64,000 nucleotides of DNA from the IMG/VR virus record IMGVR_UViG_3300038760_000073, positions 1 to 64,000 of that record; one strand, written 5' to 3'. The notes beneath the pieces are model-generated. The model did not search any database, had not been told where the DNA came from, and saw only the letters and a list, made by a program, of their open reading frames with translations. Every line of letters starts with the position of its first letter. Position 1 is the first letter of the stretch. Shown in pieces: positions 1-64,000 of this stretch. This DNA is from a virus. A program made the translations under genes and the position numbers.

Positions 1-2097
1 ACTACTAAGGGCATCCAGGGGGCGACTAATCAAATTGTTATCGGCGATACTGCCGAATCTATCGGAGCTAATAGTGTCGTCCTAGGTAATGATTCCATTG
101 TAACAACGGCTCTCAAGGGTAACGTAGGCATCGGTACGACGACACCAGTGGGGTTGTTCTCAGTAAAACCTCACGCTAGCTACCCAGGGCAAATGAGCAT
201 TGGTATGTCTGGAAATGGGAGCGTCGGCCCCTACCTCATATTCGGCCACTACAACAACACCAGCCTGACTTCCTCCTTTAAGCTGGGGAATAACAACTCC
301 GGACAACTGAGCCTGTTGTCACCCAATAACACTGAACTGTTTACGGCGAGCAACAGCGGGGTGAACTTTCTTAGGATTAGAGTCGATAGTTACGGGGCGT
401 TATATCAACCATCAATTCAGTTAACAAGTAATGCATCCGGGGTAATCGGACTCTACGTTCCCGGAGGGACGGGGGCCCAGAATCTAGGATTTATTACTTC
501 TAGTCTAGAACGCGCCAGATTCGACGGCGCTGGGAATTTCGGCATCGGCACCACAACGCCAGGCCACGTTCTTGATGTAGTCGGCTCCGTTAATGTAGAT
601 TCAGCTAGCTCTTATAAGAAGGATGGCACAACGATCTTAGACTATGACGCTACGCTGTTTAATGTCGCTGTGGGCGAAGGAGCATTAGCGAGTGCGTCGC
701 TGACTGGCACATATAACGTAGCTATCGGATACCAGAGCCTTTACCTTAACACAACAGGCAGTAGCAACATAGCCAGCGGGTACCGGAGCCTTTACCTTAA
801 CACAACAGGCAGTAACAACATAGCCAGCGGATACCATAGCCTCTACGCTAACACAACAGGTAGTAGCAACATAGCTAGCGGATACCAGAGCCTTAAATCT
901 AACACAACAGGCAATCAGAACACAGCCACCGGTACCAATAGCCTTTACGCTAACACAACAGGTATTAACAATGTAGCCAGCGGATCCCATAGCCTTTACT
1001 CTAACACAACAGGCGGCCACAATACAGCCAGCGGATTCCGGAGCCTTTACTCTAACACAATAGGCGGCCACAATACAGCCAGCGGCGCCTATAGCCTTTA
1101 CGCTAACACAACAGGCAATTATAATGTAGCCAGCGGCGCATATAGCCTTCGCTATAACACAACAGGTAGTAGCAACGTAGCCAGCGGCTACTATAGCCTT
1201 TATCAGAACACAACAGGTGGTAGCAACACAGCCAGCGGCTATCAGAGCCTTATCAGTAACACAACAGGTGGTAGCAACACAGCCACCGGGAGCCAGAACC
1301 TTTTCTATAACACAACTGGTAGTATCAACACAGCCACCGGGAGATCTAACCTTTATCAGAACACAACAGGCGGTTATAACATAGCCACTGGATACCAGAA
1401 CCTCTTCTCTAACACAACAGGCGGCTACAATACAGCCAGTGGGATGCGGAGCCTTTTTAGTAACACAACAGGTAATTACAACATAGCCACCGGCACCACT
1501 AGCCTTTACTCTAACACAACAGGTAATTACAACATAGCTAGCGGATACCAGAGCCTTTACTATAACACAACAGGCACCTACAACACAGCCAGCGGTATAG
1601 AGAGCCTTTACTCTAACACAACAGGTAGTTACAACATAGCCAACGGATATCAAGCTGGTCGTTTCCAAGCAGACGGTACCACAGCCTTAACTGTCGCCGA
1701 TGACTCAATCTTCATTGGCAAAGACACCCGGGGTGTTGATAGCGCCACTAACCAGATCGTCATTGGTGACACTGCTATAGGGCTAGGGTCTAATACAGTG
1801 GTTCTAGGAGCCGATACGATCACCACTACAGCGCTCAAGGGCGACGTGGGAATTGGCACCACAACACCGAGTGAAAAACTTGACGTCGTTGGAAATATCA
1901 CGGCATCGGGAACCGTCAAAACGACTCCTACCACTGTTGCTTTACTACCTGCAGCAGCAACAGCAGGCGCGGGGGCAAGAACCTTTGTTACTGATTCAGC
2001 TAACACGCTAGCTAGCCATCACGGTCAGACTGTTGCGGGTGGTGGTAGTGATTTTGTACCAGTCTTTAGCGACGGAACTAACTGGATTATCGGGTAA
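1..2097 (+). CDS. Tail-fibre / receptor-binding protein, 5' end outside window
   Basis: The reading frame is open from base 1, so the true start lies upstream; a GTG at 148 is only an internal valine. About 698 residues are visible. The order is: a VLGNDSIVTTALKG module ending in GIGTTTP (residues about 30-50), a beta-rich segment, a second GIGTTTP motif near residue 181, then 18 perfect-length 17-residue repeats (residues 246-551; consensus SLYxNTTGxxNxASGYx), a second VLGADTITTTALKG module with GIGTTTPSEKLDV near 618, and a short C-terminal domain. Such NTTG/NTASG beta-roll repeats and GIGTTTP motifs are common in phage fibres and adhesins, so this is probably a distal fibre contacting the host. 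Base composition is clearly GC-richer than the AT-rich core genes. The downstream fibre gene shares the same modules. Family-level call is good; receptor is unknown. Confidence 0.8.
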   Translation, partial: TTKGIQGATNQIVIGDTAESIGANSVVLGNDSIVTTALKGNVGIGTTTPVGLFSVKPHASYPGQMSIGMSGNGSVGPYLIFGHYNNTSLTSSFKLGNNNSGQLSLLSPNNTELFTASNSGVNFLRIRVDSYGALYQPSIQLTSNASGVIGLYVPGGTGAQNLGFITSSLERARFDGAGNFGIGTTTPGHVLDVVGSVNVDSASSYKKDGTTILDYDATLFNVAVGEGALASASLTGTYNVAIGYQSLYLNTTGSSNIASGYRSLYLNTTGSNNIASGYHSLYANTTGSSNIASGYQSLKSNTTGNQNTATGTNSLYANTTGINNVASGSHSLYSNTTGGHNTASGFRSLYSNTIGGHNTASGAYSLYANTTGNYNVASGAYSLRYNTTGSSNVASGYYSLYQNTTGGSNTASGYQSLISNTTGGSNTATGSQNLFYNTTGSINTATGRSNLYQNTTGGYNIATGYQNLFSNTTGGYNTASGMRSLFSNTTGNYNIATGTTSLYSNTTGNYNIASGYQSLYYNTTGTYNTASGIESLYSNTTGSYNIANGYQAGRFQADGTTALTVADDSIFIGKDTRGVDSATNQIVIGDTAIGLGSNTVVLGADTITTTALKGDVGIGTTTPSEKLDVVGNITASGTVKTTPTTVALLPAAATAGAGARTFVTDSANTLASHHGQTVAGGGSDFVPVFSDGTNWIIG
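736..1653 (+). repeat. 18 tandem 51-bp units in tail fibre
   Basis: Eighteen consecutive 51-bp units start at the AGC of the first SLYL unit and end before the AGRF sequence. All keep the exact length of 17 codons and the N-T-T-G core. DNA of the units differs mainly at the variable codons after SL, after TTG and after ASG. This is an in-frame coding repeat, consistent with a beta-roll or beta-solenoid shaft; it is not a CRISPR array. Confidence 0.95.
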
Positions 2098-2102
2098 CAT
2101 TG

Positions 2103-2110
2103 TATAAATA
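2103..2110 (+). promoter_or_regulatory. Orphan T4-type late promoter box
   Basis: Exact TATAAATA just after the fibre stop codon. With the T4 spacing (box at -13 to -6) transcription would start near 2116. No convincing gene begins there; only a 19-codon frame from ATG 2143 to the stop at 2200-2202 follows. It may be a relic of a lost fibre gene or may add to transcription of the gene at 2255. Confidence 0.4.
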
Positions 2111-2236
2111 TGCCTAACACTATTGCAAGATCCCCGGTTGTTATGGACTCTAAAAATAAAGACGAAAATCATACAATAAGTATAGTCTCAAATATAAAGT
2201 AATTGGCTTGTTTATTTTATATATCAACCACCACAC

Positions 2237-2244
2237 TATAAATA
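2237..2244 (+). promoter_or_regulatory. T4-type late promoter for fibre gene
   Basis: Exact TATAAATA ten bases before ATG 2255. Predicted start about 2250, giving a 5-base leader without a Shine-Dalgarno sequence. Confidence 0.7.
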
Positions 2245-2254
2245 ATAATATAAT

Positions 2255-4930
2255 ATGCCAGGTATAAAAATTAGCGATTTAGTTGTGGCACCTGTAATTG
2301 CCGGGGATATTGTAATCACTCAGCGTGGTAGTGCGAATTATGGTGGTACTCTTGGTAATCAGATTACCGCTATTGAATCATTAATAGAGGCTTTTCAAAG
2401 CGATACATCAACTGCGGCACTCAGCATTAAGGTCGACCAAAATAATATATACACAAATTCAACAGCATCTATATTGTTTGACAACAATAACGGAACAACT
2501 GTTGGTCGTATATTATGGGATGAGACGTCATCGACATTTAATTTAGGTTATGGTGCAAACAGTCACTTAACTATTAAATCCAGCGGCAACGTCGGCATCG
2601 GCACAACGACACCCACCGCAGCACTGCAGGTTGTCGGGAATGTCCATGCGGGGCTGAGTACCACAGGGACTAATTGTAACTTTATCGGCTCGGGTGCGGG
2701 AGAAAGTAATAGTGGACATAATAGCTCTGGGTTCGGGTACCAGTCGCTCCGGAACAATACCGGAGACCACAACACCGCTAGCGGCTACTATTCGCTCCGC
2801 GGCAACACCGGAAATTACAACACCGCTAGCGGCAACTGGTCACTCTACGGCAACACCGGAGCCAACAACACGGCTAGCGGTTACGTGTCGCTTCTCAATA
2901 ACACTGGGAGCGGCAATACCGCAACCGGGCGACAGGCCCTGCAGGCCAACACAGGGGACAATAACACAGCGGCCGGATATTTGGCCCTTTATCTTAACAT
3001 TGGATCATCCAACACCGCTAGCGGCTACAATTCAGGCCGCTTCCAGTCAGGTGGCACTACCAGCCTGACGACAGCGTCTAATTCTGTCTTTATTGGAGCG
3101 ACGACTAAAGGCGTTCAAGGGGCCGCTAACCAGTTGGTGCTCGGATATGCTGCCGAATCTCTTGGGGCCAACACTGTCGTCCTAGGTAATGACTCTATTG
3201 TCACTACAGCTCTCAAGGGAAATGTCGGTATCGGTACGGTCATCCCGACGCATGACCTGGAGATCGAGACAACGAAGATTAGCTCGACCCGGTTCAAAAA
3301 CGTTACCCCAACTAGTGCACTAGTTAGTAGGTTTCATAATTCGGCGGATGATGGTCTGAGCCTCACCGTTTACGGGCCCACGTATGCTGTCGGGTCGATT
3401 GGGAACGTAGGGCCTGGGGGAGCTGCTGTAGTAAATACCGGAGGGGCGCTCGCCATTGGGACCCGGGATGCAGGGGACGTGCACCTCTTGTCTAACGATA
3501 CAATCAGGATGACCATGGTCAGCGGTGGTAACGTCGGCATCGGGACGAACAGTCCTGCCGCCGCTTTGCATGTCGTGTCCGGGACGGACAACGTCAATAC
3601 CCTGCTCCTATCTGACATCACAGCCGATGCCTCGATCAAAGACGGGTTCGTGACTTCGCAGCACTACACGAATGCTCAAGAACCTATCGCTATGATTCAG
3701 GGGCGTGCGGAGTCTGGCGCCAACCGCATCCTCATTGGTGGATCGCACTCGGCCTATAACACTGCGACCTCGATCGAGCTTTATACTGCCGCAACGTCTA
3801 CGACCACGAACGAGGTCGAGCGTATGCGGATCACAAGTGCCGGCAACGTCGGCATCGGTACGACCTCGCCCTCAGTACCCCTGCACGTCACATTGGGAGC
3901 CGAAGTAGGGATAGCAGCTGCTGGTGAGATTGCGATGTTCCAGAATGGGGGCACCACGACAGATAATGCTGATATAACGTTGTTGTCGGGAAATATCGGC
4001 CGTTCTAGGATTAACCTAGGTGACACAGGGGATAGGGACGCTGGATATATTAACTTTGATCACACAACGGATAATCTGCACTTTGGTCACGTCGGAACAC
4101 AAGATGATCTGACGATCGACTCATCAGGCAACGTCGGCATCGGCACAACGACACCAGGGGCTGAGTTGGACGTTGCCGGTGGTATTATAACAACTAGCGG
4201 GGTTGCGACAACAGGCAACCGGCTTAGATTGACCAACCCAGGAGGAGGCAGCACTGGAGGCAGTAGTACCCAAGTTGGAGCTATTAAAGTAACCTTACCT
4301 GTGACCTGGACTAGAACCATGCTTAGGATGACCATCAAGGTGTATGATTTTGCAACTAACGAATCCTTTACTGTTGTGTGTGGGGGGTACACTTACGCAC
4401 CCACCACCCAATGGCTCAATCATTTTGCATACATAGAATCTGCTGCAAGTAAAGATACTAATTTTACAGTTAGATTTGGCCATGATGGCACAAAATGCTG
4501 CATCTATATAGGCGAATTAACTTCGGTTTGGAGACATCCACACGTGTATGTGACTGAAGTAGAAGCTGGTTATTTGGGCTACGATGCCGCAAACTGGCAA
4601 GATGGTTGGGCTGTGGGATTTGAGGCCAGCGCTTTTGGAGCGGTTACTAAAACCCAAACAGATACTCAGATAAACAATTGGTCTCGGAGCGGGCAGGATG
4701 TTCACTTCTCGTCTGGCACCGGCAACGTCGGCATCGGCACGACGACACCAAACGCCAGCGCGGCCCTAGACGTCTCCTCGACGACTAAAGCCTTTCTGCC
4801 GCCTCGCATGACCACGACGCAGAAGAATGCTATTGCGTCACCAGCGGCGGGCATGGTAGTCTACGATACAACCCTGAGTAAGCTCGCTGTCTATACGGGC
4901 TCGGCTTGGGAAACAATTACGAGCGCTTAA
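2255..4930 (+). CDS. Tail fibre protein with GIGTTTP and beta-roll repeats
   Basis: 891 residues. The N-terminus (MPGIKISDLVVAPVIAGD) is the short anchor-like type seen at the start of many marine phage fibres and is similar in style to the N-terminus of the tailspike at 27465. Six 16-residue repeats (residues 164-259; SLxxNTGxxNTASGYx) are followed by the VLGNDSIVTTALKG module. Several further NVGIGTxxP blocks separate beta-rich segments. The C-terminus (LPPRMTTTQKNAIASPAAG) is a common fibre end that probably trimerises or caps the fibre. The first 200 bases are AT-rich while the rest is GC-richer, suggesting a conserved phage anchor joined to acquired distal modules. Start fixed by the late promoter at 2237. 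No S74 chaperone domain is seen. Confidence 0.8.
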   Translation: MPGIKISDLVVAPVIAGDIVITQRGSANYGGTLGNQITAIESLIEAFQSDTSTAALSIKVDQNNIYTNSTASILFDNNNGTTVGRILWDETSSTFNLGYGANSHLTIKSSGNVGIGTTTPTAALQVVGNVHAGLSTTGTNCNFIGSGAGESNSGHNSSGFGYQSLRNNTGDHNTASGYYSLRGNTGNYNTASGNWSLYGNTGANNTASGYVSLLNNTGSGNTATGRQALQANTGDNNTAAGYLALYLNIGSSNTASGYNSGRFQSGGTTSLTTASNSVFIGATTKGVQGAANQLVLGYAAESLGANTVVLGNDSIVTTALKGNVGIGTVIPTHDLEIETTKISSTRFKNVTPTSALVSRFHNSADDGLSLTVYGPTYAVGSIGNVGPGGAAVVNTGGALAIGTRDAGDVHLLSNDTIRMTMVSGGNVGIGTNSPAAALHVVSGTDNVNTLLLSDITADASIKDGFVTSQHYTNAQEPIAMIQGRAESGANRILIGGSHSAYNTATSIELYTAATSTTTNEVERMRITSAGNVGIGTTSPSVPLHVTLGAEVGIAAAGEIAMFQNGGTTTDNADITLLSGNIGRSRINLGDTGDRDAGYINFDHTTDNLHFGHVGTQDDLTIDSSGNVGIGTTTPGAELDVAGGIITTSGVATTGNRLRLTNPGGGSTGGSSTQVGAIKVTLPVTWTRTMLRMTIKVYDFATNESFTVVCGGYTYAPTTQWLNHFAYIESAASKDTNFTVRFGHDGTKCCIYIGELTSVWRHPHVYVTEVEAGYLGYDAANWQDGWAVGFEASAFGAVTKTQTDTQINNWSRSGQDVHFSSGTGNVGIGTTTPNASAALDVSSTTKAFLPPRMTTTQKNAIASPAAGMVVYDTTLSKLAVYTGSAWETITSA
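2744..3031 (+). repeat. Six tandem 48-bp units in tail fibre
   Basis: Six in-frame 48-bp units (16 codons, consensus SLxxNTGxxNTASGYx) run from TCG 2744 to AAT 3031. They are one residue shorter than the 17-residue units of the upstream fibre because the second T of NTTG is missing, so the two arrays are related but have expanded separately. Confidence 0.9.
3101..3238 (+). repeat. Module shared with upstream fibre gene
   Basis: This segment aligns without gaps to bases 1-138 of the window (TTKG...QGA.NQ...AES.GAN.VVLGND...TTALKGNVGIGT). Most differences are synonymous or conservative. A third, more diverged copy of the module is in the first fibre near 1729-1860. Confidence 0.8.
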
Positions 4931-4946
4931 TCACACACACAATCTT

Positions 4947-5318
4947 ATGTCAACAACCATTACATTACAAGACAAGCCCGCTGCTCCAGTGGAATTAACT
5001 GAAGATCAACGTACGGCCAAGCAGCTGCTAAGCGATTCTGACCTCGCGTTGAACCGTCTCGCCGCGTCCGTCCAATCGGGCTTCGAGCTTCTATGGGGCA
5101 CGAAGGAGAACCCGAAATCTAAAGAAGCAGCGCAAGCCGCCTTGACCGCACTAGGTGAAGACGTTGCTCCCCTATTCACGAGGCATGCCGCCATGGTCGC
5201 CTTTCTGGCAACTGAGGGTATGGCGACGTTCGAGCCTTGGGAGACTGTCACGGCCTATGTTGTGGGAGAAGATGGATTGCTAGGTGATCTTGCTCCTGAG
5301 TGGGCTCCTGTCATCTAA
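4947..5318 (+). CDS. Small hypothetical protein after tail fibre
   Basis: 123 residues, largely alpha-helical by composition (many A, L, E) with an acidic C-terminus. It starts 16 bases after the fibre stop and shares the higher GC content of the fibre genes, so it probably belongs to the same acquired block. Its position suggests a fibre-assembly or attachment accessory role, but no family was recognised. It ends about 100 bases before a strong terminator hairpin. Confidence 0.6.
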   Translation: MSTTITLQDKPAAPVELTEDQRTAKQLLSDSDLALNRLAASVQSGFELLWGTKENPKSKEAAQAALTALGEDVAPLFTRHAAMVAFLATEGMATFEPWETVTAYVVGEDGLLGDLAPEWAPVI

Positions 5319-5424
5319 CTCGCGCCATTACTACCCGAGGTACCCATCACATGTGTTTTAATGTACGCTCTCTAAAGCTCTCTAAAGATATATTCCACGG
5401 TATACTATCATATTAAAACATAAA

Positions 5425-5456
5425 AAAGCGTAGACAACCTAGGTTGTCTACGCTTT
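5425..5456. terminator. Bidirectional terminator between convergent genes
   Basis: Perfect 32-bp palindrome: the arm AAAGCGTAGACAACCT is followed directly by its reverse complement. A-rich sequence on the left and T-rich on the right let it work on both strands. It lies between the + strand fibre block and the - strand structural block. Confidence 0.85.
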
Positions 5457-5473
5457 ATATGGGTATATGTTAA

Positions 5474-5689
5474 TTAGCTACCGTCGTCATCGGCGACAGC
5501 TGTGATAGGTGAGTTACCTAGTTTTTGTTGAGCCTGTTTAACAGCTGCAATAATTCGATCTTGAATGGGAAGAGCCACACGAGCAACCGGAGAGCCTTTC
5601 TGTTTAATACCCTCTTCTAAACACTCTACGACGAGTGCAGCTTCCGGATTATCTTGTGATGCGTTTAGAGTAATTGTAATGTCTGACAT
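5474..5689 (-). CDS. Small hypothetical protein
   Basis: 71 residues, start MSDITITLNA, ending in an acidic DDDGS tail. The central part is predicted helical (an IQDRIIAAVKQAQQKL stretch). It lies at the distal end of the - strand structural block, just before the bidirectional terminator. It may be a minor virion or fibre-associated protein by position only. No family recognised. Confidence 0.55.
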   Translation of the reverse strand: MSDITITLNASQDNPEAALVVECLEEGIKQKGSPVARVALPIQDRIIAAVKQAQQKLGNSPITAVADDDGS

Positions 5690-5736
5690 ATGTAATATTA
5701 CTTACATAAATCTCGTTATAATGCAACGGTATTTAT

Positions 5737-6153
5737 TTAAAGAAGTCCTAGAACTACTTTTCGACGAACTTCAGGCCCAGTTACGTGGTGACCTGATTGA
5801 GATAAAGTAATAGAACCGTCAGTACCACCAACAGGGATGGTATATAAAGCGGTATAACGATCTGTATTAGTAACAGCTATTGTTGCACCTGCAGATAGTC
5901 TGCATTGAATAACTGTATTAGTCCCACCATGGGGTGAGTATAAAGTAATTGATGAGAGGGGGCCAAGTGCTGTATCAGGTTGTTCATCAAACAATATACC
6001 CACAACGTCACTACCGTTAAGTGTGCCTGTTGTACTACTAGCACTAAGAACAACCTGATTTGATGTACCACTTAAAGAGTAGCTCAACGGGGCTGGTGAA
6101 CCGTATTTCGACGCATCGTATACACCAGCATTAAAAGAATAGATATCTGCCAT
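5737..6153 (-). CDS. Small beta-rich late protein, possible head decoration
   Basis: 138 residues, rich in S, T, G and V, with alternating beta-strand-like segments. It follows the major capsid gene and its terminator and has its own late promoter. A similar short, beta-rich, late-expressed gene lies at 9701-10027. Position and composition would suit a head decoration or head-fibre protein, but this is inference. ATG 6153 coincides with the predicted transcription start. Confidence 0.55.
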   Translation of the reverse strand: MADIYSFNAGVYDASKYGSPAPLSYSLSGTSNQVVLSASSTTGTLNGSDVVGILFDEQPDTALGPLSSITLYSPHGGTNTVIQCRLSAGATIAVTNTDRYTALYTIPVGGTDGSITLSQSGHHVTGPEVRRKVVLGLL

Positions 6154-6158
6154 ATTAT

Positions 6159-6166
6159 TATTTATG
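6159..6166 (-). promoter_or_regulatory. Late promoter, start at ATG
   Basis: CATAAATA on the - strand (one mismatch to TATAAATA). The -6 base at 6159 puts +1 at 6153, the A of the start codon. Confidence 0.65.
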
Positions 6167-6205
6167 GTATTATATAAACATTTTTAATATAATATACCAA
6201 AAAAA

Positions 6206-6233
6206 AGCCTAACGGCCCGAAGGCCGTTAGGCT
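6206..6233 (-). terminator. Intrinsic terminator of the major capsid gene
   Basis: On the - strand, a 12-bp GC-rich stem (AGCCTAACGGCC and its complement) closes a TTCG tetraloop and runs into a tract of eight T. It lies 20 bases after the capsid stop codon. Confidence 0.9.
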
Positions 6234-6252
6234 AAAGTTGTTAATTTCTATT

Positions 6253-7746
6253 TTAGAAATATACAGATTGACTACTAGGAGTAAATGCTGTACCGAGACC
6301 TTGAACAATAACAACATGGTAGTAGAGATTAGCACCAAAGATGTTATCAACTACGCCGTAACGGGTAAGCAACCCGACGCGTGGTGAGAAATCATTTGGA
6401 CCAATTGTTCTCTGAACCATGACTGGAATGTAAGGACAATAGATGATACCTGTATCATAAAACTCTGGACCCTTGTAACCAAGGAGAGCATATTCAACAC
6501 CGGTGGTTTTAGCACCACCAGGACCATTACCATACTTAGATGACTGATCATATGTACCTGCGTTGGCATAACCAACTTCAGTACGGGTATCACGGTAAAC
6601 ACTAAACCTACCACCAAGTGAACCAATCTTAGCAATACCAACAGGTTGCGTATTAACGTCACCTTGGACTTGTACCCACTGAAATTCAGGGAGCATTTCC
6701 AAGATAGCGCAAACACGTGGTGTAGCTACAACAAAGTTAGCAGCACCGCGCCTGTTACGTACAGCGATTCGATTGGCCTCAATGATTAGTTTCTGATAGA
6801 AATCACGATTACGTTCAACGAGCCAACGCCCATCAGCAGATGCAGGATGCCAGATAGAGTATCCAGCACCGGCGCCTGCGCCAAGAGCAGATTGAATCAT
6901 TCTCATGAGCATTTCACGGTCAATCTCAGCTTGGATCTCATATGACATAGCATTTGTGATCTCAGCATCGACGTCGATACCGTTCATGTTCTTGAGGTCT
7001 TGTTCTAGTTCAACAGACCAACGGGCGCCCAACCTACGGGTACCAGCTTCAACGGCTGTTTTCTCGAATTTAACTTCAACTTGCGGAATGTTACCTGTAA
7101 TCTCAAAGTTCTTGAGAATCTCAGCAACACCACCGTCTTGAGCAGCAAAATCCCAAACACCCGCCGCACCACTTAAAGCAGTGGAGGATGCACCAGTGAA
7201 CCTTGTGTCAAGCAGTTGATAACCAAGCTCATCGTTATAATCCGGAGCAACGTTATCAGCGTTACCGCCGTAGGTTCCTCCCGCATTCCAGTTCGAACCT
7301 TCACCGCCACCAGTTGCTCCACCATCAATACCACTACCGAGATCTGCACCTTGGTAGGAGTAACGTAGAGCAAAAGCTAGACCAACAGGACCGGACATGG
7401 GCTGAACACCAACAATATCGTTGGAGATGAGCTCAGGGAACGTACGTCGTATCATAGGGATAAGTACTTTTGGGAGACGAGCATCGCCTGAAGCATAATT
7501 ATCAGAGGAGTTGGGGGTATTGGGATTATAAAGCCCTCCACCACCTAGGGACCCATCCTGCCCGGCTGTGTTTCCTTCTTCAACACACCATTTCTCTTGA
7601 TTTTCAAGAAGAATTGCTGTGTTGAGACGGACTGTGTCGTCTTCAATAGACTTAACGCTATCAGATGAATAATCTAGAACAGGTGCCCATTTCTCTAAGA
7701 GAGTATCGGCTCTGTTCTTATCAATAAAAGATTGTGGTTTATTCAT
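6253..7746 (-). CDS. 23: Major capsid protein gp23
   Basis: 497 residues from ATG 7746. An in-frame upstream start at 7782 is rejected because a Shine-Dalgarno AAGGAAA lies just before 7746. N-terminal signatures resemble T4 gp23: LLENQEKW (residues 47-53) matches the T4 FENQEK region, followed by acidic CVEE (54-57), a likely gp21 cleavage area, then the arm NSSDNYASGDARLPKVL (79-95) and NDIVGVQPM. C-terminal signatures include ELEQDLKNMNGIDVDAE, YKGPEFYDTGIIYCPYIP and RVGLLTRYGVVDN. It forms the hexameric capsid lattice (HK97 fold). The gene has a 91-base hairpin-bearing leader, unlike its neighbours, and a strong terminator, fitting very high late expression. Confidence 0.97.
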   Translation of the reverse strand: MNKPQSFIDKNRADTLLEKWAPVLDYSSDSVKSIEDDTVRLNTAILLENQEKWCVEEGNTAGQDGSLGGGGLYNPNTPNSSDNYASGDARLPKVLIPMIRRTFPELISNDIVGVQPMSGPVGLAFALRYSYQGADLGSGIDGGATGGGEGSNWNAGGTYGGNADNVAPDYNDELGYQLLDTRFTGASSTALSGAAGVWDFAAQDGGVAEILKNFEITGNIPQVEVKFEKTAVEAGTRRLGARWSVELEQDLKNMNGIDVDAEITNAMSYEIQAEIDREMLMRMIQSALGAGAGAGYSIWHPASADGRWLVERNRDFYQKLIIEANRIAVRNRRGAANFVVATPRVCAILEMLPEFQWVQVQGDVNTQPVGIAKIGSLGGRFSVYRDTRTEVGYANAGTYDQSSKYGNGPGGAKTTGVEYALLGYKGPEFYDTGIIYCPYIPVMVQRTIGPNDFSPRVGLLTRYGVVDNIFGANLYYHVVIVQGLGTAFTPSSQSVYF

Positions 7747-7754
7747 AATTTTTT

Positions 7755-7762
7755 GTTTCCTT
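7755..7762 (-). promoter_or_regulatory. Shine-Dalgarno of gene 23
   Basis: AAGGAAAC on the - strand, about 8 bases before ATG 7746. It decides the start and is one of very few clear Shine-Dalgarno sequences in the window. Confidence 0.75.
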
Positions 7763-7781
7763 TCTTTTTTTTCGACCTTCA

Positions 7782-7820
7782 TGGAGTCATGCTCCAGGAT
7801 ATTCAGGCATTTAAATGCCT
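7782..7820 (-). promoter_or_regulatory. Two hairpins in the gene 22-23 intergenic leader
   Basis: Transcribed first: the 16-bp palindrome AGGCATTTAAATGCCT (7805-7820). Then a stem TGGAG/CTCCA with a 5-base loop (7782-7796). No T-tract follows either, so they are more likely mRNA stability or processing elements than terminators. Confidence 0.55.
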
Positions 7821-7837
7821 CATTGTTCAGTGAGAAA

Positions 7838-8686
7838 TTATTTCATTCGCTGTAGACCTTCTAGATACGGGTTTGCTACCTCTCTAGGCTGTTGAGGACT
7901 TAGTCGCTTAGGTACATCAGCTTTAACTTGTCGTTGTGAATAAGCCTCTTCTTTAATGACTTTCAGTCTTTCGCTTGATTTTTTATCAAACAATCTAGCT
8001 GTATAGTCGAAATTCTCTTCAATAAATTCAGGTGATTTATCATGTAAAATCTTGTGGAGATATTGAGCTTTCTTTTCTGGGAGACCTGATGTCCTAGTCT
8101 CTAGCAGTAGATCTGTTTTAGTCTTGTTATAAGCTTCTTTAATAATAACGTTTTCACGTTCAGCTTTTTCTAATTTATCAGATAGGTGAGTGATTTGCGC
8201 CTTCCCATCAACTACAGCGTCTTTAACTGACTCGCTCATCAACGATGAATCTACAGCTAATACTTTGCGGAGATTAGTAAGAACTTCCATAGCGGTCCGA
8301 TTTTGAGTTGCTTCTAAAATCTCTTTCTGTGGAATTGATTCATCAATATACTCTTCGAGATAGTTTGAAATCGATTCAACTAGTGTAGTTTTAAAATCCT
8401 TTGCAGATCCATGTAACTCTTTCTCATATCTGTTGATTACTTTGACTAATTTCTTAGAATTGCCAAGATCAACTGATTCCACAACCCGGTTGAGTTTCTG
8501 TGAATGATCTTTATCAATTGCGGAAACTAATTCATTGAGTTTTTTGGCATAAAGGTCGTCTTGTTCGGTAAGTGCTGCTTCAACAGAGAGTGATAATTTT
8601 TCTCTAATGGCGCTCTCAACAGATGCAATCGAATCTTCAGTCAAGACCTCTTTAACGCTTTCTGGTAGGATTGTTTTTCTAGTCAT
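7838..8686 (-). CDS. 22: Prohead core scaffold protein gp22
   Basis: 282 residues from ATG 8686 (MTRKTILPESVKEVL). It is highly charged and almost entirely helical, with coiled-coil stretches through the middle, as expected of the T4 gp22 scaffold that fills the prohead and is later degraded by gp21. It lies between the small core-protein gene and gene 23, as in T4. The ATG lies inside the end of the previous gene (ATGACTAG overlap), indicating translational coupling. Confidence 0.85.
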   Translation of the reverse strand: MTRKTILPESVKEVLTEDSIASVESAIREKLSLSVEAALTEQDDLYAKKLNELVSAIDKDHSQKLNRVVESVDLGNSKKLVKVINRYEKELHGSAKDFKTTLVESISNYLEEYIDESIPQKEILEATQNRTAMEVLTNLRKVLAVDSSLMSESVKDAVVDGKAQITHLSDKLEKAERENVIIKEAYNKTKTDLLLETRTSGLPEKKAQYLHKILHDKSPEFIEENFDYTARLFDKKSSERLKVIKEEAYSQRQVKADVPKRLSPQQPREVANPYLEGLQRMK

Positions 8687-8963
8687 TTTTAAAAAGTGGT
8701 TGTTCTGTTGCACCATTAACTCTATCTACTAATTTAGTTTCAACAGCGCTCTTTAAATATTTATGTGCACTAGCGTAATTTTTATCAGAAATTGCTGATA
8801 TAAAATGACTTAGTTTAGTATTCATAGAAACCTCTTCATCTTCTTCTCCGGTGATCTCTTCTTTCCCCGTTTTTCGAACCTTTTTATTGTGTTTCCGCTT
8901 TTGTTGCTTATTGGTATGTTTATTATAATCAACTTTTACGTTATCTTTTTTTGATCTAGGCAT
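8679..8963 (-). CDS. Small prohead core protein (gp67/gp68-like position)
   Basis: 94 residues: a very basic N-terminal half (KKRKHNKK type runs), an acidic linker (EEDEE), then a helical C-terminal half (SHFISAISDKNYASAHKYLK) ending in VDRVNGATEQ. The C-terminal half resembles small T4-type core proteins coded between genes 21 and 22. An internal ATG before NTKLSHF could give a 48-residue form. The late promoter and the coupling to gene 22 support a prohead-core role; exact orthology is uncertain. Confidence 0.6.
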   Translation of the reverse strand: MPRSKKDNVKVDYNKHTNKQQKRKHNKKVRKTGKEEITGEEDEEVSMNTKLSHFISAISDKNYASAHKYLKSAVETKLVDRVNGATEQPLFKND

Positions 8964-8972
8964 ACTAAATTA

Positions 8973-8980
8973 TATTTATA
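8973..8980 (-). promoter_or_regulatory. T4-type late promoter
   Basis: Exact TATAAATA on the - strand; predicted +1 at 8967, four bases before ATG 8963. It lies just inside the end of the gene 21 neighbourhood. Confidence 0.65.
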
Positions 8981-8982
8981 CC

Positions 8983-9648
8983 TTAAAGGTTGTTTATGAA
9001 GGATAAAAACCGCTCTCTTAGATATTCATCTACACCTTTTTTAGGTAGGTTAGAAATACTCTCTTCAAATTTATCGTATATTTCCTCATACACCCCGTTT
9101 TCCGCTAAGACCCATTGTTTAGATTCTAATATACCATTAACAAACGCAGAGGAATATGAAGGATCAGCCACACAATCAATAGCAACCAACTTTAAATTGT
9201 TCACTTGATTATAATCTACCTTTTCTTCAAGGGTACCAAGTGCTCTTGAAGACATGCCAATTTTAACACCATCATTAATTAAGGATCGTACAACTTGGCC
9301 ACATGGAGTGGTTAGTACCTTAGACTTGCCATAAAATACATTACCATCTTGTGTAATTTCAGTAACTATATGGCATGCCCGTTCTAAATCTACATCAGCG
9401 GATGATGGGTGGTTGAGTTCTCCCATCGCGCGCCCGGGCTTAATCATCTCTTCATTATATCTCTGAACTTCACGTTCAAGCTCATTGAGTGGGTAATATC
9501 TATTATTCCTATTAACACCCTCTGCCATCATATATGGCCCCTTTATATACAGGTTAGATGGTGTATTTTTATTTGTCTCTTCTTCAATAATTTCAAACTG
9601 ATCCGCAATATCAGGATTTTCTACAACCAAATTTAGTTTTAGAGCCAT
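8983..9648 (-). CDS. 21: Prohead maturation protease gp21
   Basis: 221 residues, the usual length of T4 gp21. Herpesvirus-protease-like fold residues are visible: His80 in GELNHP, Ser133/134 in KIGMSSRALG, and the acidic D158/D162 region in VAIDCVADPS. It cleaves scaffold, gp23 and internal proteins after hydrophobic-x-Glu sites, then itself. It stands immediately upstream of the core, scaffold and capsid genes. Many proteins in this window carry short leaders with candidate gp21 sites (see 34391-39367), so its substrate range may be large. Confidence 0.93.
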   Translation of the reverse strand: MALKLNLVVENPDIADQFEIIEEETNKNTPSNLYIKGPYMMAEGVNRNNRYYPLNELEREVQRYNEEMIKPGRAMGELNHPSSADVDLERACHIVTEITQDGNVFYGKSKVLTTPCGQVVRSLINDGVKIGMSSRALGTLEEKVDYNQVNNLKLVAIDCVADPSYSSAFVNGILESKQWVLAENGVYEEIYDKFEESISNLPKKGVDEYLRERFLSFINNL

Positions 9649-9655
9649 ATATATG

Positions 9656-9663
9656 TATTTATA
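9656..9663 (-). promoter_or_regulatory. T4-type late promoter for gene 21
   Basis: Exact TATAAATA on the - strand; predicted +1 at 9650, two bases before ATG 9648. Confidence 0.7.
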
Positions 9664-9700
9664 CTATACTGCACATTTATTGCACTATAATATTATTTAA

Positions 9701-10027
9701 TTACCTAGACATTGTAATACTATAATACTGTGTTCTATAGTAAAGGAGACCTGTACCAGAAGTTGTTTTAGCGCTCACTTGCTCAGAATTTGTAACACCT
9801 CTTATAGTTACAACATCATTATCATCAAGTACCAAGCCATTCGAAGCACCTGCGTGATTCGAGTCATATATAGATACCTCCTGCCCGGATTTGTTATATA
9901 TAATAACTTCTGAACAAACCTGAGAAGATAGGCCTACAAGAGCTGTTGTTAGTGGTTGATTATATGACCTACACTCATTAACGTTAATGTATGTAGAGCC
10001 AAAATTATCAGTATAGTTTACAGGCAT
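9701..10027 (-). CDS. Small beta-rich late structural protein
   Basis: 108 residues, beta-strand-rich (VCSEVIIYNKSGQEVSIYD, NDVVTIRGVTNSEQVS). It sits between genes 4 and 21 with its own late promoter, so it is probably a minor head protein or decoration. It resembles the protein at 5737-6153 in size, composition and promoter, but no clear sequence alignment was made. Confidence 0.5.
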   Translation of the reverse strand: MPVNYTDNFGSTYINVNECRSYNQPLTTALVGLSSQVCSEVIIYNKSGQEVSIYDSNHAGASNGLVLDDNDVVTIRGVTNSEQVSAKTTSGTGLLYYRTQYYSITMSR

Positions 10028-10032
10028 ATTAT

Positions 10033-10040
10033 TATTTATT
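10033..10040 (-). promoter_or_regulatory. Late promoter, start at ATG
   Basis: AATAAATA on the - strand gives +1 exactly at 10027, the A of ATG. The box reaches into the stop codon of the preceding gene. Confidence 0.6.
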
Positions 10041-10474
10041 TAGTTAAGGTCTTTTTCTGTTAAAATTATAAATTCATAGCCCTTTTTCAGACTATACTTC
10101 TTAGCAGCTTCCCATTTAGCTGTATTAATTACATAAGCCCGTTGTTCATATATCAGATGAGACCTCTTTTTATATTTTGTTGTCGGCTTTTTTGTCTGTC
10201 TAGATGGTTTAATCTCTATTAGATATTTTTTAATATGTGTACCTTCTTTAATTACAACATAATTGTCTACAAAATACCTATGTATCTTGTTATCTAACGG
10301 GCTATAGTATGGTACTACGATATTTTCACTCCCCCATTTAATTACGTTTTCATTTAAATCACAGAACCTAAAAAATTTAAGCTCCAGTCCAGACCTAAAA
10401 ACAGCCTTGGTTCCAATAAATTTATTTGGATTTGTAGGTGTAAAAATACCCTGCCTGTATTTTTTGGATGCCAT
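10040..10474 (-). CDS. 4: Head completion protein gp4 (endonuclease-like)
   Basis: 144 residues, close to T4 gp4 length. It shows the family pattern: YRQGIFTPTNPNKFIGT at the start, RSGLELKFFRFCDLN, WGSENIVVPYYSPLDNK with HRYFVDNYV, and YLIEIKPSRQT. This TnsA/Holliday-resolvase-like fold has D and E-x-K residues in FVDNY and IEIK. In T4 it finishes packaged heads before tail joining. It lies next to the neck and portal genes as expected. Confidence 0.88.
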   Translation of the reverse strand: MASKKYRQGIFTPTNPNKFIGTKAVFRSGLELKFFRFCDLNENVIKWGSENIVVPYYSPLDNKIHRYFVDNYVVIKEGTHIKKYLIEIKPSRQTKKPTTKYKKRSHLIYEQRAYVINTAKWEAAKKYSLKKGYEFIILTEKDLN

Positions 10475-10495
10475 TCTATTAATAAGTAATTAAAA

Positions 10496-11650
10496 CTAAC
10501 CGACAAGAAATTCAACTGGGTCACCATCCCCAAATCCTGCTGATGCACCTTCCAGCAACTTTGTTTCTAAAGCCTCTTTTCGAGTTAGCCCTTCATTAAT
10601 CATATCATAGTTTAAAGTACCACCCCCTAAGAGATTTACACCAGTAAACTTACCTCTCACTCTACCAATAGTAACCATAGTTAGTGCTAATACATACTCA
10701 TATACCCACTGCTCTTTAATTATATCACGAATAGGTCGTTCCACATAGCTTGATATTACACCATAGAACCTACTATTGGGTTTAGGTTGAGGATACATCT
10801 GCATGTATTGTGTTCGAGGATCAAATTTAAGATCCCTTCTAGTAGCTAATACTTTCTCACGAGTATCAATCCACTCCTTTAATGTGTACCAAGATACCAG
10901 ATCGAACCCATAGTTACCCATAGCGTAAGAAAAATATGTTTGCTGAGCCATTGTTTGCTCCAGCGTGAATAGAGTATTAATGCCACTAGATGAACCTTCT
11001 TCAAAATCTGTTACATCAACAACCTTTCTATAGTCCATTACATCATAATCGAATACATTTTGAAATGTTATAGCTTCAGATGATATTCCTTGATATGATA
11101 ACGTCTTTCTTACATTCTCAGTAAAGTTAGCGGTTAATGATTGATTGAATGATGTAATTGATCCATATAATGTACTATCGAACACCTCAAACTGAGCTAT
11201 ACCGTCAGAAAATGTAGCAGATAAAGCTGATGAACTAGAAAATTGTGTTCCTTGTACACTAGATGTTGTAACAAAAATGGTCTCTGGTGTTTCACCATAA
11301 AACTGTGAACCAGGACCTAGAGGGTTTGTGCCGGCTACCTTCTGTGCGTTGGTCTCTAAGTCAGTATTTGCTAATGTATATAACAGATCAAGCCTAATAC
11401 CTCTTTTATGTTCATATAAGTTTGAATCAAAAATTAAATATTCTTGAGTAAAACCTGCATATTTAGTAAAATACTCTACCGCAATTTGTATATTTTCTCG
11501 AAGTTGGTCAGTATGAATTTCGAGCGAGATTAGCGGCCAGCCTAAAGACCTCTTAACCCTATCACCCAGTCTATCATAGGTGTCTATCTTATTATTAAGG
11601 TTTGTTGATAAAAAAGCAGATAGGGGTGTTATTTCACAAACAGCTGGCAT
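10496..11650 (-). CDS. 13: Neck protein gp13
   Basis: 384 residues, longer than T4 gp13 (about 309). The N-terminal stretch VKRSLGWPLISLEIHTDQL, followed by helices with YFTKYAGF, matches the T4 pattern of LGAPIINVELTPDQI. The C-terminal part (VYEYVLALTMVTIGRVRGKF, GGGTLNYDMINEGLTRKEAL, then a final FLVG) matches the T4 gp13 C-terminus ([21 protein letters not shown], ILVG). The product seals the head portal with gp14. The extra length is a central S/T-rich insertion near residues 120-190. Confidence 0.82.
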   Translation of the reverse strand: MPAVCEITPLSAFLSTNLNNKIDTYDRLGDRVKRSLGWPLISLEIHTDQLRENIQIAVEYFTKYAGFTQEYLIFDSNLYEHKRGIRLDLLYTLANTDLETNAQKVAGTNPLGPGSQFYGETPETIFVTTSSVQGTQFSSSSALSATFSDGIAQFEVFDSTLYGSITSFNQSLTANFTENVRKTLSYQGISSEAITFQNVFDYDVMDYRKVVDVTDFEEGSSSGINTLFTLEQTMAQQTYFSYAMGNYGFDLVSWYTLKEWIDTREKVLATRRDLKFDPRTQYMQMYPQPKPNSRFYGVISSYVERPIRDIIKEQWVYEYVLALTMVTIGRVRGKFTGVNLLGGGTLNYDMINEGLTRKEALETKLLEGASAGFGDGDPVEFLVG

Positions 11651-11655
11651 GAGTA

Positions 11656-11663
11656 TATTTATT
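11656..11663 (-). promoter_or_regulatory. Late promoter, start at ATG
   Basis: AATAAATA on the - strand; +1 falls exactly on 11650, the A of ATG of gene 13. Confidence 0.6.
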
Positions 11664-11691
11664 CAAATTTGTGTTATATACTGAATAATTA

Positions 11692-13476
11692 TTACTCTAT
11701 AGGCTCTACATCAACCGGCTCTTCATCTATTTCTAATTCAACATCTCCCTCTGCAGCTGGACCACCACCGAATTCAGGTATACCCTCCAAACCACCTCCA
11801 CCTCCTAGATCACCACCCATATCTTCACCTTCAGTAGCACCTAAATTACCTGCTGCTAGCTGCTCTTTCCATGCAGGGCCGGCTGCTTGAATTTGCGATA
11901 GCTCCCATTGCATCTCTGCATCTTTTCTAAGAAACTCTCTATTTGCAAGTATGTCTCTATCCTTCCATCCAAGATATTTCTTCTGCGCATATGTAGCGCT
12001 TACAAATTCATTTGATGCTAAGTTGTTAAAGTTAGTAGCTTTAAGTTCTAACCGCTGACTCTCTCTGAGTTCGAAAAAATTTGTAGGGACATTAAAAATT
12101 ATATCGAAATTTGTTTCACTAAGATCATACTTATCCCACATATTTCTTAATTTAAGGTGGGTAATAAATCCTTTCTTAATACCGGCAGCGAAACGTTGCT
12201 GCTGTCGTATAACAAATTTAGCAAATTTTAACTCTTCTCGTAACGTGGTTGATGTATCGACTGTGCGATCTTCTGGATCGATTCTGGTGGTGGGTACCTT
12301 TAATGCTTTATAAAGTTTCTTAATAAAATACATTAGATCGGCTAACTCGCCTAGGTTCGCACCACCTGGTAATTGTGTTACAGATGTACCTTCAGATCCT
12401 TGTCTTTTGGCGAACCAAAATGCATCAAGCATGGATTGAGGGTTAAACTTTTTAACCACGTCACTTTGATCCATATCAAATGTTTTTCTAGACCAGTAAT
12501 TTTGTATAAGCTTTCTAAGATACGCTTCGGCCTTTGGTGGTGCCATGTTACCGACATCAACATTGAACACCAATCGCTCCGGAGCGCGCACAAGTCTGTA
12601 AATAACAATAGCGTCCTCAATTAATGATAACTGTCGGAACGGTCTACGAGCGTTTTCTAAAAATGGTGTAACAAATTCTTTTGTTTCGTTATAAACACCT
12701 GAATTAATATATACGATTTGATTTGAATCCATAGGGATAAAATCATACCGTTCAACTTTATTTGGTTGAGTCTCACTAAAGATAGGTTTTTTGTAAATAT
12801 AACCTTTAACAAGCATATTTTGTATATTATTGTATACCGGGTCTATAAGCTCTGCCGGCAAATTTATCGACCCTAATACACCTTCATGAGTATATTCATC
12901 ATGCAAAATAAGCTCAAAAAATACTTCACCTTCAATTAAAAGCTGTCTAAAATACTGCCAACCTTTTTGTTTAAGGTCGAATAAATCTATAAACTTATAA
13001 AATTCATCTTCAACATTTTTTTTATCAGCAACATCTAAATCAATATTCTCAAAATTAATTTTAGCTATTTCACCTACATCATTTTCGTTAATAGTTTCGT
13101 CACATATTTCATCTAAAGCTTCAGCAACCTCCGAGTAAGCGGATATAATTCGATAGTCTCTAACACGACCAGTTTTATCCTCCTGCAGGTTTGCATACAT
13201 TATGTCTGCGAAGGACGAGTCCTTACCAAACTCACCGATCGCTACATTATTATAACTATTCGAAGATGAGACAGATGTTTTCGCTAAAGCTTCTGCGCGA
13301 CGACCTCCCGTTTTATTAAAATATTTATATTTGGGATTTAGACTATCATCATCCTTAACGGTGTTGGTATATGGCAGCCTGTTCTGTATATATTGAACTA
13401 GATTTCTACCGAATGTAGAAGATTTACCATCGTTACTCACGTAAGAACGATTTTGATTAGGAGATGTATCTGCCAT
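11692..13476 (-). CDS. 20: Portal vertex protein gp20
   Basis: 594 residues. Strong portal signatures: SEVAEALDEICDE near residue 113, the VYRLVRAPERLVFNVDVGNM block, AEAYLRKLIQNYW, LPGGANLGELADLMYF and LKVPTTRIDPEDR. It forms the dodecameric DNA entry ring, nucleates head assembly and docks terminase. The C-terminal about 50 residues are Gly/Glu-rich and probably disordered. It lies between genes 15 and 13. Confidence 0.96.
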   Translation of the reverse strand: MADTSPNQNRSYVSNDGKSSTFGRNLVQYIQNRLPYTNTVKDDDSLNPKYKYFNKTGGRRAEALAKTSVSSSNSYNNVAIGEFGKDSSFADIMYANLQEDKTGRVRDYRIISAYSEVAEALDEICDETINENDVGEIAKINFENIDLDVADKKNVEDEFYKFIDLFDLKQKGWQYFRQLLIEGEVFFELILHDEYTHEGVLGSINLPAELIDPVYNNIQNMLVKGYIYKKPIFSETQPNKVERYDFIPMDSNQIVYINSGVYNETKEFVTPFLENARRPFRQLSLIEDAIVIYRLVRAPERLVFNVDVGNMAPPKAEAYLRKLIQNYWSRKTFDMDQSDVVKKFNPQSMLDAFWFAKRQGSEGTSVTQLPGGANLGELADLMYFIKKLYKALKVPTTRIDPEDRTVDTSTTLREELKFAKFVIRQQQRFAAGIKKGFITHLKLRNMWDKYDLSETNFDIIFNVPTNFFELRESQRLELKATNFNNLASNEFVSATYAQKKYLGWKDRDILANREFLRKDAEMQWELSQIQAAGPAWKEQLAAGNLGATEGEDMGGDLGGGGGLEGIPEFGGGPAAEGDVELEIDEEPVDVEPIE

Positions 13477-13491
13477 TGTATGTTATAATGT

Positions 13492-13499
13492 TATTTATT
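13492..13499 (-). promoter_or_regulatory. Late promoter for gene 20
   Basis: AATAAATA on the - strand overlapping the stop codon of gene 15. Predicted +1 at 13486 leaves a 9-base leader before ATG 13476. Confidence 0.5.
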
Positions 13500-14586
13500 C
13501 TGCGGTAAAGTATAAACCACTTATACTACTCGACGATCCCCATCCAGCTGGATTTTTAACTATAATATCAAAATTTCCGGAGCCGGATAGGTAAGGTATA
13601 TTTATTGTTAACACCTCATCATTTAGTATTTTATAGTTATTTGGATCAACAACAAATCCGGAGACCGGTCCCGTATATGTTGTGTCTATAGCTGTAAAAT
13701 TATTTGTTAATGATGTGTTGTTTGCACTCAATAAGATGAGATCTGTTTTGAGAAAATTCGTACCGAGTATATTATAATTATACATATTATACGCAGACAC
13801 GTGCTTATTCAATGTTATAGGATTGATAACATCTAAAACTGTGCCGGTTGTAGTATGGTATATATTTGTAATACTAGGTATCGCTGATAGTATAAATGTG
13901 TCTATATCACACTCTGCTGTTAGACTATTAAAAAAGTTTTCATAATCTAGGGTGGTCAGCGGTTGTGTTAAATTATAATTTTTGGATGAATTAATAAAGT
14001 TTTGCTCAATAAAGTAAATTGGTGCAGAGGCTGTATTTTTATTTCTAAATAACCAACCCTTTATTGTAAAGTTGGTATCTGCAACAACTCTGAATTTATC
14101 TGTGTAGGTTAGGTCTGTAGGTTGATTTAATGATATGCTTTGGCTCCATTCAACTTCAGTTCTAATTTCTACAGTATCACCTGTTTCAGATGGCTCTTTC
14201 CACGCTATGATAATATATGGATTTGAATACGGAACAAAATTTGTTAATATTTGCTCCATATCCTGCATATATCTAGATATTATTGAAAAATTAACCTCCA
14301 AATTAATAGGTACAGGCATCCGTATTTCTGTACTATCTGTAGAATTTGTGTAGTTGTATATGTTATTAATCTTATTAAACACCCTGTCTTTATCATATGA
14401 TACAGATGTTAGATCTATAGCAACTACTGGTAAAGTAAGGTTTTGTGCTTTGTTAACAATGTCATACATCACTCGCTGTTTAGGCGCAAAAACATACCTA
14501 ACTTCGACATTTTGTCGAGCATTATTATTTTTATCGTATCTCTTAATGACTGTATCATCAAATGCTGCCACAAATTGTGTAAGCAT
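13495..14586 (-). CDS. 15: Tail completion / sheath stabiliser gp15-like, start uncertain
   Basis: 363 residues from the first ATG (14586). The pattern follows T4 gp15: VEVRYVFAPKQRVMYDIVNK, LPVVAIDLTSVSYD, PVPINLEVNFSIISRYMQDM, EQILTNFVPYSNPYI, and FTIKGWLFR. It caps the tail and fixes the sheath. The last about 60 residues (VDPNNYKILNDEVLTINIP onward) look like an added IPT/TIG-type beta domain. The frame continues upstream of 14586 with NYTYSFEIKD, which fits the start of T4 gp15 (FYNSSFRRY), and reaches an in-frame ATC at 14622 that is the predicted late transcription start. The true N-terminus may therefore be 12 residues longer. Confidence 0.78.
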   Translation of the reverse strand: MLTQFVAAFDDTVIKRYDKNNNARQNVEVRYVFAPKQRVMYDIVNKAQNLTLPVVAIDLTSVSYDKDRVFNKINNIYNYTNSTDSTEIRMPVPINLEVNFSIISRYMQDMEQILTNFVPYSNPYIIIAWKEPSETGDTVEIRTEVEWSQSISLNQPTDLTYTDKFRVVADTNFTIKGWLFRNKNTASAPIYFIEQNFINSSKNYNLTQPLTTLDYENFFNSLTAECDIDTFILSAIPSITNIYHTTTGTVLDVINPITLNKHVSAYNMYNYNILGTNFLKTDLILLSANNTSLTNNFTAIDTTYTGPVSGFVVDPNNYKILNDEVLTINIPYLSGSGNFDIIVKNPAGWGSSSSISGLYFTAE

Positions 14587-14627
14587 ATCTTTGATTTCAA
14601 ACGAATATGTATAGTTTTTGATACATA

Positions 14628-14635
14628 TATTTATT
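14628..14635 (-). promoter_or_regulatory. Late promoter for gene 15
   Basis: AATAAATA on the - strand overlapping the stop of the helicase gene. Predicted +1 is 14622, an ATC codon in the gene 15 frame, 36 bases upstream of the first ATG. Confidence 0.5.
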
Positions 14636-16268
14636 ACAAAAATCTCTCAATAAAATATTTTGGTAATTTATGCCTATTTTTAATGATATTTTCTGTAATT
14701 GCACCGTCTAAAATATAAGTTATACAATAGTCTTTCTTCGATCTAATACCCCTACCGCATGATTGAATTAAGGTACAGAGCATTTTATTTTGATACCAAT
14801 TAAAATTATCCTTCATTAACCTCTCAATTCTAACATCCTTAGTTGGTAGAAAGGGAGCCTTAACAATAATTTGAAACCGAGCTAAATCATCCTTTAAATC
14901 TACCCCAAATGTCATTGATGGTGATATGAGAACAGTTGGGTCATCTGTTGAAGTATGTTGTTCTAAGATATCCTCATTTCTCACTCCAGGTTCCCGAATT
15001 AAGAACCTGTCTGATGTTAATTCGTTCGCTATACCTTTGGTAATAGTATTATTATGTGTATGTATAATGCCCTTATCATTTTTATGGTGATCACATATTT
15101 CTACGATCTGCTTTATAACTTTAGGTAAATTATTTTTAAGATTATAATAATTTAATTTAAATTTAGTGTTACAAACGATAGGTGCATTTTTAGGCTCAAA
15201 TGTAGATTCAGCCTCCACATATTTAAAGTTATCAATACCGAGTGATTTGCAAAAATTGTCGGGGTCAATAATTGTAGCTGACATCAATATAACACCATCC
15301 GCATAATCAAACAGCTTGTGGGCTAGCTTATTTACCTTAAGTGGCATAAAGGTTACCCCCTCACGATCTCTATCAAAGACATATTCTGACTCGCTCCATG
15401 ATTCTATAACGAGGTTAATCCTACTATGAATGTTGCGAAGTCTAATTATCTCACCCTTGAGGTCAATTAACATCCGCTTATTTGATGTACCTTTTTTGGC
15501 TATTAATAAATCCTTAATATTATTAATTCTTTCATTGATATTTGCAGATAAGGTATTTAACCATTTATAGCCATCCGTCCTACTAGTATAGGGTGTGTAA
15601 TCGATATTAGAACTTTTAATAACTTTATATTCTACTTTACATGAGAACTCCTTAACTAACTGATCTTCAAGTTCTGAGGCTTCATCACATATTAAAAACT
15701 GTCTCTTCTTAAGGTGTTCTGGTAAAGCGAAGAACATACTATAATTAAGCGTATTAAACTGTGCAGTTAGTGTAGTATTTCTCTGCTCATAATATGGGCA
15801 GCATTTTTTTGCCCAACACTCCTCTTTTATTTTTGGTAAGTGTAAGCAAGGAGCTACTTCAACCGAAAAGTTAGGATCTATCGCACATTGATAATTTGAT
15901 TTACCTTTAAGAACTTCAACATCATTAAAAAGCTCTTTATATTGATCCTGAAGAGATTTGGTAATTGTTAAGGCAGTACAACCAAATGATGGCTCTTCTT
16001 CACACTCATCACTATGTACGTATCCTCCACCATGCATCTGCCTATAGGCAAGATATGAAGTAATTACATCTCTAAAATTATTAGAACATTTTTTCGATAT
16101 GTTACCTACAGTCTTCGAAATGAATGATTTACCACTCCCAGTCGGCGCATTACACACCACAAACTTATAACCATCATTAAATGCTTTATCTATACAACTA
16201 AGAAGCTCAACTTGTTGAGAATTAGGAGTATACTTAGGCGGGAAATGAGTTAATATATTAGGTATCAC
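14634..16268 (-). CDS. DinG/XPD-like superfamily 2 helicase with Fe-S cluster
   Basis: 544 residues. Walker A APTGSGKS (41-48), motif II DEAS (195-198), LMSATI, and motif VI QSCGRGIRS near the C-terminus. Four cysteines between Walker A and motif II (C128, C141, C151, C156 or C157) have the order and spacing of the 4Fe-4S domain of XPD/DinG helicases. It is a 5'-3' DNA helicase, probably for repair or replication restart; in T4 the Dda/UvsW enzymes lack this cluster. The start is GTG 16268, fixed by a strong promoter (TTGACT-N16-TATAAT) whose +1 is that G. It heads no operon with the structural genes, which have their own late promoters. Confidence 0.85.
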   Translation of the reverse strand: MIPNILTHFPPKYTPNSQQVELLSCIDKAFNDGYKFVVCNAPTGSGKSFISKTVGNISKKCSNNFRDVITSYLAYRQMHGGGYVHSDECEEEPSFGCTALTITKSLQDQYKELFNDVEVLKGKSNYQCAIDPNFSVEVAPCLHLPKIKEECWAKKCCPYYEQRNTTLTAQFNTLNYSMFFALPEHLKKRQFLICDEASELEDQLVKEFSCKVEYKVIKSSNIDYTPYTSRTDGYKWLNTLSANINERINNIKDLLIAKKGTSNKRMLIDLKGEIIRLRNIHSRINLVIESWSESEYVFDRDREGVTFMPLKVNKLAHKLFDYADGVILMSATIIDPDNFCKSLGIDNFKYVEAESTFEPKNAPIVCNTKFKLNYYNLKNNLPKVIKQIVEICDHHKNDKGIIHTHNNTITKGIANELTSDRFLIREPGVRNEDILEQHTSTDDPTVLISPSMTFGVDLKDDLARFQIIVKAPFLPTKDVRIERLMKDNFNWYQNKMLCTLIQSCGRGIRSKKDYCITYILDGAITENIIKNRHKLPKYFIERFL

Positions 16269-16274
16269 ATATAC

Positions 16275-16302
16275 ATTATATGCCCTACTCTGCAGAAGTC
16301 AA
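16275..16302 (-). promoter_or_regulatory. Sigma70-type early promoter, start at GTG
   Basis: On the - strand: TTGACT (16302-16297), 16-base spacer, TATAAT (16280-16275). Predicted +1 is 16268, the G of the helicase start codon. Confidence 0.75.
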
Positions 16303-16629
16303 TATGTATACGAAATTATTATACAATTTAGATGTTTGTGATAGATCTAGAAACTTTGACTGTAATATTAGATCACTATCTTTTAAAAACGAGCTCAATT
16401 TATAATTAAACACTGTTATATTATCTATTTTTTCAACATTAAATGGGTATGGCATCTCGTACATTTTGAGATGACCATCTACTTCAATCATAAATCTAAT
16501 ATAATGTTGCTTTATTTGAAATATTTTAAATTTACCTTTCTTAAGAATCTTCTTATCTGTTCTTATTACAATATTTGATAATAGAAAGGGTTTAACATAA
16601 TTAGCTACATTTTCTAGACAGTTATTCAT
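16285..16629 (-). CDS. Hypothetical protein
   Basis: 114 residues, basic in the first third (KILKKGKFKIFQIKQ) with mixed alpha/beta character. It overlaps the preceding gene by ATGA (16626-16629), so the two are translated together. No family recognised; early-region context suggests a replication or host-takeover accessory. Confidence 0.55.
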   Translation of the reverse strand: MNNCLENVANYVKPFLLSNIVIRTDKKILKKGKFKIFQIKQHYIRFMIEVDGHLKMYEMPYPFNVEKIDNITVFNYKLSSFLKDSDLILQSKFLDLSQTSKLYNNFVYILTSAE

Positions 16630-17003
16630 GTGTTCATAAAGTTTGCTTTTTGGTCACCGGACATTGGATATATATTATCATTAAAATATGTCCAAAATTC
16701 CTCTGATACCGGTATCTTTTCAATTAAATCGCATTGACCCATATTAATATTCCTATAATTCTGCATTAATATGTCCCACACATTAATAATGTTATCTTTA
16801 GCTTCATTAATTTGTGATGGGCGTGTAGGGGGCTTATAGTTAAGTGTAATTCTACCATTTGTAGAATTTAATAAACTATATGATTTTGTACAAAGCATGC
16901 GCCTGGTTGGTGGTGCACCTGCTTTGGGTATCTTTCTAACAAATCGAATATCACATACATTTGATAGAAGTATACTATCAAGAGTTGATCTTTGTACTAT
17001 CAC
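16626..17003 (-). CDS. Small phage protein, WYL_2/DUF2693-like
   Basis: 125 residues from GTG 17003. CDIRFVRKIP ... RRMLCT followed by INVWDILMQNYRNINMGQC resembles the short phage family with a V-x-F-x-K...MxCT and VWD...YRxI pattern (DUF2693, WYL_2). Such proteins are thought to bind nucleic acid or ligands; the function is unknown. It overlaps gene 31 by 26 bases, and the downstream gene by four. The assignment is by pattern only. Confidence 0.45.
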   Translation of the reverse strand: MIVQRSTLDSILLSNVCDIRFVRKIPKAGAPPTRRMLCTKSYSLLNSTNGRITLNYKPPTRPSQINEAKDNIINVWDILMQNYRNINMGQCDLIEKIPVSEEFWTYFNDNIYPMSGDQKANFMNT

Positions 17004-17394
17004 TTTTTAATTTACAAATACCAAACAGCCTATCCTCATTTAAAAAGATACCTTTCTTAACCTTCCCGATACCTTCAACATCAATATTTGCTACAGTAAC
17101 TCCTAGGTTATTTGGAAAGATTACAATATCACCCACTTTAGCAGTTACAACTTTAGGACCTGCTAGTAGGATTTTAGCTTTACGCCAGGCTCGAGTAATA
17201 GCATTTGTTGGTACTACAATACCATTCCTCTCAATTTCACCTTCTTCCGTCTCATCAATATATTCTACTAGTAGAATATCATCAAAAATGGCAGACAATT
17301 CAAAGTCATCAGTAAGACCTACATCACCAGTACTATTCGGTGATAGATCAATTAAATGCTTTTCCGGTGTTAATTTATTAATATCTGCAGGCAT
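16978..17394 (-). CDS. 31: GroES-like co-chaperonin gp31
   Basis: 138 residues from ATG 17394 (MPADINKLTPEK); seven in-frame upstream codons are excluded because the promoter TTGATA-N16-TATATA puts +1 on 17394. GroES features: DDILLVEYIDETEEGEIERN with a mobile-loop-like segment NGIVVPTNAITRAWRKAKIL, then VGDIVIFPNNLGVTV. In T4, gp31 replaces host GroES so that GroEL can fold gp23. The gp23 gene is in the same window. Confidence 0.85.
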   Translation of the reverse strand: MPADINKLTPEKHLIDLSPNSTGDVGLTDDFELSAIFDDILLVEYIDETEEGEIERNGIVVPTNAITRAWRKAKILLAGPKVVTAKVGDIVIFPNNLGVTVANIDVEGIGKVKKGIFLNEDRLFGICKLKSDSTKINS

Positions 17395-17400
17395 ATAAAT

Positions 17401-17428
17401 TATATATACCGACACTGCAGAATATCAA
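17401..17428 (-). promoter_or_regulatory. Early promoter of gene 31
   Basis: On the - strand: TTGATA (17428-17423), 16 bases, TATATA (17406-17401); +1 at 17394, the A of ATG. Confidence 0.55.
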
Positions 17429-17790
17429 GTCAGTTCATTTAAATATTGTTGCAACTCCCTAACCGAAATTTGGTTATTACTAGCAATAAGTGCTAGATTA
17501 TCAGTCTCTTCAGTTACAGCTTTTTTATTTTTCTTAATGTACTGTATACGTTTGAATTTAAGTCTAGGTATCAGGTAGTAGTATAGCTTATACATTTCCT
17601 GCTTACTTTCAAACAATGAGTGAAACTTATTTAAAGTCTCATTTGTAAAATTTACAGTATCTTTCCCGTAAAATGATAACCACCTATTAAAGAGAAATGG
17701 TACAAAGCTCTGCTCACCTTCTAGATCTAATACACCTGCGTCATCTTTTTTAGAAAAGAAAAGCTTATTTTGTGTTTGGAAGAAATTCAT
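17425..17790 (-). CDS. Probable clamp-loader small subunit (gp62-like)
   Basis: 121 residues from ATG 17790, which shares its A with the stop of the previous gene (TAATG), so coupled. Key stretch: FVPFLFNRWLSFYGKDTVNF, NETLNKFHSLFESKQ, YKLYYYLIPRLKFKRIQYIK with a lysine-rich end. This layout (NRWLS, N-x-x-x-N, IPxxKxKRIxYIKK) is found in short phage proteins annotated as clamp-loader subunits, and is shorter than T4 gp62 (187). The partner gp44 and the clamp gp45 are outside the window. The call is tentative. Confidence 0.4.
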   Translation of the reverse strand: MNFFQTQNKLFFSKKDDAGVLDLEGEQSFVPFLFNRWLSFYGKDTVNFTNETLNKFHSLFESKQEMYKLYYYLIPRLKFKRIQYIKKNKKAVTEETDNLALIASNNQISVRELQQYLNELT

Positions 17791-18371
17791 TATACCAAAA
17801 TTTTCGACGTCGCGACCCACTGATCCAACACTTCATTATTGAAATAATTAATTACAGATGTCATAAATGATTCAATTTGAGTATCGCTTAAATGTGTCGA
17901 ATATGCAAATCCCGGAGCTTTTCTACCAGCGTTAATATTAATACCAGTATGCCCGAGAGCTACGCTATCTTTACTATACGTAATAGATACACTTACTTTA
18001 CCAGAGTCTCTAACCTTATCATCTGACCCAATAAACTTATCCTGCACCATTAAATCATCACCATCAACTATAATTGGCATTGATAAAATATTAGACAAAA
18101 TATTTGCAATAGCTGTGTTAAATAATCTTTGAAAAGATACTGCACCTAAGGGGCACATATTTGGAATTTCCCAGCAAAAGTTAACTGCATCCTCAGAGTA
18201 AATATAGTCATTTGAGAGAGCATCCTCTAGATCAATTAAGTTATCACTCACATACATAGGCGCCCGAAATGCTATAATATTACCAACTGGACTTACTACC
18301 TTTTTAAAGAACTTATACGCGAACCTATCATGGATCAAATTACCTTCATACACTTGCTGACTAATAATCAT
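17790..18371 (-). CDS. DUF366 family protein
   Basis: 193 residues. It matches the DUF366 pattern known mainly from archaea: LIDLEDALSNDYIYSEDAVN, a FQRLF helix, DGDDLMVQDKF, KVSVSITYSKDSVALGHTGI and INAGRKAPGFA. The family is a single-domain protein of unsettled function with a lipoyl/biotin-ligase-like look. I have an unverified recollection that DUF366 proteins have been linked to 7-deazaguanine metabolism; this phage also codes for FolE, QueD, QueE and QueC, which would fit. Promoter TATAAT lies just upstream. Confidence 0.7.
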   Translation of the reverse strand: MIISQQVYEGNLIHDRFAYKFFKKVVSPVGNIIAFRAPMYVSDNLIDLEDALSNDYIYSEDAVNFCWEIPNMCPLGAVSFQRLFNTAIANILSNILSMPIIVDGDDLMVQDKFIGSDDKVRDSGKVSVSITYSKDSVALGHTGININAGRKAPGFAYSTHLSDTQIESFMTSVINYFNNEVLDQWVATSKILV

Positions 18372-18378
18372 ATAGTGT

Positions 18379-18384
18379 ATTATA
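18379..18384 (-). promoter_or_regulatory. -10 element of the DUF366 gene
   Basis: TATAAT on the - strand; +1 at 18372, one base before ATG 18371. No good -35 box was seen. Confidence 0.45.
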
Positions 18385-19405
18385 TATACACTTGAGAATT
18401 AATCCAGGCAAATGTTGTCTCAATACCATATTTAAGAGATTGTGTTGGCTCCCAATTCATATGCTCCCTATATAAATTGTTATCAGAATTGCGGCCTCTG
18501 ACACCCTCCGGACACTCAAAACCATATTTATCAATAAAATCATTACCTGAGAGATTTTGTATTTTATTATCTTTACCGGCAGCATCTAAGGCCAATTGAG
18601 CGAGTTCATTGATAGAGACCATCTCTTCTGAACCAATATTAACAGGGCCTAAAAATTTATCTTGTCTCATAAATCTTAAAACTGCTTCCACACATTCATC
18701 TACATACAAAAAAGATCTAGTCTGTAGACCATCTCCCCAAACCTCAAGCCCTTCTCCTTCCTTAAGCTCAGCCGCTTTTCGACACATCGCAGCAGGAGCC
18801 TTTTCTTTACCACCTTGCCATGTACCCAACGGGCCGAAAATATTATGAAATCTCGCAATCCTAACATCTAATTTATGATTTTTACTAAATGCCAAATATA
18901 ATCTCTCACTAAATAATTTTTCCCAACCATATTCGCTATCCGGGCTGGCAGGATACGCGGATGATTCTTCACAATTTGGGTTATTTGGATCAAGTTGATT
19001 GTGCTCTGGATACATACACGCGCTTGAGGAATAAAAAACCTTACCAACCGTAAAGTTAACACATGCCTCAGCAACATTAAGATTAATTAATGCCGAATTA
19101 TGCATTATAGCTGCGTCGTTATTACCTGTAAAAATATAACCGGCTCCACCCATATCAGCTGCCAGTTGGTATACTTCATCAAATCCCCCACGTTGAGTTT
19201 GAGATTGATCCGGAGCAAAAAATACCTTACTCACTAGACTAGTATTTTTTAAATCGCCCAGTATAAATTCATCCGCATTCGACGATTCTTGATATTCCGG
19301 GTATTTTAAGTCGACGCCACGCACCCAATAACCTTCACTCTTCAATCTATTTACTAAATGATTGCCTATGAATCCACCGGCTCCTAATACTAAAGCTCTT
19401 TTCAT
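18380..19405 (-). CDS. NAD-dependent epimerase, GDP-mannose 3,5-epimerase-like
   Basis: 341 residues, extended SDR. GAGGFIGNH (8-16) binds NAD; VRGVDLKYPEY, QLAADMGGAGYIF, HNSALINLN, SSSACMYPE and catalytic Y159-x3-K163 (YGWEK) follow; RFHNIFGPLGTWQGGKEKAPAA is the hallmark of GDP-mannose 3,5-epimerases. It would act on a GDP- or related sugar nucleotide. It heads the first sugar island. A TATAAATA box lies only four bases upstream of ATG 19405, with its predicted +1 one base inside the codon. Confidence 0.85.
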   Translation of the reverse strand: MKRALVLGAGGFIGNHLVNRLKSEGYWVRGVDLKYPEYQESSNADEFILGDLKNTSLVSKVFFAPDQSQTQRGGFDEVYQLAADMGGAGYIFTGNNDAAIMHNSALINLNVAEACVNFTVGKVFYSSSACMYPEHNQLDPNNPNCEESSAYPASPDSEYGWEKLFSERLYLAFSKNHKLDVRIARFHNIFGPLGTWQGGKEKAPAAMCRKAAELKEGEGLEVWGDGLQTRSFLYVDECVEAVLRFMRQDKFLGPVNIGSEEMVSINELAQLALDAAGKDNKIQNLSGNDFIDKYGFECPEGVRGRNSDNNLYREHMNWEPTQSLKYGIETTFAWINSQVYI

Positions 19406-19409
19406 AATA

Positions 19410-19417
19410 TATTTATA
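19410..19417 (-). promoter_or_regulatory. Late-type box before the epimerase gene
   Basis: Exact TATAAATA on the - strand, four bases before ATG 19405; predicted +1 at 19404. May be chance in AT-rich DNA, or a leaderless late start with one-base slack. Confidence 0.4.
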
Positions 19418-19577
19418 TAAAATACCGAATCAACTTCTATTACCCCTATAGCCACCCATCAAAGTTTTTCAGCTGGTATACATATATTTAGTAAATTATA
19501 ATCAACTATCAACACTATATTTATCTGATGGTTTAGAACTCCATCAACGTCTAATATTATTATATATATAAAGTTTC

Positions 19578-20324
19578 TTAATTTGCAAGGTTGTGTATAT
19601 CTTCTTTAGTTAATACATATGTACCTAATTTTGTGACAGTATAACTAGCTAGTCTATTAGCTGTATGAATAGCTGATTTAATATTTTTATTCATACTAAA
19701 TTTATACACTAAAGCAGATAAGAAAACATCTCCAGCTCCACATACATCGTACACTTCTACTTTTTTTGTTTTATATATTTGATTCTTATAAAGTGCACCT
19801 TCACCGCCTAATGTTACTATCAGTTCGCAATTTTTGTTATAGTCTTCTAATGATTCATATTCAATATTATTAATTTTTATATAGCAATTGCTAAAGCACT
19901 TTAAATCTTTCTTTTTAGTATCTACAAAAATAGGAATATCTTTATAAAAAGTACAAATATATTTTGCTACATCGTAAGTAATAAAACCTTTATTATAATC
20001 ACTTATTACTACAATATCATAACCCTTCTGAAGTTTTTTTAATTCAAGTGGTTTAATATTTTTCTCTCCAATATCATATCTAATTAATTGCTGTCTATAA
20101 GTTAAATCAACTATTCTATGTTTCTCTATTTGTTCATTATTTTTTAAATGAGTAACGGCGGCGCCTAGACTCAATAAATTTTCATAAACATTCGAGCTCA
20201 TACCTTCTCTAGTTTCAAAATAATCTTCTTCTAATATAGGTACCGGTGCTTCTGGGTTTATACGCTTACATTTACCATAATGGTAAATATCTTTGCAACT
20301 ATCACCTATTAATAAAATTTTCAT
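19578..20324 (-). CDS. PfkB-family sugar kinase, heptose-7-phosphate kinase (HldE-like)
   Basis: 248 residues, shorter than the about 310-residue HldE kinase domain. It starts with ILLIGDSCKDIYHYGKCKRI and NPEAPVPIL, which parallels HldE (GDxxLDRYxYGxxxRISPEAPVPV). The PfkB anion-hole motif is VCGAGDVFLSALV near residue 205. It probably phosphorylates an ADP-heptose precursor. The remnant epimerase downstream in the upstream-transcribed direction (20336-20574) fits a former heptose pathway. Some internal loops are shortened, so activity is not certain. Confidence 0.75.
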   Translation of the reverse strand: MKILLIGDSCKDIYHYGKCKRINPEAPVPILEEDYFETREGMSSNVYENLLSLGAAVTHLKNNEQIEKHRIVDLTYRQQLIRYDIGEKNIKPLELKKLQKGYDIVVISDYNKGFITYDVAKYICTFYKDIPIFVDTKKKDLKCFSNCYIKINNIEYESLEDYNKNCELIVTLGGEGALYKNQIYKTKKVEVYDVCGAGDVFLSALVYKFSMNKNIKSAIHTANRLASYTVTKLGTYVLTKEDIHNLAN

Positions 20325-20335
20325 ATTTTAGTTAG

Positions 20336-20574
20336 TTTATTAATAATATCACTACTAGCATGCTCTACTAGTCTAGGTAAAAATTTAATTTATTTAGCAT
20401 ATTTTTCACCTACTATATCTCTACCTTCCTAGTCACTACCCAATAACATTCTTTAAATATATTAATAAAAAGATCGCAATTATCAATAGTTACTTTAACA
20501 ATTTTATCCTTATATTGTTAATGCTTTTTAAAATTGTTTCCGATAAATCCTTCAACACCTGTAATTATAATCAT
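20336..20574 (-). pseudogene. Decayed NAD-dependent sugar epimerase
   Basis: ATG 20574 overlaps the stop of the previous gene (ATGA), as a real coupled start would. It reads MIIITGVEGFIGNNFKKH, a typical SDR-epimerase N-terminus, then meets a TAA at 20518. The frame continues with KIVKVTIDNCDLF and then needs a frameshift to read GRDIVGEKYAK, stop, IKFLPRL, which looks like an epimerase C-terminus. The size (about 240 bases against about 900) shows a large internal deletion as well as two or more nonsense changes. It may have been an HldD-like partner of the adjacent kinase. Confidence 0.65.
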
Positions 20575-21161
20575 GAATTTATCTTTTTATTAATAGAAAA
20601 TTTCGCCATCTGCTCTCTACTTTTTGTCGAAGCAACAAGAATGTAATTACTTTTATTAGAATGAATATATTCCATTCGTATATTATAATCTTTATTTATT
20701 TCTTTAATCTTAGCAATTAGCTCAGGTATTGTATTATTAAAATAAAGGGGTATATCATCGATAATAATAGTACTTGCTTTATCTGCAAATAACTCTTTTA
20801 TTAAGGCTAATTCATCGAATGTAGGTACACCACCACCTTCGTCATGGGCATCAAGCCAAAACGTGGCGTCTGTATCAATAATAGGCAACAGCTTTTTAAA
20901 GAAATCCAAAGAACTAGAATGATCAATTCTTAGTACATCACATTTACTACTTAACTCTGATAAACAATGATCTACTCTCACTTTGTTAATATCACAGGAG
21001 TATAAATTTTTATAACCACCATTTATTGCATGAGTAAGGCTACCACCAAAATGACAGCCAGTTTCAATAAAGGTATTACTCTTAGATTTATAAGCTTTAA
21101 AAATACTAAAAGCATTTTTATTAACGGGATCTAAAGTTTTAAAATAATTTGCTGCTATCAT
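20571..21161 (-). CDS. Class I methyltransferase-like protein
   Basis: 196 residues from ATG 21161; a GTG at 21182 gives seven more residues but overlaps the previous gene, whose stop lies five bases before the ATG. Rossmann-like elements: FIETGCHFGGSLTHAI (motif I), NLYSCDINK (motif II with acidic D), VLRIDHSS, and FWLDAHDEGGGVP followed by a late strand IIIDDIPLYF. This is the layout of small phage/LPS-type SAM-dependent methyltransferases. The methyl acceptor is unknown, probably a sugar in this island. Confidence 0.6.
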   Translation of the reverse strand: MIAANYFKTLDPVNKNAFSIFKAYKSKSNTFIETGCHFGGSLTHAINGGYKNLYSCDINKVRVDHCLSELSSKCDVLRIDHSSSLDFFKKLLPIIDTDATFWLDAHDEGGGVPTFDELALIKELFADKASTIIIDDIPLYFNNTIPELIAKIKEINKDYNIRMEYIHSNKSNYILVASTKSREQMAKFSINKKINS

Positions 21162-21166
21162 AATTT

Positions 21167-22561
21167 TTAAAGGTTTAACCACTCTTCCTCAACTATACCA
21201 TAGTCACCATGCGATATATACAAATCCGGGTTAGACTTAGGATATATATCCACCCATTGTGGATCTATATTTTTTACATTTAAAGAGTCATTATGTATTA
21301 ATATTACATCATCTAAATGTATATAAACTACTGTATAGTTGAATTTTTCTCCTAATTCTTTTAAAGCTAGAGGACTAGCACCATACCACCTATCACCTCT
21401 CCAGAAATAATCTGCATGATATTTTTGTACTTTCTTAACATTAGGTTCAAATCGTACACAAGCTTCAATCATTATTACACGAGGTGTATACTTTTCTAAA
21501 ATAGAAGAAAGTAACCAATAATCGTTACCATCTATATCAATAGATATAAAATCAAAATGATTTTGTACTTTATATTTTTTAAAAGTATCACAGATATTTT
21601 CTTTAGTTAATTGCTCGTTATGTAAATTTATTTGAGGGTCTGAAGGCATAGAGGGATCACCCTCTAACAATAAACCATTCCACTTTTGCTGCGTTCTAAG
21701 AAAGTAGGTATTACTGCTTCTAACACCATCAACAGCTCCGAATTCAATAAAATATTTATTAGTAGTGCCTATTTTATTAAAAATATAATCTATATATGAA
21801 TCTTGACCTTTTTGCGATTGGCCTAAGATTTTACATTCAACTTCCTTAAAGTTTAAAAATTTTGGGTTATTATAATAGTGCCATGGTTTATTGAATAAAT
21901 GACTAACATTATCAAAGGTAATATTTTCAAATCTGCTATAACAAAATAATTTATCAGTTGTATCTAGTGTTTCAAGTATAAACAATAAACTTGTATCAAC
22001 AGTATGAATTTGAGATGCTTTTTCAAAAACCTTACACCAATCAAAAATTGTAAACCCGGGTATAGGTCTAAGCTCAACTATATTATCTAATTTACCTATA
22101 TCGATATGCTTGCAGACCTGCTGATTAGGTAGAGAGCCAAAAAACTTATTAACTAAGGTAAAATTAGATGGAGGATTTATTAGTTTAAATAGCTCATCTT
22201 CCTTTTCTGTATTTCTATTAAATTTTAAATATTTACTCCAATCACTAAATCCTAACCCTATAAATTTATATTTTGAATCCATCATACAAAGACCAGGGTA
22301 ATATTGATCTGCACTTTGTAATGGTAAAAATATATCTTCATTTACTTTTTTATATTCTTTTGAAGAATAAAATTCCTTTAAGGGAAAATTACTATCAAGC
22401 GAACAAAAATTTGGTCCTGAAATATAATCTCCTAGCCATTCTGCACAACCGTCTACTGGCCACCATACTTCATACCCATCGTTTAATAATTTATAAACAA
22501 TTTTTTGACAAAATAAAATATCCCCTATACCTGCAGGTTGTCTTATTAAACATTTTTTCAT
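21167..22561 (-). CDS. Fused glycosyltransferase-like (GT9 type) and FkbM-like methyltransferase
   Basis: 464 residues with two parts. Residues 1 to about 240 (MKKCLIRQPAGIGDILFCQK; later RPIPGFTIFDWCKVFEKASQ and HTVDTSLLFILETL) look like a heptosyltransferase/ADP-heptose type glycosyltransferase. Residues about 250-464 start SQKGQDSYIDYIFNKIG, then YFIEFGAVDGVRSSNTY, LLLEGDP, FDFISIDIDGNDYWLL and form an FkbM-type methyltransferase. It overlaps the next upstream gene by one base. Joining both activities suggests one enzyme adds and methylates a sugar. Confidence 0.7.
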   Translation of the reverse strand: MKKCLIRQPAGIGDILFCQKIVYKLLNDGYEVWWPVDGCAEWLGDYISGPNFCSLDSNFPLKEFYSSKEYKKVNEDIFLPLQSADQYYPGLCMMDSKYKFIGLGFSDWSKYLKFNRNTEKEDELFKLINPPSNFTLVNKFFGSLPNQQVCKHIDIGKLDNIVELRPIPGFTIFDWCKVFEKASQIHTVDTSLLFILETLDTTDKLFCYSRFENITFDNVSHLFNKPWHYYNNPKFLNFKEVECKILGQSQKGQDSYIDYIFNKIGTTNKYFIEFGAVDGVRSSNTYFLRTQQKWNGLLLEGDPSMPSDPQINLHNEQLTKENICDTFKKYKVQNHFDFISIDIDGNDYWLLSSILEKYTPRVIMIEACVRFEPNVKKVQKYHADYFWRGDRWYGASPLALKELGEKFNYTVVYIHLDDVILIHNDSLNVKNIDPQWVDIYPKSNPDLYISHGDYGIVEEEWLNL

Positions 22562-23757
22562 TAGAAACGACTCTTTCTCTCAACAACCATTACAGGTCGT
22601 GAAGATAATCTTGCATAATTATATGCATCCACTACATCTTGTGATGTCTCCGGATCAAATATAGGGAAAGTAACCATTTCCCTAAAAGTGCTAGTAAAAT
22701 CTTGTGAATGTGTAGGGCCAGAATAAAAAGGACCCCCATCAGCTACAACCGTTCGTAATGTGATAGGTGTTTTAAATTCACCATGAGATATTCTCTCAAT
22801 ATAATTCATATGATTTCCAATTGCATCTGCTGCTACTAACATAAAATCATGACGTTCATAATATACTACCGGCTTAAATCCTTCAAAGGACATTCCTATA
22901 GCTAAACCTGCCATTAAATTTTCCGCTACTGGTGTTTCAAGTTTTTGATCATCTGGCACATTTGCAAGATTACCCATAGCATTTCCATATAAAACATTAT
23001 ACCCGATAAAGATAGTATTTTTATCTGCACCTAGACTATCCATACTATCATTAATAGCATCTTTATAACCACCGGTAAATTTATTTTTAGGTAATTTAAT
23101 ATTTTCGTCTTCCAATACAGGAAAATATTCATCATCAGTAAGTTTTGTAGCCTTAGATAAATCAATTATACCTGGAGTTCTAGCATGAGGGTACTTCGGA
23201 TCATAAACATACCGCTGTACACATTTAGGGTGGCTAGGTTCTAAAGCTTTACCCCATCTATCGATAGTAGGCGTATCAACTGATCGTCTATTATCTTCAA
23301 CAATAAAATTACAAGGTAAATCCCAACCATCAACATATCTTGCGGCCTCATGTAAATGCCCTGAATCTTCATTACCATCTCCTAAAAAGCACCACACCTT
23401 TTGTTTAGATTTTTTTCTTTTTAAAGCCCACGCTATACCAGCTGCAATAGCTGGTAACCCTCCAATAATAGCAGAAGTAAAGAAATTTCTTTCTCTATCA
23501 AAAATAAACATACTACGACCGTTTAATATACGATCTCTTACTGTGTTTTGGGGTATACCATGAAGTATTGCATGGTAATGATTTCTATGATTTGATAAAA
23601 CATAATCACCAGGTTTTATATCTTTAAATATCTTTACTAGTTCTTCTTCATTACCCCCGGATAGATGAAAAAGAAAGGGTAATTTATTTTGAAAGTAGAG
23701 GTCTACTATACTATCTTCAAAGTTAATTAAATCTTGCTCTGTAAGTTGGTTGCTCAT
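22561..23757 (-). CDS. Thiamine-diphosphate enzyme, fused 2-oxoacid dehydrogenase E1 alpha/beta-like
   Basis: 398 residues. The N-terminal half follows E1-alpha: DIKPGDYVLSNHRNHYHAIL, IIGGLPAIAAGIAWALK, and the ThDP motif GDGNEDSGHLHEA with a downstream N (VEDNRR). The C-terminal half follows E1-beta: DAINDSMDSL, ETPVAENLMAGLAIGMSFEG and VYYERHDFMLVAADAIGNH. The usual 320+320 residues are compressed into one chain with the last beta domain missing. In this sugar-gene setting it probably makes a keto-sugar or transfers a two-carbon unit rather than serving central metabolism. It overlaps its neighbours by one and four bases. Confidence 0.7.
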   Translation of the reverse strand: MSNQLTEQDLINFEDSIVDLYFQNKLPFLFHLSGGNEEELVKIFKDIKPGDYVLSNHRNHYHAILHGIPQNTVRDRILNGRSMFIFDRERNFFTSAIIGGLPAIAAGIAWALKRKKSKQKVWCFLGDGNEDSGHLHEAARYVDGWDLPCNFIVEDNRRSVDTPTIDRWGKALEPSHPKCVQRYVYDPKYPHARTPGIIDLSKATKLTDDEYFPVLEDENIKLPKNKFTGGYKDAINDSMDSLGADKNTIFIGYNVLYGNAMGNLANVPDDQKLETPVAENLMAGLAIGMSFEGFKPVVYYERHDFMLVAADAIGNHMNYIERISHGEFKTPITLRTVVADGGPFYSGPTHSQDFTSTFREMVTFPIFDPETSQDVVDAYNYARLSSRPVMVVERKSRF

Positions 23758-24779
23758 AAGTCTATTAGTATTCTGCCCGCCTGGCTCTGACGGATCAAAT
23801 CTAAAGCATCGTTTATATTATGTAATGAAGTTCTGTGAGTAATCAACGGATCAATATCTATCAACCCAGCTTCTGCTAACTTAATATAGCGAGGTATATC
23901 CTCTTGCGGGCAAGTTTTGCCACCTTGTGTAGCTCTTAGTAATTTACCCTTTCCAAAAAACATATCAACAGCATTAGGTATCTCTAGAGTTTTATTAGGT
24001 GGTAGATGACCCACCATAATATATCTACCCTTGTTAGATAATAGTGATATAGCTTCTGATATTAACTCTGCTGATCCTACTGTATCAGTAATAATATCAA
24101 CATCCTGTAAGTGATTACTAAATTTACTTTCTGTTAAATTAATAAAATGAGTAGCACCTAATTTCATAGCTATATCCTTTTTATTATTATTGATATCAAC
24201 AGCATAAATAGGATAACAGCAATTCATTTTAGCACCCTGTATTAAGTTTAACCCAACACCACCACAGCCTATAACCATTAAGCTCTCACCAAATTTTACA
24301 TCACATTCGTTATTAACTACACCTAAACCTGTAGTTAATCCACAACCTAAAAGAGCTCCTAGATCTTTGTTTGTATTTGAACTTACCTTTGTAAGTCTAT
24401 TTTCAGATATAATAGCATATTCAGCAAACGTGGTAACTTTACCCCCTCCAATCCGAATACCTTTACATTTATATGTTGGAAAGGGGGCCTCGATACCCTC
24501 ACCTACCATCCAATGAGCGACTACACTATCATCAGGCTTTAAAGTAGTTACACCAGGCCCTATCTCAACTACATTACCGGAGCCTTCATGTCCCATCATA
24601 TGAGGCATAAATTTAGCATTACCCTTATGACCTTTTATTTCTAAAAGTTGAGCCCCACATATACCACTAGCATGTAATTTAATTAGAACTTGTCCTACAT
24701 CTAGAGGCTTATCTATTTCAACCTCTTCAACTATAAGGGGGTTATCTACTTTGTATGCTATTGCTGCTTTAAATTTCAT
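23754..24779 (-). CDS. Zinc-type medium-chain alcohol/sugar dehydrogenase
   Basis: 341 residues, MDR superfamily. Catalytic zinc residues are Cys in SGICGAQL and His-Glu in MMGHEGSGNVV; NAD-binding GCGGVGLNLIQGAK is central. The structural-zinc lobe lacks its four cysteines (HWMVGEGIEAPFP instead), so only one zinc is expected. It overlaps both neighbours by ATGA, so it is co-translated with the ThDP enzyme, suggesting a two-step conversion. Substrate unknown. Confidence 0.82.
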   Translation of the reverse strand: MKFKAAIAYKVDNPLIVEEVEIDKPLDVGQVLIKLHASGICGAQLLEIKGHKGNAKFMPHMMGHEGSGNVVEIGPGVTTLKPDDSVVAHWMVGEGIEAPFPTYKCKGIRIGGGKVTTFAEYAIISENRLTKVSSNTNKDLGALLGCGLTTGLGVVNNECDVKFGESLMVIGCGGVGLNLIQGAKMNCCYPIYAVDINNNKKDIAMKLGATHFINLTESKFSNHLQDVDIITDTVGSAELISEAISLLSNKGRYIMVGHLPPNKTLEIPNAVDMFFGKGKLLRATQGGKTCPQEDIPRYIKLAEAGLIDIDPLITHRTSLHNINDALDLIRQSQAGRILIDL

Positions 24780-25591
24780 TTAAATAAAAATCTATAATTA
24801 TTATAGATCCAATCTTCCGGAATTCTATATTTTTCTACCAATTTAAAGTTATTGGCTACGGCTGCTTTTTTAGACTCGAATATAGCCTCACCGTTAACTT
24901 TAAGATCTTCTAATATCTCACCTAATTCTTCTTGGTTGTTAAAATATATAATACCATCCTCGTCGAAAAAATCACTCACAGAATCATCACCCCAAAAAAT
25001 AGGTATTGTTTTGGTAGCAAAACAATCAACAATTTTCTCTGTCCAATATCCAGGTTGTCTACAATTTTCTATAGTTACAGAATACATATACTTGGATAAT
25101 GAATCTTCTTTATTTTCTACAGGGTTATAACCATATCCAAACACTTCTATATCTGTAAACTTATCAATTACTTTATGTCTTAACTGATGACCTTCAGTGA
25201 AGTTCTTTGATGATGCAATAATAGAAACTTTATTATCTTTATGCATATCTACGTAATTATTAATCCAACATCTACCATGTGGATAATAGAGGTAGTTCTG
25301 ACCTTTGCTTATAAGATTTTCATCAAAAGTTAAAACAAAATCAAACAATCGATTATTTTTCTCTATCCATTCATAATATTGCGGGTGAATTGCTCGTGGT
25401 TCTAAAATCCATGCTACCTTCCGCTTAATACCGGAAGCTTTATGAATATCATTCAAGCACATATCCGTAATAAAGCAAGTATCACTAACAGGGGTGTTTG
25501 TAAAATTCCACTTTACATGCTTGTTAATACCTTTATGACATGACGACGGTTCACCACCGAAATTTTTATCTCTAATATTTATTTCTACCAC
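24776..25591 (-). CDS. GT10-like fucosyltransferase family protein
   Basis: 271 residues from GTG 25591. The alpha-1,3-fucosyltransferase-type donor-site block is visible: YSVTIENCRQPGYWTEKIVD, CFATKTIPIFWG, then DDSVSDFFDEDGIIYF. The N-terminal half (ITDMCLNDI, KRKVAWILEPRAIHPQYYEW) resembles phage and bacterial relatives. It would transfer fucose or a related GDP-sugar, which matches the GDP-mannose-epimerase-like gene nearby. A related enzyme is coded at 52857-53882. Confidence 0.72.
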   Translation of the reverse strand: MVEINIRDKNFGGEPSSCHKGINKHVKWNFTNTPVSDTCFITDMCLNDIHKASGIKRKVAWILEPRAIHPQYYEWIEKNNRLFDFVLTFDENLISKGQNYLYYPHGRCWINNYVDMHKDNKVSIIASSKNFTEGHQLRHKVIDKFTDIEVFGYGYNPVENKEDSLSKYMYSVTIENCRQPGYWTEKIVDCFATKTIPIFWGDDSVSDFFDEDGIIYFNNQEELGEILEDLKVNGEAIFESKKAAVANNFKLVEKYRIPEDWIYNNYRFLFK

Positions 25592-27189
25592 GATTCTATA
25601 TATGTCTCCATCTGTTTTTTATTAAATCTCTCAACCTTCTGAACCAACTGTTCGTTATGCTTATAAAATTTATGATTGCTCTTATCGGTTAACGCTACTT
25701 TATATGAATCTTCATGAGGTAAGTGAAATAGAAAGTATTTACTATCTGTTGAAGTGACGCTAGTAACTGTCTTACCTAATATTTTAGCTCGTGATATAAT
25801 CTCATTATCTTCATATCCCCAACCTTTAAAGTTTGGATTAAACCCGTTTATATCTTTAAATGTATTACGCTTAGCAATAAGGCAACCACCAACAGCATTT
25901 ACATTACCAACTGTATATAAATCAGTCGTATAAAGATTTCTAATATTAGATACATCTACGGTTGATTGCAAATGTTCAAACAGCTTAGGTATATTACCGT
26001 TTGCAGATCCCGTACCGGTAATCTGTTTTTTAAGTTTATATTCAGCATAAATTGCTACCCCATTATACCCTATACAAATAGAATTGTCTATATTACTAAT
26101 CGTCTCTATAGATCTAGATAAACTATCAATACTAACAATACAATCTATATCTAAAAAGCAAACTATATTATTAATAGCATTCTCAAGACCTATATTATAA
26201 CCTATACATTTATTATAAATAGCATCACTTTTGTGAAAAATATACTGATCGTTACCCCGTACAATATGTTCTATAGTTTTTTCCGGCCCATCTTCTACAA
26301 ATACAAATTCACAATTTGGATATATTGCCTTATAGTAGTTATAAATAATTTTAAAATTCTTTCTACGCTCTTCTGTATCTTCTCTATAATGTACAACAAA
26401 CGATATAGGCTCCGTAGGCTTGCGTATCTTTAATATATTTAAAACTTCTGTTAAATTTAAATTCGGTACCCCTACAGGACTTACACCATGCTTCTCTAGA
26501 AAGACCTTCGCAGCTTTTTGAATATTACTCTGCCAGTCCTGCCTGGGCCTAATAGATGAGCTATGTTCTGAACATGCTTGTTCGTTTACGTAATCTAAAC
26601 TGTTTGGTATATCTGCCCACCACCAGTAAGGTGTACTATAACCTGCTTTAGCTAATCTGTAAGAATGCTCCACATGTTCAAAAGCATTTACTAGCTTCTC
26701 ATCATATAAACCTACATTCTCTAAGCATTCTCTAGTATAAAAAGTAACTGCCCCAACACAATGTAAATTGAGAGCTACTTTAATATCACCATAGTCAATA
26801 ATTTTTCTAGGTTTAGGAGGACCTCCACTAACACCACCCTTATTTGCCGGTCCATGATAACCAAACATAAAGTGATGTATACCTGTTTTTTTATGAGCTG
26901 CTATATATGCCTTAAATAGGTTATCTGTAAATACCATATCATCCTCTACAAGAATAATATACTCACACCCATTATCTAACAAGCATTTTATTGCGAGATT
27001 TTTAGCATGACCAACTCCTTTACCACCACTGTTAATAACAATATCATCTGAGGAACGAGTTACCGGTATATTACCATCATCTACGGTTATAATTTTATCA
27101 TACCACCCCGGCTTAATTGAGTTAATGCATTTATTATAAAAGGCCGGCCTATCACATGTTATAACTGCGCACCCAACCTTCTCACTCAT
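25585..27189 (-). CDS. Two-domain glycosyltransferase (GT-A plus GT2/GT27-like)
   Basis: 534 residues. Domain 1 (1 to about 255): AVITCDRPAFYNKCINSI, nucleotide site IITVDDG, metal site ILVEDDMVF, acceptor-side CVGAVTFYTRECL. Domain 2 (about 265-534): ISFVVHYREDTEERRKNF, VCFLDIDCIV metal site and AVGGCLIAKRNTFKDINGF followed by GWGYEDNE, the GT27-like catalytic end. The fusion may add two sugars in turn. A promoter-like TTGAAT-N16-TATATA lies upstream with +1 at 27188, one base inside ATG 27189. Confidence 0.8.
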   Translation of the reverse strand: MSEKVGCAVITCDRPAFYNKCINSIKPGWYDKIITVDDGNIPVTRSSDDIVINSGGKGVGHAKNLAIKCLLDNGCEYIILVEDDMVFTDNLFKAYIAAHKKTGIHHFMFGYHGPANKGGVSGGPPKPRKIIDYGDIKVALNLHCVGAVTFYTRECLENVGLYDEKLVNAFEHVEHSYRLAKAGYSTPYWWWADIPNSLDYVNEQACSEHSSSIRPRQDWQSNIQKAAKVFLEKHGVSPVGVPNLNLTEVLNILKIRKPTEPISFVVHYREDTEERRKNFKIIYNYYKAIYPNCEFVFVEDGPEKTIEHIVRGNDQYIFHKSDAIYNKCIGYNIGLENAINNIVCFLDIDCIVSIDSLSRSIETISNIDNSICIGYNGVAIYAEYKLKKQITGTGSANGNIPKLFEHLQSTVDVSNIRNLYTTDLYTVGNVNAVGGCLIAKRNTFKDINGFNPNFKGWGYEDNEIISRAKILGKTVTSVTSTDSKYFLFHLPHEDSYKVALTDKSNHKFYKHNEQLVQKVERFNKKQMETYIESW

Positions 27190-27230
27190 TATAATATATA
27201 ATGAGAGTTATGCATAATTCAACTGCATTC

Positions 27231-27422
27231 CTACTGCTTGTGCCTGTTTTCCATATTTGAATAATATTGCGGATCTTCAACGAGATGCTGCTTTGCTATA
27301 ATTTTAGCAATCGATTTATATGGTGTATGTTCTAGCTCAACTTGTATACCTTTAATTAACTCCTCAGGATCAAACTGTAGTGTATCATCTATAGGTTTAA
27401 AAAAATTCTTAAAAGCTCTCAT
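27231..27422 (-). CDS. DUF5661-like small protein with phage leader
   Basis: 63 residues. MRAFKNFFKP resembles the MKxFKxYFE leaders found at 34391-39367. The remainder (ELIKGIQVELEHTPYKSIAK, IIAKQHLVEDPQYYSNM) fits the DUF5661 pattern (G-x-x-x-E-x-EHT ... A-x-x-H-L-x-EDPxYY). Exact late promoter, so late-expressed, possibly packaged. Function of the family is unknown. Confidence 0.65.
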   Translation of the reverse strand: MRAFKNFFKPIDDTLQFDPEELIKGIQVELEHTPYKSIAKIIAKQHLVEDPQYYSNMENRHKQ

Positions 27423-27427
27423 ATTTT

Positions 27428-27435
27428 TATTTATA
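27428..27435 (-). promoter_or_regulatory. Late promoter, start at ATG
   Basis: Exact TATAAATA on the - strand; +1 at 27422, the A of ATG. Divergent from the late promoter at 27452. Confidence 0.75.
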
Positions 27436-27451
27436 AACGAAACAAATAGAC

Positions 27452-27459
27452 TATAAATA
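27452..27459 (+). promoter_or_regulatory. Late promoter of the tailspike, start at ATG
   Basis: Exact TATAAATA; +1 at 27465, the A of ATG. The two divergent late boxes are 16 bases apart. Confidence 0.75.
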
Positions 27460-27464
27460 TTGTT

Positions 27465-29141
27465 ATGCCTTATATCGACGATGATAAGTTAATTTATAAT
27501 ATACGAGAATTGCCGGAATCGTTTTCAATAACATCAGGGGACCTACTAGTAGTTGAAGATACAGAAGGAACAAAGACAATTGATTTTGATAATATCATAA
27601 TTGGATTAGATAATACTACTTTTGGTACCACCATCACTCAAAACGCTACAGATATTGTTGCTCTCTCTGCAACTAATAATAATCTTACAACAGCTATAGC
27701 TACAAACACTGCAAATATACTATCTTTGTCCGCGAATACTGTTGTCGTAACAAATGAGACTGAGTTAATAGCGGCGGTAGCTGCCGCTGAACCCCACATA
27801 ACATTCGCAGCCGTGATAACGTTAACGTCCAAGATCGTCGTCCCGGTAGGCACGACCCTGAAGATGCAAAACGGAACAGGTATTGACTTTCAGAACGCAC
27901 TGGACATGATGGAGTTTAATGGTGGAATTGATGTACCTGGGGATCACCAGGTATTCTTCAACACTCTACCATACCCCATGACCGGGATCAACATTGACGG
28001 GCCGGGCAGTCTTGTGGGTTCTTTTCATGGAACTAGACACGCAGGGTGGTGGGGACCGGCAGCTCTTGGAGGGGACCAAACTGACCAAAACGCACTGCAA
28101 TGCGCCGTCGACTCCGGCTTGATTTCCCGCGGCCATCCTGGCTTCCCTGATGTGCTCTATGGAGCCACCGCGTTTGAGGTGTATGCTCCTTTAGCCACTT
28201 ACTCAATGACAGACACTCTATGGTTTACAAATCGTAGATTGCGGTTTAGGGGAGACCTTTATACCCAGCTTAGGTTTAATATCCCCGCTGGATCTCAGGA
28301 CGCATGCATTGATATGTCGGACACAATAGCCTGGAATAATGTGTGGGACACTCAGCTGGTAGGATTTAGAATGAGCGACGACAGCACTAGGACCGACCTT
28401 ATTGGGATCAAGGGAAGCCTACTGGAAGAACGGTCTAAAATATCGGATATACATATTGCCAGTTATGGTTCTCATGGGATCTGGATGGCAAACGGCGGTG
28501 GAAATACAGGTCTGATCGAGAACTGTAATATAACAGGTCCCAAGTCCGATAAGCCAGTCGGAATTAGGATTACTGGGCTTAATGGGTCAATCACAGTTCG
28601 AAACTGCGCAGTAGTAAACCCTAATACTTACATCGCTTTTTGGCAGGACAGGAACGGCCAAGGGCCTGTTACTTTTATTAACTGCCATGAAGAGAGCGCT
28701 GACATTGGATATTTAATTGGACCGGACCCAGCAGTGCAACCAGCTTCTGTTGTTGTCACTACCGATCGGCAATCCAAGACAAGTATTATTGACTGCACGT
28801 CAAACACTAAGCATTCCGGAGAGCGTGCCGTTTGGATCACGTCAGGTACCGCAACGGTAAGGGTGTGTAACTTAAAATGCGAAAATAGCGACATAAATTC
28901 TATAATTCTTGATGACTATTGGCTTAACAATGGTGGAGCTAGCGATGAGTTTATCCCTCTTTCTTCAAGCCCGACCGGTCTTCCCTCTCATGCTGCTATC
29001 TCGGAGTTTAGGAGATGGCCAGTTATAGCATCTAGGTCGGCATCCTCTTATCGCAGGCCAAGCGACCCTACATTTGGAGTTGCTGCAAGTTATGGCGGCT
29101 GGAGAGTCCACCACATATTGGACTTATACGGAAACTGGTAA
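27465..29141 (+). CDS. Beta-helix tailspike / tail fibre protein
   Basis: 558 residues. The N-terminal about 100 residues (PESFSITSGDLLVVEDTEGT, then N-T-x-x-I repeats with a coiled or trimeric stalk) look like the virion anchor. From about 200 (HAGWWGPAALGGDQTDQNAL, CAVDSG) it follows the pectate-lyase-like right-handed beta-helix start, and rungs such as KISDIHIASYGSHGIWM and GLIENCNITG follow. Such spikes often bind or cleave surface polysaccharide. The first 300 bases are AT-rich and the helix part is GC-richer, suggesting an acquired distal module. No catalytic residues could be assigned. Confidence 0.75.
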   Translation: MPYIDDDKLIYNIRELPESFSITSGDLLVVEDTEGTKTIDFDNIIIGLDNTTFGTTITQNATDIVALSATNNNLTTAIATNTANILSLSANTVVVTNETELIAAVAAAEPHITFAAVITLTSKIVVPVGTTLKMQNGTGIDFQNALDMMEFNGGIDVPGDHQVFFNTLPYPMTGINIDGPGSLVGSFHGTRHAGWWGPAALGGDQTDQNALQCAVDSGLISRGHPGFPDVLYGATAFEVYAPLATYSMTDTLWFTNRRLRFRGDLYTQLRFNIPAGSQDACIDMSDTIAWNNVWDTQLVGFRMSDDSTRTDLIGIKGSLLEERSKISDIHIASYGSHGIWMANGGGNTGLIENCNITGPKSDKPVGIRITGLNGSITVRNCAVVNPNTYIAFWQDRNGQGPVTFINCHEESADIGYLIGPDPAVQPASVVVTTDRQSKTSIIDCTSNTKHSGERAVWITSGTATVRVCNLKCENSDINSIILDDYWLNNGGASDEFIPLSSSPTGLPSHAAISEFRRWPVIASRSASSYRRPSDPTFGVAASYGGWRVHHILDLYGNW

Positions 29142-29247
29142 AATGGTCTTACCTAATCAGGACTAGCACAAAATATTCCTGTTCTGCATGGTACCTTTGT
29201 ATTGACTAATGCATGCATCCGTAGTAACGTATTTGACACAAGTTATA

Positions 29248-29997
29248 TCACGTATTAGGAGATGACACCGGTAAATGAAACTTCTTAAGGAGCTCTTGTT
29301 GAGCCTCTTCACCCTCTTGAGCTGCTTTTTGCTGCATTACCAATTTCTCTAGATCTGCAATATTGTCTGGGTTGAGAATAGAATCTTCATCACCATACAT
29401 ATCACCTTCTGGTGTTACATATTCTTGAATAATATCAATTCTTTCTTGTTGTGTATGTGGTAGCTTAATTACACATGGTGAATCCCCTTTAGGAAAGAAT
29501 ATATCTGCATCTAAATTTTGAGTATATTGTTGAAAGATTGATTCAAATATATTATCAACCTCAACAATGTGATTTTTATTTGTGTCTCTTTGACCATCCT
29601 CAACTGGATCCAACTTACGGTTATATTTGCAAAGAAATACTATATCTAAAAATCTCATAGACTCCCTAACAATATTAATCTGATCAGTAATAAACCCATC
29701 ATCAAACCCGTCGTTACCTCTCTCACTAGACCAAATAGTGTATGCTAATACATCTAACGGGCACCTATCATATATAATGTTATCATCTACCTTGGTTTGT
29801 AACATTTGATCAACCATAGAATCTAATATCATTTTTTGCGTGCTAGGTATAGTTTTTGAGGAGTGTTGAATATTATCTACCTTAAGTTTTTCCCTATATG
29901 TTGATTTAGGGTTAATATAATTTGTCCAAGTATGTAAAAAACTACGAACTAGTGTAGATTTACCTGTATTTTGAGCTCCGGAAATTGCAATTCTCAT
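29248..29997 (-). CDS. P-loop kinase-like ATPase (NadR/AAA_28 type)
   Basis: 249 residues. Walker A ISGAQNTGKSTL (residues 5-16), then IIYDRCPLDVLAYTIW (Walker B/lid type) and a helix DIVFLCKYNRKLDPVEDGQR. This is the layout of NadR-like ribosylnicotinamide kinases and related AAA_28 proteins; nucleoside kinase activity is possible. The last about 60 residues are acidic and helical. With the HxGH nucleotidyltransferase at 36092 it could form a split NadR-like NAD salvage pair, but this is speculation. Confidence 0.65.
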   Translation of the reverse strand: MRIAISGAQNTGKSTLVRSFLHTWTNYINPKSTYREKLKVDNIQHSSKTIPSTQKMILDSMVDQMLQTKVDDNIIYDRCPLDVLAYTIWSSERGNDGFDDGFITDQINIVRESMRFLDIVFLCKYNRKLDPVEDGQRDTNKNHIVEVDNIFESIFQQYTQNLDADIFFPKGDSPCVIKLPHTQQERIDIIQEYVTPEGDMYGDEDSILNPDNIADLEKLVMQQKAAQEGEEAQQELLKKFHLPVSSPNT

Positions 29998-30035
29998 ATT
30001 TTTAATTTGTTATATTATAATCTGGTACATTAAAT

Positions 30036-30806
30036 TTAGACACGAAGGGCTTTATCCCACAGAAGTAAATGAAGTCTAGGCGAAAAATTTACATTCATCG
30101 ATTTAGCATATTCTGCTACAACCTCTGCCTTTTCAATGTGCTCATCTCTCGAGCCGCAGCAAGGCATAAACCATACTCTATTAAGAGGTACGTTAATATT
30201 CTTACTATCATTAATAAATTTACGCCAAATTTCATCGACATCCTCTGACCATGTTATAACAAATTTAAACCCGGATCCATTATCTTTATGCCATCTTAAA
30301 ACCTCAGGCTTATAAGTGCTCTCTGTAGGGTCTCCATTGGATGTGAGTTTAGGTGAGGTAGTAAAAGTGGCTTTATAATTATCAACCCATTCATTATCTG
30401 GTAAAATTGTAGCATTTGTCTCAAAATCAATTCGCGGTAAAAATTTATATCGTTCTATAAATGCTGCTGTAAACTTAAGCAATTGTTTTTGCCTTACCAT
30501 AGGTTCTCCACCAGTATATTTAAAAATGGCACCCGCTTTAAGATGTTCGATATATTTATTAGTTTCTAGCAAGGTAAAGAGATCGTTAAACGTCACTTTA
30601 TTTTTTTTAGACCAGGATATATAGGAATCACAGCCATATGGTGCATCCTCCGATATAAAACCTTTACATGTTAAGTTGCAGCCAAACAGTCTAAGAAAAA
30701 CAGATGGTCTACCTATAAATTCTCCTTCCCCCTCAATCGTGTAAAATACTTCTGGGATTTTATTTTCTCCAGCTAGTAGCAAATACTCTTTATCGCAATC
30801 TATCAT
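30036..30806 (-). CDS. queE: 7-carboxy-7-deazaguanine synthase QueE
   Basis: 256 residues from ATG 30806, where the early promoter predicts +1; a TTG seven codons upstream is rejected. Radical SAM enzyme: YTIEGEGEFIGRPSVFLRLF then FGCNLTCKGF with C43 and C47 and a distant third cysteine C59 in APYGCDSY, the phage-type spacing rather than CxxxCxxC. KYTGGEP and FETNAT follow. It converts 6-carboxy-tetrahydropterin to CDG in the preQ0 pathway. FolE, QueD and QueC are also in this window. Confidence 0.9.
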   Translation of the reverse strand: MIDCDKEYLLLAGENKIPEVFYTIEGEGEFIGRPSVFLRLFGCNLTCKGFISEDAPYGCDSYISWSKKNKVTFNDLFTLLETNKYIEHLKAGAIFKYTGGEPMVRQKQLLKFTAAFIERYKFLPRIDFETNATILPDNEWVDNYKATFTTSPKLTSNGDPTESTYKPEVLRWHKDNGSGFKFVITWSEDVDEIWRKFINDSKNINVPLNRVWFMPCCGSRDEHIEKAEVVAEYAKSMNVNFSPRLHLLLWDKALRV

Positions 30807-30812
30807 TATAGT

Positions 30813-30840
30813 AATATAATATATCAAATTGAATTTTCAA
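30813..30840 (-). promoter_or_regulatory. Early promoter of queE, start at ATG
   Basis: On the - strand: TTGAAA (30840-30835), 16 bases, TATATT (30818-30813); +1 at 30806, the A of ATG. Confidence 0.6.
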
Positions 30841-30895
30841 CTATTTTTCTACTAAATTTTAATGTTAATATAATATAACTGAACGAATTTTTCGG

Positions 30896-30903
30896 TATAA
30901 ATA
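30896..30903 (+). promoter_or_regulatory. T4-type late box before phoH
   Basis: Exact TATAAATA; predicted +1 at 30909, three bases before the TTG start at 30912. Confidence 0.55.
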
Positions 30904-30911
30904 TTATTATA

Positions 30912-31658
30912 TTGAGTAAAAAAACAACTTCTACAAGACGGGAAGGTGTTAACTTTGATAGTAAGGTTAATGACTTTGATGTGAGTATTGACAATAATTG
31001 GATGTTTGGCTTTAAATTAAAAAATCCATTTTACTTTAACGAGAAACATAGCCAATTTTATGAGTGTCTTAAGGATACATCGACAAAAATGGCGTTTGTT
31101 GATGGGCCGGCCGGTACCATGAAAACATATATAGCTGTTTATGCTGCGTTAGAAATGATATATGACGGTCTATTTGATAAGCTTATATATATAAGATCAA
31201 TTGCAGAATCAGCTCAAAAAAGCTTAGGATCTCTACCGGGAGAAGTTGATGATAAGTTCTCACCGTATGCAATGCCATTATTAGAGAAGGTTCAAGAAAT
31301 TACTAATAATAGTACGAGCAATATGCTTAGACAGAAAGGTATTATAGACGCTATCCCGGTAAATTTTGTACGTGGATTAACATTTAATAAATCTATTGTC
31401 ATTGTTGATGAGGCTCAAAATCTTACTATAGGTGAATTAACAACAATTCTTACAAGATTTGGTCGAAATAGTAAATATATTATCGCTGGAGACTGTCAAC
31501 AAGCTGATATCGGTAATAAATCCGGATTTAATACTATCTTTAATAAATTTAATAAAGCTGAAAGTGTTGAAAAGGATATACACTCTTTCAAATTTGGTAA
31601 TTCGGAAATTATGAGAAGTAAAATTCTAAAGTATATATGTGCCACATTAGGTGCATAA
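30912..31658 (+). CDS. phoH: PhoH-family ATPase
   Basis: 248 residues from TTG 30912 (MSKKTTSTRREG). Walker A GPAGTMKT (65-72) has Met where host PhoH has Gly, as often happens in phage PhoH; IVIVDEAQN is Walker B, and IIAGDCQQAD follows. PhoH proteins are common in marine phages; the function is unclear (RNA helicase/nuclease-like ATPase suggested, with phosphate-starvation links in hosts). The small gene downstream overlaps its stop codon. Confidence 0.85.
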   Translation: MSKKTTSTRREGVNFDSKVNDFDVSIDNNWMFGFKLKNPFYFNEKHSQFYECLKDTSTKMAFVDGPAGTMKTYIAVYAALEMIYDGLFDKLIYIRSIAESAQKSLGSLPGEVDDKFSPYAMPLLEKVQEITNNSTSNMLRQKGIIDAIPVNFVRGLTFNKSIVIVDEAQNLTIGELTTILTRFGRNSKYIIAGDCQQADIGNKSGFNTIFNKFNKAESVEKDIHSFKFGNSEIMRSKILKYICATLGA

Positions 31659-31821
31659 GGCTTTTAATATAAATAACTCTATACAATCCCTACCAGATAA
31701 TCTTAGGGTGGGTGGTGATCTATATTTAAGGGAAACACCTATATCTAAAATATATTCAGCAGATGAGATAAAAGATATGGTTGAGTATGTAGGCGGTAGA
31801 GTTATCACCAACTATAATTGA
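31651..31821 (+). CDS. Short leucine-rich-like protein
   Basis: 56 residues if read from GTG 31651, which overlaps the phoH stop (GTGCATAA). The body SLPDNLRVGGDLYLRETPIS followed by KIYSADEIKDMVEYVGG is one unit of the LPDNLxVGGxLxLxxTPI repeat type found as small phage proteins, usually ending in EEI..M....GG. A late box lies inside the frame, and its predicted start is an in-frame ATA at 31681, so a 46-residue form starting there is possible. Function unknown. Confidence 0.55.
   Translation: MHKAFNINNSIQSLPDNLRVGGDLYLRETPISKIYSADEIKDMVEYVGGRVITNYN
31668..31675 (+). promoter_or_regulatory. T4-type late promoter inside small gene
   Basis: Exact TATAAATA; predicted +1 at 31681, the first base of an in-frame ATA codon of the leucine-rich-like gene. 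Confidence 0.45.
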
Positions 31822-31833
31822 CAACCATAAATA

Positions 31834-32277
31834 TTAGTTAGCGGCACGATATTTTGCCTTATCAATTTTTTGCTTGAGACCTTCCTCAACATCAATTAAT
31901 TGTTGAGCGGATATTTGAGCTGGAACGCGTTGAGGTTGTTGTATTACCGGGTTAATCGGAGATGGTGCCTCGGTATCGGTATTATTTGCATTAAAACGAT
32001 TTTCAAATATTGCCCCGTTTGTCTCTTCCGGTATATTTACCACCGGCAACGTTGCCGGTTCATTAAAATCCATATCAATTCTAACAACATCCGATTTAAC
32101 AATAGCTAATTGCTTTATCATCTCATCGATCTTTGCATCTTGCAATCTTAAGACAGAATTTATGTCATCAACTTTACTAGACTTTTGCCACATAACTGTA
32201 AAAAACCCCATTATAGGGGTAGCTAATATAATACCTAGTAACGTTGTAATTACGTTATTAATGTTAATTCTTTGCAT
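31834..32277 (-). CDS. Single-span membrane protein with coiled coil
   Basis: 147 residues. One membrane segment at about residues 9-30 (VITTLLGIILATPIMGFFTV), then a coiled-coil-prone segment (VLRLQDAKIDEMIKQLAI), a Pro/Asn-rich linker and a charged helical end. Late-type box just upstream. This could be a virion, spanin-like or host-membrane protein; there is no lipobox and no known family. Confidence 0.5.
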   Translation of the reverse strand: MQRININNVITTLLGIILATPIMGFFTVMWQKSSKVDDINSVLRLQDAKIDEMIKQLAIVKSDVVRIDMDFNEPATLPVVNIPEETNGAIFENRFNANNTDTEAPSPINPVIQQPQRVPAQISAQQLIDVEEGLKQKIDKAKYRAAN

Positions 32278-32284
32278 ATATGCA

Positions 32285-32292
32285 TATTTATC
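32285..32292 (-). promoter_or_regulatory. Late promoter of membrane protein gene
   Basis: GATAAATA on the - strand; +1 at 32279, two bases before ATG 32277. Confidence 0.5.
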
Positions 32293-32938
32293 CCCAAGTA
32301 GTGCCTTTAAACCAATCTGACTTACCTTGTGTAACGTTATTACCTACTGGGGCAGCTGCCGCGGCCGGGGCAGGATTACGGTTAGTTACTGATGACTCCG
32401 GTGATACGTTCGGTGCTTTTTCTGCAGATATATTATCTTGCACCCCCTCTGATCGCTGATCAGTATACTTATCCCAATCGATTAATTTACTAGTATTTTT
32501 TTCATATGTGGCTGAATTATCATCATGCTCAAATACTTCAACTTTATCAACCCAACACCTACCAGACGTCTCCTTATCTATTATAGGATCAACTAATTTA
32601 TAAATCCATTCAGCGGTTTTTTCGATTCCAACATTATCCATAACTCTAAGATCAATAATTCCACGAGATGATAATTCTTCAAATATATCCATCTCAGGAT
32701 CGTCGCTAGCGACACATGTTGTATGATCAAATTGCTTCTGCAATATCTTTCTAATTTCTTTAAATCCACCAAAATCATAAGACCAGGTCTTATCATCAAG
32801 ATTGCTGCAGCCTATAGTAAATTCTGCTACTAAATTATACCCATGTAATTTGCAGCAGTGGCTGTGAGTAGCTCGCCATTGCCTGAAAGCACATGACCCT
32901 AGTGTTATACGTTTCTTTGATGTATGCTTATGACTCAT
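32288..32938 (-). CDS. queD: 6-carboxy-tetrahydropterin synthase QueD-like
   Basis: 216 residues. The phage QueD pattern is clear: CAFRQWRATHSHCCKLHGYN (16-35, zinc-binding His residues), WSYDFGGFKEIRKILQKQFD then HTT, and VEVFEHDDNSATYE. It makes 6-carboxy-tetrahydropterin from dihydroneopterin triphosphate, the FolE product. The last about 60 residues form a low-complexity Ala/Pro/Asn tail ending KGTTWG, absent from cellular QueD. It is transcribed divergently from folE. Confidence 0.87.
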   Translation of the reverse strand: MSHKHTSKKRITLGSCAFRQWRATHSHCCKLHGYNLVAEFTIGCSNLDDKTWSYDFGGFKEIRKILQKQFDHTTCVASDDPEMDIFEELSSRGIIDLRVMDNVGIEKTAEWIYKLVDPIIDKETSGRCWVDKVEVFEHDDNSATYEKNTSKLIDWDKYTDQRSEGVQDNISAEKAPNVSPESSVTNRNPAPAAAAAPVGNNVTQGKSDWFKGTTWG

Positions 32939-32944
32939 AATATT

Positions 32945-32973
32945 ATTATAATATCTATATATATCTAAATCAA
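32945..32973 (-). promoter_or_regulatory. Early promoter of queD, start at ATG
   Basis: On the - strand: TTGATT (32973-32968), 17 bases, TATAAT (32950-32945); +1 at 32938, the A of ATG. Confidence 0.6.
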
Positions 32974-33114
32974 CTATAAATTTACCTAATCACAGATACG
33001 CTAGACGGTCAGTTAATTAGGTTTTTCTTACTACCTATAGTCCATTTATTAAGTCTAGATCCAATTGCAACTGTCGCGAGGGTACATTAATTTAGCCAAT
33101 TTTCAAAAATATCA

Positions 33115-33142
33115 TTGACTTATTAAAAATATACATTATCAT
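33115..33142 (+). promoter_or_regulatory. Early promoter of folE, start at ATG
   Basis: TTGACT (33115-33120), 16 bases, TATCAT (33137-33142); +1 at 33149, the A of ATG. Confidence 0.65.
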
Positions 33143-33148
33143 TATATA

Positions 33149-33805
33149 ATGAGTGATCAAACTGCAATATTACCAACAGCTAGTAGTTCTCATCCAAGAA
33201 CATATGAGGAAAAACAAATTATAATTAAAAATGCAGCTGCAGCTTACGAAAAATATTTAGATGCATTAGGTTTTGATTGGAGGAACGATCCTAACTCTGA
33301 TAATACACCTATGCGTGTTGCAAAGGCATTTGTTAATGATATTGCTGCGGGGTGTTATAGTGATCCTCCGGAGGTGACTGTATTTCCAAGTGATGGGTAT
33401 GATGGTATTGTAGCTCAGACAGGTATACCTATTGTGAGCCTATGCTCACATCATCATATGTCATTCACTGGTGTAGCTCATGTAGCTTATATTCCCTCTA
33501 TAGATGGTAAGGTCGTTGGCCTATCTAAGCTTAATAGAATTGTTGAGTATTATGCAAGACGACCACAAGTTCAGGAACTCTTAACCATGCAAGTATCAAA
33601 AGCAATTGATGACATATGTGAAAATAATAGAGGAACTGCCCTAGTCATTAAAGCTCAACATACATGTGCATGTAACAGGGGTATTAAGCATCAAGGATGT
33701 GCTATGGTAACTAGTAAGTTGACTGGTGACTTTATGGATGATAATAAAACTAGGACAGAATTTTATAAGTTTGTAGATATGTGGGAAGCTAGCGCAAATC
33801 GATAA
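33149..33805 (+). CDS. folE: GTP cyclohydrolase I (FolE)
   Basis: 218 residues. Zinc ligands C99 and H102 in SLCSHHHMSF and C173 in HTCACNRGIKHQGC; GLSKLNRIVEYYARRPQVQE is the conserved FolE helix. It forms dihydroneopterin triphosphate from GTP, the first step to both folate and 7-deazaguanines. With QueD, QueE and QueC in the same phage, a role in preQ0 supply for DNA modification is most likely. The short N-terminal tail (about 15 residues, S/T-rich) is extra. Confidence 0.95.
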   Translation: MSDQTAILPTASSSHPRTYEEKQIIIKNAAAAYEKYLDALGFDWRNDPNSDNTPMRVAKAFVNDIAAGCYSDPPEVTVFPSDGYDGIVAQTGIPIVSLCSHHHMSFTGVAHVAYIPSIDGKVVGLSKLNRIVEYYARRPQVQELLTMQVSKAIDDICENNRGTALVIKAQHTCACNRGIKHQGCAMVTSKLTGDFMDDNKTRTEFYKFVDMWEASANR

Positions 33806-33825
33806 CCCCCACGTAAATCGGCTGA

Positions 33826-33854
33826 TTGTATACTAGAAGGAAATTATATATAAT
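33826..33854 (+). promoter_or_regulatory. Early promoter, start at ATG
   Basis: TTGTAT (33826-33831), 17 bases, TATAAT (33849-33854); +1 at 33861, the A of ATG. Confidence 0.6.
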
Positions 33855-33860
33855 ATAGTT

Positions 33861-34394
33861 ATGAATATATTTGTAACTGATAATGACCCGATTCAAGCTG
33901 CTAAGAACTTATGTGATCAGCACGTACGTAGTAAAATGCAAATTGAGGGAGCTATTATGTTGGCTCATGCATTTTCACAGGAAATTCTTAATGATCCATC
34001 AACACCTAGAACATCCACCGGGAATCCGAGAAAAAGGGGTAAAGGTTATTATAAGCATCAATGCTCTATATGGGCTAGAGAGTCTATAGATAACTTTAAA
34101 TGGCTAGCTGAGCATACTTTAGAAATGTTTACTGAGCGGATGTATAGGTGGCCTGATTCAAAGGAGCATTACACTAAAACATTTATTGAATGGTGTATAG
34201 ATAATATTGATAAGACATTAATTAAAGATATACCGCTAACATCCTATGCTGTCGCTATTAATGATGAATGTGAGTGTCGCAAGACCGTTAAAGCATTTAA
34301 CAGCTTATCAGTTATTGATCAATATAGACATTATATTAAACTAGATAAAAAATTCGCTACATGGACTAAGCGAGAAGCGCCTAGCTGGTTTTAG
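33861..34394 (+). CDS. Conserved phage protein of unknown function
   Basis: 177 residues. It has the layout of a protein seen in many phages: N-terminal IFVTDNDPIQAAKNLCDQHV with KMQIEGAIML, then YYKHQCSIWARESIDNFKWL, PLTSYAVAINDEC, and an ending WTKREAPSWF. Conserved H, W and C residues suggest a DNA- or nucleotide-related enzyme, but I do not know its activity. It lies next to folE, and its last four bases overlap the convergent gene at 34391. Confidence 0.6.
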   Translation: MNIFVTDNDPIQAAKNLCDQHVRSKMQIEGAIMLAHAFSQEILNDPSTPRTSTGNPRKRGKGYYKHQCSIWARESIDNFKWLAEHTLEMFTERMYRWPDSKEHYTKTFIEWCIDNIDKTLIKDIPLTSYAVAINDECECRKTVKAFNSLSVIDQYRHYIKLDKKFATWTKREAPSWF

Positions 34395-34831
34395 GCATCA
34401 ACCTCTAAATTATCACCAGCAATATTTTCTGCACTAACATCAATTAGTGCATCTAATTCCCGTTCAATAAACTGTTTTCCAACCAATATCTTATAAATAT
34501 TGGTAGATCTATTGCCAATAGAAAATGGCACATTTGAGAATAATTTATCACCAACTTTGACGTCAAACTCAACAACAGGTCGATGTTCAGTATTACCAGC
34601 ACCAACATTAATTGTTACCTCACCGGTTTTATCTTTCAATAGTGTCTTACCGTTAACAGTTCTAAAAAACACCTTAGAGCCCTGCTCTTGCAAGTCCTCT
34701 CCATGGAGAACATTGTAAGCACCGTTACCAGAATCAAGCTTTGCTGGTACTATACCAATACCCTCTATATCAAAGAACTCAATTAAGCCTAAGATTACCC
34801 TTTCTTCAAAATATTGTTTAAACTTTACCAT
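34391..34831 (-). CDS. Retropepsin-like zinc-protease-family protein with capsid leader
   Basis: 146 residues. The leader MVKFKQYFEERVI matches the MKxFKxYFE leaders of neighbouring genes. The body (FFDIEGIGIVPAKLDSGNGA, YNVLHGEDL, later VGDKLFSNVPFSIGNRS) resembles the ATP-dependent zinc protease/retropepsin-like family (PF05618), with KLDSG as the active-site D-S/T-G and KILVGKQFI as the second strand. It may be packaged and cut other internal or host proteins. Confidence 0.65.
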   Translation of the reverse strand: MVKFKQYFEERVILGLIEFFDIEGIGIVPAKLDSGNGAYNVLHGEDLQEQGSKVFFRTVNGKTLLKDKTGEVTINVGAGNTEHRPVVEFDVKVGDKLFSNVPFSIGNRSTNIYKILVGKQFIERELDALIDVSAENIAGDNLEVDA

Positions 34832-34842
34832 GGTAATTACTG

Positions 34843-35232
34843 TTAATAATTTTCTGAATCTTCACTATGGTTAGGTACATCCTTATTTTCATCGTAATCT
34901 AACCAATGATAAACGGATGATAAATAATCAGATGCTTTAGTAATTTTTGCTGCCGTCCACCCCTCTAAACTATTTGCTGATTTGAGCATATTTTCTAACT
35001 CACTAGCATACTCTATAGTTTTTTTAAGTTCGGATAATGCCATATGAATTTCAGAAGAATCATGCTCCTCATGAGAACATTTTTTATCACCACTATACTC
35101 TTGATCTGAATGTTGTTTATTATTATCTGTATTAATACCTACGACAATATCATCTTTAACCGGTATACCGACTTGAGTCATATATGCTTCTGAAAGTAAA
35201 TCTTTATCCTTACCCCAATTGTTATGCTGCAT
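34843..35232 (-). CDS. Acidic small late protein with LSE leader
   Basis: 129 residues, highly acidic and rich in His/Ser/Asp (e.g. EYSGDKKCSHEEHDSSEIH). Its N-terminal DKDLLSEAYMTQV resembles the start of the proteins at 35779 and 61009 (LIAETYMQS, LMAEQYTKV). A possible gp21 cleavage site (L-S-E) lies near residue 14. The central part (MALSELKKTIEYASELE) is helical. Late promoter with start on the ATG. Function unknown. Confidence 0.5.
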   Translation of the reverse strand: MQHNNWGKDKDLLSEAYMTQVGIPVKDDIVVGINTDNNKQHSDQEYSGDKKCSHEEHDSSEIHMALSELKKTIEYASELENMLKSANSLEGWTAAKITKASDYLSSVYHWLDYDENKDVPNHSEDSENY

Positions 35233-35237
35233 AACAA

Positions 35238-35245
35238 TATTTATG
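35238..35245 (-). promoter_or_regulatory. Late promoter, start at ATG
   Basis: CATAAATA on the - strand; +1 at 35232, the A of ATG. Confidence 0.6.
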
Positions 35246-35326
35246 CTAAATTATAATACTCTCATACCTTTTAGCACTTTAGGTATTATTAATTAAGAAT
35301 AACACTCTACCACCCTACCACTTCTA

Positions 35327-35719
35327 TCACCAAGATTTGCAAGCCCAGTAACCTGCTGTCAACTTACTCTTTTTTTGATCACACTTATGTCTAGCTCTAA
35401 ATGATTTACGAGCTTTAGGATTACTCTTGCGTATTTTCATCGTCTTTTCACCCCGCTTTTTTGCAGATGTACCACCGTGACCAAAATTGACTTTCTTTAC
35501 ATTCCCAGTCTTTGGATCTTTAACATATACCTTAAACTTCTTAACATCTCCCCTGGTAGGCTTATTTAAGGTAACCTTGCGCCCCTGATACTCAGCATCC
35601 TCTTCCGGTAATCCACGACCAGGGAAATCTAACGACTCTGCCATATTTTGAATACCTATTTCAGAAATATCATCTGTTGTTGTTTCTAGTTGCTCAAAAT
35701 ATTCTTTAAAGGTTTTCAT
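35327..35719 (-). CDS. Basic small protein with capsid-targeting-like leader
   Basis: 130 residues. Leader MKTFKEYFEQLETTTDD, then a strongly basic C-terminal two-thirds: KKFKVYVKDPKTGNVKKVNF, GEKTMKIRKSNPKARKSFRA and a final C-x-C-like end (RHKCDQKK...GYWACKSW). The KVYVKDPKTGNVKKVNFG plus SFRARHxCD...YWxCKxW type is a conserved small protein of T4-like marine phages. The mix of leader and basic body suggests a DNA-binding internal head protein. A Zn site through the two cysteines and His is possible. Confidence 0.7.
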   Translation of the reverse strand: MKTFKEYFEQLETTTDDISEIGIQNMAESLDFPGRGLPEEDAEYQGRKVTLNKPTRGDVKKFKVYVKDPKTGNVKKVNFGHGGTSAKKRGEKTMKIRKSNPKARKSFRARHKCDQKKSKLTAGYWACKSW

Positions 35720-35778
35720 ATGTATTTTAACTATTGCTTAAATTGTTTTATAGTAACTACTATAAACTAAGAATATGG

Positions 35779-36087
35779 TCAAGCACCCTCGCCATCCTCG
35801 GCACCGGTATTAAACATACTATTACCTTGACCGGTCGTACCTGCCCCTAATTTACTAAGTACATCTGCTAATTGTGCTATTAATTCTGCAGCACGTGCTT
35901 GTAAATCACCTGATTGATCTAGATCATCACAGCAACATTCATCACAATTACCACATGTGCAGCTTTGAGGCTCTTGCGAACAACCACCAGCTATACCGGT
36001 ATCGATCTCAGTTACAGCTAATTCTGTAGGAGCAATGCTCTGCATATATGTTTCAGCAATTAAATCCATAGTGGGGTTGTTCTTCAT
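35779..36087 (-). CDS. Small late protein with IAE leader and cysteine cluster
   Basis: 102 residues from ATG 36087; an upstream in-frame extension to 36183 is rejected because a late promoter puts +1 on 36087. MKNNPTMDLIAETYMQSIAP contains I-A-E, the same sequence cut by gp21 in T4 internal proteins. The centre has eight cysteines in 24 residues (SCTCGNCDECCCDDL) that could bind metal. The end is small, Gly/Ala/Glu-rich. Function unknown; expressed late and possibly packaged. Confidence 0.55.
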   Translation of the reverse strand: MKNNPTMDLIAETYMQSIAPTELAVTEIDTGIAGGCSQEPQSCTCGNCDECCCDDLDQSGDLQARAAELIAQLADVLSKLGAGTTGQGNSMFNTGAEDGEGA

Positions 36088-36091
36088 AATG

Positions 36092-36640
36092 TTATTTATT
36101 GATAATAATCGATTTAACTGCTTCTTTATCTGTCTCAGACATGTCATCCGGTGTAAAATAGCTAATAGCCTCGTCAATATCACTATTAATGAGATGTCTA
36201 GTCTTAGTTCCGGATATACCTTCTGATTGAATTGGTATTTTTGCGATATTTACTAGTGGATATTTTTCAATATTTTTATTAAAACCATCATATCGCTTAA
36301 TATCTTCATCTTTAGCACCAGCACCAACAATAATACCGGTATGTTTATTATTATATGCAAATGCATATACAGATCTAACAGGGCTAACAGCTGATATATG
36401 AGTCTCGATAGGCTTTCCTAGGTATTTTGAGTATATTTCCCATATAGCCTTTGATTGTTCGGCTGTAATACCATCTCTTTCCTTCTTACCAATAAAAATA
36501 ATGCCTTTATCTGCACTATCTAAAATATATTTGAAGGCTTTAAAGTGTCCCTTAGTTGGTGGTTTAAAGCCACCGGGGAATAATGCAATATTCTCTGCTG
36601 GTCCCTGAACTTGTTCAAAATACTGTTTAAAATTTTTCAT
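36092..36640 (-). CDS. Cytidylyltransferase-like nucleotidyltransferase with capsid leader
   Basis: 182 residues. Leader MKNFKQYFEQVQGPAEN, then the HxGH-superfamily domain: IALFPGGFKPPTKGHFKAFK (T-x-G-H), IIFIGKKERDGITAEQ, and EGISGTKTRHLI as the ISSTxxR-type motif. The product is an NMN- or phosphopantetheine-adenylyltransferase-like enzyme, also found without the leader in other phages. The leader suggests that it is carried in the head and injected. Its stop is 4 bases past the start of the next late gene. Confidence 0.75.
   Translation of the reverse strand: MKNFKQYFEQVQGPAENIALFPGGFKPPTKGHFKAFKYILDSADKGIIFIGKKERDGITAEQSKAIWEIYSKYLGKPIETHISAVSPVRSVYAFAYNNKHTGIIVGAGAKDEDIKRYDGFNKNIEKYPLVNIAKIPIQSEGISGTKTRHLINSDIDEAISYFTPDDMSETDKEAVKSIIINK
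36093..36100 (-). promoter_or_regulatory. Late promoter, start at ATG
   Basis: AATAAATA on the - strand; +1 at 36087, the A of ATG. The box lies in the last codons of the nucleotidyltransferase gene. Confidence 0.6.
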
Positions 36641-37860
36641 TACTTAGTTATTGGTGTACTGGTTTGGCCTCCGGAGAAGTTTGCTCTACTAAACTCGAGT
36701 CTATCTACTAGCTTAACAGCGTTACCATCTCTACTGATGCTAACATATCCTTCAGGCGCAGTAACCTTAAGCGTCCCATCACCAGCATCTAGAAAATGCT
36801 TTGTTTTATATACTGCATTATTATATTTGTTAATAAATATCTGTTTTGCTTGTGAGATTAACTTACTAACCTTAAACACATTTACTATATCTTGTTCATT
36901 ACTCTCTATCTCTGAGAGTTTTTTCTTAAAACTCTCTTTAACTCGCTCTTTACCTTTAATACTCTTTCGTTTATCTATTTCCTTAGACATTCTATTTTTA
37001 ATCCATAGAACAAAATTTGCATATGATTCATCAGCATTTTCTAAAAATTTACCACCTTTAATCTCAGAATTTGTATATATATTGAGTAAATCTAGGGGAA
37101 GATCTTTATATTTAACTTTAATTGAGTCAGCAGTCTTAACATAATCCTTTACCTGCTTGACTTCATCAGTTGTTAATGTAACAACCCCTGTATCATCTTT
37201 AAAAAATGCATCATCTACCCACACACCAGGTACCTTGTTAAGTTTATTAACTTTAGCTCCAAAATTAGCTCCACTTTCTAGATCATTGTATTCAGTATGA
37301 AAAATAATGCCAAATACTGAACTACTAATAGATTTACCTAGATCTGAATCCGCTTCCACTGCATATTTTATAGTATTTGGCTTAAATGTATAGTGCATCA
37401 CCCCATCAATATTTTCTTTTGCTAATGTTGATGAATCAAACATAAAATCACCCTGTAGTATGTTTTTAATACCAAGTTTGGGTAGGTATTTGAGAGCCTT
37501 CTTAAGTTTATCTGCTAGACCAGGTGCATGTCCATGATTTAACTCAACATCATTATCAGTATAGTTAATTTTGGGGTCTCTATTAAAAATAGATTTGGTA
37601 CCTACAAAAAATTTACCTGTATCTGGGTGCCTCCCTACAAACATTGCGGGCGCGCCATCCCACTTAACTGTGGTACCAACCTTTCGTTTACTTTTGCCTT
37701 GTAAGTGTGATAGTAGGTCTGTTATAAAGCCTCTAGCTGTTGTGTATCCTTGCTCTCCCTTAGTTAGAACAAGTTCTTCCAGGTGGGTTAAGTGTGTGTT
37801 AGCTTTAGTTGCCTCCTCAATGAGCTTGTAAGCTTCAAAATATTGTTTATATGTTTTCAT
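36640..37860 (-). CDS. Nucleic-acid-ligase-like nucleotidyltransferase with capsid leader
   Basis: 406 residues. Leader MKTYKQYFEAYKLIEEATK nearly repeats the T4 internal-protein start MKTYQEFIAE. The body carries ligase-like motifs: motif I TVKWDGAP (K66-W-D-G), NILQGDFMF (136-139) like motif III, EGYVSI (370-375) like motif IV and KLVDR (383-387) like motif V. The spacing between III and IV is longer than in DNA ligases. It is not the T4 gp30 ligase. It may adenylylate or join nucleic-acid ends during injection; activity is inferred. It abuts the genes on each side by one base. Confidence 0.6.
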   Translation of the reverse strand: MKTYKQYFEAYKLIEEATKANTHLTHLEELVLTKGEQGYTTARGFITDLLSHLQGKSKRKVGTTVKWDGAPAMFVGRHPDTGKFFVGTKSIFNRDPKINYTDNDVELNHGHAPGLADKLKKALKYLPKLGIKNILQGDFMFDSSTLAKENIDGVMHYTFKPNTIKYAVEADSDLGKSISSSVFGIIFHTEYNDLESGANFGAKVNKLNKVPGVWVDDAFFKDDTGVVTLTTDEVKQVKDYVKTADSIKVKYKDLPLDLLNIYTNSEIKGGKFLENADESYANFVLWIKNRMSKEIDKRKSIKGKERVKESFKKKLSEIESNEQDIVNVFKVSKLISQAKQIFINKYNNAVYKTKHFLDAGDGTLKVTAPEGYVSISRDGNAVKLVDRLEFSRANFSGGQTSTPITK

Positions 37861-39035
37861 TAGTTGATTAGTTTCATTCCACCCACTTCTTTTGCAGCAC
37901 CTGAGGCTGTTGTGCTACTACCAGGAAAGTACCCATAAACACCGTCACCGTCTATTCTAAATTTAATTAACTCTTGATCAATAGCTTGATTAATAATTTC
38001 TTGACTCTTTACATTGATGTAATTAGCTTTACTCCATGTACCCTCAGCAAACCTAGCAGGTCCTGTTCCGGATGCTTTCATACCATGCTGATATACTCCT
38101 AACCATATATCAAACTTATGGCCCCCTTCACCCATATTTTCATCATCTGGTGAACCGTTTCCATAAGCGTGCAGTAAACGACCACACATATGCTGTATTC
38201 GTACATTAATACCCGGGTATTTATTAACGATTTCTTCTAAGACTGTCCTTGTTAGACCTTTCTTACAAAAATCACTGCTCCAAGTACTTGTATTAATACC
38301 ATCGAGAGTATAACTATCATCCTCTGCTTCACCTGCTTTCAACCCACCATAATTCGCTATTTGTTCAATTTTTACTCTATCATCAGCAAATCCCCTACCA
38401 CGCGCACTTATAATCCTACCTAGACCTGTTTTTAATTCTATACTAGTATTACCTATCTGTAAATCACCAACGCTACCCTTTTTAGCTTCAGTTAAAAGAG
38501 CTAAAGCTAATTCTCCATTACCGACACTTACGTTACCTTCTTTAAAATCTCGCGCCCAAAGCATGTTATAAAACTTTAAATGATCTTCTACCGGCAAAAA
38601 CATCTCAAGCTGAGGCTTACATATACTATATAATTCCATACTACCTACCTTAGTAGTAAATTCAGGTAACAATACATTAAGGTTGTCTTTTTTATCAACC
38701 AGCTCTCTTAATCCGTCGTAATTAGCATTATTAAACTCTTGAAATAATAGTTTTAAGAACCGATCTTCTGTTTCAAAACCACTCTTTTCTGCTAGTTTTT
38801 GAATAATTTTATAATCCTCTTTAAGTATAAAGGATCCTTCAGCCTTACCTTGTAAATAATCAGCTACTCTAAATGCTGTCTTATCACTTATACCTTCAAG
38901 TGTTTGAGGTTTACCCTCATCATACTCAAAAGTAATCTTTGCTTCCCCATATACGCTTAAATGTCCACGTGGAGGTACTTCTTTACCTCTCACCTGATCA
39001 TATAAACTTGCTAAAGATCTTCTACTATAATTCAT
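37860..39035 (-). CDS. Conserved phage protein, PD-(D/E)xK nuclease-like motif
   Basis: 391 residues. The N-terminal two-fifths are helical. A nuclease-like core follows: VGNGELALALLTEAKKGSVG, then D191 in GDLQIGNT and E200-L-K202 in SIELKTG, the E...D...ExK pattern of PD-(D/E)xK enzymes. A His/Asp-rich segment EGGHKFDIWLGVYQHG lies near the end. It overlaps the next gene by ATGA and the previous by one base, so it belongs to the leader cassette although it has no leader itself. The nuclease call is by motif only. Confidence 0.5.
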   Translation of the reverse strand: MNYSRRSLASLYDQVRGKEVPPRGHLSVYGEAKITFEYDEGKPQTLEGISDKTAFRVADYLQGKAEGSFILKEDYKIIQKLAEKSGFETEDRFLKLLFQEFNNANYDGLRELVDKKDNLNVLLPEFTTKVGSMELYSICKPQLEMFLPVEDHLKFYNMLWARDFKEGNVSVGNGELALALLTEAKKGSVGDLQIGNTSIELKTGLGRIISARGRGFADDRVKIEQIANYGGLKAGEAEDDSYTLDGINTSTWSSDFCKKGLTRTVLEEIVNKYPGINVRIQHMCGRLLHAYGNGSPDDENMGEGGHKFDIWLGVYQHGMKASGTGPARFAEGTWSKANYINVKSQEIINQAIDQELIKFRIDGDGVYGYFPGSSTTASGAAKEVGGMKLIN

Positions 39036-39367
39036 GATCCAATATCTGTAATTTTATCTAGTTCTCTTTGTGTGTCAACAGGACTGATCTCTAAAAAGTT
39101 CTCAATAGTCTCAATAACTTCTTTTGGTTTATCATTTAATATTAATGACTGCAGCTCATTTACAATTTTACTCTCACTATCATCTGGTATATGTAAGAAT
39201 GCCTTGACAGCTAAATTAATTAAGAATTTTTCACCCTCTGATGTTAATGGTATAGGTGTCTCAGGGACAGGCTGTTCACTAATATCCGTAGCATCAGGCA
39301 TGTCTGGAGCTCCATCCTGTTCATTAATCTGTTTTAAATACTGTGTAATTAACTTGAGTGTTTTCAT
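39032..39367 (-). CDS. Small acidic protein with leader
   Basis: 111 residues. MKTLKLITQYLKQINEQDGAP is a variant leader with I-N-E as a possible gp21 site. The rest is acidic and helical (SEGEKFLINLAVKAFLHIP; DKPKEVIETIENFLEI). It overlaps both neighbours by ATGA, so strictly co-translated. Function unknown; perhaps a scaffold-like or chaperone partner of the cassette enzymes. Confidence 0.55.
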   Translation of the reverse strand: MKTLKLITQYLKQINEQDGAPDMPDATDISEQPVPETPIPLTSEGEKFLINLAVKAFLHIPDDSESKIVNELQSLILNDKPKEVIETIENFLEISPVDTQRELDKITDIGS

Positions 39368-39705
39368 ATTTCAATCTTCTTTGCGGCTTTAACGAGTTTA
39401 TCTGCTAACTGTCTTTTAGCACTCTGAACTTTCCTTGCTGTTGAGCTCATCACCTGCTTACCTAGTTTTTGATCGGGTATAGACAAAACAGCTGCAGCTG
39501 TTTCTACTGTTTTGTCTATATCAGATTCTTGCTCTTCTTCTGGATGAACAGAGTTTTTAAGCTTACTAAATATATCCCACGCAAATTCAGTACCACTTAC
39601 ATCAACGCTATCGATAACCTCGCCGGTTGCTGTTTGTAATACAATACTATAATTACCCCGTTCTGGATTATTTTCCTCAACTAATTCGAGAAATTTACTA
39701 CTCAT
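39364..39705 (-). CDS. Small protein heading the leader cassette
   Basis: 113 residues. N-terminal beta-rich part (NYSIVLQTATGEVIDSVDVS), then a basic helical end (VQSAKRQLADKLVKAAKKIE). It is the first gene of the overlapping set 39705 to 36092 and has a late promoter with +1 at 39706. Function unknown. Confidence 0.5.
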   Translation of the reverse strand: MSSKFLELVEENNPERGNYSIVLQTATGEVIDSVDVSGTEFAWDIFSKLKNSVHPEEEQESDIDKTVETAAAVLSIPDQKLGKQVMSSTARKVQSAKRQLADKLVKAAKKIEI

Positions 39706-39711
39706 GTATAA

Positions 39712-39719
39712 TATTTATG
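39712..39719 (-). promoter_or_regulatory. Late promoter of the leader cassette
   Basis: CATAAATA on the - strand; +1 at 39706, one base before ATG 39705. It overlaps the stop region of the gene at 39715. Confidence 0.6.
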
Positions 39720-40185
39720 GTAGTAGAGATCGTTTTATGTTTATATTGCTTTTAAATTTTTTCTCTAACGCCTGTAACTTGTATCTACGAAGTAAATTAA
39801 AAAATCTCTGAAAGTTGGCAGTTGAAATATCCGTATCGTTAAAAGCAATATAGTCTCGCTCTGTCAAAAAATTCTCAAACTCATACACATCATATGTAAT
39901 ATTTGATGGTAAAGTATTAAAAATCCGCTTTACCAATCTTGACTCAATACTATCTGTGGTCTTGTAGTAAAACCACTTTTTAGAACCTACCTTAGAGCAT
40001 ACATTTAACAATTGGTTAATAATAAAATGTAATCCTAACTTATTTTTATCCGCTCTAGATAAGGTCAATTCATTCTCAGTTATATATAAAATATATTCTT
40101 TAAAAGAATTATTTAAATAGTGGTTAAGATTTATAAACGTAATATCCCTCTTTTGATCCTTAAAGTTGCTTACAGATAAGCTCAT
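39715..40185 (-). CDS. Hypothetical protein
   Basis: 156 residues, rich in Lys, Asn and aromatic residues, mixed helical (SRADKNKLGLHFIINQLLNV; FQRFFNLLRRYKLQALEKKF). The basic C-terminal end suggests nucleic-acid contact. No family recognised. It lies between the GIY-YIG gene and the leader cassette. Confidence 0.5.
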   Translation of the reverse strand: MSLSVSNFKDQKRDITFINLNHYLNNSFKEYILYITENELTLSRADKNKLGLHFIINQLLNVCSKVGSKKWFYYKTTDSIESRLVKRIFNTLPSNITYDVYEFENFLTERDYIAFNDTDISTANFQRFFNLLRRYKLQALEKKFKSNINIKRSLLP

Positions 40186-40197
40186 ATTATATACTGA

Positions 40198-40623
40198 TTA
40201 TATAGATTTTCCTTTACCTATACGACAGTTTATTATACCATTATAGTACTCTTCCTTTAAGAGTACTTCCTCAGCGAATTGTATTTTCGCTTCTTCGTAA
40301 CTTAATTGCCATTTTGAATCACAAAATTTGATAATTTCAAACTTAAAGTTTTGTTTTCCCAACTCAATAATATCTATATTAAGCTTATTTGATGACGAAG
40401 TATACTCACGCCAATCTGTCTCTTTAATTGTATGCCTTTTATTTTTCTTTCCTTTGAGAGGAGGTCGTTTAAGTGTAGTTATGCATTGTTTCTTACCAAT
40501 ATATTTCTTACCAGACTGTAAGTTTGTTATTTTATATATAAATCCGAACGGTACTATACTATCTTCACATATAATATCTGATTCCCAATGACCAAAATCA
40601 ATTTGATTGCTCTTTATCGTCAT
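40198..40623 (-). CDS. GIY-YIG nuclease domain protein
   Basis: 141 residues. FGFIYKITNLQSGKKYIGKK gives the two GIY/YIG strands; TDWREYTSSSNKLNIDIIEL and the late E in LKEEYYNGIINCRIGKGKSI complete the small phage GIY-YIG family. Such genes are frequent in T4-like phages and act as repair or free-standing homing nucleases. It is not interrupting another gene here, so homing is unproven. It overlaps the following gene by 26 bases. Confidence 0.75.
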   Translation of the reverse strand: MTIKSNQIDFGHWESDIICEDSIVPFGFIYKITNLQSGKKYIGKKQCITTLKRPPLKGKKNKRHTIKETDWREYTSSSNKLNIDIIELGKQNFKFEIIKFCDSKWQLSYEEAKIQFAEEVLLKEEYYNGIINCRIGKGKSI

Positions 40624-40903
40624 GATTTGCTAGCACTACTGCTTTTTTTTTCTGTACACCTCGTAACTTTTTTACCTTCTTCTTTTTGTTTTTCTCTGTC
40701 TCTGTACTTAAGTCGGCGCGGCGCTGTATGCCACCCAATACTTTAGGATTTCTGGCATCTCCAGGAGCGTATGAGTCAGATGAATTAATATTACCATCCG
40801 GGTCAAACCCACCTGCAGAGCCACCTACAGTATTACTAGTAACCATATCTTCATGTAAATAGTATAAAAATATATGTTCAAATTTACTACTTGATTTTGA
40901 CAT
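40598..40903 (-). CDS. Small late protein containing a gp23 arm-like motif
   Basis: 101 residues from ATG 40903; an upstream start at 40939 is rejected because a late promoter places +1 on 40903. Residues 40-56 match residues 79-95 of the capsid protein at 14 of 17 positions (NSSDxYAxGDARxPKVL), and the RR five residues later also aligns. The C-terminal third is a lysine-rich tail (KKKKVKKLRGVQKKK). It may bind the same partner as the capsid N-arm, or nucleate/limit assembly. Other function unknown. Confidence 0.65.
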   Translation of the reverse strand: MSKSSSKFEHIFLYYLHEDMVTSNTVGGSAGGFDPDGNINSSDSYAPGDARNPKVLGGIQRRADLSTETEKNKKKKVKKLRGVQKKKAVVLANHDDKEQSN

Positions 40904-40918
40904 ATAAGTATTTATATT
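40891..40918 (+). promoter_or_regulatory. Early promoter of uvsY, overlapping the divergent late promoter
   Basis: TTGATT (40891-40896), 16 bases, TATATT (40913-40918); +1 at 40925, the A of ATG. Confidence 0.55.
40909..40916 (-). promoter_or_regulatory. Late promoter, start at ATG
   Basis: Exact TATAAATA on the - strand; +1 at 40903, the A of ATG. It shares bases with the -10 of the divergent uvsY promoter. Confidence 0.7.
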
Positions 40919-40924
40919 ATATAT

Positions 40925-41320
40925 ATGGAACTTCTTCAAAGATATATTAAAGAGGTTAGTGCAGATTTAGTAATTGATGATTTTAATCTCAAAAATGTAC
41001 AACTTAAACTACCTGCAACAAAACATTTTTGGGTAGCTAGACTAATCGAAGCTAAAATCGAGAAGGAATCTCTCATTAAAACAAAAAAGTCTAGCAAAAA
41101 GGCTATCATAAAGGATGTAATATACGCCGCACCAGTTAAAATATCACAAGCTGCAGCAGAACAAGCGGCTGAGCGCCATGATACGATCCTATCTATTACT
41201 AATAAAATTAGAGAGTATGATTTAGTAATTATGTATCTTGAAAAGGTTGAAAAGGTTTTACACCAAATGACATGGGACTGTAAAAATATTATAGAAATTA
41301 ATAGGCTTGAGCAATTATGA
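40925..41320 (+). CDS. uvsY: Recombination mediator UvsY-like
   Basis: 131 residues, the T4 UvsY size (137). Helical throughout, with a W near residue 36 (KHFWVARLIEAKIEKESLIK), a Lys-rich middle and a C-terminal helix YLEKVEKVLHQMTWDCKNII followed by EI, the phage UvsY ending. UvsY loads UvsX onto SSB-coated DNA. It overlaps uvsW by four bases, matching the T4 uvsW-uvsY neighbourhood. Confidence 0.7.
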   Translation: MELLQRYIKEVSADLVIDDFNLKNVQLKLPATKHFWVARLIEAKIEKESLIKTKKSSKKAIIKDVIYAAPVKISQAAAEQAAERHDTILSITNKIREYDLVIMYLEKVEKVLHQMTWDCKNIIEINRLEQL

Positions 41321-42750
41321 TATTATTTGATTATATCAAAAATACAAATAGACTTGTTGTTAATTGTGAAGATGATAATATTTTTAATCAAATACGAGAG
41401 CACTTTAGTGTTAAAAATGATGATGCTAAATTTGCAAGACGGTTTAACAAGTTTGCTCCAAAGAGAAAATATGTTATAACACCAAATGGCACATGTGAGT
41501 TAGGACTATATTGGGATATACGCAAGTTTTTGCGGAGTAACCAGATCAATATAGATATACAGGTAACTGATAGTCTAGAAAAGGTAATTAACATTGGGGT
41601 GCCTGGTGTTATTTACAACAATTTTAAGTTTAACTTACGTGATTACCAGCTAGATGTAGTAGAACGTGCATTAAAGTTAGGTAGAGGTACATGTATATTA
41701 GGTACAGGAGCTGGTAAGACGTTTACAACTGCAGCTTTAATTGAAAATTTCTATAGAAAATCGCCGGATATAGATACTTTTAAGTGTCTAGTTATTGTAC
41801 CTGACCTAGGCCTAGTCGAACAGACATATAAAGAGTTTATAGAGTGTGGATCCACCTATAAACTTACTAGGTGGACTGGTAGTATTGATCCAGACCTTAC
41901 TGCAAACGTCATTATTGCAAATAATGGTATTATTCAAAGTAGATTTGATAAGAGTGATTGGATTAAATATATAGATTTATTAATAGTTGACGAGTGTCAT
42001 AAAATAACAGCAGCATCGAAATTAGCTAAGATAGTTAAGCAGATTAAAACACAGCATAAATTTGGGTTTACTGGTACATTATCTGAAAACTTGCTCAATC
42101 AATGGGCTGTTATAGGAAGATTAGGACCTATTATATATGAAAAGAATAGTTATGAGCTAAGACAAGCAGATCATCTTGTTAATGTATCAGTTAAAATCTT
42201 AAACATAAAGTATAACGCACCACTTCGCTATATAACTGACAATAAATATAAAGAAGAGCTAGATTTTATATATGACTCACCCGGTCGTAATGAACTTATA
42301 CTTAAACTATGTAGTAAGTTGAGTAATAATATACTGCTCTTAGTAAATCATATAAGACATGGTGATATTTTAGAACAATATCTCTCAAATATAAAGAATA
42401 AACAGGTATTTTTTATAAGAGGTGATGTAGGGGTAGATGAACGAGAAAAGATTAAAGAAATTATGGAGACTAATTCAAATGTTGTTTGTATTGCCATTAG
42501 TGCAATATTTTCAACAGGGGTTAATATTAAAAATCTGCATAATATTATATTTACCGCCGGTGGAAAGTCATTTATCCGAACAGTTCAATCAATTGGCCGA
42601 GGCCTTAGAAAACATGATACTAAAGAGGAGCTAATAATTTTAGATATATGTGATGATCTAATATATGGTATTAAACATAATACAAAACGAAAAGAAATTT
42701 ATGATAAAGAAAAAATACCATACACAGAGACAACTATTAGTGTTTTATAA
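41317..42750 (+). CDS. uvsW: UvsW-type superfamily 2 helicase
   Basis: 477 residues. N-terminal accessory domain of about 110 residues, then the DEAD-like core: NFKFNLRDYQLDVVERAL, Walker A LGTGAGKT near 130, DECHK at 225, GFTGTLSEN, and VQSIGRGLRKHD near 420. T4 UvsW unwinds branched DNA and R-loops and moves replication from origin to recombination mode. uvsY lies directly upstream and the sigma factor 36 bases downstream. Confidence 0.92.
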   Translation: MILFDYIKNTNRLVVNCEDDNIFNQIREHFSVKNDDAKFARRFNKFAPKRKYVITPNGTCELGLYWDIRKFLRSNQINIDIQVTDSLEKVINIGVPGVIYNNFKFNLRDYQLDVVERALKLGRGTCILGTGAGKTFTTAALIENFYRKSPDIDTFKCLVIVPDLGLVEQTYKEFIECGSTYKLTRWTGSIDPDLTANVIIANNGIIQSRFDKSDWIKYIDLLIVDECHKITAASKLAKIVKQIKTQHKFGFTGTLSENLLNQWAVIGRLGPIIYEKNSYELRQADHLVNVSVKILNIKYNAPLRYITDNKYKEELDFIYDSPGRNELILKLCSKLSNNILLLVNHIRHGDILEQYLSNIKNKQVFFIRGDVGVDEREKIKEIMETNSNVVCIAISAIFSTGVNIKNLHNIIFTAGGKSFIRTVQSIGRGLRKHDTKEELIILDICDDLIYGIKHNTKRKEIYDKEKIPYTETTISVL

Positions 42751-42773
42751 CTTGTTTTTAATCAAACATATAC

Positions 42774-42779
42774 TATAAT
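42774..42779 (+). promoter_or_regulatory. -10 element of gene 55, start at ATG
   Basis: TATAAT; +1 at 42786, the A of ATG. A weak TTGTTT lies 16 bases upstream. Confidence 0.5.
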
Positions 42780-42785
42780 AGTATA

Positions 42786-43217
42786 ATGTCCAAGGAAAAA
42801 GAAGAATATTATATTCAACCTAAGGTCTTTAAGGAGTCGTTACGCGCTTATTATGACACAGATAACTTAACTGATGATCTAGCGGAAAATATTAAAAAAA
42901 TTGCATATGGTTTGAGTTATAATTCATCATTTATAAATTATACATATAAAGATGACATGATAGGGGATGCACTTATTAAAATGTATTCCGCTTTAAAGTT
43001 TAAAAAATATCGGTTTGAAACAGGTTCGAACCCCTTTTCGTACTTTACAACAATTGCATACCATGCTTTTATCAACCGTATTAAGAAAGAGAAAAAGCAC
43101 CACGAAGCTATTTGCAATTATAAAGAAAAGATTTATGAAGAATATATGTCTGACCCAAATAACACATGCGGATATATATATGTAAAGCCAATAGATGATG
43201 ATTCCGACGATTACTAA
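42786..43217 (+). CDS. 55: Late-transcription sigma factor gp55
   Basis: 143 residues (T4 gp55 is 185). Sigma region-2-like core: YKDDMIGDALIKMYSALKFK, then FETGSNPFSYFTTIAYHAF and INRIKKEKK. The N-terminal PKVFKESLRAYYDTDNLTDD is gp55-like. It would direct host RNA polymerase to the TATAAATA boxes seen throughout this window. The C-terminus is acidic (DDDSDDY) and overlaps gene 47 by 23 bases. Confidence 0.9.
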   Translation: MSKEKEEYYIQPKVFKESLRAYYDTDNLTDDLAENIKKIAYGLSYNSSFINYTYKDDMIGDALIKMYSALKFKKYRFETGSNPFSYFTTIAYHAFINRIKKEKKHHEAICNYKEKIYEEYMSDPNNTCGYIYVKPIDDDSDDY

Positions 43218-44262
43218 GCCTAGAGTAGCTATTATATCTGATTTACATCTCGGCGTACATGCAAATAGTTTGGAATGGCATAAAAATGCTATAGAGTGGG
43301 CAAATTGGTTTAAGGTAGAGTGTTTATCCAATAATATAGTAGATATTATTTTTTGTGGTGATTGGCACCATAACAGAAGTGAGATATCTGTAAGCACATT
43401 ACAGGTATCAGCTGATATTTTAGATATATTATCTGAATTTAATCTAATTATGATTATAGGTAATCATGATATATACTATAAATACAGAACTGATGTCAAT
43501 TCCCTATCTGTTTTTAGGAATAGAAAGAATGTAACAATCTTGGATAGGTATCAAACTGTTGAAACATTTAATAAAAAGATATCTTTCTGCCCATGGAATA
43601 CATCTATATCTGAAATAGAACAGAGTGATATAATATTTGGTCATTTTGAGATTGAAACATTTAAAATGAACGCATTTAAGGTGTGTGAAGAGGGTATTAA
43701 AATAAAGGAGCTCCTCAAAAGGTCGGATTTAATTATTTCCGGGCATTTCCACACAAGACATGAAAAGAACTTTGGGACAGGTACTATCTTATATGTAGGT
43801 AACCCATTTCAGATGGATTTTGGTGATACAGAGAACCAGAAAGGTTATTATATACTAGATATAACCACTAATAAGTATGATTTTGTGCCAAACAATGTAT
43901 CATCTAGGTATAAAAAGGTTAATTTAAGTTGTTTAGTTAAAGAAGAAACAATTACACCTAACATTATTAATATTATATCTAATAATCTAGTTAAGTTGAA
44001 GATTGATATGAATATATCACAGGAAGACATGGATATACTGTTAGCTGTGTTGTATAAGCTTAACCCCGAGTCATTGACCGTTGATTATGACATCAATTAT
44101 AATAGATTATTAAATGATACAGCAGATGTTGATGATCTGTCAGGTATCGATGTAGAACAAGCTATTCAAGAGTTTGTAAAGGTGCTTGATTTAGATAATA
44201 AGAATGATATTATAGAATATACATTAGATCTCTATGAAAAAAGTAAATTTCAAGCGAATTAG
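43195..44262 (+). CDS. 47: Recombination endonuclease subunit gp47 (SbcD/Mre11-like)
   Basis: 355 residues. Calcineurin-like phosphoesterase motifs: ISDLHLGVH, FCGDWHHNR, IIGNHDIYY, and ISGHFHTRHE. gp47 forms the Mre11-Rad50-type nuclease with gp46 that processes DNA ends for recombination-dependent replication. An adjacent ATG at 43198 could also serve. It overlaps gene 46 by 29 bases. Confidence 0.95.
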   Translation: MMIPTITKPRVAIISDLHLGVHANSLEWHKNAIEWANWFKVECLSNNIVDIIFCGDWHHNRSEISVSTLQVSADILDILSEFNLIMIIGNHDIYYKYRTDVNSLSVFRNRKNVTILDRYQTVETFNKKISFCPWNTSISEIEQSDIIFGHFEIETFKMNAFKVCEEGIKIKELLKRSDLIISGHFHTRHEKNFGTGTILYVGNPFQMDFGDTENQKGYYILDITTNKYDFVPNNVSSRYKKVNLSCLVKEETITPNIINIISNNLVKLKIDMNISQEDMDILLAVLYKLNPESLTVDYDINYNRLLNDTADVDDLSGIDVEQAIQEFVKVLDLDNKNDIIEYTLDLYEKSKFQAN

Positions 44263-46039
44263 TATATTAAATTTTTTATCCGTTGGTGATGAGGTAGTAT
44301 CAGTGGATTTTAAAACAGGTTTACATGTAATTACAGGTATTAATTACGACAAACCGGATCGAAGAAACGCAATTGGTAAAAGCACAATAGCTGATGCTAT
44401 ATATTTTGCAATTTTTGGCGAAACATTACGTGATATTAAAAAGGACCTTATATCAAATAATGTAACTAGTGGTAACACTCATGTTGAGCTGGATTTTGAA
44501 GTTATTACACCATCAGGGACTAATGAGTATAAGATAGTTCGAACGCTCGGACCATCAAAAGTCTTTATATACAAAAATAATAAAGACAAAACACGTGATA
44601 GTATATCAAACACCAACAAATATATATGTAATGTAACGAGCGCTTCCCCATCCATATTTAAAAACTGTGTAATTATGACAGTTAATAATGCTATACCGTT
44701 TATGGCTAAGAATAAGGTGGAAAAACGAAAGTTTATAGAAGATATATTTGGGATGGAAGTATTCTCGCAGATGTTATCCATTCTCCGCGCTGAGTATAAT
44801 GATGTTAAGAAAGAATATGAAATTGATCAATCAAAACTAGATGAATTACAGAAAACATATGCTGAATATATAAAGCAGCAGGATGACATATTAGCAGCGC
44901 GTAAATCTAAGAGGGGCATATATAAAAGTAGGCAGCAGAATAATATAGATGATCTAGCCAAGTTAAATAAAGAGCTTAGCCAATATAAAGAGGAAGACTT
45001 AGATAGCATTAAAAAATCAATTGAACAGCTTAACAACCTTTTACCTAAATGTGATGCTAGAATTACAGAATATGTAGAGACTATTAGTTCTGAAAAAGCA
45101 AAAACTGGTCATTTAAAAGATATACTTTCTAAAATTGGTACTGATAAAGATACATGTCCAGTATGCTTAAAAAGTATTCAGGACCACGATAAAGGGTATA
45201 TTAATAAGGAGAAGGAGCAGCTTAAAAACACCATAAAGTTGATGGTTGATGGTATTAAGACTGTTAATGACTACCTCAAGAAGTATAGAGGGGTTAGAGA
45301 GACAATTTGCAAAACTATTACAGATAACAACCAGCGATTATCAGATGCTATGTTATCTAAACAACGCGTTGGTAATATTAATGATAAAATTCAGCAGATA
45401 CATCAATGGCAAGATGAATTACAGGTAGATTTAGATGTTATAGAAAGTACTAACACTGATTTTGATAACTTAATCGAATCTTCAAATAGTAGAATAAATG
45501 ACTTATTGGAAAAAGTTAATAAGTTGAAGAAACATATAGCTAATCTAGATATTGTTAAGTATATTGTATCAGAGGAAGGCGTTAAATCCTACATTGTAAA
45601 TAGACTCCTTGAATTATTAAATAGTAAATTGCTACAATATCTAAAAAGATTAGATGCAAATTCTATTTGTATATTTAATGAGTATTTTGAAGAAGAAATA
45701 ATAAATGAAAAAAATAAAGTCTGCTCTTACTTTAATTTTTCAGGTGCAGAGAGGAAATCTATAGATCTTGCATGCTTATTTACCTTTTCTGACATTAGAA
45801 GATTGCAGGGTGGTGTTAAATATAATGTTGTTATATATGATGAGCTATTTGACAGCTCATTTGATGAGAAGGGTATTGAGATGGTTACACAGATATTACA
45901 AGATAGGGTTAAGGAGCTGGATGAGTGTTGTATTATTATATCACATCGAAAAGAGTCTATTAAAGCGGTCACCGGTGATGTTATATATTTAACTAAGCAA
46001 AATGGTATAACGAGACGCGTTGCATATACTGAAATCTAA
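44234..46039 (+). CDS. 46: Recombination endonuclease subunit gp46 (SbcC/Rad50-like)
   Basis: 601 residues. N-terminal ATPase half with Walker A region RRNAIGKSTIADAI; coiled coil of about 250 residues broken by the zinc hook C308-P-V-C311; C-terminal half with FSGAERKSIDLACLFTFSD as signature motif and VVIYDELFDSSFDEKG as Walker B. It pairs with gp47. There is an exact four-base-scale coupling to gene 47. Confidence 0.95.
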   Translation: MKKVNFKRISILNFLSVGDEVVSVDFKTGLHVITGINYDKPDRRNAIGKSTIADAIYFAIFGETLRDIKKDLISNNVTSGNTHVELDFEVITPSGTNEYKIVRTLGPSKVFIYKNNKDKTRDSISNTNKYICNVTSASPSIFKNCVIMTVNNAIPFMAKNKVEKRKFIEDIFGMEVFSQMLSILRAEYNDVKKEYEIDQSKLDELQKTYAEYIKQQDDILAARKSKRGIYKSRQQNNIDDLAKLNKELSQYKEEDLDSIKKSIEQLNNLLPKCDARITEYVETISSEKAKTGHLKDILSKIGTDKDTCPVCLKSIQDHDKGYINKEKEQLKNTIKLMVDGIKTVNDYLKKYRGVRETICKTITDNNQRLSDAMLSKQRVGNINDKIQQIHQWQDELQVDLDVIESTNTDFDNLIESSNSRINDLLEKVNKLKKHIANLDIVKYIVSEEGVKSYIVNRLLELLNSKLLQYLKRLDANSICIFNEYFEEEIINEKNKVCSYFNFSGAERKSIDLACLFTFSDIRRLQGGVKYNVVIYDELFDSSFDEKGIEMVTQILQDRVKELDECCIIISHRKESIKAVTGDVIYLTKQNGITRRVAYTEI

Positions 46040-46047
46040 AATAAATA
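46040..46047 (+). promoter_or_regulatory. Late promoter
   Basis: AATAAATA; predicted +1 at 46053, one base before ATG 46054. Confidence 0.5.
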
Positions 46048-46053
46048 ACATCG

Positions 46054-47283
46054 ATGCTTTCACCTCAACCCTTCTCACAACCCTTTGCGCAACCCTTTGC
46101 ATCACCGTTCCCGAGAACGGGTCCTGGATTTTCATCACAACGAAAAAATAACGCGCCCATGCCTCGAGAAATGTCGCTGCCTAGATATATTAACTATTTG
46201 GCTGACCTAAGTGGTTGTGGCCACTGGCGTGTGCTATGGCCAGAGCAAGTTATTAACGCGACCGGTCGAGGAATTTCTCACTCTATAACATCGATGGTAA
46301 CTGATCCAAGGTTTTATCAAAATGTTAAGGTAGTTAAACTGCAGAGACAAGCATCATCTGTTCAGAAAAAATTTGTTGAATTTCTCAAAAAGATACAACC
46401 TGATTATGGGTTTAAATTGATGTATGAAGTGGATGATGTTATCTTTAGGGAAGAAATACCTGATTATAATAAGTTTAAGTTTGCATTTGATAGTGAAGAA
46501 GTTCGAAATAACTGTATTGATATTATTAATATGGTTGATGAAGTTACTGTTACTTGTGATTTCATGCGAAGGTTATATTTAGACAAAACATCGCAGAAGA
46601 ATATAACAGTTATCCCCAACTTTGTACCAGATTTTTGGATGGGACATTTATACAATGGTAAGGAAGTTGTGCAGCAGTTCGATATAAATAAGAAGAAGCC
46701 AAGAATTTTATATACAGGGTCTGGAGCCCATTATGATGTAGAAAATAAGACTGGTGGTGAGGATGATTTTTCAGGCGTCCGTGATTTTGTTAGAAAGACT
46801 GTTGATAAGTATCAGTGGGTGTTTGTTGGCGCTTTTCCTCCCCAGTTAGCTGATCTAGTTAAGCAAAATAAAATTGAATTCTATCCATGGCAAAATTTAC
46901 TAAACTATCCTCGTGTAATTAGAAATCTAAATGTGCAGCTTATGGTAGCCCCCTTACAGGTTAATAATTTTAATAAAGCTAAATCAGATATTAAGTTTAT
47001 TGAAGCATGCACTTTAGGTATTCCGTGTTTGTGTCAAGATATGGAGACATATAGTAACGCACCACCATCACTTAAGTTTAGTAATAGTGAAGAATTTGGT
47101 GATAAAATTGATACTATACTAAAGTGGAAAAACAGAAGTAAGTATTATAAAAATGTAGAAGCTCTACATCAAATTGGTGCTGGTAGAATGCTTGAAAAAG
47201 AGTCAAATATTGGTGCCATTATGGAATCGTTAAACACACCATATGACTCACCTGATAGAAAATACGCCGTAGAGTGGAATTAA
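46054..47283 (+). CDS. Glycosyltransferase-family-1-like late protein
   Basis: 409 residues. The N-terminus has a QPFxQPFxQPFxSPFP repeat (residues 4-19) and about 30 disordered residues, unusual for an enzyme. The body looks GT-B-like: YINYLADLSGCGHWRVLWPE, LMYEVDDVIF, DEVTVTCDFMRR, ITVIPNFVPDFW, and the donor-side block IKFIEACTLGIPCLCQDM. It has a late promoter although it stands among replication genes. It may glycosylate a virion component. Confidence 0.65.
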   Translation: MLSPQPFSQPFAQPFASPFPRTGPGFSSQRKNNAPMPREMSLPRYINYLADLSGCGHWRVLWPEQVINATGRGISHSITSMVTDPRFYQNVKVVKLQRQASSVQKKFVEFLKKIQPDYGFKLMYEVDDVIFREEIPDYNKFKFAFDSEEVRNNCIDIINMVDEVTVTCDFMRRLYLDKTSQKNITVIPNFVPDFWMGHLYNGKEVVQQFDINKKKPRILYTGSGAHYDVENKTGGEDDFSGVRDFVRKTVDKYQWVFVGAFPPQLADLVKQNKIEFYPWQNLLNYPRVIRNLNVQLMVAPLQVNNFNKAKSDIKFIEACTLGIPCLCQDMETYSNAPPSLKFSNSEEFGDKIDTILKWKNRSKYYKNVEALHQIGAGRMLEKESNIGAIMESLNTPYDSPDRKYAVEWN

Positions 47284-47308
47284 TTGTAGATTAAAATAGG
47301 AACTGACA

Positions 47309-47314
47309 TATAAT
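47309..47314 (+). promoter_or_regulatory. -10 element of gene 43, start at GTG
   Basis: TATAAT; +1 at 47321, the G of the GTG start. No good -35 at normal spacing. Confidence 0.5.
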
Positions 47315-47320
47315 CTATAT

Positions 47321-49885
47321 GTGGCTTATAGAAATGCAATTTATGATGGACGTGAAGGTGTAGTTAAATTATTTTGCTGGGATGAGGATGGTAATCGTAT
47401 TGTTACAACTACCTCTCATGAGCCTTACCTCTATGTTGAAAATCCAACCGGGGATAAGGTATCTATTTTTGGTACAGCAGTTAAAAAGAAGAGCTTTCAG
47501 AATGGGTATCTAAAGTCAAGATTTTTGAAGGATTCTGGCGTTAAGAGAATTTTTGAAAATATGCCACCCGTACAGCAATTCCTATTAGATGTATATTGGA
47601 AGGATAACGAAAAAGAAGACTTCAGTCAATTCCCACTAAAGTGCTGTTTTCTAGATATTGAAACATTCTCGGTTGATACTTTCCCTGATATTGACAATCC
47701 AACTCATACAATTAATGTCATTACATGTTATGATAACTTTAGTAAAAAGTTTTTTACCTTTGGGTTAAAACCATATACAGGTACGTTACAAGATAATGTT
47801 GTATATGTTCATTGTAAGGATGAAAAGGAATTGCTAATTAAATTTATTGAGTATATGGAATCAGACTACCCTGATATATTATCAGGGTGGAACTCTGAAG
47901 GTTTTGATATTCCATATATTATTAATAGAATGGAGAGAATTCTTGGTGAGGATTATGTTAAGAGGTTATCACCTGTTGGTAATGTATATTTTAGATTAAT
48001 GAGAGGCCAGTTTGGTCAGGAAAAGAAAAGGTATTTTATTACTGGTATTGCCTGCCTAGACTTCCTAGATGTTTATAAGAGGTTTTGTCTTAAGTTGAGA
48101 GAATCATATAAGTTAGATGCGATTGGTGGTGTAGAGCTCGGTGAAACCAAAGTGGATTATGAGGGTATGTCGCTAGCAGAACTATCAGAGAAAGATTGGA
48201 ATAAATTTATTGACTACAACATTCAAGATGTTAATCTACTAGTTAAGTTAGAAGAGAAACTTCAATATATACCACTCTTGAGAATGTTATCATATGTTGG
48301 GTTAACCAACCTCGAGGGTGCTATGGGTACAATTCAGGTTATTAATGGTGCGTTATGTGTTAGAGCTCGAAATAGGGGTGAGATTATATCTACGTTTGTT
48401 CGAAATGAGGGTGAAGGTAAAAATCCGGGTGCGTATGTAGCTGAACCTAAATCTGGATTTAAAAATCATATTGTATCATTTGATGCAAATTCACTATATC
48501 CAAATGTGATGATATCACTTAATACATCTCCGGAGACTAAAGTTGGTAAGGTTGATATTATTGATGATAAAGTTATAATTCAGCATGTTTCTGGTAAGCA
48601 GTTTAGTTTGGATAAACCTGCCTTCGCAAAATTTCTTAAAAAGGAAGAATGTTCATTATCCAAAGCTGGTTTTATGTTTACTCAAAAAAAGAAAGGTATC
48701 ATACCTGAATTTTTGGAATACTATTATAATCAACGTGTTGGTATTAAGAAGAAATTATTTATAGCAAAGCAGAAGCTTGAAAAAGATTCAACTAATACCA
48801 ATCTTAAGTATGAGGTTGAGAGACTTAATACCTCACAGATGGTAATTAAAATACTTATTAATTCCTGTTATGGTTATATGGGAAACAAAAAGGCCCCTAT
48901 TGGGGATGATGATATTGCATCATCTGTAACATTAACTGGTCAAGCAGTTATTAAGAAATCAAATGAGTTTATTAAAGAGTATATTAAGTCACGCGTACCG
49001 TCTCTTAGTGATCATCAACTTGAAGAGAATATCATTTACAACGATACAGATAGTTCGTACATCTCTATATCACCTATTATTGAAAGTGGTTTAATTAAGT
49101 TTTGGGATGGTGATCAAGTTCATCAAGAGACCTATGACGAAATTCAAAAAATTGAAGATTATCTTAATAAGAATATGGAAGGTTGGGCGAAGAAAGCCAT
49201 CCTCACTAAAAATAGTAGGTTTGTATTTAAGAGAGAGTGTATAGCTGATACTGGAGTGTTCTTACAGAAGAAGAGATATGTTATGCATATCTTAGACGAT
49301 GAAGGTATTAAGAAACAAAAGTTTAAGTATACTGGTGTTGAAGTAGTTCGAACTACAATGCCGGATGCAATTAAGCCATATGCTAAAAGGATCATTGAGA
49401 CAATGCTCTCTACACAGTCATTGAAGGAGACAAATAAAGTACTAAATGATACCTATGAAATATTTAAAACCTTAGCCCCAGAGCAAATAGCTTTTGTGAT
49501 GGGCGTGAAGGGGTATGAAAAATATGCTGTTCAGTGTAAGCAATTTAAAACTTGCAAGGGAATGCCTATACATGTTAAGTCTGCATATTTTTATAACATG
49601 ATGTTAGATATGCTAAATACAGGCAATAAGTATGAGAAGCTTAGTTCTGGTGATAAGGTAAGATATTTATACCTACAGCAACCAAATAAATATAGGTTAG
49701 ATACTATTGGATTTAAATACGAATTTCCAGCTGAGTTGGGTGAACTATTTAAAGTTGACTATGAAAAAATGTTTGAAAAAATTCTCTTTCAAGGTATCGA
49801 GAGGTTCTATAATAACGTTTCATGGGCTATTCGTCGACCAACAGCGAATGTTCAAACAGAACTATTTGATATTTTTGGCTCATAG
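47321..49885 (+). CDS. 43: DNA polymerase gp43 (family B)
   Basis: 854 residues from GTG 47321 (MAYRNAIYDG); close to T4 gp43 (898). Exonuclease motif CCFLDIETFS (D112-I-E114), GWNSEGFDIPYI (Exo II) and FIDYNIQDVNLL (Exo III). Polymerase motif A FDANSLYPNV near 388, motif B KILINSCYGYMGN and motif C NDTDSSY at 574-580. The C-terminus (ANVQTELFDIFGS) ends in a clamp-binding-like peptide. This is the replicative enzyme with proofreading. The gp45 clamp is not in the window. Confidence 0.97.
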   Translation: MAYRNAIYDGREGVVKLFCWDEDGNRIVTTTSHEPYLYVENPTGDKVSIFGTAVKKKSFQNGYLKSRFLKDSGVKRIFENMPPVQQFLLDVYWKDNEKEDFSQFPLKCCFLDIETFSVDTFPDIDNPTHTINVITCYDNFSKKFFTFGLKPYTGTLQDNVVYVHCKDEKELLIKFIEYMESDYPDILSGWNSEGFDIPYIINRMERILGEDYVKRLSPVGNVYFRLMRGQFGQEKKRYFITGIACLDFLDVYKRFCLKLRESYKLDAIGGVELGETKVDYEGMSLAELSEKDWNKFIDYNIQDVNLLVKLEEKLQYIPLLRMLSYVGLTNLEGAMGTIQVINGALCVRARNRGEIISTFVRNEGEGKNPGAYVAEPKSGFKNHIVSFDANSLYPNVMISLNTSPETKVGKVDIIDDKVIIQHVSGKQFSLDKPAFAKFLKKEECSLSKAGFMFTQKKKGIIPEFLEYYYNQRVGIKKKLFIAKQKLEKDSTNTNLKYEVERLNTSQMVIKILINSCYGYMGNKKAPIGDDDIASSVTLTGQAVIKKSNEFIKEYIKSRVPSLSDHQLEENIIYNDTDSSYISISPIIESGLIKFWDGDQVHQETYDEIQKIEDYLNKNMEGWAKKAILTKNSRFVFKRECIADTGVFLQKKRYVMHILDDEGIKKQKFKYTGVEVVRTTMPDAIKPYAKRIIETMLSTQSLKETNKVLNDTYEIFKTLAPEQIAFVMGVKGYEKYAVQCKQFKTCKGMPIHVKSAYFYNMMLDMLNTGNKYEKLSSGDKVRYLYLQQPNKYRLDTIGFKYEFPAELGELFKVDYEKMFEKILFQGIERFYNNVSWAIRRPTANVQTELFDIFGS

Positions 49886-49902
49886 ACTATATATATGTAC
49901 AT

Positions 49903-50199
49903 ATGGAAAAATACCTAGACAGACCACAAGATGATGGAACACGTAATTCTCACCCATCGTACTGGAGAGGTAGAGCGAGAGGTACAGCAGAGATTTTAAA
50001 TATTATTAAAAATATTGCAGAGGGTAAAGATGTAGGTGATGACATAATTGCATCCCCAGTTGTTGAAGCCGCTAGACGTATTATACTAACATACAAAGAT
50101 ACCCTAACACACGCTTCGAAAAAATCTACATACCTAGCTAAACATGCAGGTATAGCTGTAGAAACAGCTGAGAAGTTAGCTGAGCAGATAAAGCTTTAA
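49903..50199 (+). CDS. Small hypothetical protein after the polymerase
   Basis: 98 residues, basic and mostly helical (RARGTAEILNIIKNIAEG; EAARRIILTYKDTLTHASKK). It starts 17 bases after gene 43. A similar short gene follows DNA polymerase in some T4-like phages, but I do not recognise the family. Its stop overlaps the convergent gene by four bases. Confidence 0.5.
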   Translation: MEKYLDRPQDDGTRNSHPSYWRGRARGTAEILNIIKNIAEGKDVGDDIIASPVVEAARRIILTYKDTLTHASKKSTYLAKHAGIAVETAEKLAEQIKL

Positions 50200-51899
50200 T
50201 TTTCTCTCCTGTCTTCAGGTTTGTAATGCATGATTCTATCATGCCATATTGGTGAGGCGAGTAGTATACCTGTTTTGAGTTCATCATCTACATTTTTTTG
50301 ATGCATGTATGACATCCATGTTTGCTCGTATGGGTGAGCCCATGTAGTATCAATAAACATCTTTTTATTACCTGCTTTACTAACAATCATCGGCCAGTTA
50401 GCATAATATACCTCCCCGTCGATGTATGATACACCATCCACATTACCTATATTATTAAATTTAGTTCTAGGGCAATTATTGTCTAGTCCATGTATTGGTA
50501 ACTGATCATAATGTGGCCATAATTTAGATCTTACATCTTGTGGTACATTATACCATGAACATTGCTTATCGTTATCAAAGTATACCTCTGTAAATGATAG
50601 TTTGAGAAAATCAAACTCTTCCTTTATCATTATTTTATGTAATATATCGTATAGACCAGGTATATATTTCTTAAACCCATTCCTACAAAATTGACCCTCT
50701 AATTCAGGTGGATTAACAGTCATATCATCCTCAAAAAAGAACATATAATCTGCATCTGACTTATCAAAATGTTCAGCCGCGGCTTGTCGTCCACCACATA
50801 TACCGGTATTACCGCCTAAATCAATATATTCAAACCCATACTCTTTACATGTTTGTTGGTTTTTAATTTTACTTTGTTCATCTGTCGAGTTATCTAGTAA
50901 AATTAAATCAGGCTTTTCTAACCACTCAGATGCCTTTTCCATTGTATTAATTGTATGTAGTGGCTGCTCAGGAAAATTAAATGTGAGCATATATAGATTG
51001 GTTTTTAGCTTACTAATATCATATGTACTACCAGTAGGTTGATCAGTAGCTTTACGCTCAGGTACCTCTTCTAGCTCTACGTGTTCCCCTTCCAAAGCAT
51101 TAACGAAGGTACCTATCATACCGTACTCTTCTAATGCAAATCTCCTATATTTCTCTGGGTGAGATTTGGCCATTATCGAGAAAACACTTTCCTCAGTACC
51201 CATGTAACCTTCACCTATAGTCCTATCTAATAACCCGTAGTATTCGCTATTTGCATCGGATATAGCATCCTTATGACCACCAAATAACCCTCCGCGGCAA
51301 ACATAATCTACCTTCTCACCTGCAAATTTATTCATAGCATTAAAATCAAATCCATGTATCTCATTCGCTGCTTTGTAGGGGTAAGATAAGAACAAAAACG
51401 GATCTAGATAATCCGTTATCTTAGATAAGGTATCTTCACTATACAAGGTATTTGCATTTACAGTCTGAGTAATACCTGCATCTAGCCAGATGAAATAATC
51501 AGTATCAAATGGATCCCATATTTTAGCGTCATGTAAAAAAGGCATTTTCGACATTACAATAGGATTATAATATTCATTCTTACACTGCGGTGAATTTTTA
51601 AGCCACCCACCTTCTCCTGTTATATTCTGCCACGCTTCACTAGTTCTTATATCTTGAACTCTATCCCAAAAAGGTAAAAACATATTAGTTTTAATATCCT
51701 CTAATTCATATATCTTAATTAGAGTGTTATCTCGAGATCGTCTTTCTAATACGAATGACTCTAAAGATTTCGGAATAAACAGAATCATGTTACACGGTAT
51801 TTTAAGAAACAAGTCAAAATGTTCTTCATACCTAGACCACTCACGCCCCTCTCTTCCAATATCCCATAAGCCAGAAACTATAGTCAGATTATTACTCAT
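50196..51899 (-). CDS. Two-domain protein: HtrL/YibB-like plus GT2-like glycosyltransferase
   Basis: 567 residues. Residues 1 to about 290 match HtrL_YibB-type proteins: LTIVSGLWDIGREGREWSRY, YFIWLDAGITQTVN, RGGLFGGHKDAI and GTEESVFSIMAKSHPEKY. Residues about 305-567 look like a GT-A transferase: LKTNLYMLTFNFPEQPLHTI, LGGNTGICGGRQAAAEHF and metal site MFFFEDDMTVNPPE. HtrL-like domains occur in LPS and capsule loci. This is the distal gene of the second sugar island. Confidence 0.75.
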   Translation of the reverse strand: MSNNLTIVSGLWDIGREGREWSRYEEHFDLFLKIPCNMILFIPKSLESFVLERRSRDNTLIKIYELEDIKTNMFLPFWDRVQDIRTSEAWQNITGEGGWLKNSPQCKNEYYNPIVMSKMPFLHDAKIWDPFDTDYFIWLDAGITQTVNANTLYSEDTLSKITDYLDPFLFLSYPYKAANEIHGFDFNAMNKFAGEKVDYVCRGGLFGGHKDAISDANSEYYGLLDRTIGEGYMGTEESVFSIMAKSHPEKYRRFALEEYGMIGTFVNALEGEHVELEEVPERKATDQPTGSTYDISKLKTNLYMLTFNFPEQPLHTINTMEKASEWLEKPDLILLDNSTDEQSKIKNQQTCKEYGFEYIDLGGNTGICGGRQAAAEHFDKSDADYMFFFEDDMTVNPPELEGQFCRNGFKKYIPGLYDILHKIMIKEEFDFLKLSFTEVYFDNDKQCSWYNVPQDVRSKLWPHYDQLPIHGLDNNCPRTKFNNIGNVDGVSYIDGEVYYANWPMIVSKAGNKKMFIDTTWAHPYEQTWMSYMHQKNVDDELKTGILLASPIWHDRIMHYKPEDRREN

Positions 51900-51907
51900 A
51901 AACCTTA

Positions 51908-52747
51908 TTAATAACCGTTATCAATAAATTTTTTGTATAGACAATCTTCACTGATGTTAAAGTTAGCAGCAGCTTCCGGTGATTGCCTATACACATTACA
52001 CCCTTCATACGATTCATGATTAGTGTGTCGTAATACAGGAAATGTTTCAACTCCCCCTCTCTCTCGCCAATCTTCTAAGGTAGGCAGATCAGGATCGTCA
52101 GGATGAAATGTCACGATTCTATTTCTTTTCTTGCTCGAGAAATAAGCTGATATTAACAAATCGTCATCCCATGTAAAATTGTCCTCAACAAAGTCTGTAA
52201 AGTCAGTCTCAAAATATTGTCTTTTGTAAGATACAGATTTGTAGTGCTGTATAATATCTACACGGCTATTTCTTTTATTGGAGGTATAATAGTAATCTCT
52301 AACATCACCGAAAAAATTATCTCTAGATCTTATCCCGTCATAACCGATAATATCATCAGTAAATAATGATTGGTTATTAACTTGCTCTCGAACTAGATCT
52401 GTATGATACACTAAATCATCATCTACTACGATAATAATATCATCCGGATTAGTTAGACGCTCGATAGTTGGTAATAATTTAGTAATAGGACCACTATCCT
52501 CGAGATTGTCAAATATAGTAAATTTGTTATTACTACCATGCGATAATTCTCGGATCCAATCTGGAATAATATATTCCTCTCCAGTGGATGTAAGTAACTT
52601 CGGGACATTTAAGTGTATTTCGTAATTATCATGCGATTGATTGAGTAGTGACAATAGGTTACTCTTAATACCTTCTTCATATGATTCAGGAGAATTTATC
52701 CTTGAAGGGATTGTTGTTAGTGTTAGTACCACGCGTTGCATATGCAT
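51908..52747 (-). CDS. GT-A type glycosyltransferase
   Basis: 279 residues from ATG 52747 (MHMQRVVLTLT); an ATG two codons later is also possible and the longer frame to 52780 has no ATG. TIPSRINSPESYEEGIKSNL and HDNYEIHLNVPK are the N-terminal nucleotide fold; IIIVVDDDLVYHTDLV holds the D-x-D metal site; WDDDLLISAYFSSK is the catalytic C-terminal end. The pattern resembles small phage and eukaryotic-virus transferases. Acceptor unknown. Confidence 0.65.
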   Translation of the reverse strand: MHMQRVVLTLTTIPSRINSPESYEEGIKSNLLSLLNQSHDNYEIHLNVPKLLTSTGEEYIIPDWIRELSHGSNNKFTIFDNLEDSGPITKLLPTIERLTNPDDIIIVVDDDLVYHTDLVREQVNNQSLFTDDIIGYDGIRSRDNFFGDVRDYYYTSNKRNSRVDIIQHYKSVSYKRQYFETDFTDFVEDNFTWDDDLLISAYFSSKKRNRIVTFHPDDPDLPTLEDWRERGGVETFPVLRHTNHESYEGCNVYRQSPEAAANFNISEDCLYKKFIDNGY

Positions 52748-52856
52748 ACTTATTAATAAATATGCATATGCAAGCAGCACTCATTTCTTATCTTTAAAGT
52801 GTTAAGGGTTGTAGTAATAACCATAATATTGTGATATGTCTTTAATTTAAAATCTA

Positions 52857-53882
52857 CTATAGAAATTTAAGGTCCTTAAAAATTCTATACCAACTATCTT
52901 CACCTCTCATAAAGGTTTTTGCATAATTAAAGTTATGTTCTATGGCTGGGAGCATTTTCTCATACGGATCCTCTTTATTTAGAAAATCTACTATATCTTT
53001 TAATTTATTACATAGTACGCGTTGATGAAACTCTTCTACAGGGCAATCAGGATCTGGTAATTCAACTCCCCTCATATTAAACTCAACAATACCATCCATA
53101 TTGATATTATCATCAAAAATCTTCGAGCCGCAATATATAGGAACGCACCCAGATAAAAAACAATCATATAGCTTTTCAGAATTAAACCCTGTTTGTTCAT
53201 ATGCATTCTCAATAATAATAACATACTTATAATCATAGTATGCTGTTCTAAATTCACATAAAGTATCGCGTTGAGATTCTTCTGAGCCGAGAGTAAGGAC
53301 CCCCCCACAAGGATCTTCATGAGGGTGGTGCTCTCTACCCGTTATTGTCTGGTTTTTGTTCCACATTGCTCCAGATCCATAGAAATCAACTAGACCGGTA
53401 TCATTTAAACTATTATATACAGCGTGACGGAGCCTGTGCCCTAGGCAATAATGTTTCCAAGAAAAGGGACACGATATCATTTTTGATTTTGGATGAAGTT
53501 TAATATTAGCTTCATCTAACCATGTTGTATAGGCACATTTACTTGAGTAATAAAACTTATCTGGCCTCTCTTCTAATAGATGTCCGAGTTTGTCCTTGTT
53601 GTGAGTAATTACTAAATCAAATTTTTCAAAGTCTGTTTGTATATAGTCATATACATCTGTCCAGGGCGGTGTACAATACGGCTCTAACAAGATACATACA
53701 TTCTTATTACCATCTACCGGGATATCGACCAGCTCTGATTTAATAAAATTATCTGTATATACGTTTATAGGCCTCCTTATACCATCTCTCATTTTAAGAA
53801 TATAGTCAGAAGGAGATAAGCATGGAGCTAACCACTCACTACACATAGTACTATCCCAAAAAGTTACATTAACTGGCGTCAT
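52857..53882 (-). CDS. GT10-like fucosyltransferase family protein
   Basis: 341 residues. The donor-site block is YKYVIIIENAYEQTGFNSEK followed by LYDCFLSGCVPIYCG and DDNINMDGIVEF, the GT10/exostosin-like arrangement. The N-terminal half includes NVCILLEPYCTPPW and ISCPFSWKHYCLGHRLRH. It is a distant paralogue of the enzyme at 24776-25591 in the first island. It would add fucose or a related sugar. Confidence 0.7.
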   Translation of the reverse strand: MTPVNVTFWDSTMCSEWLAPCLSPSDYILKMRDGIRRPINVYTDNFIKSELVDIPVDGNKNVCILLEPYCTPPWTDVYDYIQTDFEKFDLVITHNKDKLGHLLEERPDKFYYSSKCAYTTWLDEANIKLHPKSKMISCPFSWKHYCLGHRLRHAVYNSLNDTGLVDFYGSGAMWNKNQTITGREHHPHEDPCGGVLTLGSEESQRDTLCEFRTAYYDYKYVIIIENAYEQTGFNSEKLYDCFLSGCVPIYCGSKIFDDNINMDGIVEFNMRGVELPDPDCPVEEFHQRVLCNKLKDIVDFLNKEDPYEKMLPAIEHNFNYAKTFMRGEDSWYRIFKDLKFL

Positions 53883-53986
53883 CTTAAATATTTAATCAAA
53901 TATTATAGAGGCTCAACTAGTTGTATATTATAATACTTATGTTAAAAGTTTGCTATCAATGAGGGAGTAGATGAATATAAGTACGG

Positions 53987-54691
53987 CTATTCTTGAGGAA
54001 TTTTAATAAATACTGTTTGACGGCCCCACAATATTTTAATATAATCATTGTCCAACAGATATGGGGTTAATAATCTATCCTTACCTGCACTACCTGTATT
54101 AAAATCAGTATCATCTATAGATATCAAATGAACTGGTGCCATCTTACTTTCTGCAGCTTTAAAAGCCTCTAGATGATGTTCAGCATATCTATGAGTACCT
54201 TTATCCCACCCATCTAAATATAAAAGATCTATAGGCTTATCGAATTTTTCTAAAAATTCGATACCATCTTCCGGTATATGTATATATAAATTGTCTGGGA
54301 GAGGTTCTTTGATATGATATTTATATTGATTTTCTAACTGAGATTTACAGTGAGTATCTACATCTACCGTATATACATCAAATCCCTCCCGGGTCCAGAA
54401 GTATGTTGAATGTCCATCCTGACAACATGGAGGAGCGTCTTTACTTTGCAAATTATGCGAATTATTATAGTATTCAATACAGTTACTAGTTAGTTCCATT
54501 CTAGTAGATCCAATTTCTACTATAGTCTTACCATCAATCAATTTTAAGAGCTCAATAGTTTTAGCAATCCATGGAGCTGGGTAGTTTCTAATACTGTTTT
54601 CTTCATGAGTTAATACATCATGATCCCAGTAATAGCATGTATGTTTAAATTCATCACATGCCTTTAATACATTATAAAAATAATCTTTCAT
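53987..54691 (-). CDS. Class I methyltransferase-like protein
   Basis: 234 residues. DGKTIVEIGSTRMELTSN is the SAM motif I; DVYTVDVDTHCKSQ is motif II with acidic D; PIDLLYLDGWDKGTHRYAEH is motif IV. It resembles sugar- or small-molecule O-methyltransferases of the Methyltransf_24 kind. An AATAAATA box lies about 12 bases before the ATG. Acceptor unknown. Confidence 0.6.
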   Translation of the reverse strand: MKDYFYNVLKACDEFKHTCYYWDHDVLTHEENSIRNYPAPWIAKTIELLKLIDGKTIVEIGSTRMELTSNCIEYYNNSHNLQSKDAPPCCQDGHSTYFWTREGFDVYTVDVDTHCKSQLENQYKYHIKEPLPDNLYIHIPEDGIEFLEKFDKPIDLLYLDGWDKGTHRYAEHHLEAFKAAESKMAPVHLISIDDTDFNTGSAGKDRLLTPYLLDNDYIKILWGRQTVFIKIPQE

Positions 54692-54818
54692 ATATATATA
54701 TATATTTATTTTACTATCGCTATTATTCTATCATTAAATCTACGGGTGTATCGGGTAAAGTCATAGAGACTAAATGACTGTGCATTTTGATCTTTAGCTA
54801 AACTTTCCAGGCTTGCCG

Positions 54819-55397
54819 CTAATTAATGTCCGTAGTAACCTCGATCCACCATTGCCCGGGGTGTGTAATATTAGCTCTATTATTAAATATGGTATCGACA
54901 GCTCGTATAATATCAGGCCAATCTCGAGTATAATCATCCCCACAAATAATCCCACCCTTTCGTATCAATGGTAGCCAATTTATAATATCCTCCTTTACAG
55001 AATTGTAATCATGTGACGCATCAATATATACAATATCAAAAAAATTCTTGGGATAGTTTTTACTTTCTGTTACAGAATCGTTTTTAATTAATTTAATATT
55101 ATCGATTATAGGTTCAAGATAATGGTTAGCTAATTTCCAGTAATCTGTATGTGTATTATGCTCCGCGGAGCCCTTAAAATGGTCTATAGCATATTGCCTA
55201 CACTTAATATTATGATGTGTAAAATACTGATTAAATATAGTAGTTCCTTTACCCATATATACCCCAATCTCAGCAAATTTAATTTCATCTGATGTCAAGA
55301 TTTTTGTCTTGCTAATTACCGGCAAAATATCTGTTAGTAGATTATTAATTTGATCCTCTGATAAGAAGCCTGGTATAAGATTATGATTAGTTTTCAT
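54819..55397 (-). CDS. Class I methyltransferase (Methyltransf_24 type)
   Basis: 192 residues. IKFAEIGVYMGKGTTIFNQY (motif I), QYAIDHFKGSAEHN, FFDIVYIDASHDYNSVKEDI (motif IV) and LIRKGGIICGDDYTRDWP (motif V/VI). This is the typical order of cephalosporin-hydroxylase/Methyltransf_24-like phage enzymes. It abuts the DUF3431 gene with no gap, so they are co-transcribed. Confidence 0.72.
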   Translation of the reverse strand: MKTNHNLIPGFLSEDQINNLLTDILPVISKTKILTSDEIKFAEIGVYMGKGTTIFNQYFTHHNIKCRQYAIDHFKGSAEHNTHTDYWKLANHYLEPIIDNIKLIKNDSVTESKNYPKNFFDIVYIDASHDYNSVKEDIINWLPLIRKGGIICGDDYTRDWPDIIRAVDTIFNNRANITHPGQWWIEVTTDIN

Positions 55398-56072
55398 TTA
55401 ATACTTATCACACTCATTGTAGTCCCAAATAGCTGGAAATAGTCGCTCAAGCGCGTGAGCATATCCCCATTCTGATCTATCACCTATTTGCTCGAGCAAA
55501 TTTTTCCACCATAATAAAGACTTATTATCTATACAGGCTGACTTATTGACTATAAATTGTATACCGGCGGGGAAATGTCTAACTAATTCGTTTTTATCTG
55601 TAAGCACTTTAACAGGTAAGCTTATTTCAGATGCAACAACATCTAACCCGTGCCCCCATTCAACAGATAGGCAGGTTGCCATATATCCTAACTCGACAAA
55701 ATTCCCCGCGACTCTACAGAACTGATCGTCATTTAAATCTTTGATAATATTATTATAATCTATTAGATTTTTGCACTTATAATTAACATACGGTACAGTA
55801 TGCGGACAATGATCAAATGGGTGTCCCTGTAGAAATGTAATTGTTTCATAATCTTTATCATAATATTTGCATATATGATAAACATGTGTATGAGCATCCC
55901 TACCACTAAAATTATTTGGTAAATGTTCAATAATAGTGTTTGGTATATCAGGTATATCGATACCTACTAAGTCCTCACTTTTATTATATATATAAATATC
56001 TACATCTTCTAACTGGTTAATCCAATTAATATCTTCATTATATCGCGCTATTACGACTGCATTTTTTTTCAT
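55398..56072 (-). CDS. DUF3431 family protein
   Basis: 224 residues. The DUF3431 pattern is clear: AVVIARYNEDINWINQLEDV, IYIYNKSEDL, SGRDAHTHVYHICKYYDKDY, TITFLQGHPFDHCPH and WGYAHALERLFPAIWDY. The family is probably GT-A-like with unknown substrate and usually sits with glycosyltransferases, as here. It overlaps the upstream gene by ATGA. Confidence 0.75.
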   Translation of the reverse strand: MKKNAVVIARYNEDINWINQLEDVDIYIYNKSEDLVGIDIPDIPNTIIEHLPNNFSGRDAHTHVYHICKYYDKDYETITFLQGHPFDHCPHTVPYVNYKCKNLIDYNNIIKDLNDDQFCRVAGNFVELGYMATCLSVEWGHGLDVVASEISLPVKVLTDKNELVRHFPAGIQFIVNKSACIDNKSLLWWKNLLEQIGDRSEWGYAHALERLFPAIWDYNECDKY

Positions 56073-57337
56073 AATTGTATTTCTGCTTTTTCAACCCAGC
56101 CTCTACTTTTACTTATAGCCCAATATACAACTTTAACTGGTATTTTTTCTGTCATAAACATCTCTTCGTAGTGAATTGGTTTACCATCCCTAACAAGATC
56201 TTCCAGTCTCTTATCATTAATATATGTTTGATGTATACCTATACCATCTTCATCATCAAATGACACTAACAGATTCTCATAATCATCACCCGGTAACATA
56301 TCTTTGGTTATATCCACTAAATAGTATATAGAATTTATAAAGGAGTCTTCCCACTCCTCCTCACTATTATAAGGGTATGGGTTTGGAGGAATTTTATTAT
56401 CTTTAGTATATTGCTGGAATGCTCGCCGCTTAAAATTTATACCAGCATACCTTTCATAATCCTTTAAAGATCGTGTTTTGCCTAAATCATACTCACCTAA
56501 ATCTAACAACCTCTCTTCTACACCAAGCAGCTGTCTAATTCTAGCACGAGCATCATTATTACCCCTCCACCACATATCGTCACCCCTACTGGACATGTCG
56601 TCCCATACTAACATATTACTTCTCTCTTCTCTCATTGTAGCATGCCAAATTACTACTCGATGCGGATGAAACAAATCATACCCATGGGTGAAAGATCTAA
56701 CTGTGAGATTAATCTCTTCACCAGCGAAGAAAATATTTGGATCATGTCTAATTTCTTTAGCCCACTTATTTGACCCAAACGAAAAGTGACCACTTAAAAA
56801 TCTAGCAGGGTATGGCTTTGTAAGTTCCTTCCAATCTCGAACACCTGTCGGTCTAATGAAGATAGTACCAAATGGGTAAAAGCAAGCCGCCTCTGATACC
56901 CATGGCTCTTGCACTCGTCCAGCCGGGTCATTAAAGGGATCATACATAGGTAGATAACCACCTATCACCGGATTGTATCCATCTTCAACTAGTTCATCAT
57001 ACCAACCAATTAAGGTACTATCCCAATTTTCTGTAAACCGGTGATGTGAGTCCAATTGTAATACAAAATCTTCATCTTCGAGTAACTCATCATTGATAAC
57101 TGCGCGCGCGTATGCTAAGCCTTTAGCTTCAGTATAAAGCATTTCTTTAACTTTAAACCTAGAATCGTCTTTAAATTCTGATAAGTCATCAAAACCATCT
57201 TTAGGGTTATATTGCCTACATATACCAAATCTAACCCTATTAGGAAATTCAGCGTTCGTTAGCGCATCCTTAATAGTAGGTATAAGCTCTGGATCTCTAT
57301 ATGCGGGCAAATGTATTAGTATAGTTCGTTCTGACAT
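56069..57337 (-). CDS. GlcNAc-transferase-like glycosyltransferase (copy 1)
   Basis: 422 residues from ATG 57337; a TTG eight codons upstream is rejected because the ATG stands right after the previous stop. IHLPAYRDPELIPTIKDAL, FVLQLDSHHRFTENWDSTLI (D-x-H metal site), ARFLSGHFSFGS, and FFAGEEINLTVRSFTHGYDL with FHPHRVVIWH match the UDP-GlcNAc transferase family of Skp1-type enzymes (PF11397). The gene is a tandem paralogue of the next gene upstream. Confidence 0.82.
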   Translation of the reverse strand: MSERTILIHLPAYRDPELIPTIKDALTNAEFPNRVRFGICRQYNPKDGFDDLSEFKDDSRFKVKEMLYTEAKGLAYARAVINDELLEDEDFVLQLDSHHRFTENWDSTLIGWYDELVEDGYNPVIGGYLPMYDPFNDPAGRVQEPWVSEAACFYPFGTIFIRPTGVRDWKELTKPYPARFLSGHFSFGSNKWAKEIRHDPNIFFAGEEINLTVRSFTHGYDLFHPHRVVIWHATMREERSNMLVWDDMSSRGDDMWWRGNNDARARIRQLLGVEERLLDLGEYDLGKTRSLKDYERYAGINFKRRAFQQYTKDNKIPPNPYPYNSEEEWEDSFINSIYYLVDITKDMLPGDDYENLLVSFDDEDGIGIHQTYINDKRLEDLVRDGKPIHYEEMFMTEKIPVKVVYWAISKSRGWVEKAEIQL

Positions 57338-57338
57338 A

Positions 57339-58691
57339 TTAATTGCATCTTGTAAATTCAATAATATTGTTTTCAGCTAGTTGAACCTTGTTATCCATCT
57401 CTACCTCTTCTAGTAATCTAGGACTAATTATACCCTCCAGCCTATCCATCCAACCTTGAGATTTAGAATTTGGCCATACAATCCATTTATAGGGCGGTAC
57501 ATCTGTATTAAACTGCCTCCATAGTTTGCAATAGTTGTCAGAGTCTTTCTTCATACGATCAATTTCGTCTGGTAAAGCATCCTCTCGATATATCTCATTA
57601 CCATCAACATCCTCAAATGCTACAGCCCAGCATGTATAATCATCGAGAGGCACTAGATCATACCCAATATCAATACAGTGTTTAAAGAAATTTAAGAACG
57701 AGCTATTATATTCCTGTTCAGTTGTGTAAGTTGGATTAGGTGGATATTTATTATCTAGAGTATATTGCTGTAATTGTCTCTTCTCAAATAATACTCCCGC
57801 ATATTTTTCATAATCTTCTAGAGTACGCTCATTACCCAAGCCATATTCACACTTATCCCCTTCAGCGATAAATTCACCATCTATACCCAATAACTTTCTA
57901 ACTTTGGTATGTGATTGTGTATCTAACTCTACCCACCCGTCATTATCACTCCAATGTCTAGGTTGATCTGATCTAGTATAGTAATGCCAGATTACAACTC
58001 GATGAGGGTGAAATAAATCATACCCATGGGTATACGCTCGAACTGCTAGACTTATTTCTTCACCGTGGAAGTATATCTCAGGGTCATGCTGAACTTCTTT
58101 AGAGAATATACCTAAAGTAAAGCAGAAATGTGCTGAGAGAAATCTAGCTGCAATAGGGGCATTATAGTTTACCCAGTTTGGAATTGTTTCTGGCTTAGTA
58201 TGTAGAGGACCTTCCGGGGCAAATCTATCAAATACCAAACGCCATGGATCATTTTCAGTTTTACCTGTTTTTGGATCATATGCCGGTACATATCCTGTTA
58301 ACAGAGGTTTTTTATGACCTTGTAGCTGCAGCATATAGATCATATTCTTTAGTGTAGTGTCCCAACCCTCTGTAAATCGGTGATGTGAATCTAAGTGAAG
58401 TGTAAAATCTTCATCATTATAATGTTGCTGAATTAAATTTCTAGCCCAACATACACCTTTAGCTTCCTTATAATCAATATCGATAATATTAATATTTTTG
58501 TGTTTGTTAAAACTAGTTAGTTTATCCCACTTGTCTTCTTTAGCATGTTGCCAAGCAACACACACCCGTAAATTATCAGGCTCATCAGCTTTCTCAAGCA
58601 TATCCTTTAATGTCTTTTTAAGTTCAGGGTCTCTATATGATGCAATCTGCACAAAAATTAGTTTACCCGTGTAAGGATTCATATTAATCAT
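57339..58691 (-). CDS. GlcNAc-transferase-like glycosyltransferase (copy 2)
   Basis: 450 residues. The same domain plan as copy 1: IQIASYRDPELKKTLKDML, FTLHLDSHHRFTEGWDTTLK, ARFLSAHFCFTLG, YFHGEEISLAVRAYTHGYDL and FHPHRVVIWHYY, plus KYAGVLFEKRQLQQYTLDNK. Alternative start ATG 58682. Two related transferases in tandem suggest that two sugars or two acceptors are used. It is the promoter-proximal gene of the second sugar island. Confidence 0.82.
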   Translation of the reverse strand: MINMNPYTGKLIFVQIASYRDPELKKTLKDMLEKADEPDNLRVCVAWQHAKEDKWDKLTSFNKHKNINIIDIDYKEAKGVCWARNLIQQHYNDEDFTLHLDSHHRFTEGWDTTLKNMIYMLQLQGHKKPLLTGYVPAYDPKTGKTENDPWRLVFDRFAPEGPLHTKPETIPNWVNYNAPIAARFLSAHFCFTLGIFSKEVQHDPEIYFHGEEISLAVRAYTHGYDLFHPHRVVIWHYYTRSDQPRHWSDNDGWVELDTQSHTKVRKLLGIDGEFIAEGDKCEYGLGNERTLEDYEKYAGVLFEKRQLQQYTLDNKYPPNPTYTTEQEYNSSFLNFFKHCIDIGYDLVPLDDYTCWAVAFEDVDGNEIYREDALPDEIDRMKKDSDNYCKLWRQFNTDVPPYKWIVWPNSKSQGWMDRLEGIISPRLLEEVEMDNKVQLAENNIIEFTRCN

Positions 58692-58740
58692 TTAATCTGT
58701 TAAAAAATAAAATCCAGTAGTTGCATTATTAATAATTGAC

Positions 58741-58746
58741 TATAAT
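58741..58746 (+). promoter_or_regulatory. -10 element
   Basis: TATAAT; +1 at 58753, four bases before ATG 58757. No good -35 seen. Confidence 0.4.
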
Positions 58747-58756
58747 ATATAACTAT

Positions 58757-59101
58757 ATGTCAAATATTACAACAATCGTCGATCAAGTCGGAAGAACAGT
58801 TATTGGTGTGGAAACTAAATCCACAAAAGATACTATTACACTAAATAATCCAGTTATTATTCATGTACAACCAAACTCAGAAAACGGTCAATTACAAGTA
58901 CAATCGTTTCCTTACCTGTTTATGGAGTTTATTAAAGGTGATAAAACAAAAAACAACTGGACATTCAATAAAGGTGCAATCGCTATCTCAGATGTTGAAT
59001 TGGATGATAAGATTATTGAGCAATACAATAATATTAATTCACCAGCAGCTACTGCTGCATCTCCAGAAGAGCCTAGTGTAATTAAACTGTTTGACGAATA
59101 A
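58757..59101 (+). CDS. Conserved small phage protein, Sm-like beta barrel?
   Basis: 114 residues from ATG 58757 (MSNITTIVDQ); an earlier in-frame start at 58736 lies before the predicted transcription start. TIVDQVGRTVIGVETKSTKD, TITLNNPVIIHVQP, LQVQSFPYLFMEFI and a disordered Ala/Pro/Glu tail are the parts. The N-terminal part repeats the strand order of small Sm-like barrels and is found upstream of recombination genes in related phages. Function unknown. Confidence 0.5.
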   Translation: MSNITTIVDQVGRTVIGVETKSTKDTITLNNPVIIHVQPNSENGQLQVQSFPYLFMEFIKGDKTKNNWTFNKGAIAISDVELDDKIIEQYNNINSPAATAASPEEPSVIKLFDE

Positions 59102-59116
59102 TTTAAGATAGCTCAT

Positions 59117-59188
59117 TCCGGTGTAGCATAATGGTAGTGCACGTGACTGTTAATCACGCAAGTGTTGGTTCGAACCCAACCACCGGAG
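59117..59188 (+). tRNA. tRNA-Asn (anticodon GTT)
   Basis: 72 bases. Acceptor TCCGGTG pairs with CACCGGA; D arm GCAT/GTGC; anticodon stem CGTGA/TCACG with loop CTGTTAA (anticodon GTT); T arm GTTGG-TTCGAAC-CCAAC; variable loop CAAGT; discriminator G. No CCA is encoded. It would help translate Asn codons, common in this AT-rich genome. Confidence 0.95.
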
Positions 59189-59229
59189 TTTATTGCAATT
59201 TACCATACTACAAACTAAATATATTTACT

Positions 59230-59655
59230 ATGAAACTAACTACAAATAAAAATAACATCCTATCAAATAACCCTATCGTTAATCTAGATAAAATATTTGA
59301 TAATATGTTTAATACAACACCATTATTTCATAATTTAAATGAAATATATAAAACAGGTGATCAGGTCAGGTTCTCACCTGATGATGAATCGCTTACAGTT
59401 CAAATTGATCTACCAGGAGTAAAGCGAGATGATATTGCAATCACCTCCGATACAGACCAGTCCGAGGTATATATTAAAGCGAAGAGAGACATTAAAACTC
59501 TAGACGGTACACAGGAACAAACATATAACCGTTCCTTTACAGTAGGACGTGAGTATGATATTAAGCAAATTACATTTGTCTATCAAGATGGTTTACTTGA
59601 AATTGATGTTCCACGGCGGCAAAAGGAACAATATCTTAGAACACATACACTATAA
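59230..59655 (+). CDS. Hsp20 small heat-shock protein
   Basis: 141 residues from ATG 59230. A longer reading to 59131 would start inside the tRNA and is rejected. Alpha-crystallin domain: DDESLTVQIDLPGVKRDDIA, SEVYIKAKRD, and GLLEIDVPRRQKEQYLRT at the end. Hsp20 genes are frequent in marine T4-like phages and probably protect or fold phage proteins. A terminator follows 20 bases later. Confidence 0.88.
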   Translation: MKLTTNKNNILSNNPIVNLDKIFDNMFNTTPLFHNLNEIYKTGDQVRFSPDDESLTVQIDLPGVKRDDIAITSDTDQSEVYIKAKRDIKTLDGTQEQTYNRSFTVGREYDIKQITFVYQDGLLEIDVPRRQKEQYLRTHTL

Positions 59656-59676
59656 CCTTTAACTTAAAATAATATT

Positions 59677-59717
59677 AAAGACCTCTATTGCATATTATGT
59701 GGTAGAGGTCTTTTTGT
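59677..59717 (+). terminator. Intrinsic terminator after hsp20
   Basis: Stem AAAGACCTCTA (59677-59687) with TAGAGGTCTTT (59703-59713), a 15-base loop, followed by T residues. Confidence 0.8.
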
Positions 59718-59739
59718 TTGTATTATACTTAAAAATAAG

Positions 59740-59767
59740 TTGTAAAGTAAGGATCTTAATATATAAT
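59740..59767 (+). promoter_or_regulatory. Early promoter of uvsX
   Basis: TTGTAA (59740-59745), 16 bases, TATAAT (59762-59767); +1 at 59774, one base before ATG 59775. Confidence 0.55.
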
Positions 59768-59774
59768 ATAGTAT

Positions 59775-60920
59775 ATGGATAAAGATATTGCAAGTGCGTT
59801 GGACGAAATTGATACTGTTAACCCCTTTGCAACATATCTAAGTGATAGTACACTTAGTAGAGTAGGTGGGTGGGTTGATACTGGGTCATATGTATTAAAT
59901 GCCATAATCTCCGGATCTCTTCATGGTGGTATACCTAAAGGTAGGGTAACTATGCTAGCTGGTGAGTCTATGACTGGTAAATCCCTGTTTGTTATGAAGA
60001 TATTAGCTGCAGCTCAAAAAAGTGGGTTAATACCAGTTATTTTTGATACGGAAAACGCGATTGACCCGGAAGGTGCTGAAAGACTTGGGTTAGATGTTAG
60101 CAAAGTTAAATATGTTCCTTGTATAAGTACAGAACAGACTAGAAATGCATTATATAAGTTCCTTACATCAGTTAAAGAGAAGGGATTGGAGGGTAAATTT
60201 ATCGTTGCTATTGATTCCTTAGGAAATTTACAGTCAGAACTGTCATTATCACGAATGAGTAAAGATAATACAGCAGCTGATATGGGTACAAATGCTCGAG
60301 CTATGAAATCTCTCATGCAGACATGTACTAATTTAGGAGCTGTCACACAAACAACTATTATATGCACTAACCATGTGTATGATAATCCTGCAGCTCTGTT
60401 CCCATCAATCGAGAAAAATATGCCTGGTGGTAAGTCATGTGTATATCTACCTTCAGTTACCGTTCAACTGGCTAGAAAGCCAATGAAAGCTGACGGTGGC
60501 AAAACAATGGATGGTGAAACTGCTGTAGCGCAAAAGAGTTATGCTGGCATTATCATTAGAGCTCTAACTCGAAAGAATCGATTTATTAAACAGTATCTAG
60601 AGGGTGAAATGTATCTATCATTCGCATCCGGTTTAGATAGATACTATGGCCTAATTGACTTAGCAGTTGGTTTAGGCGCCGTCATTCAAACTGGGGCAAC
60701 CTACCAACTTGAAGATGGTAAGAAGTTAGGATATTACAAGCAGTTTAGGAAAAATACTGATCTATGGGAAAATACCATCCTACCTATTGTAGAGGCTAGA
60801 ATGAAGGATGAGTGGAACTATTCAAACAAAGAAGAAGAACCACCTGATGAAGTAGCAGAAACGATAGTTGATCCAGTGTCGACCTCACTTAAGGATATAT
60901 TAGAATTAAAGGAAAAATAA
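59775..60920 (+). CDS. uvsX: RecA-like recombinase UvsX
   Basis: 381 residues (T4 UvsX 391). SGSLHGGIPKGRVTMLAG, Walker A GESMTGKS (63-70), Walker B FIVAIDSLGNLQSE, and NHVYDNPAALFPSIEKNMPG with GGKSCVYLPSVTVQL. It catalyses strand exchange in phage recombination and replication; its mediator UvsY is coded at 40925. The acidic C-terminal tail is like other UvsX. Confidence 0.95.
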   Translation: MDKDIASALDEIDTVNPFATYLSDSTLSRVGGWVDTGSYVLNAIISGSLHGGIPKGRVTMLAGESMTGKSLFVMKILAAAQKSGLIPVIFDTENAIDPEGAERLGLDVSKVKYVPCISTEQTRNALYKFLTSVKEKGLEGKFIVAIDSLGNLQSELSLSRMSKDNTAADMGTNARAMKSLMQTCTNLGAVTQTTIICTNHVYDNPAALFPSIEKNMPGGKSCVYLPSVTVQLARKPMKADGGKTMDGETAVAQKSYAGIIIRALTRKNRFIKQYLEGEMYLSFASGLDRYYGLIDLAVGLGAVIQTGATYQLEDGKKLGYYKQFRKNTDLWENTILPIVEARMKDEWNYSNKEEEPPDEVAETIVDPVSTSLKDILELKEK

Positions 60921-61008
60921 TACTATATGCGACTCAGCTAAGAGGTTCTAACCCTATAGGTTATTGTGTTGCATCTTTGCTGTGAGATATTTGATAACAT
61001 CTGCAGCC

Positions 61009-61314
61009 TCAAATCATGTTCTCGTCGCGGTAGCCATGTTCATCTTTGACGATTTGCATGAATGTCTCAAATTGATGTTTACCTAGGTTCATTAAAAAAA
61101 CTAACCCAGCATCTCCAAGATTATCGACAAATACTTCAGCCTTTTTAACAAACTCGTCGAATTCACCTAGTGATTCATCTTCAGCTGGGTGTACATCACC
61201 TTCAGCCCCCATATGTGGAGGAGCCTCCTCTTGCTCGTAACTCTCGTTAAGAACTTTACCGGTCAAAACCTTAGTGTATTGCTCTGCCATTAAATCAAAC
61301 TCATTACGCTTCAT
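61009..61314 (-). CDS. Small acidic late protein with MAE leader
   Basis: 101 residues from ATG 61314; the longer frame to 61356 begins before the predicted +1. MKRNEFDLMAEQYTKVLTGK resembles the starts of the genes at 34843 and 35779. Acidic centre (EEAPPHMGAEGDVHPAEDES), helical end (LVFLMNLGKHQFETFMQIV). It is divergent from queC and late, so it may be a head-internal protein. Function unknown. Confidence 0.55.
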   Translation of the reverse strand: MKRNEFDLMAEQYTKVLTGKVLNESYEQEEAPPHMGAEGDVHPAEDESLGEFDEFVKKAEVFVDNLGDAGLVFLMNLGKHQFETFMQIVKDEHGYRDENMI

Positions 61315-61319
61315 AATAT

Positions 61320-61327
61320 TATTTATG
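61320..61327 (-). promoter_or_regulatory. Late promoter, start at ATG
   Basis: CATAAATA on the - strand; +1 at 61314, the A of ATG. Confidence 0.6.
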
Positions 61328-61334
61328 ATACTAG

Positions 61335-61362
61335 TTGAATTTATATCAAAAGACATTATAAT
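61335..61362 (+). promoter_or_regulatory. Early promoter of queC, start at ATG
   Basis: TTGAAT (61335-61340), 16 bases, TATAAT (61357-61362); +1 at 61369, the A of ATG. Confidence 0.65.
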
Positions 61363-61368
61363 TATTTC

Positions 61369-62112
61369 ATGAATAAACGACTCCTATTATCTTTATCAGG
61401 TGGTGCAGACAGTGTTGTCCTCTTGCATATGGCTGTTGATCGTGGATATGAATATATTCATACTATATCGTTTGACTATGGGCAGAGACATAAGAGAGAG
61501 CTTGATTGTATACAGAAGCAGTTTAATGCTGTCAATGAAAAACATAGCGTTAAACTGTTTAACACTATTATTGATGCGAACTTTCTTAAACAGATATGCC
61601 ATACATCATCTCTCACCAATACTGATATCGAAAACCCCAATATCAGTAAGATTGCAGGAGATGCGCAGCCAGTATCATATGTACCATTCAGAAATCAGAT
61701 GTTTAATACCATAGCTTGTGCATATGCAGAGAGTAATGGTATCTCAGATGTTTGGTATGGTGCTGCACAAGTTGATTCCTTAGCTGGTTATCATGATGGC
61801 TCGCGAGAGCATATTGATGCATTTAATCAGTTGATAGCTCTTAATAGAGAACATAGGATAACGTTATCTGCACCACTATTAACAATGTCTAAAGCTGATA
61901 TTATCTTAGAGGGTGTAAGACTAGGTGTCAACTTCGCAGACACATGGACATGTTACAGTAACAGAGAAGATGGTTTAGCTGATGCTACAACACCATCAAG
62001 TAGCATGCGCTTAGCTGGTTTTATGCAAGCTGGTTATGTAGATCCTATCAAATATGTGCAGCAAAAGGCCCTAAATGATATATACGAACAAAAAGGGTGT
62101 AAAGAGATCTAA
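61369..62112 (+). CDS. queC: 7-cyano-7-deazaguanine synthase QueC, zinc site lost
   Basis: 247 residues. PP-loop LLSLSGGADSVVLL (residues 6-19), SFDYGQRHKREL, SYVPFRNQMFNTIACAYA, and the ending NFADTWTCYSNRE. It would convert CDG with ammonia and ATP to preQ0 through an amide intermediate. The zinc site is odd: C195 is present but the following CGxCxxC is replaced by ADATTPSSS (205-213). It therefore lacks three of four ligands, and may be zinc-free or altered in product. Start fixed by promoter. Confidence 0.87.
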   Translation: MNKRLLLSLSGGADSVVLLHMAVDRGYEYIHTISFDYGQRHKRELDCIQKQFNAVNEKHSVKLFNTIIDANFLKQICHTSSLTNTDIENPNISKIAGDAQPVSYVPFRNQMFNTIACAYAESNGISDVWYGAAQVDSLAGYHDGSREHIDAFNQLIALNREHRITLSAPLLTMSKADIILEGVRLGVNFADTWTCYSNREDGLADATTPSSSMRLAGFMQAGYVDPIKYVQQKALNDIYEQKGCKEI

Positions 62113-62115
62113 TTA

Positions 62116-62586
62116 TTATAGTAACTCTGCCTTAATTAACCAAACTATTACACTATATAATTGTCCGAAAGCTATTGATAACAGGCATATTTTTGTTATC
62201 CTTCTAGTTTTTCTGCTAGCTCCTAATGTTGGAGCTATAAATGCACGTATATGACAATACGCTGCAATAGTTGTCATTAATTGCCTAAAAATTATGTTTG
62301 GAAAAACACCAAATTCTATCAGATTGGTAGTAAAGGGCATCTCGAGATAATGTGAAGTCCATGGTATAAGCCAGTATAGGTTATCCACCGCGTTACCTAA
62401 AAATCCTATGGTTATCCCACAAATTATCCAACCCATTTGCGGTGTAATTTTATCATCAGTTCTACGTATTGCATGCCGTAGCGAATGACTACACTCATAT
62501 ATAATATATGCGCTTAATATTACTAATGGAAAGGTCCATGCAATAGATTGCAGCTCTATTATTGTTTGTATTTGATCGTAATACAT
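62116..62586 (-). CDS. Four-span membrane protein
   Basis: 156 residues with four hydrophobic segments at about 15-33, 52-70, 92-112 and 132-150, linked by short, charged loops. No signal peptidase or holin signature. It is the distal gene of a - strand set with the membrane protein at 62602 and the coiled-coil repeat protein. A host-membrane or superinfection-exclusion role is possible; not recognised. Confidence 0.5.
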   Translation of the reverse strand: MYYDQIQTIIELQSIAWTFPLVILSAYIIYECSHSLRHAIRRTDDKITPQMGWIICGITIGFLGNAVDNLYWLIPWTSHYLEMPFTTNLIEFGVFPNIIFRQLMTTIAAYCHIRAFIAPTLGASRKTRRITKICLLSIAFGQLYSVIVWLIKAELL

Positions 62587-62601
62587 AACAATAATATTTA
62601 G

Positions 62602-63018
62602 TTAGTTCCTACCATTACCCCTGCTAATTAATATATCTATCTTAGTCTTAATCGAGCTTACATCCTCTTTAATACTACCTATATCTTCCTTTATAGGTGT
62701 AGTTTCTTCCAATATAGCGAGCTTTAATTCAGGCTCTCTTATATGTAGTCCGGTATTACTCGAATGTTTCGACACTAAAGAGTCCATTCTGGTTATTATC
62801 GAAGCCACCCCTTTATGATGTGGTTCATATTTATGTTTTACAATATCATCTACAATTACAAATGTTGACCATAGGATAGTAATAGAGCCTATAGCAGCCC
62901 CAATAACGGTCACCCATCCTAATATTGTTGTAGGGGCAGCAAACTTTATTCGTTTCCTGGAAGCTATTTCAGCTATAGTTGCACCAACAACTAACTTTAT
63001 ATGATCTTCATCGGACAT
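62602..63018 (-). CDS. Membrane-anchored coiled-coil protein
   Basis: 138 residues. One membrane segment at about 30-54 (ILGWVTVIGAAIGSITILWS), followed by a C-terminal coiled coil (IKEDIGSIKEDVSSIKTKID). This is the layout of XhlA- or spanin-like proteins, but the order of domains is also common in phage proteins with no lysis role. Sits 13 bases after the repeat gene. Family unknown. Confidence 0.5.
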   Translation of the reverse strand: MSDEDHIKLVVGATIAEIASRKRIKFAAPTTILGWVTVIGAAIGSITILWSTFVIVDDIVKHKYEPHHKGVASIITRMDSLVSKHSSNTGLHIREPELKLAILEETTPIKEDIGSIKEDVSSIKTKIDILISRGNGRN

Positions 63019-63031
63019 GACTTTTAATTAA

Positions 63032-64000
63032 TTATAGCCCGTAACTTCTGAGTTCTGCAAGCTGACCTATAGTTTTTGGTTTCATCTTGTCCTTAAATAA
63101 TATAAACTTTTCTTTCGGTTTAAGTAGCCGGTCCTTATGAGCCTGATCTGATAGATAAGATAAGGTGTAAGATTCGTTAACTGTATTCTCGTCCTCACCT
63201 CTTAGATGGCCAAGTTTAGCCTTAATAATACGGTACTTAGTGTTAAGTCTAGTTGCGGTTGTGTAATCTTTCCTATCAGTATAATATTCAATCTCTTTTC
63301 TCAACTCATGAAGCTTGAGCTCAAGCGCATCCGCTCGGTCTTCAGCCGGCTCCTCCAGTCTTTTTAGAAGCCTATCTTTAATAGCTCTATTATTAGCTAT
63401 ACGTGCCTGGGGATCATCACCATATTGCTGCTCAGTTAAGTAATGTGCAGTATAAGATTCATTAACTGTTTCCTCATCCTTACCTCTTAGATTTCCAAGT
63501 TTAGCCTTAATAATACGGTACTTGAAGTTAAGTCTATCTGCGGTTGTGTAATCTTTCTTATCACTATAATATTCAATCTCCTTTCTCAACTCATGAAGCT
63601 TAAGCTCAAGCGCAGCAACCCGATCTTCAACCGGTCCCTCTAGTCTTTTTAGAAGCCTATCTTTAATAGCTCTATTATTAGCTATACGTGCCTGGGGATC
63701 ATCACCATATTGCTGCTCAGTTAAGTAATGTGCAGTATAAGACTCTGTAACTGTTGTTTTATCTAGATAATGAGCTACGTCAGCATCTAACTCTTCTGCC
63801 TCCTCTGCCTCCTCTGCATCAAACTTATCAGGTTGTTGATCTACTACCGGCGGTTTAGTTGATGTAGAGTATGGGGTGCGATCTTGTTGAGCTCTATTTG
63901 CAGCCGGCCCAACTGGTTGAATATTAACATTACCTGGCTCGGTAATATATATTTCAAACCTATCTGTAAAACGCTCTATATCTTGTTGAAGTAAGTCATA
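63032..64000 (-). CDS. Repeat-containing coiled-coil protein, 5' end outside window
   Basis: The frame is open to the window edge; a TTG at 63589 is an internal Leu. About 322 residues are visible. The first about 80 contain a Pro/Gln/Thr linker and an acidic EEAEEAEE run. Two 95-residue repeats follow (ESYTAHYLTEQQYGDDPQAR, IANNRAIKDRLLKRLE, ELKLHELRKEIEYY, RLNxKYRIIKAKLG), then a partial third and a basic end (KFILFKDKMKPKTIG). Each repeat is helical. ESYTAHYLTE recalls the small late leaders (L-T-E). Function unknown; possibly a virion protein. Confidence 0.55.
   Translation of the reverse strand, partial: YDLLQQDIERFTDRFEIYITEPGNVNIQPVGPAANRAQQDRTPYSTSTKPPVVDQQPDKFDAEEAEEAEELDADVAHYLDKTTVTESYTAHYLTEQQYGDDPQARIANNRAIKDRLLKRLEGPVEDRVAALELKLHELRKEIEYYSDKKDYTTADRLNFKYRIIKAKLGNLRGKDEETVNESYTAHYLTEQQYGDDPQARIANNRAIKDRLLKRLEEPAEDRADALELKLHELRKEIEYYTDRKDYTTATRLNTKYRIIKAKLGHLRGEDENTVNESYTLSYLSDQAHKDRLLKPKEKFILFKDKMKPKTIGQLAELRSYGL
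63185..63754 (-). repeat. Two tandem 285-bp units
   Basis: Two in-frame 285-bp units (63754-63470 and 63469-63185), then a partial third from 63184. The two units are nearly identical over long stretches of DNA, so the duplication is recent. Confidence 0.85.

Follow-up and report, generated by a model that had tools for sequence, protein, structure and literature searches.

A probable capsid-targeting leader shared by unrelated late proteins of an uncultured T4-like ocean phage

The internal proteins IPI, IPII and IPIII of phage T4 join an N-terminal leader of 10-19 residues, with hydrophobic residues at positions 4 and 7, to unrelated bodies, and their gp21 site lies at position 10 or 19 (PMC9026906, PMC12373910). 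Residues 4 and 7 of the T4 leader serve targeting and residues 8 and 10 processing, the processing motif being L/I-x-E (PMC9026906). T4 also packages an enzyme, the ADP-ribosyltransferase Alt, whose N-terminal propeptide is cut by gp21 (PMC9026906). In the giant phages phiKZ and SPN3US, packaged ejection proteins carry prohead-protease propeptides that are cut after Glu. For cyanophages, two reports treat as an open question why cytidylyltransferases, kinases and SAM hydrolases occur in virions (PMC10665884, PMC9602691), and virion-associated enzymes of this type have likewise been reported for S-SM1. A T4 review was the only literature found that joins capsid targeting with cyanophages.

We analyzed a window of 64,000 nucleotides from an uncultured, T4-related bacterial virus of the ocean (IMGVR_UViG_3300038760_000073, whole record 76.8 kb). 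A late operon on the minus strand, running from about 40.9 to 34.4 kb, encodes about 10 proteins that share one short address tag in front of unrelated bodies (Table 1). The cassette genes are adjacent, and their starts and stops abut or overlap. As in the T4 internal proteins, the leader is short and N-terminal and conserves hydrophobic residues at positions 4 and 7. T4 carries small anti-restriction proteins, whereas the cargo here consists of putative enzymes of larger size that are encoded together in a single conserved late operon. The clade also stands apart by its gp23, which matches gp23 in 2,514 phage records, with only about 33% identity to the best isolates among the matches listed. 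The leader is unlike that of Alt (MELITELFDE), and none of the cassette proteins was recognized as an ADP-ribosyltransferase. The propeptides of phiKZ and SPN3US also differ, being mostly longer and carrying the motif A/S-x-E. With a probability of roughly 0.85, we regard the leader as a T4-type capsid-targeting sequence whose cargo would be packed in the head, mostly cut by gp21, and injected.

Table 1. Head genes, cassette genes and further leader candidates in the window; a slash marks the candidate cut.
Feature	Coordinates	Strand	Leader, site or upstream element
Major capsid protein gp23	6253..7746	-	candidate cut site WCVEE/G
Scaffold core protein gp22, by position (between gp21 and gp23)	7838..8716	-	VLTE/D near N-terminus
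gp21-type prohead protease, presumed processing enzyme	8983..9648	-	late-promoter motif upstream
DUF5661 protein (PF18905, E=1.7e-8; tentative candidate)	27231..27422	-	MRAFKNFF; TATAAATA directly upstream of ATG
Retropepsin-like protein (PF05618/2pma type)	34391..34831	-	MVKFKQYFEE/R
Acidic protein	34843..35232	-	second-type leader ..KDLLSE/AYM; late-promoter motif CATAAATA directly upstream of ATG
Basic protein (phrog_7595)	35327..35719	-	MKTFKEYFEQ; second site LPEE/D ahead of body
Small protein, related to the 34843 family	35779..36087	-	MKNNPTMDLIAE/TYM
HIGH-type nucleotidyltransferase (CTP_transf_like)	36092..36640	-	MKNFKQYFEQ
DUF6267 protein (PF19782, E=8.5e-96)	36640..37860	-	MKTYKQYFEAYKLIEE/A; KWDG motif
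Probable PD-(D/E)XK nuclease, 391 aa	37860..39035	-	N-terminal stretch ends YGE/A; VLGE/A in relatives
Acidic protein	39032..39367	-	MKTLKLITQYLKQINE/Q; homologues mostly MKT[LI].L....Y..L.E/QD
Small protein	39364..39705	-	MSSKFLELVEE/N; CATAAATA directly upstream of ATG
Likely first cassette member	40598..40903	-	MSKSSSKFEHIFLYYLHE/DM; TATAAATA directly upstream of ATG
Second-type leader protein (tentative)	61009..61314	-	MKRNEFDLMAE/QYT; late-promoter motif directly upstream of internal ATG

The leaders quoted in the original prediction were all found at the minus-strand starts assigned to them (MVKFKQYFEE at 34831, MKTFKEYFEQ at 35719, MKNFKQYFEQ at 36640, MKTYKQYFEA at 37860, MKTLKLITQYLKQINE at 39367 and MRAFKNFF at 27422), and the bodies behind the related leaders are indeed unrelated. 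Its count of five related leaders reduces to four strict members and a fifth, at 39367, that is only divergent. In the 20,293 aa of window ORFs, the pattern [KV][KTNM][FY]K[QE]YFE is confined to the four strict N-termini. The window contains 73 ORFs that are 60 aa or longer, and four pairs of them have at least 6 of 9 residues in common at positions 2-10, compared with 0.01 on average in shuffles and none in internal windows. The proposed search of the rest of the genome for the leader, carried out with a looser rule, gave 5 matches in the 76.8-kb record, all of them in the cassette, versus 0.6 expected. The leaders are real and well above chance. UvsY (40925, MELLQRYIKE) also matches the strict rule and was judged a chance match; as this case illustrates, the hydrophobic-x-Glu motif is weak. 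In HTVC008M, no excess of leaders was detected under strict rules.

Synonymous codons vary among the leader copies (ACC/ACA, CAG/CAA, GAG/GAA), which indicates that the likeness is maintained at the protein level. Together with the unrelated bodies, these differences led us to reject gene duplication as its cause. More generally, it is highly improbable that the likeness is a functionless product of recent duplication or recombination at gene starts: the close packing of the leader genes, start to stop, would suit such an origin, but the pattern is kept in about 70 contigs and at other loci of the isolates C48C1, Melnitz and S-CREM2.

Across the roughly 70 related contigs, the leader retains the positions known from T4: residues 4 and 7 are hydrophobic, and a candidate [LI]-x-E site of the gp21 type lies either at residue 10 or immediately ahead of the body. 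Among the 17-23 homologues of each family, F4 is invariant in the retropepsin-like (19 homologues, together with M1 and E10) and nucleotidyltransferase (17 homologues) families, and Y7 is invariant in the latter and nearly so, like M1, K5 and E16, in DUF6267. The N-terminus of T4 IPI, MKTFKEF...ITE/A, compares with MKTFKEY in the window. Cleavage after a Glu near residues 9-18 had been predicted, and such a site is present in the retropepsin-like protein (E10, with F often at P3 in the family), in DUF6267 (E16) and in the protein starting at 39367 (E16). It does not hold for the basic protein, where the best site lies near residue 40. The nucleotidyltransferase has Q at position 10 and no clear [LI]xE site near the leader, and may keep the leader. 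In all 23 DUF6267 homologues an [LIV]xE site (22 [LI]xE, one VxE) ends 2-6 residues ahead of the body, and in the structural model leader residues 1-20 have low confidence and the domain starts at about residue 21.

Leader-ending protease sites are also plausible in the 39032 and 39364 proteins. Homologues of the latter follow M[SKN]KFL[KE]L[VIL][EA]E/N, relatives of the 40598 protein MxxxSKFERLFLKML.E/[DE], and homologues of the 34843 protein retain ..L[LM]xE/AY close to the N-terminus. The start of the 35779 gene was moved from GTG 36183 to ATG 36087, because this ATG follows AATAAATA and the overlap with the next gene vanishes. Five more cassette proteins, at 37860-39035, 39364-39705, 34843-35232, 35779-36087 and 40598-40903, have leaders that may contain a cut site and are missing from the earlier gene list, and the putative cargo set is most likely larger than that list. 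The second-type class is tentative, since its rule [LIM]xE[ASQT][YMFL] shows no genome-wide enrichment in the window (6 versus 3.4 expected); its support comes from conservation in relatives and from one virion-detected leader of this type, FNSLSE/AY of S-SCSM1 ORF89.

The functional labels of the bodies fared unequally. The retropepsin-like label holds, with the catalytic D33-S34-G35 and a match to the PF05618 profile in 19/19 members (best 6.9e-7) and a profile match to PDB 9g58 (E=1.1e-7). The nucleotidyltransferase label is supported by PF01467 matches in 9/17 members (best E=1.7e-4) and by an (H/T)xGH motif; the window copy falls below the cutoff (E=0.033) and keeps FKPPTKGH, so that the motif reads TKGH rather than the HxGH proposed. 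DUF6267 may tentatively be called ligase-like, given the invariant K66-W-D-G69 and several RNA/DNA ligases among the top matches of a fold search, whose best E value (0.23) is not significant. For the 391-aa protein, no family or fold match was found, and direct comparison with the phage collection gave no match. As the model fold search yielded nothing useful, its assignment as a probable PD-(D/E)XK nuclease rests on residues invariant in 15 homologues (G172, E175, G190-D191 and E200-x-K202).

Leader and body appear as separable modules. The body of the basic protein occurs without a leader, starting MAKYQG.., in the non-T4 phages Kolga, HTVC112P and CRP-6, and the C48C1 homologue reads MKKFKQYIDE...LTE/AEYQG. 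Similarly, the DUF6267 proteins of P-HM2, S-PM2 and S-SZBM1 lack the leader, in contrast to the window protein. The leaderless relatives sampled begin at the body boundary.

Genes for a gp21 protease, a scaffold and a capsid protein are all present in this phage. Its gp21 is homologous to Peptidase_S77 proteins present in 7/8 related records, and relatives of gp23 have the aligned site WCIEE/[AGS]. The late-promoter motif ATAAATA stands 11-17 nt ahead of 16 window start codons, including those of gp21 and cassette genes, compared with at most 8 start codons for 7-mers of the same composition.

Indirect experimental evidence comes from three published T4-like cyanophage proteomes (S-CREM2, S-SCSM1 and S-SZBM1), in which an N-terminal leader of the same kind starts virion-detected cytidylyltransferase/NMNAT, SAM hydrolase and kinase-like proteins (MKNFSSFLTE, MKSFLQFLKE, MRFRQFIIE, MKDFDSFLEE). 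The cytidylyltransferase/NMNAT, found in CsCl-purified virions, has its nucleotidyltransferase superfamily in common with the cassette. Virion-detected examples are S-SCSM1 ORF91 (MKSFLQFLKE/A) and S-SZBM1_140 (MRFRQFIIE/A), and in S-CREM2 gp154, gp6, gp13, gp14 and gp136 both match the leader rule and were detected by mass spectrometry. Under this rule, 5/7 S-CREM2 matches are virion proteins (Fisher p=0.009, a value that is not fully blind because four of the matching N-termini were already known when the rule was applied). An unanchored rule covering the first 30 residues gave p=0.055 and was dropped as too loose, with 9/16 matches not virion proteins. S-SZBM1_139 and S-CREM2 gp156 were detected in virions yet are leaderless. 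The cyanophage authors caution that such enzymes are possibly CsCl contaminants; the accessible text of the S-CREM2 paper contains no mention of the leader and no targeting terms. N-terminal trimming of the detected proteins is likewise not described in the accessible text of the proteome reports.

These proteomes also bear on the idea that the leader is some other shared N-terminal helix, unrelated to the capsid, that binds a membrane, a polymerase or a multi-enzyme complex. The four strict leaders are near-identical and adjacent, as expected for a complex-assembly tag, but this explanation is improbable: the residue register, the Glu sites ahead of the bodies, the similar candidate site in gp23 and the late promoters favor the head, and virion-detected enzymes of isolated relatives carry leaders. 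The original prediction is partly supported overall. Its capsid targeting has strong support from the same register, sites and promoters, from the gp21 gene, from homologous bodies without the leader in other phages and from the leader-bearing virion enzymes of relatives; virion presence, cleavage and injection of these particular proteins are predicted.

Under a T4-type targeting function, the cassette proteins would be produced late in infection alongside the head proteins, and the amphipathic leader would bind the gp22 scaffold core via hydrophobic residues 4 and 7, bringing the cargo inside the prohead. gp21 would then cut most leaders after hydrophobic-x-Glu, at residue 10 or just ahead of the folded body, which would free the cargo within the DNA-filled head. 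The cargo might enter the host with the DNA and act as early anti-restriction or host-takeover enzymes. A less likely alternative is that the leader targets the scaffold core and the proteins serve assembly as core or scaffold helpers, partly like T4 IPIII, rather than as delivered effectors. In T4, IPIII interacts with the gp22 core, internal-protein mutants build up polyheads (PMC9026906), and a number of cassette proteins, such as 39032 and 34843, are small and acidic like core proteins; against this role, most bodies are enzyme-like, or leaderless in small non-T4 phages.

There is about an even chance that the cassette is a co-packaged kit of nuclease, ligase-like, nucleotide-transferring and retropepsin-like enzymes delivered with the genome. 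The leader would then be a general zip code of marine T4-like phages, the cyanophage virion enzymes dismissed as possible contaminants would be genuine cargo, and packaged proteins would be predictable from sequence. The first minutes of infection by abundant ocean phages are poorly known, and a sequence rule for head-carried proteins would help to single out possible takeover and anti-defence factors of uncultured viruses. Such a rule would account for the cytidylyltransferases, kinases and SAM hydrolases in cyanophage virions, and the cassette offers natural leader-cargo pairs, putative enzymes included, for loading proteins into T4-type heads.

Two candidates lie outside the cassette. Homologues of the 61009-61314 protein were not found in the fetched related loci, and no leader-bearing homologue of the DUF5661 protein was established. 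The N-terminus of the latter had been called similar to the cassette leaders; it has leader residues 4, 7 and 8 but lacks a Glu at position 10 and a cut site, which makes it a tentative case of targeting residues alone.

Related N-terminal leaders had been noticed on neighbouring genes of the cassette, a minus-strand late operon from about 40.9 to 34.4 kb, and they were found at the start positions given. In the 20,293 aa of window ORFs the strict motif [KV][KTNM][FY]K[QE]YFE occurs at exactly four places, each the N-terminus of adjoining genes. Over positions 2-10, a match of 6 or more of the 9 residues is seen for four pairs of window proteins, compared with a mean of 0.01 pairs under shuffling and none from internal windows. 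A looser leader rule yielded five matches in the whole 76,845-base IMG/VR record, whose first 64 kb form the window (0.6 expected), all in the cassette. The leader copies use different codons, hence their likeness is kept at the protein level.

In the T4 IPIII leader, residues 4 and 7 direct targeting and residues 8 and 10 processing, gp21 cleaves after L/I-x-E, and Asp at position 10 stops processing but not targeting (PMC9026906). M1, F4 and E10 are the only invariant leader columns of the retropepsin-like family (19 sequences), and across the 17 sequences of the nucleotidyltransferase family F4 and Y7 never vary. The window nucleotidyltransferase (36092) is without a clear cut site; as Asp at position 10 in T4 spares targeting, it may be targeted but uncut. 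Ahead of the DUF6267 body (23 sequences), M1, K5, Y7 and E16 are nearly invariant, and in all 23 the final [LIV]xE site stops 2-6 residues short of the body ([LI]xE in 22, VNE in one). T4 IPI, MKTFKEFTSTTTPVSTITE/A (slashes mark candidate gp21 cut positions), starts nearly like the window leader MKTFKEY and, like DUF6267, has its cut site further downstream. WCVEE/G is the candidate cut site of the window gp23; relatives carry WCIEE/ followed by A, G or S, and T4 and cyanophage gp23 have LTE/A or LAE/A at this place. T4 gp61.1 (gene 61.1; L106:18966-19130), annotated as hypothetical only, starts MKTFKEFIKE/D and fits the capsid-targeting rule.

Leader and body appear in separate combinations. 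Small phages of Pelagibacter and Roseobacter encode relatives of the basic protein 35327; those of Kolga and HTVC112P begin right at the body (MAKYQGRTVKLNKP, MAKYKNKTVKLNKP), and the N-terminus of the CRP-6 relative is unrelated. T4-like phages have a leader and site ahead of this body, namely ..LPEE/DAEYQGRKVTLNKP in the window and MKKFKQYIDE..LTE/AEYQGKKVTLNKP in C48C1. Likewise, DUF6267 begins at the body in P-HM2, S-PM2 and S-SZBM1 (MSKNTHLEHLED, MATQNKHLEHLED, MAKNTHLEHLED) and follows a leader in Melnitz (MINFSKYITE/D), DLP6 (MMKFTQFLAE/S) and C48C1 (MMLDFKNFITE/Q).

Two of the originally proposed body identities held up: the retropepsin-like protein (34391) by PF05618 in 19 of 19 homologues, PDB 9g58 (E=1e-7) and an invariant DSG, and the HIGH-type nucleotidyltransferase, a predicted activity, by its family profile. 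The ligase-like assignment of DUF6267 (36640-37860) is only suggestive: KWDG is invariant, and RNA or DNA ligases make up several of the best fold matches, none of them significant. In the 391-aa protein E175, D191 and E200-x-K202 do not vary, a PD-(D/E)XK nuclease pattern, for which the fold search gave no supporting match.

Head genes of the window and candidate N-terminal sites in cassette and S-CREM2 proteins
Feature	Coordinates	N-terminal site	Basis
gp21, T4-type	8983-9648		reading of window gene calls and comparison
gp22	7838-8716		position
gp23	6253-7746		reading of window gene calls and comparison
391-aa protein	37860-39035	VLGE/A	conserved across relatives
39364 protein		LVEE/N	conserved across relatives
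39032 protein		LLE/QD	conserved across relatives
34843 and 35779 proteins		LxE/AY	conserved across relatives
40598 protein		ML.E/D	conserved across relatives
S-CREM2 gp154 cytidylyltransferase		MKNFSSFLTE/A	virion-detected
S-CREM2 gp6 SAM hydrolase		MKDFDSFLEE/F	virion-detected
S-CREM2 gp14 kinase		VKRFDAFLTE/E	virion-detected
S-CREM2 gp13		MKDLHSFLTE/Q	virion-detected
S-CREM2 gp136		MQTFSMFFSE/D	virion-detected
S-CREM2 gp12, Cas9-like nuclease	L109:7704-10313	RFASFMAE/A at residue 25	virion-detected

The putative cargo set is larger than originally listed, the added set being weaker because the LxE/AY rule by itself was not enriched in the window. ATAAATA, the T4 late-promoter motif, precedes 16 start codons of the window by 11-17 nt, including those of gp21, 40598, 39364, 35779 and 34843, which is more than any 7-mer of the same composition does. 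It shifts three start codons inward relative to the longest ORF and is usable for correcting gene starts, e.g. 36087, 40903 and 61314. In a 197-kb relative, six or more consecutive proteins at 17.6-22.7 kb have N-termini of a second type (LLAEAY, MLSEAY, NLAEAY, FLAEAY) and may form another packaged group.

Virion proteomes of cyanophages provided further information. Among all 219 S-CREM2 proteins the T4-register rule gave seven matches (1.1 expected from shuffling), five of them among the 52 virion proteins of Table 3 in PMC10665884 (Fisher p=0.009), a test that was blind for gp136 alone, as the other four N-termini were known beforehand. The residue-25 site of gp12 hints that the protein starts further downstream or that its leader is longer. 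Contamination was deemed possible by the S-CREM2 authors, and their paper makes no mention of targeting or propeptides (PMC10665884); the leader is a reason to think that these enzymes are cargo. Virion-detected nucleotidyltransferases of S-SCSM1 (MKSFLQFLKE/A) and S-SZBM1 (MRFRQFIIE/A) also fit the leader, and the DUF6267 protein of S-SZBM1 (gene 141), which has no leader, was not found in the parts of its virion table that were covered. A cytidylyltransferase (T4-GC190) was detected in S-SM1 virions; the P-HM2 member of this cluster is without a leader.

Taken jointly, late co-expression, leader-dependent packaging, gp21 trimming and delivery with the DNA are the best reading. The cassette proteins would be made late, together with the head, and brought by the leader into the prohead core, where gp21 would take off most leaders; the cargo would then be delivered along with the DNA. 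Sequence evidence backs the leader, sites, protease and promoters, and the virion data come from relatives only; cleavage, injection and function of the cassette proteins we infer. Since T4 internal proteins inhibit GmrSD restriction enzymes (PMC12373910), one may fairly guess that the cargo serves in early counter-defence. Capsid-targeting leaders on unrelated cargo are already known from T4 and close relatives, whose internal-protein genes were located through this signal (PMC12373910), and our literature search found no paper extending them to marine T4-like phages. What appears new from the sequences is that, in a clade lacking isolates, larger putative enzymes share a conserved late cassette, which the leader ties to unexplained virion enzymes of cyanophages.

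By reading of gene calls, the window also encodes UvsX, UvsW, UvsY and DNA polymerase. Its gp23 shares only about 33% identity with the best isolate among the matches listed, thus the clade of this phage has no close isolates. Homologues of DUF6267 (39-86% identity) were present in 73 related loci with conserved surroundings, and related records of 97-197 kb contain a Peptidase_S77 (gp21) gene. DUF6267 is clustered with nucleotidyltransferase genes also in cyanophages, Pelagibacter phage HTVC008M, Methylophilales phage Melnitz and Stenotrophomonas phage DLP6. For the cyanophages and Melnitz, its place is between the genes of the helicase (gp41) and the primase (gp61). Curli components are a feature of pelagimyophages, and small proteins that may be curli components (CsgF- and CsgA-like) are encoded at 182-185 kb in the 197-kb relative (G001). 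Two window islands (18380-27189 and 50196-58691) flank replication genes and contain many sugar-nucleotide and glycosyltransferase-like genes. A 582-aa protein (L005:33-1781; window about 63032 onward) includes a tandem near-repeat of about 100 aa, each copy beginning ESYTAHYLTEQQYGDDPQ and containing an LTE site.
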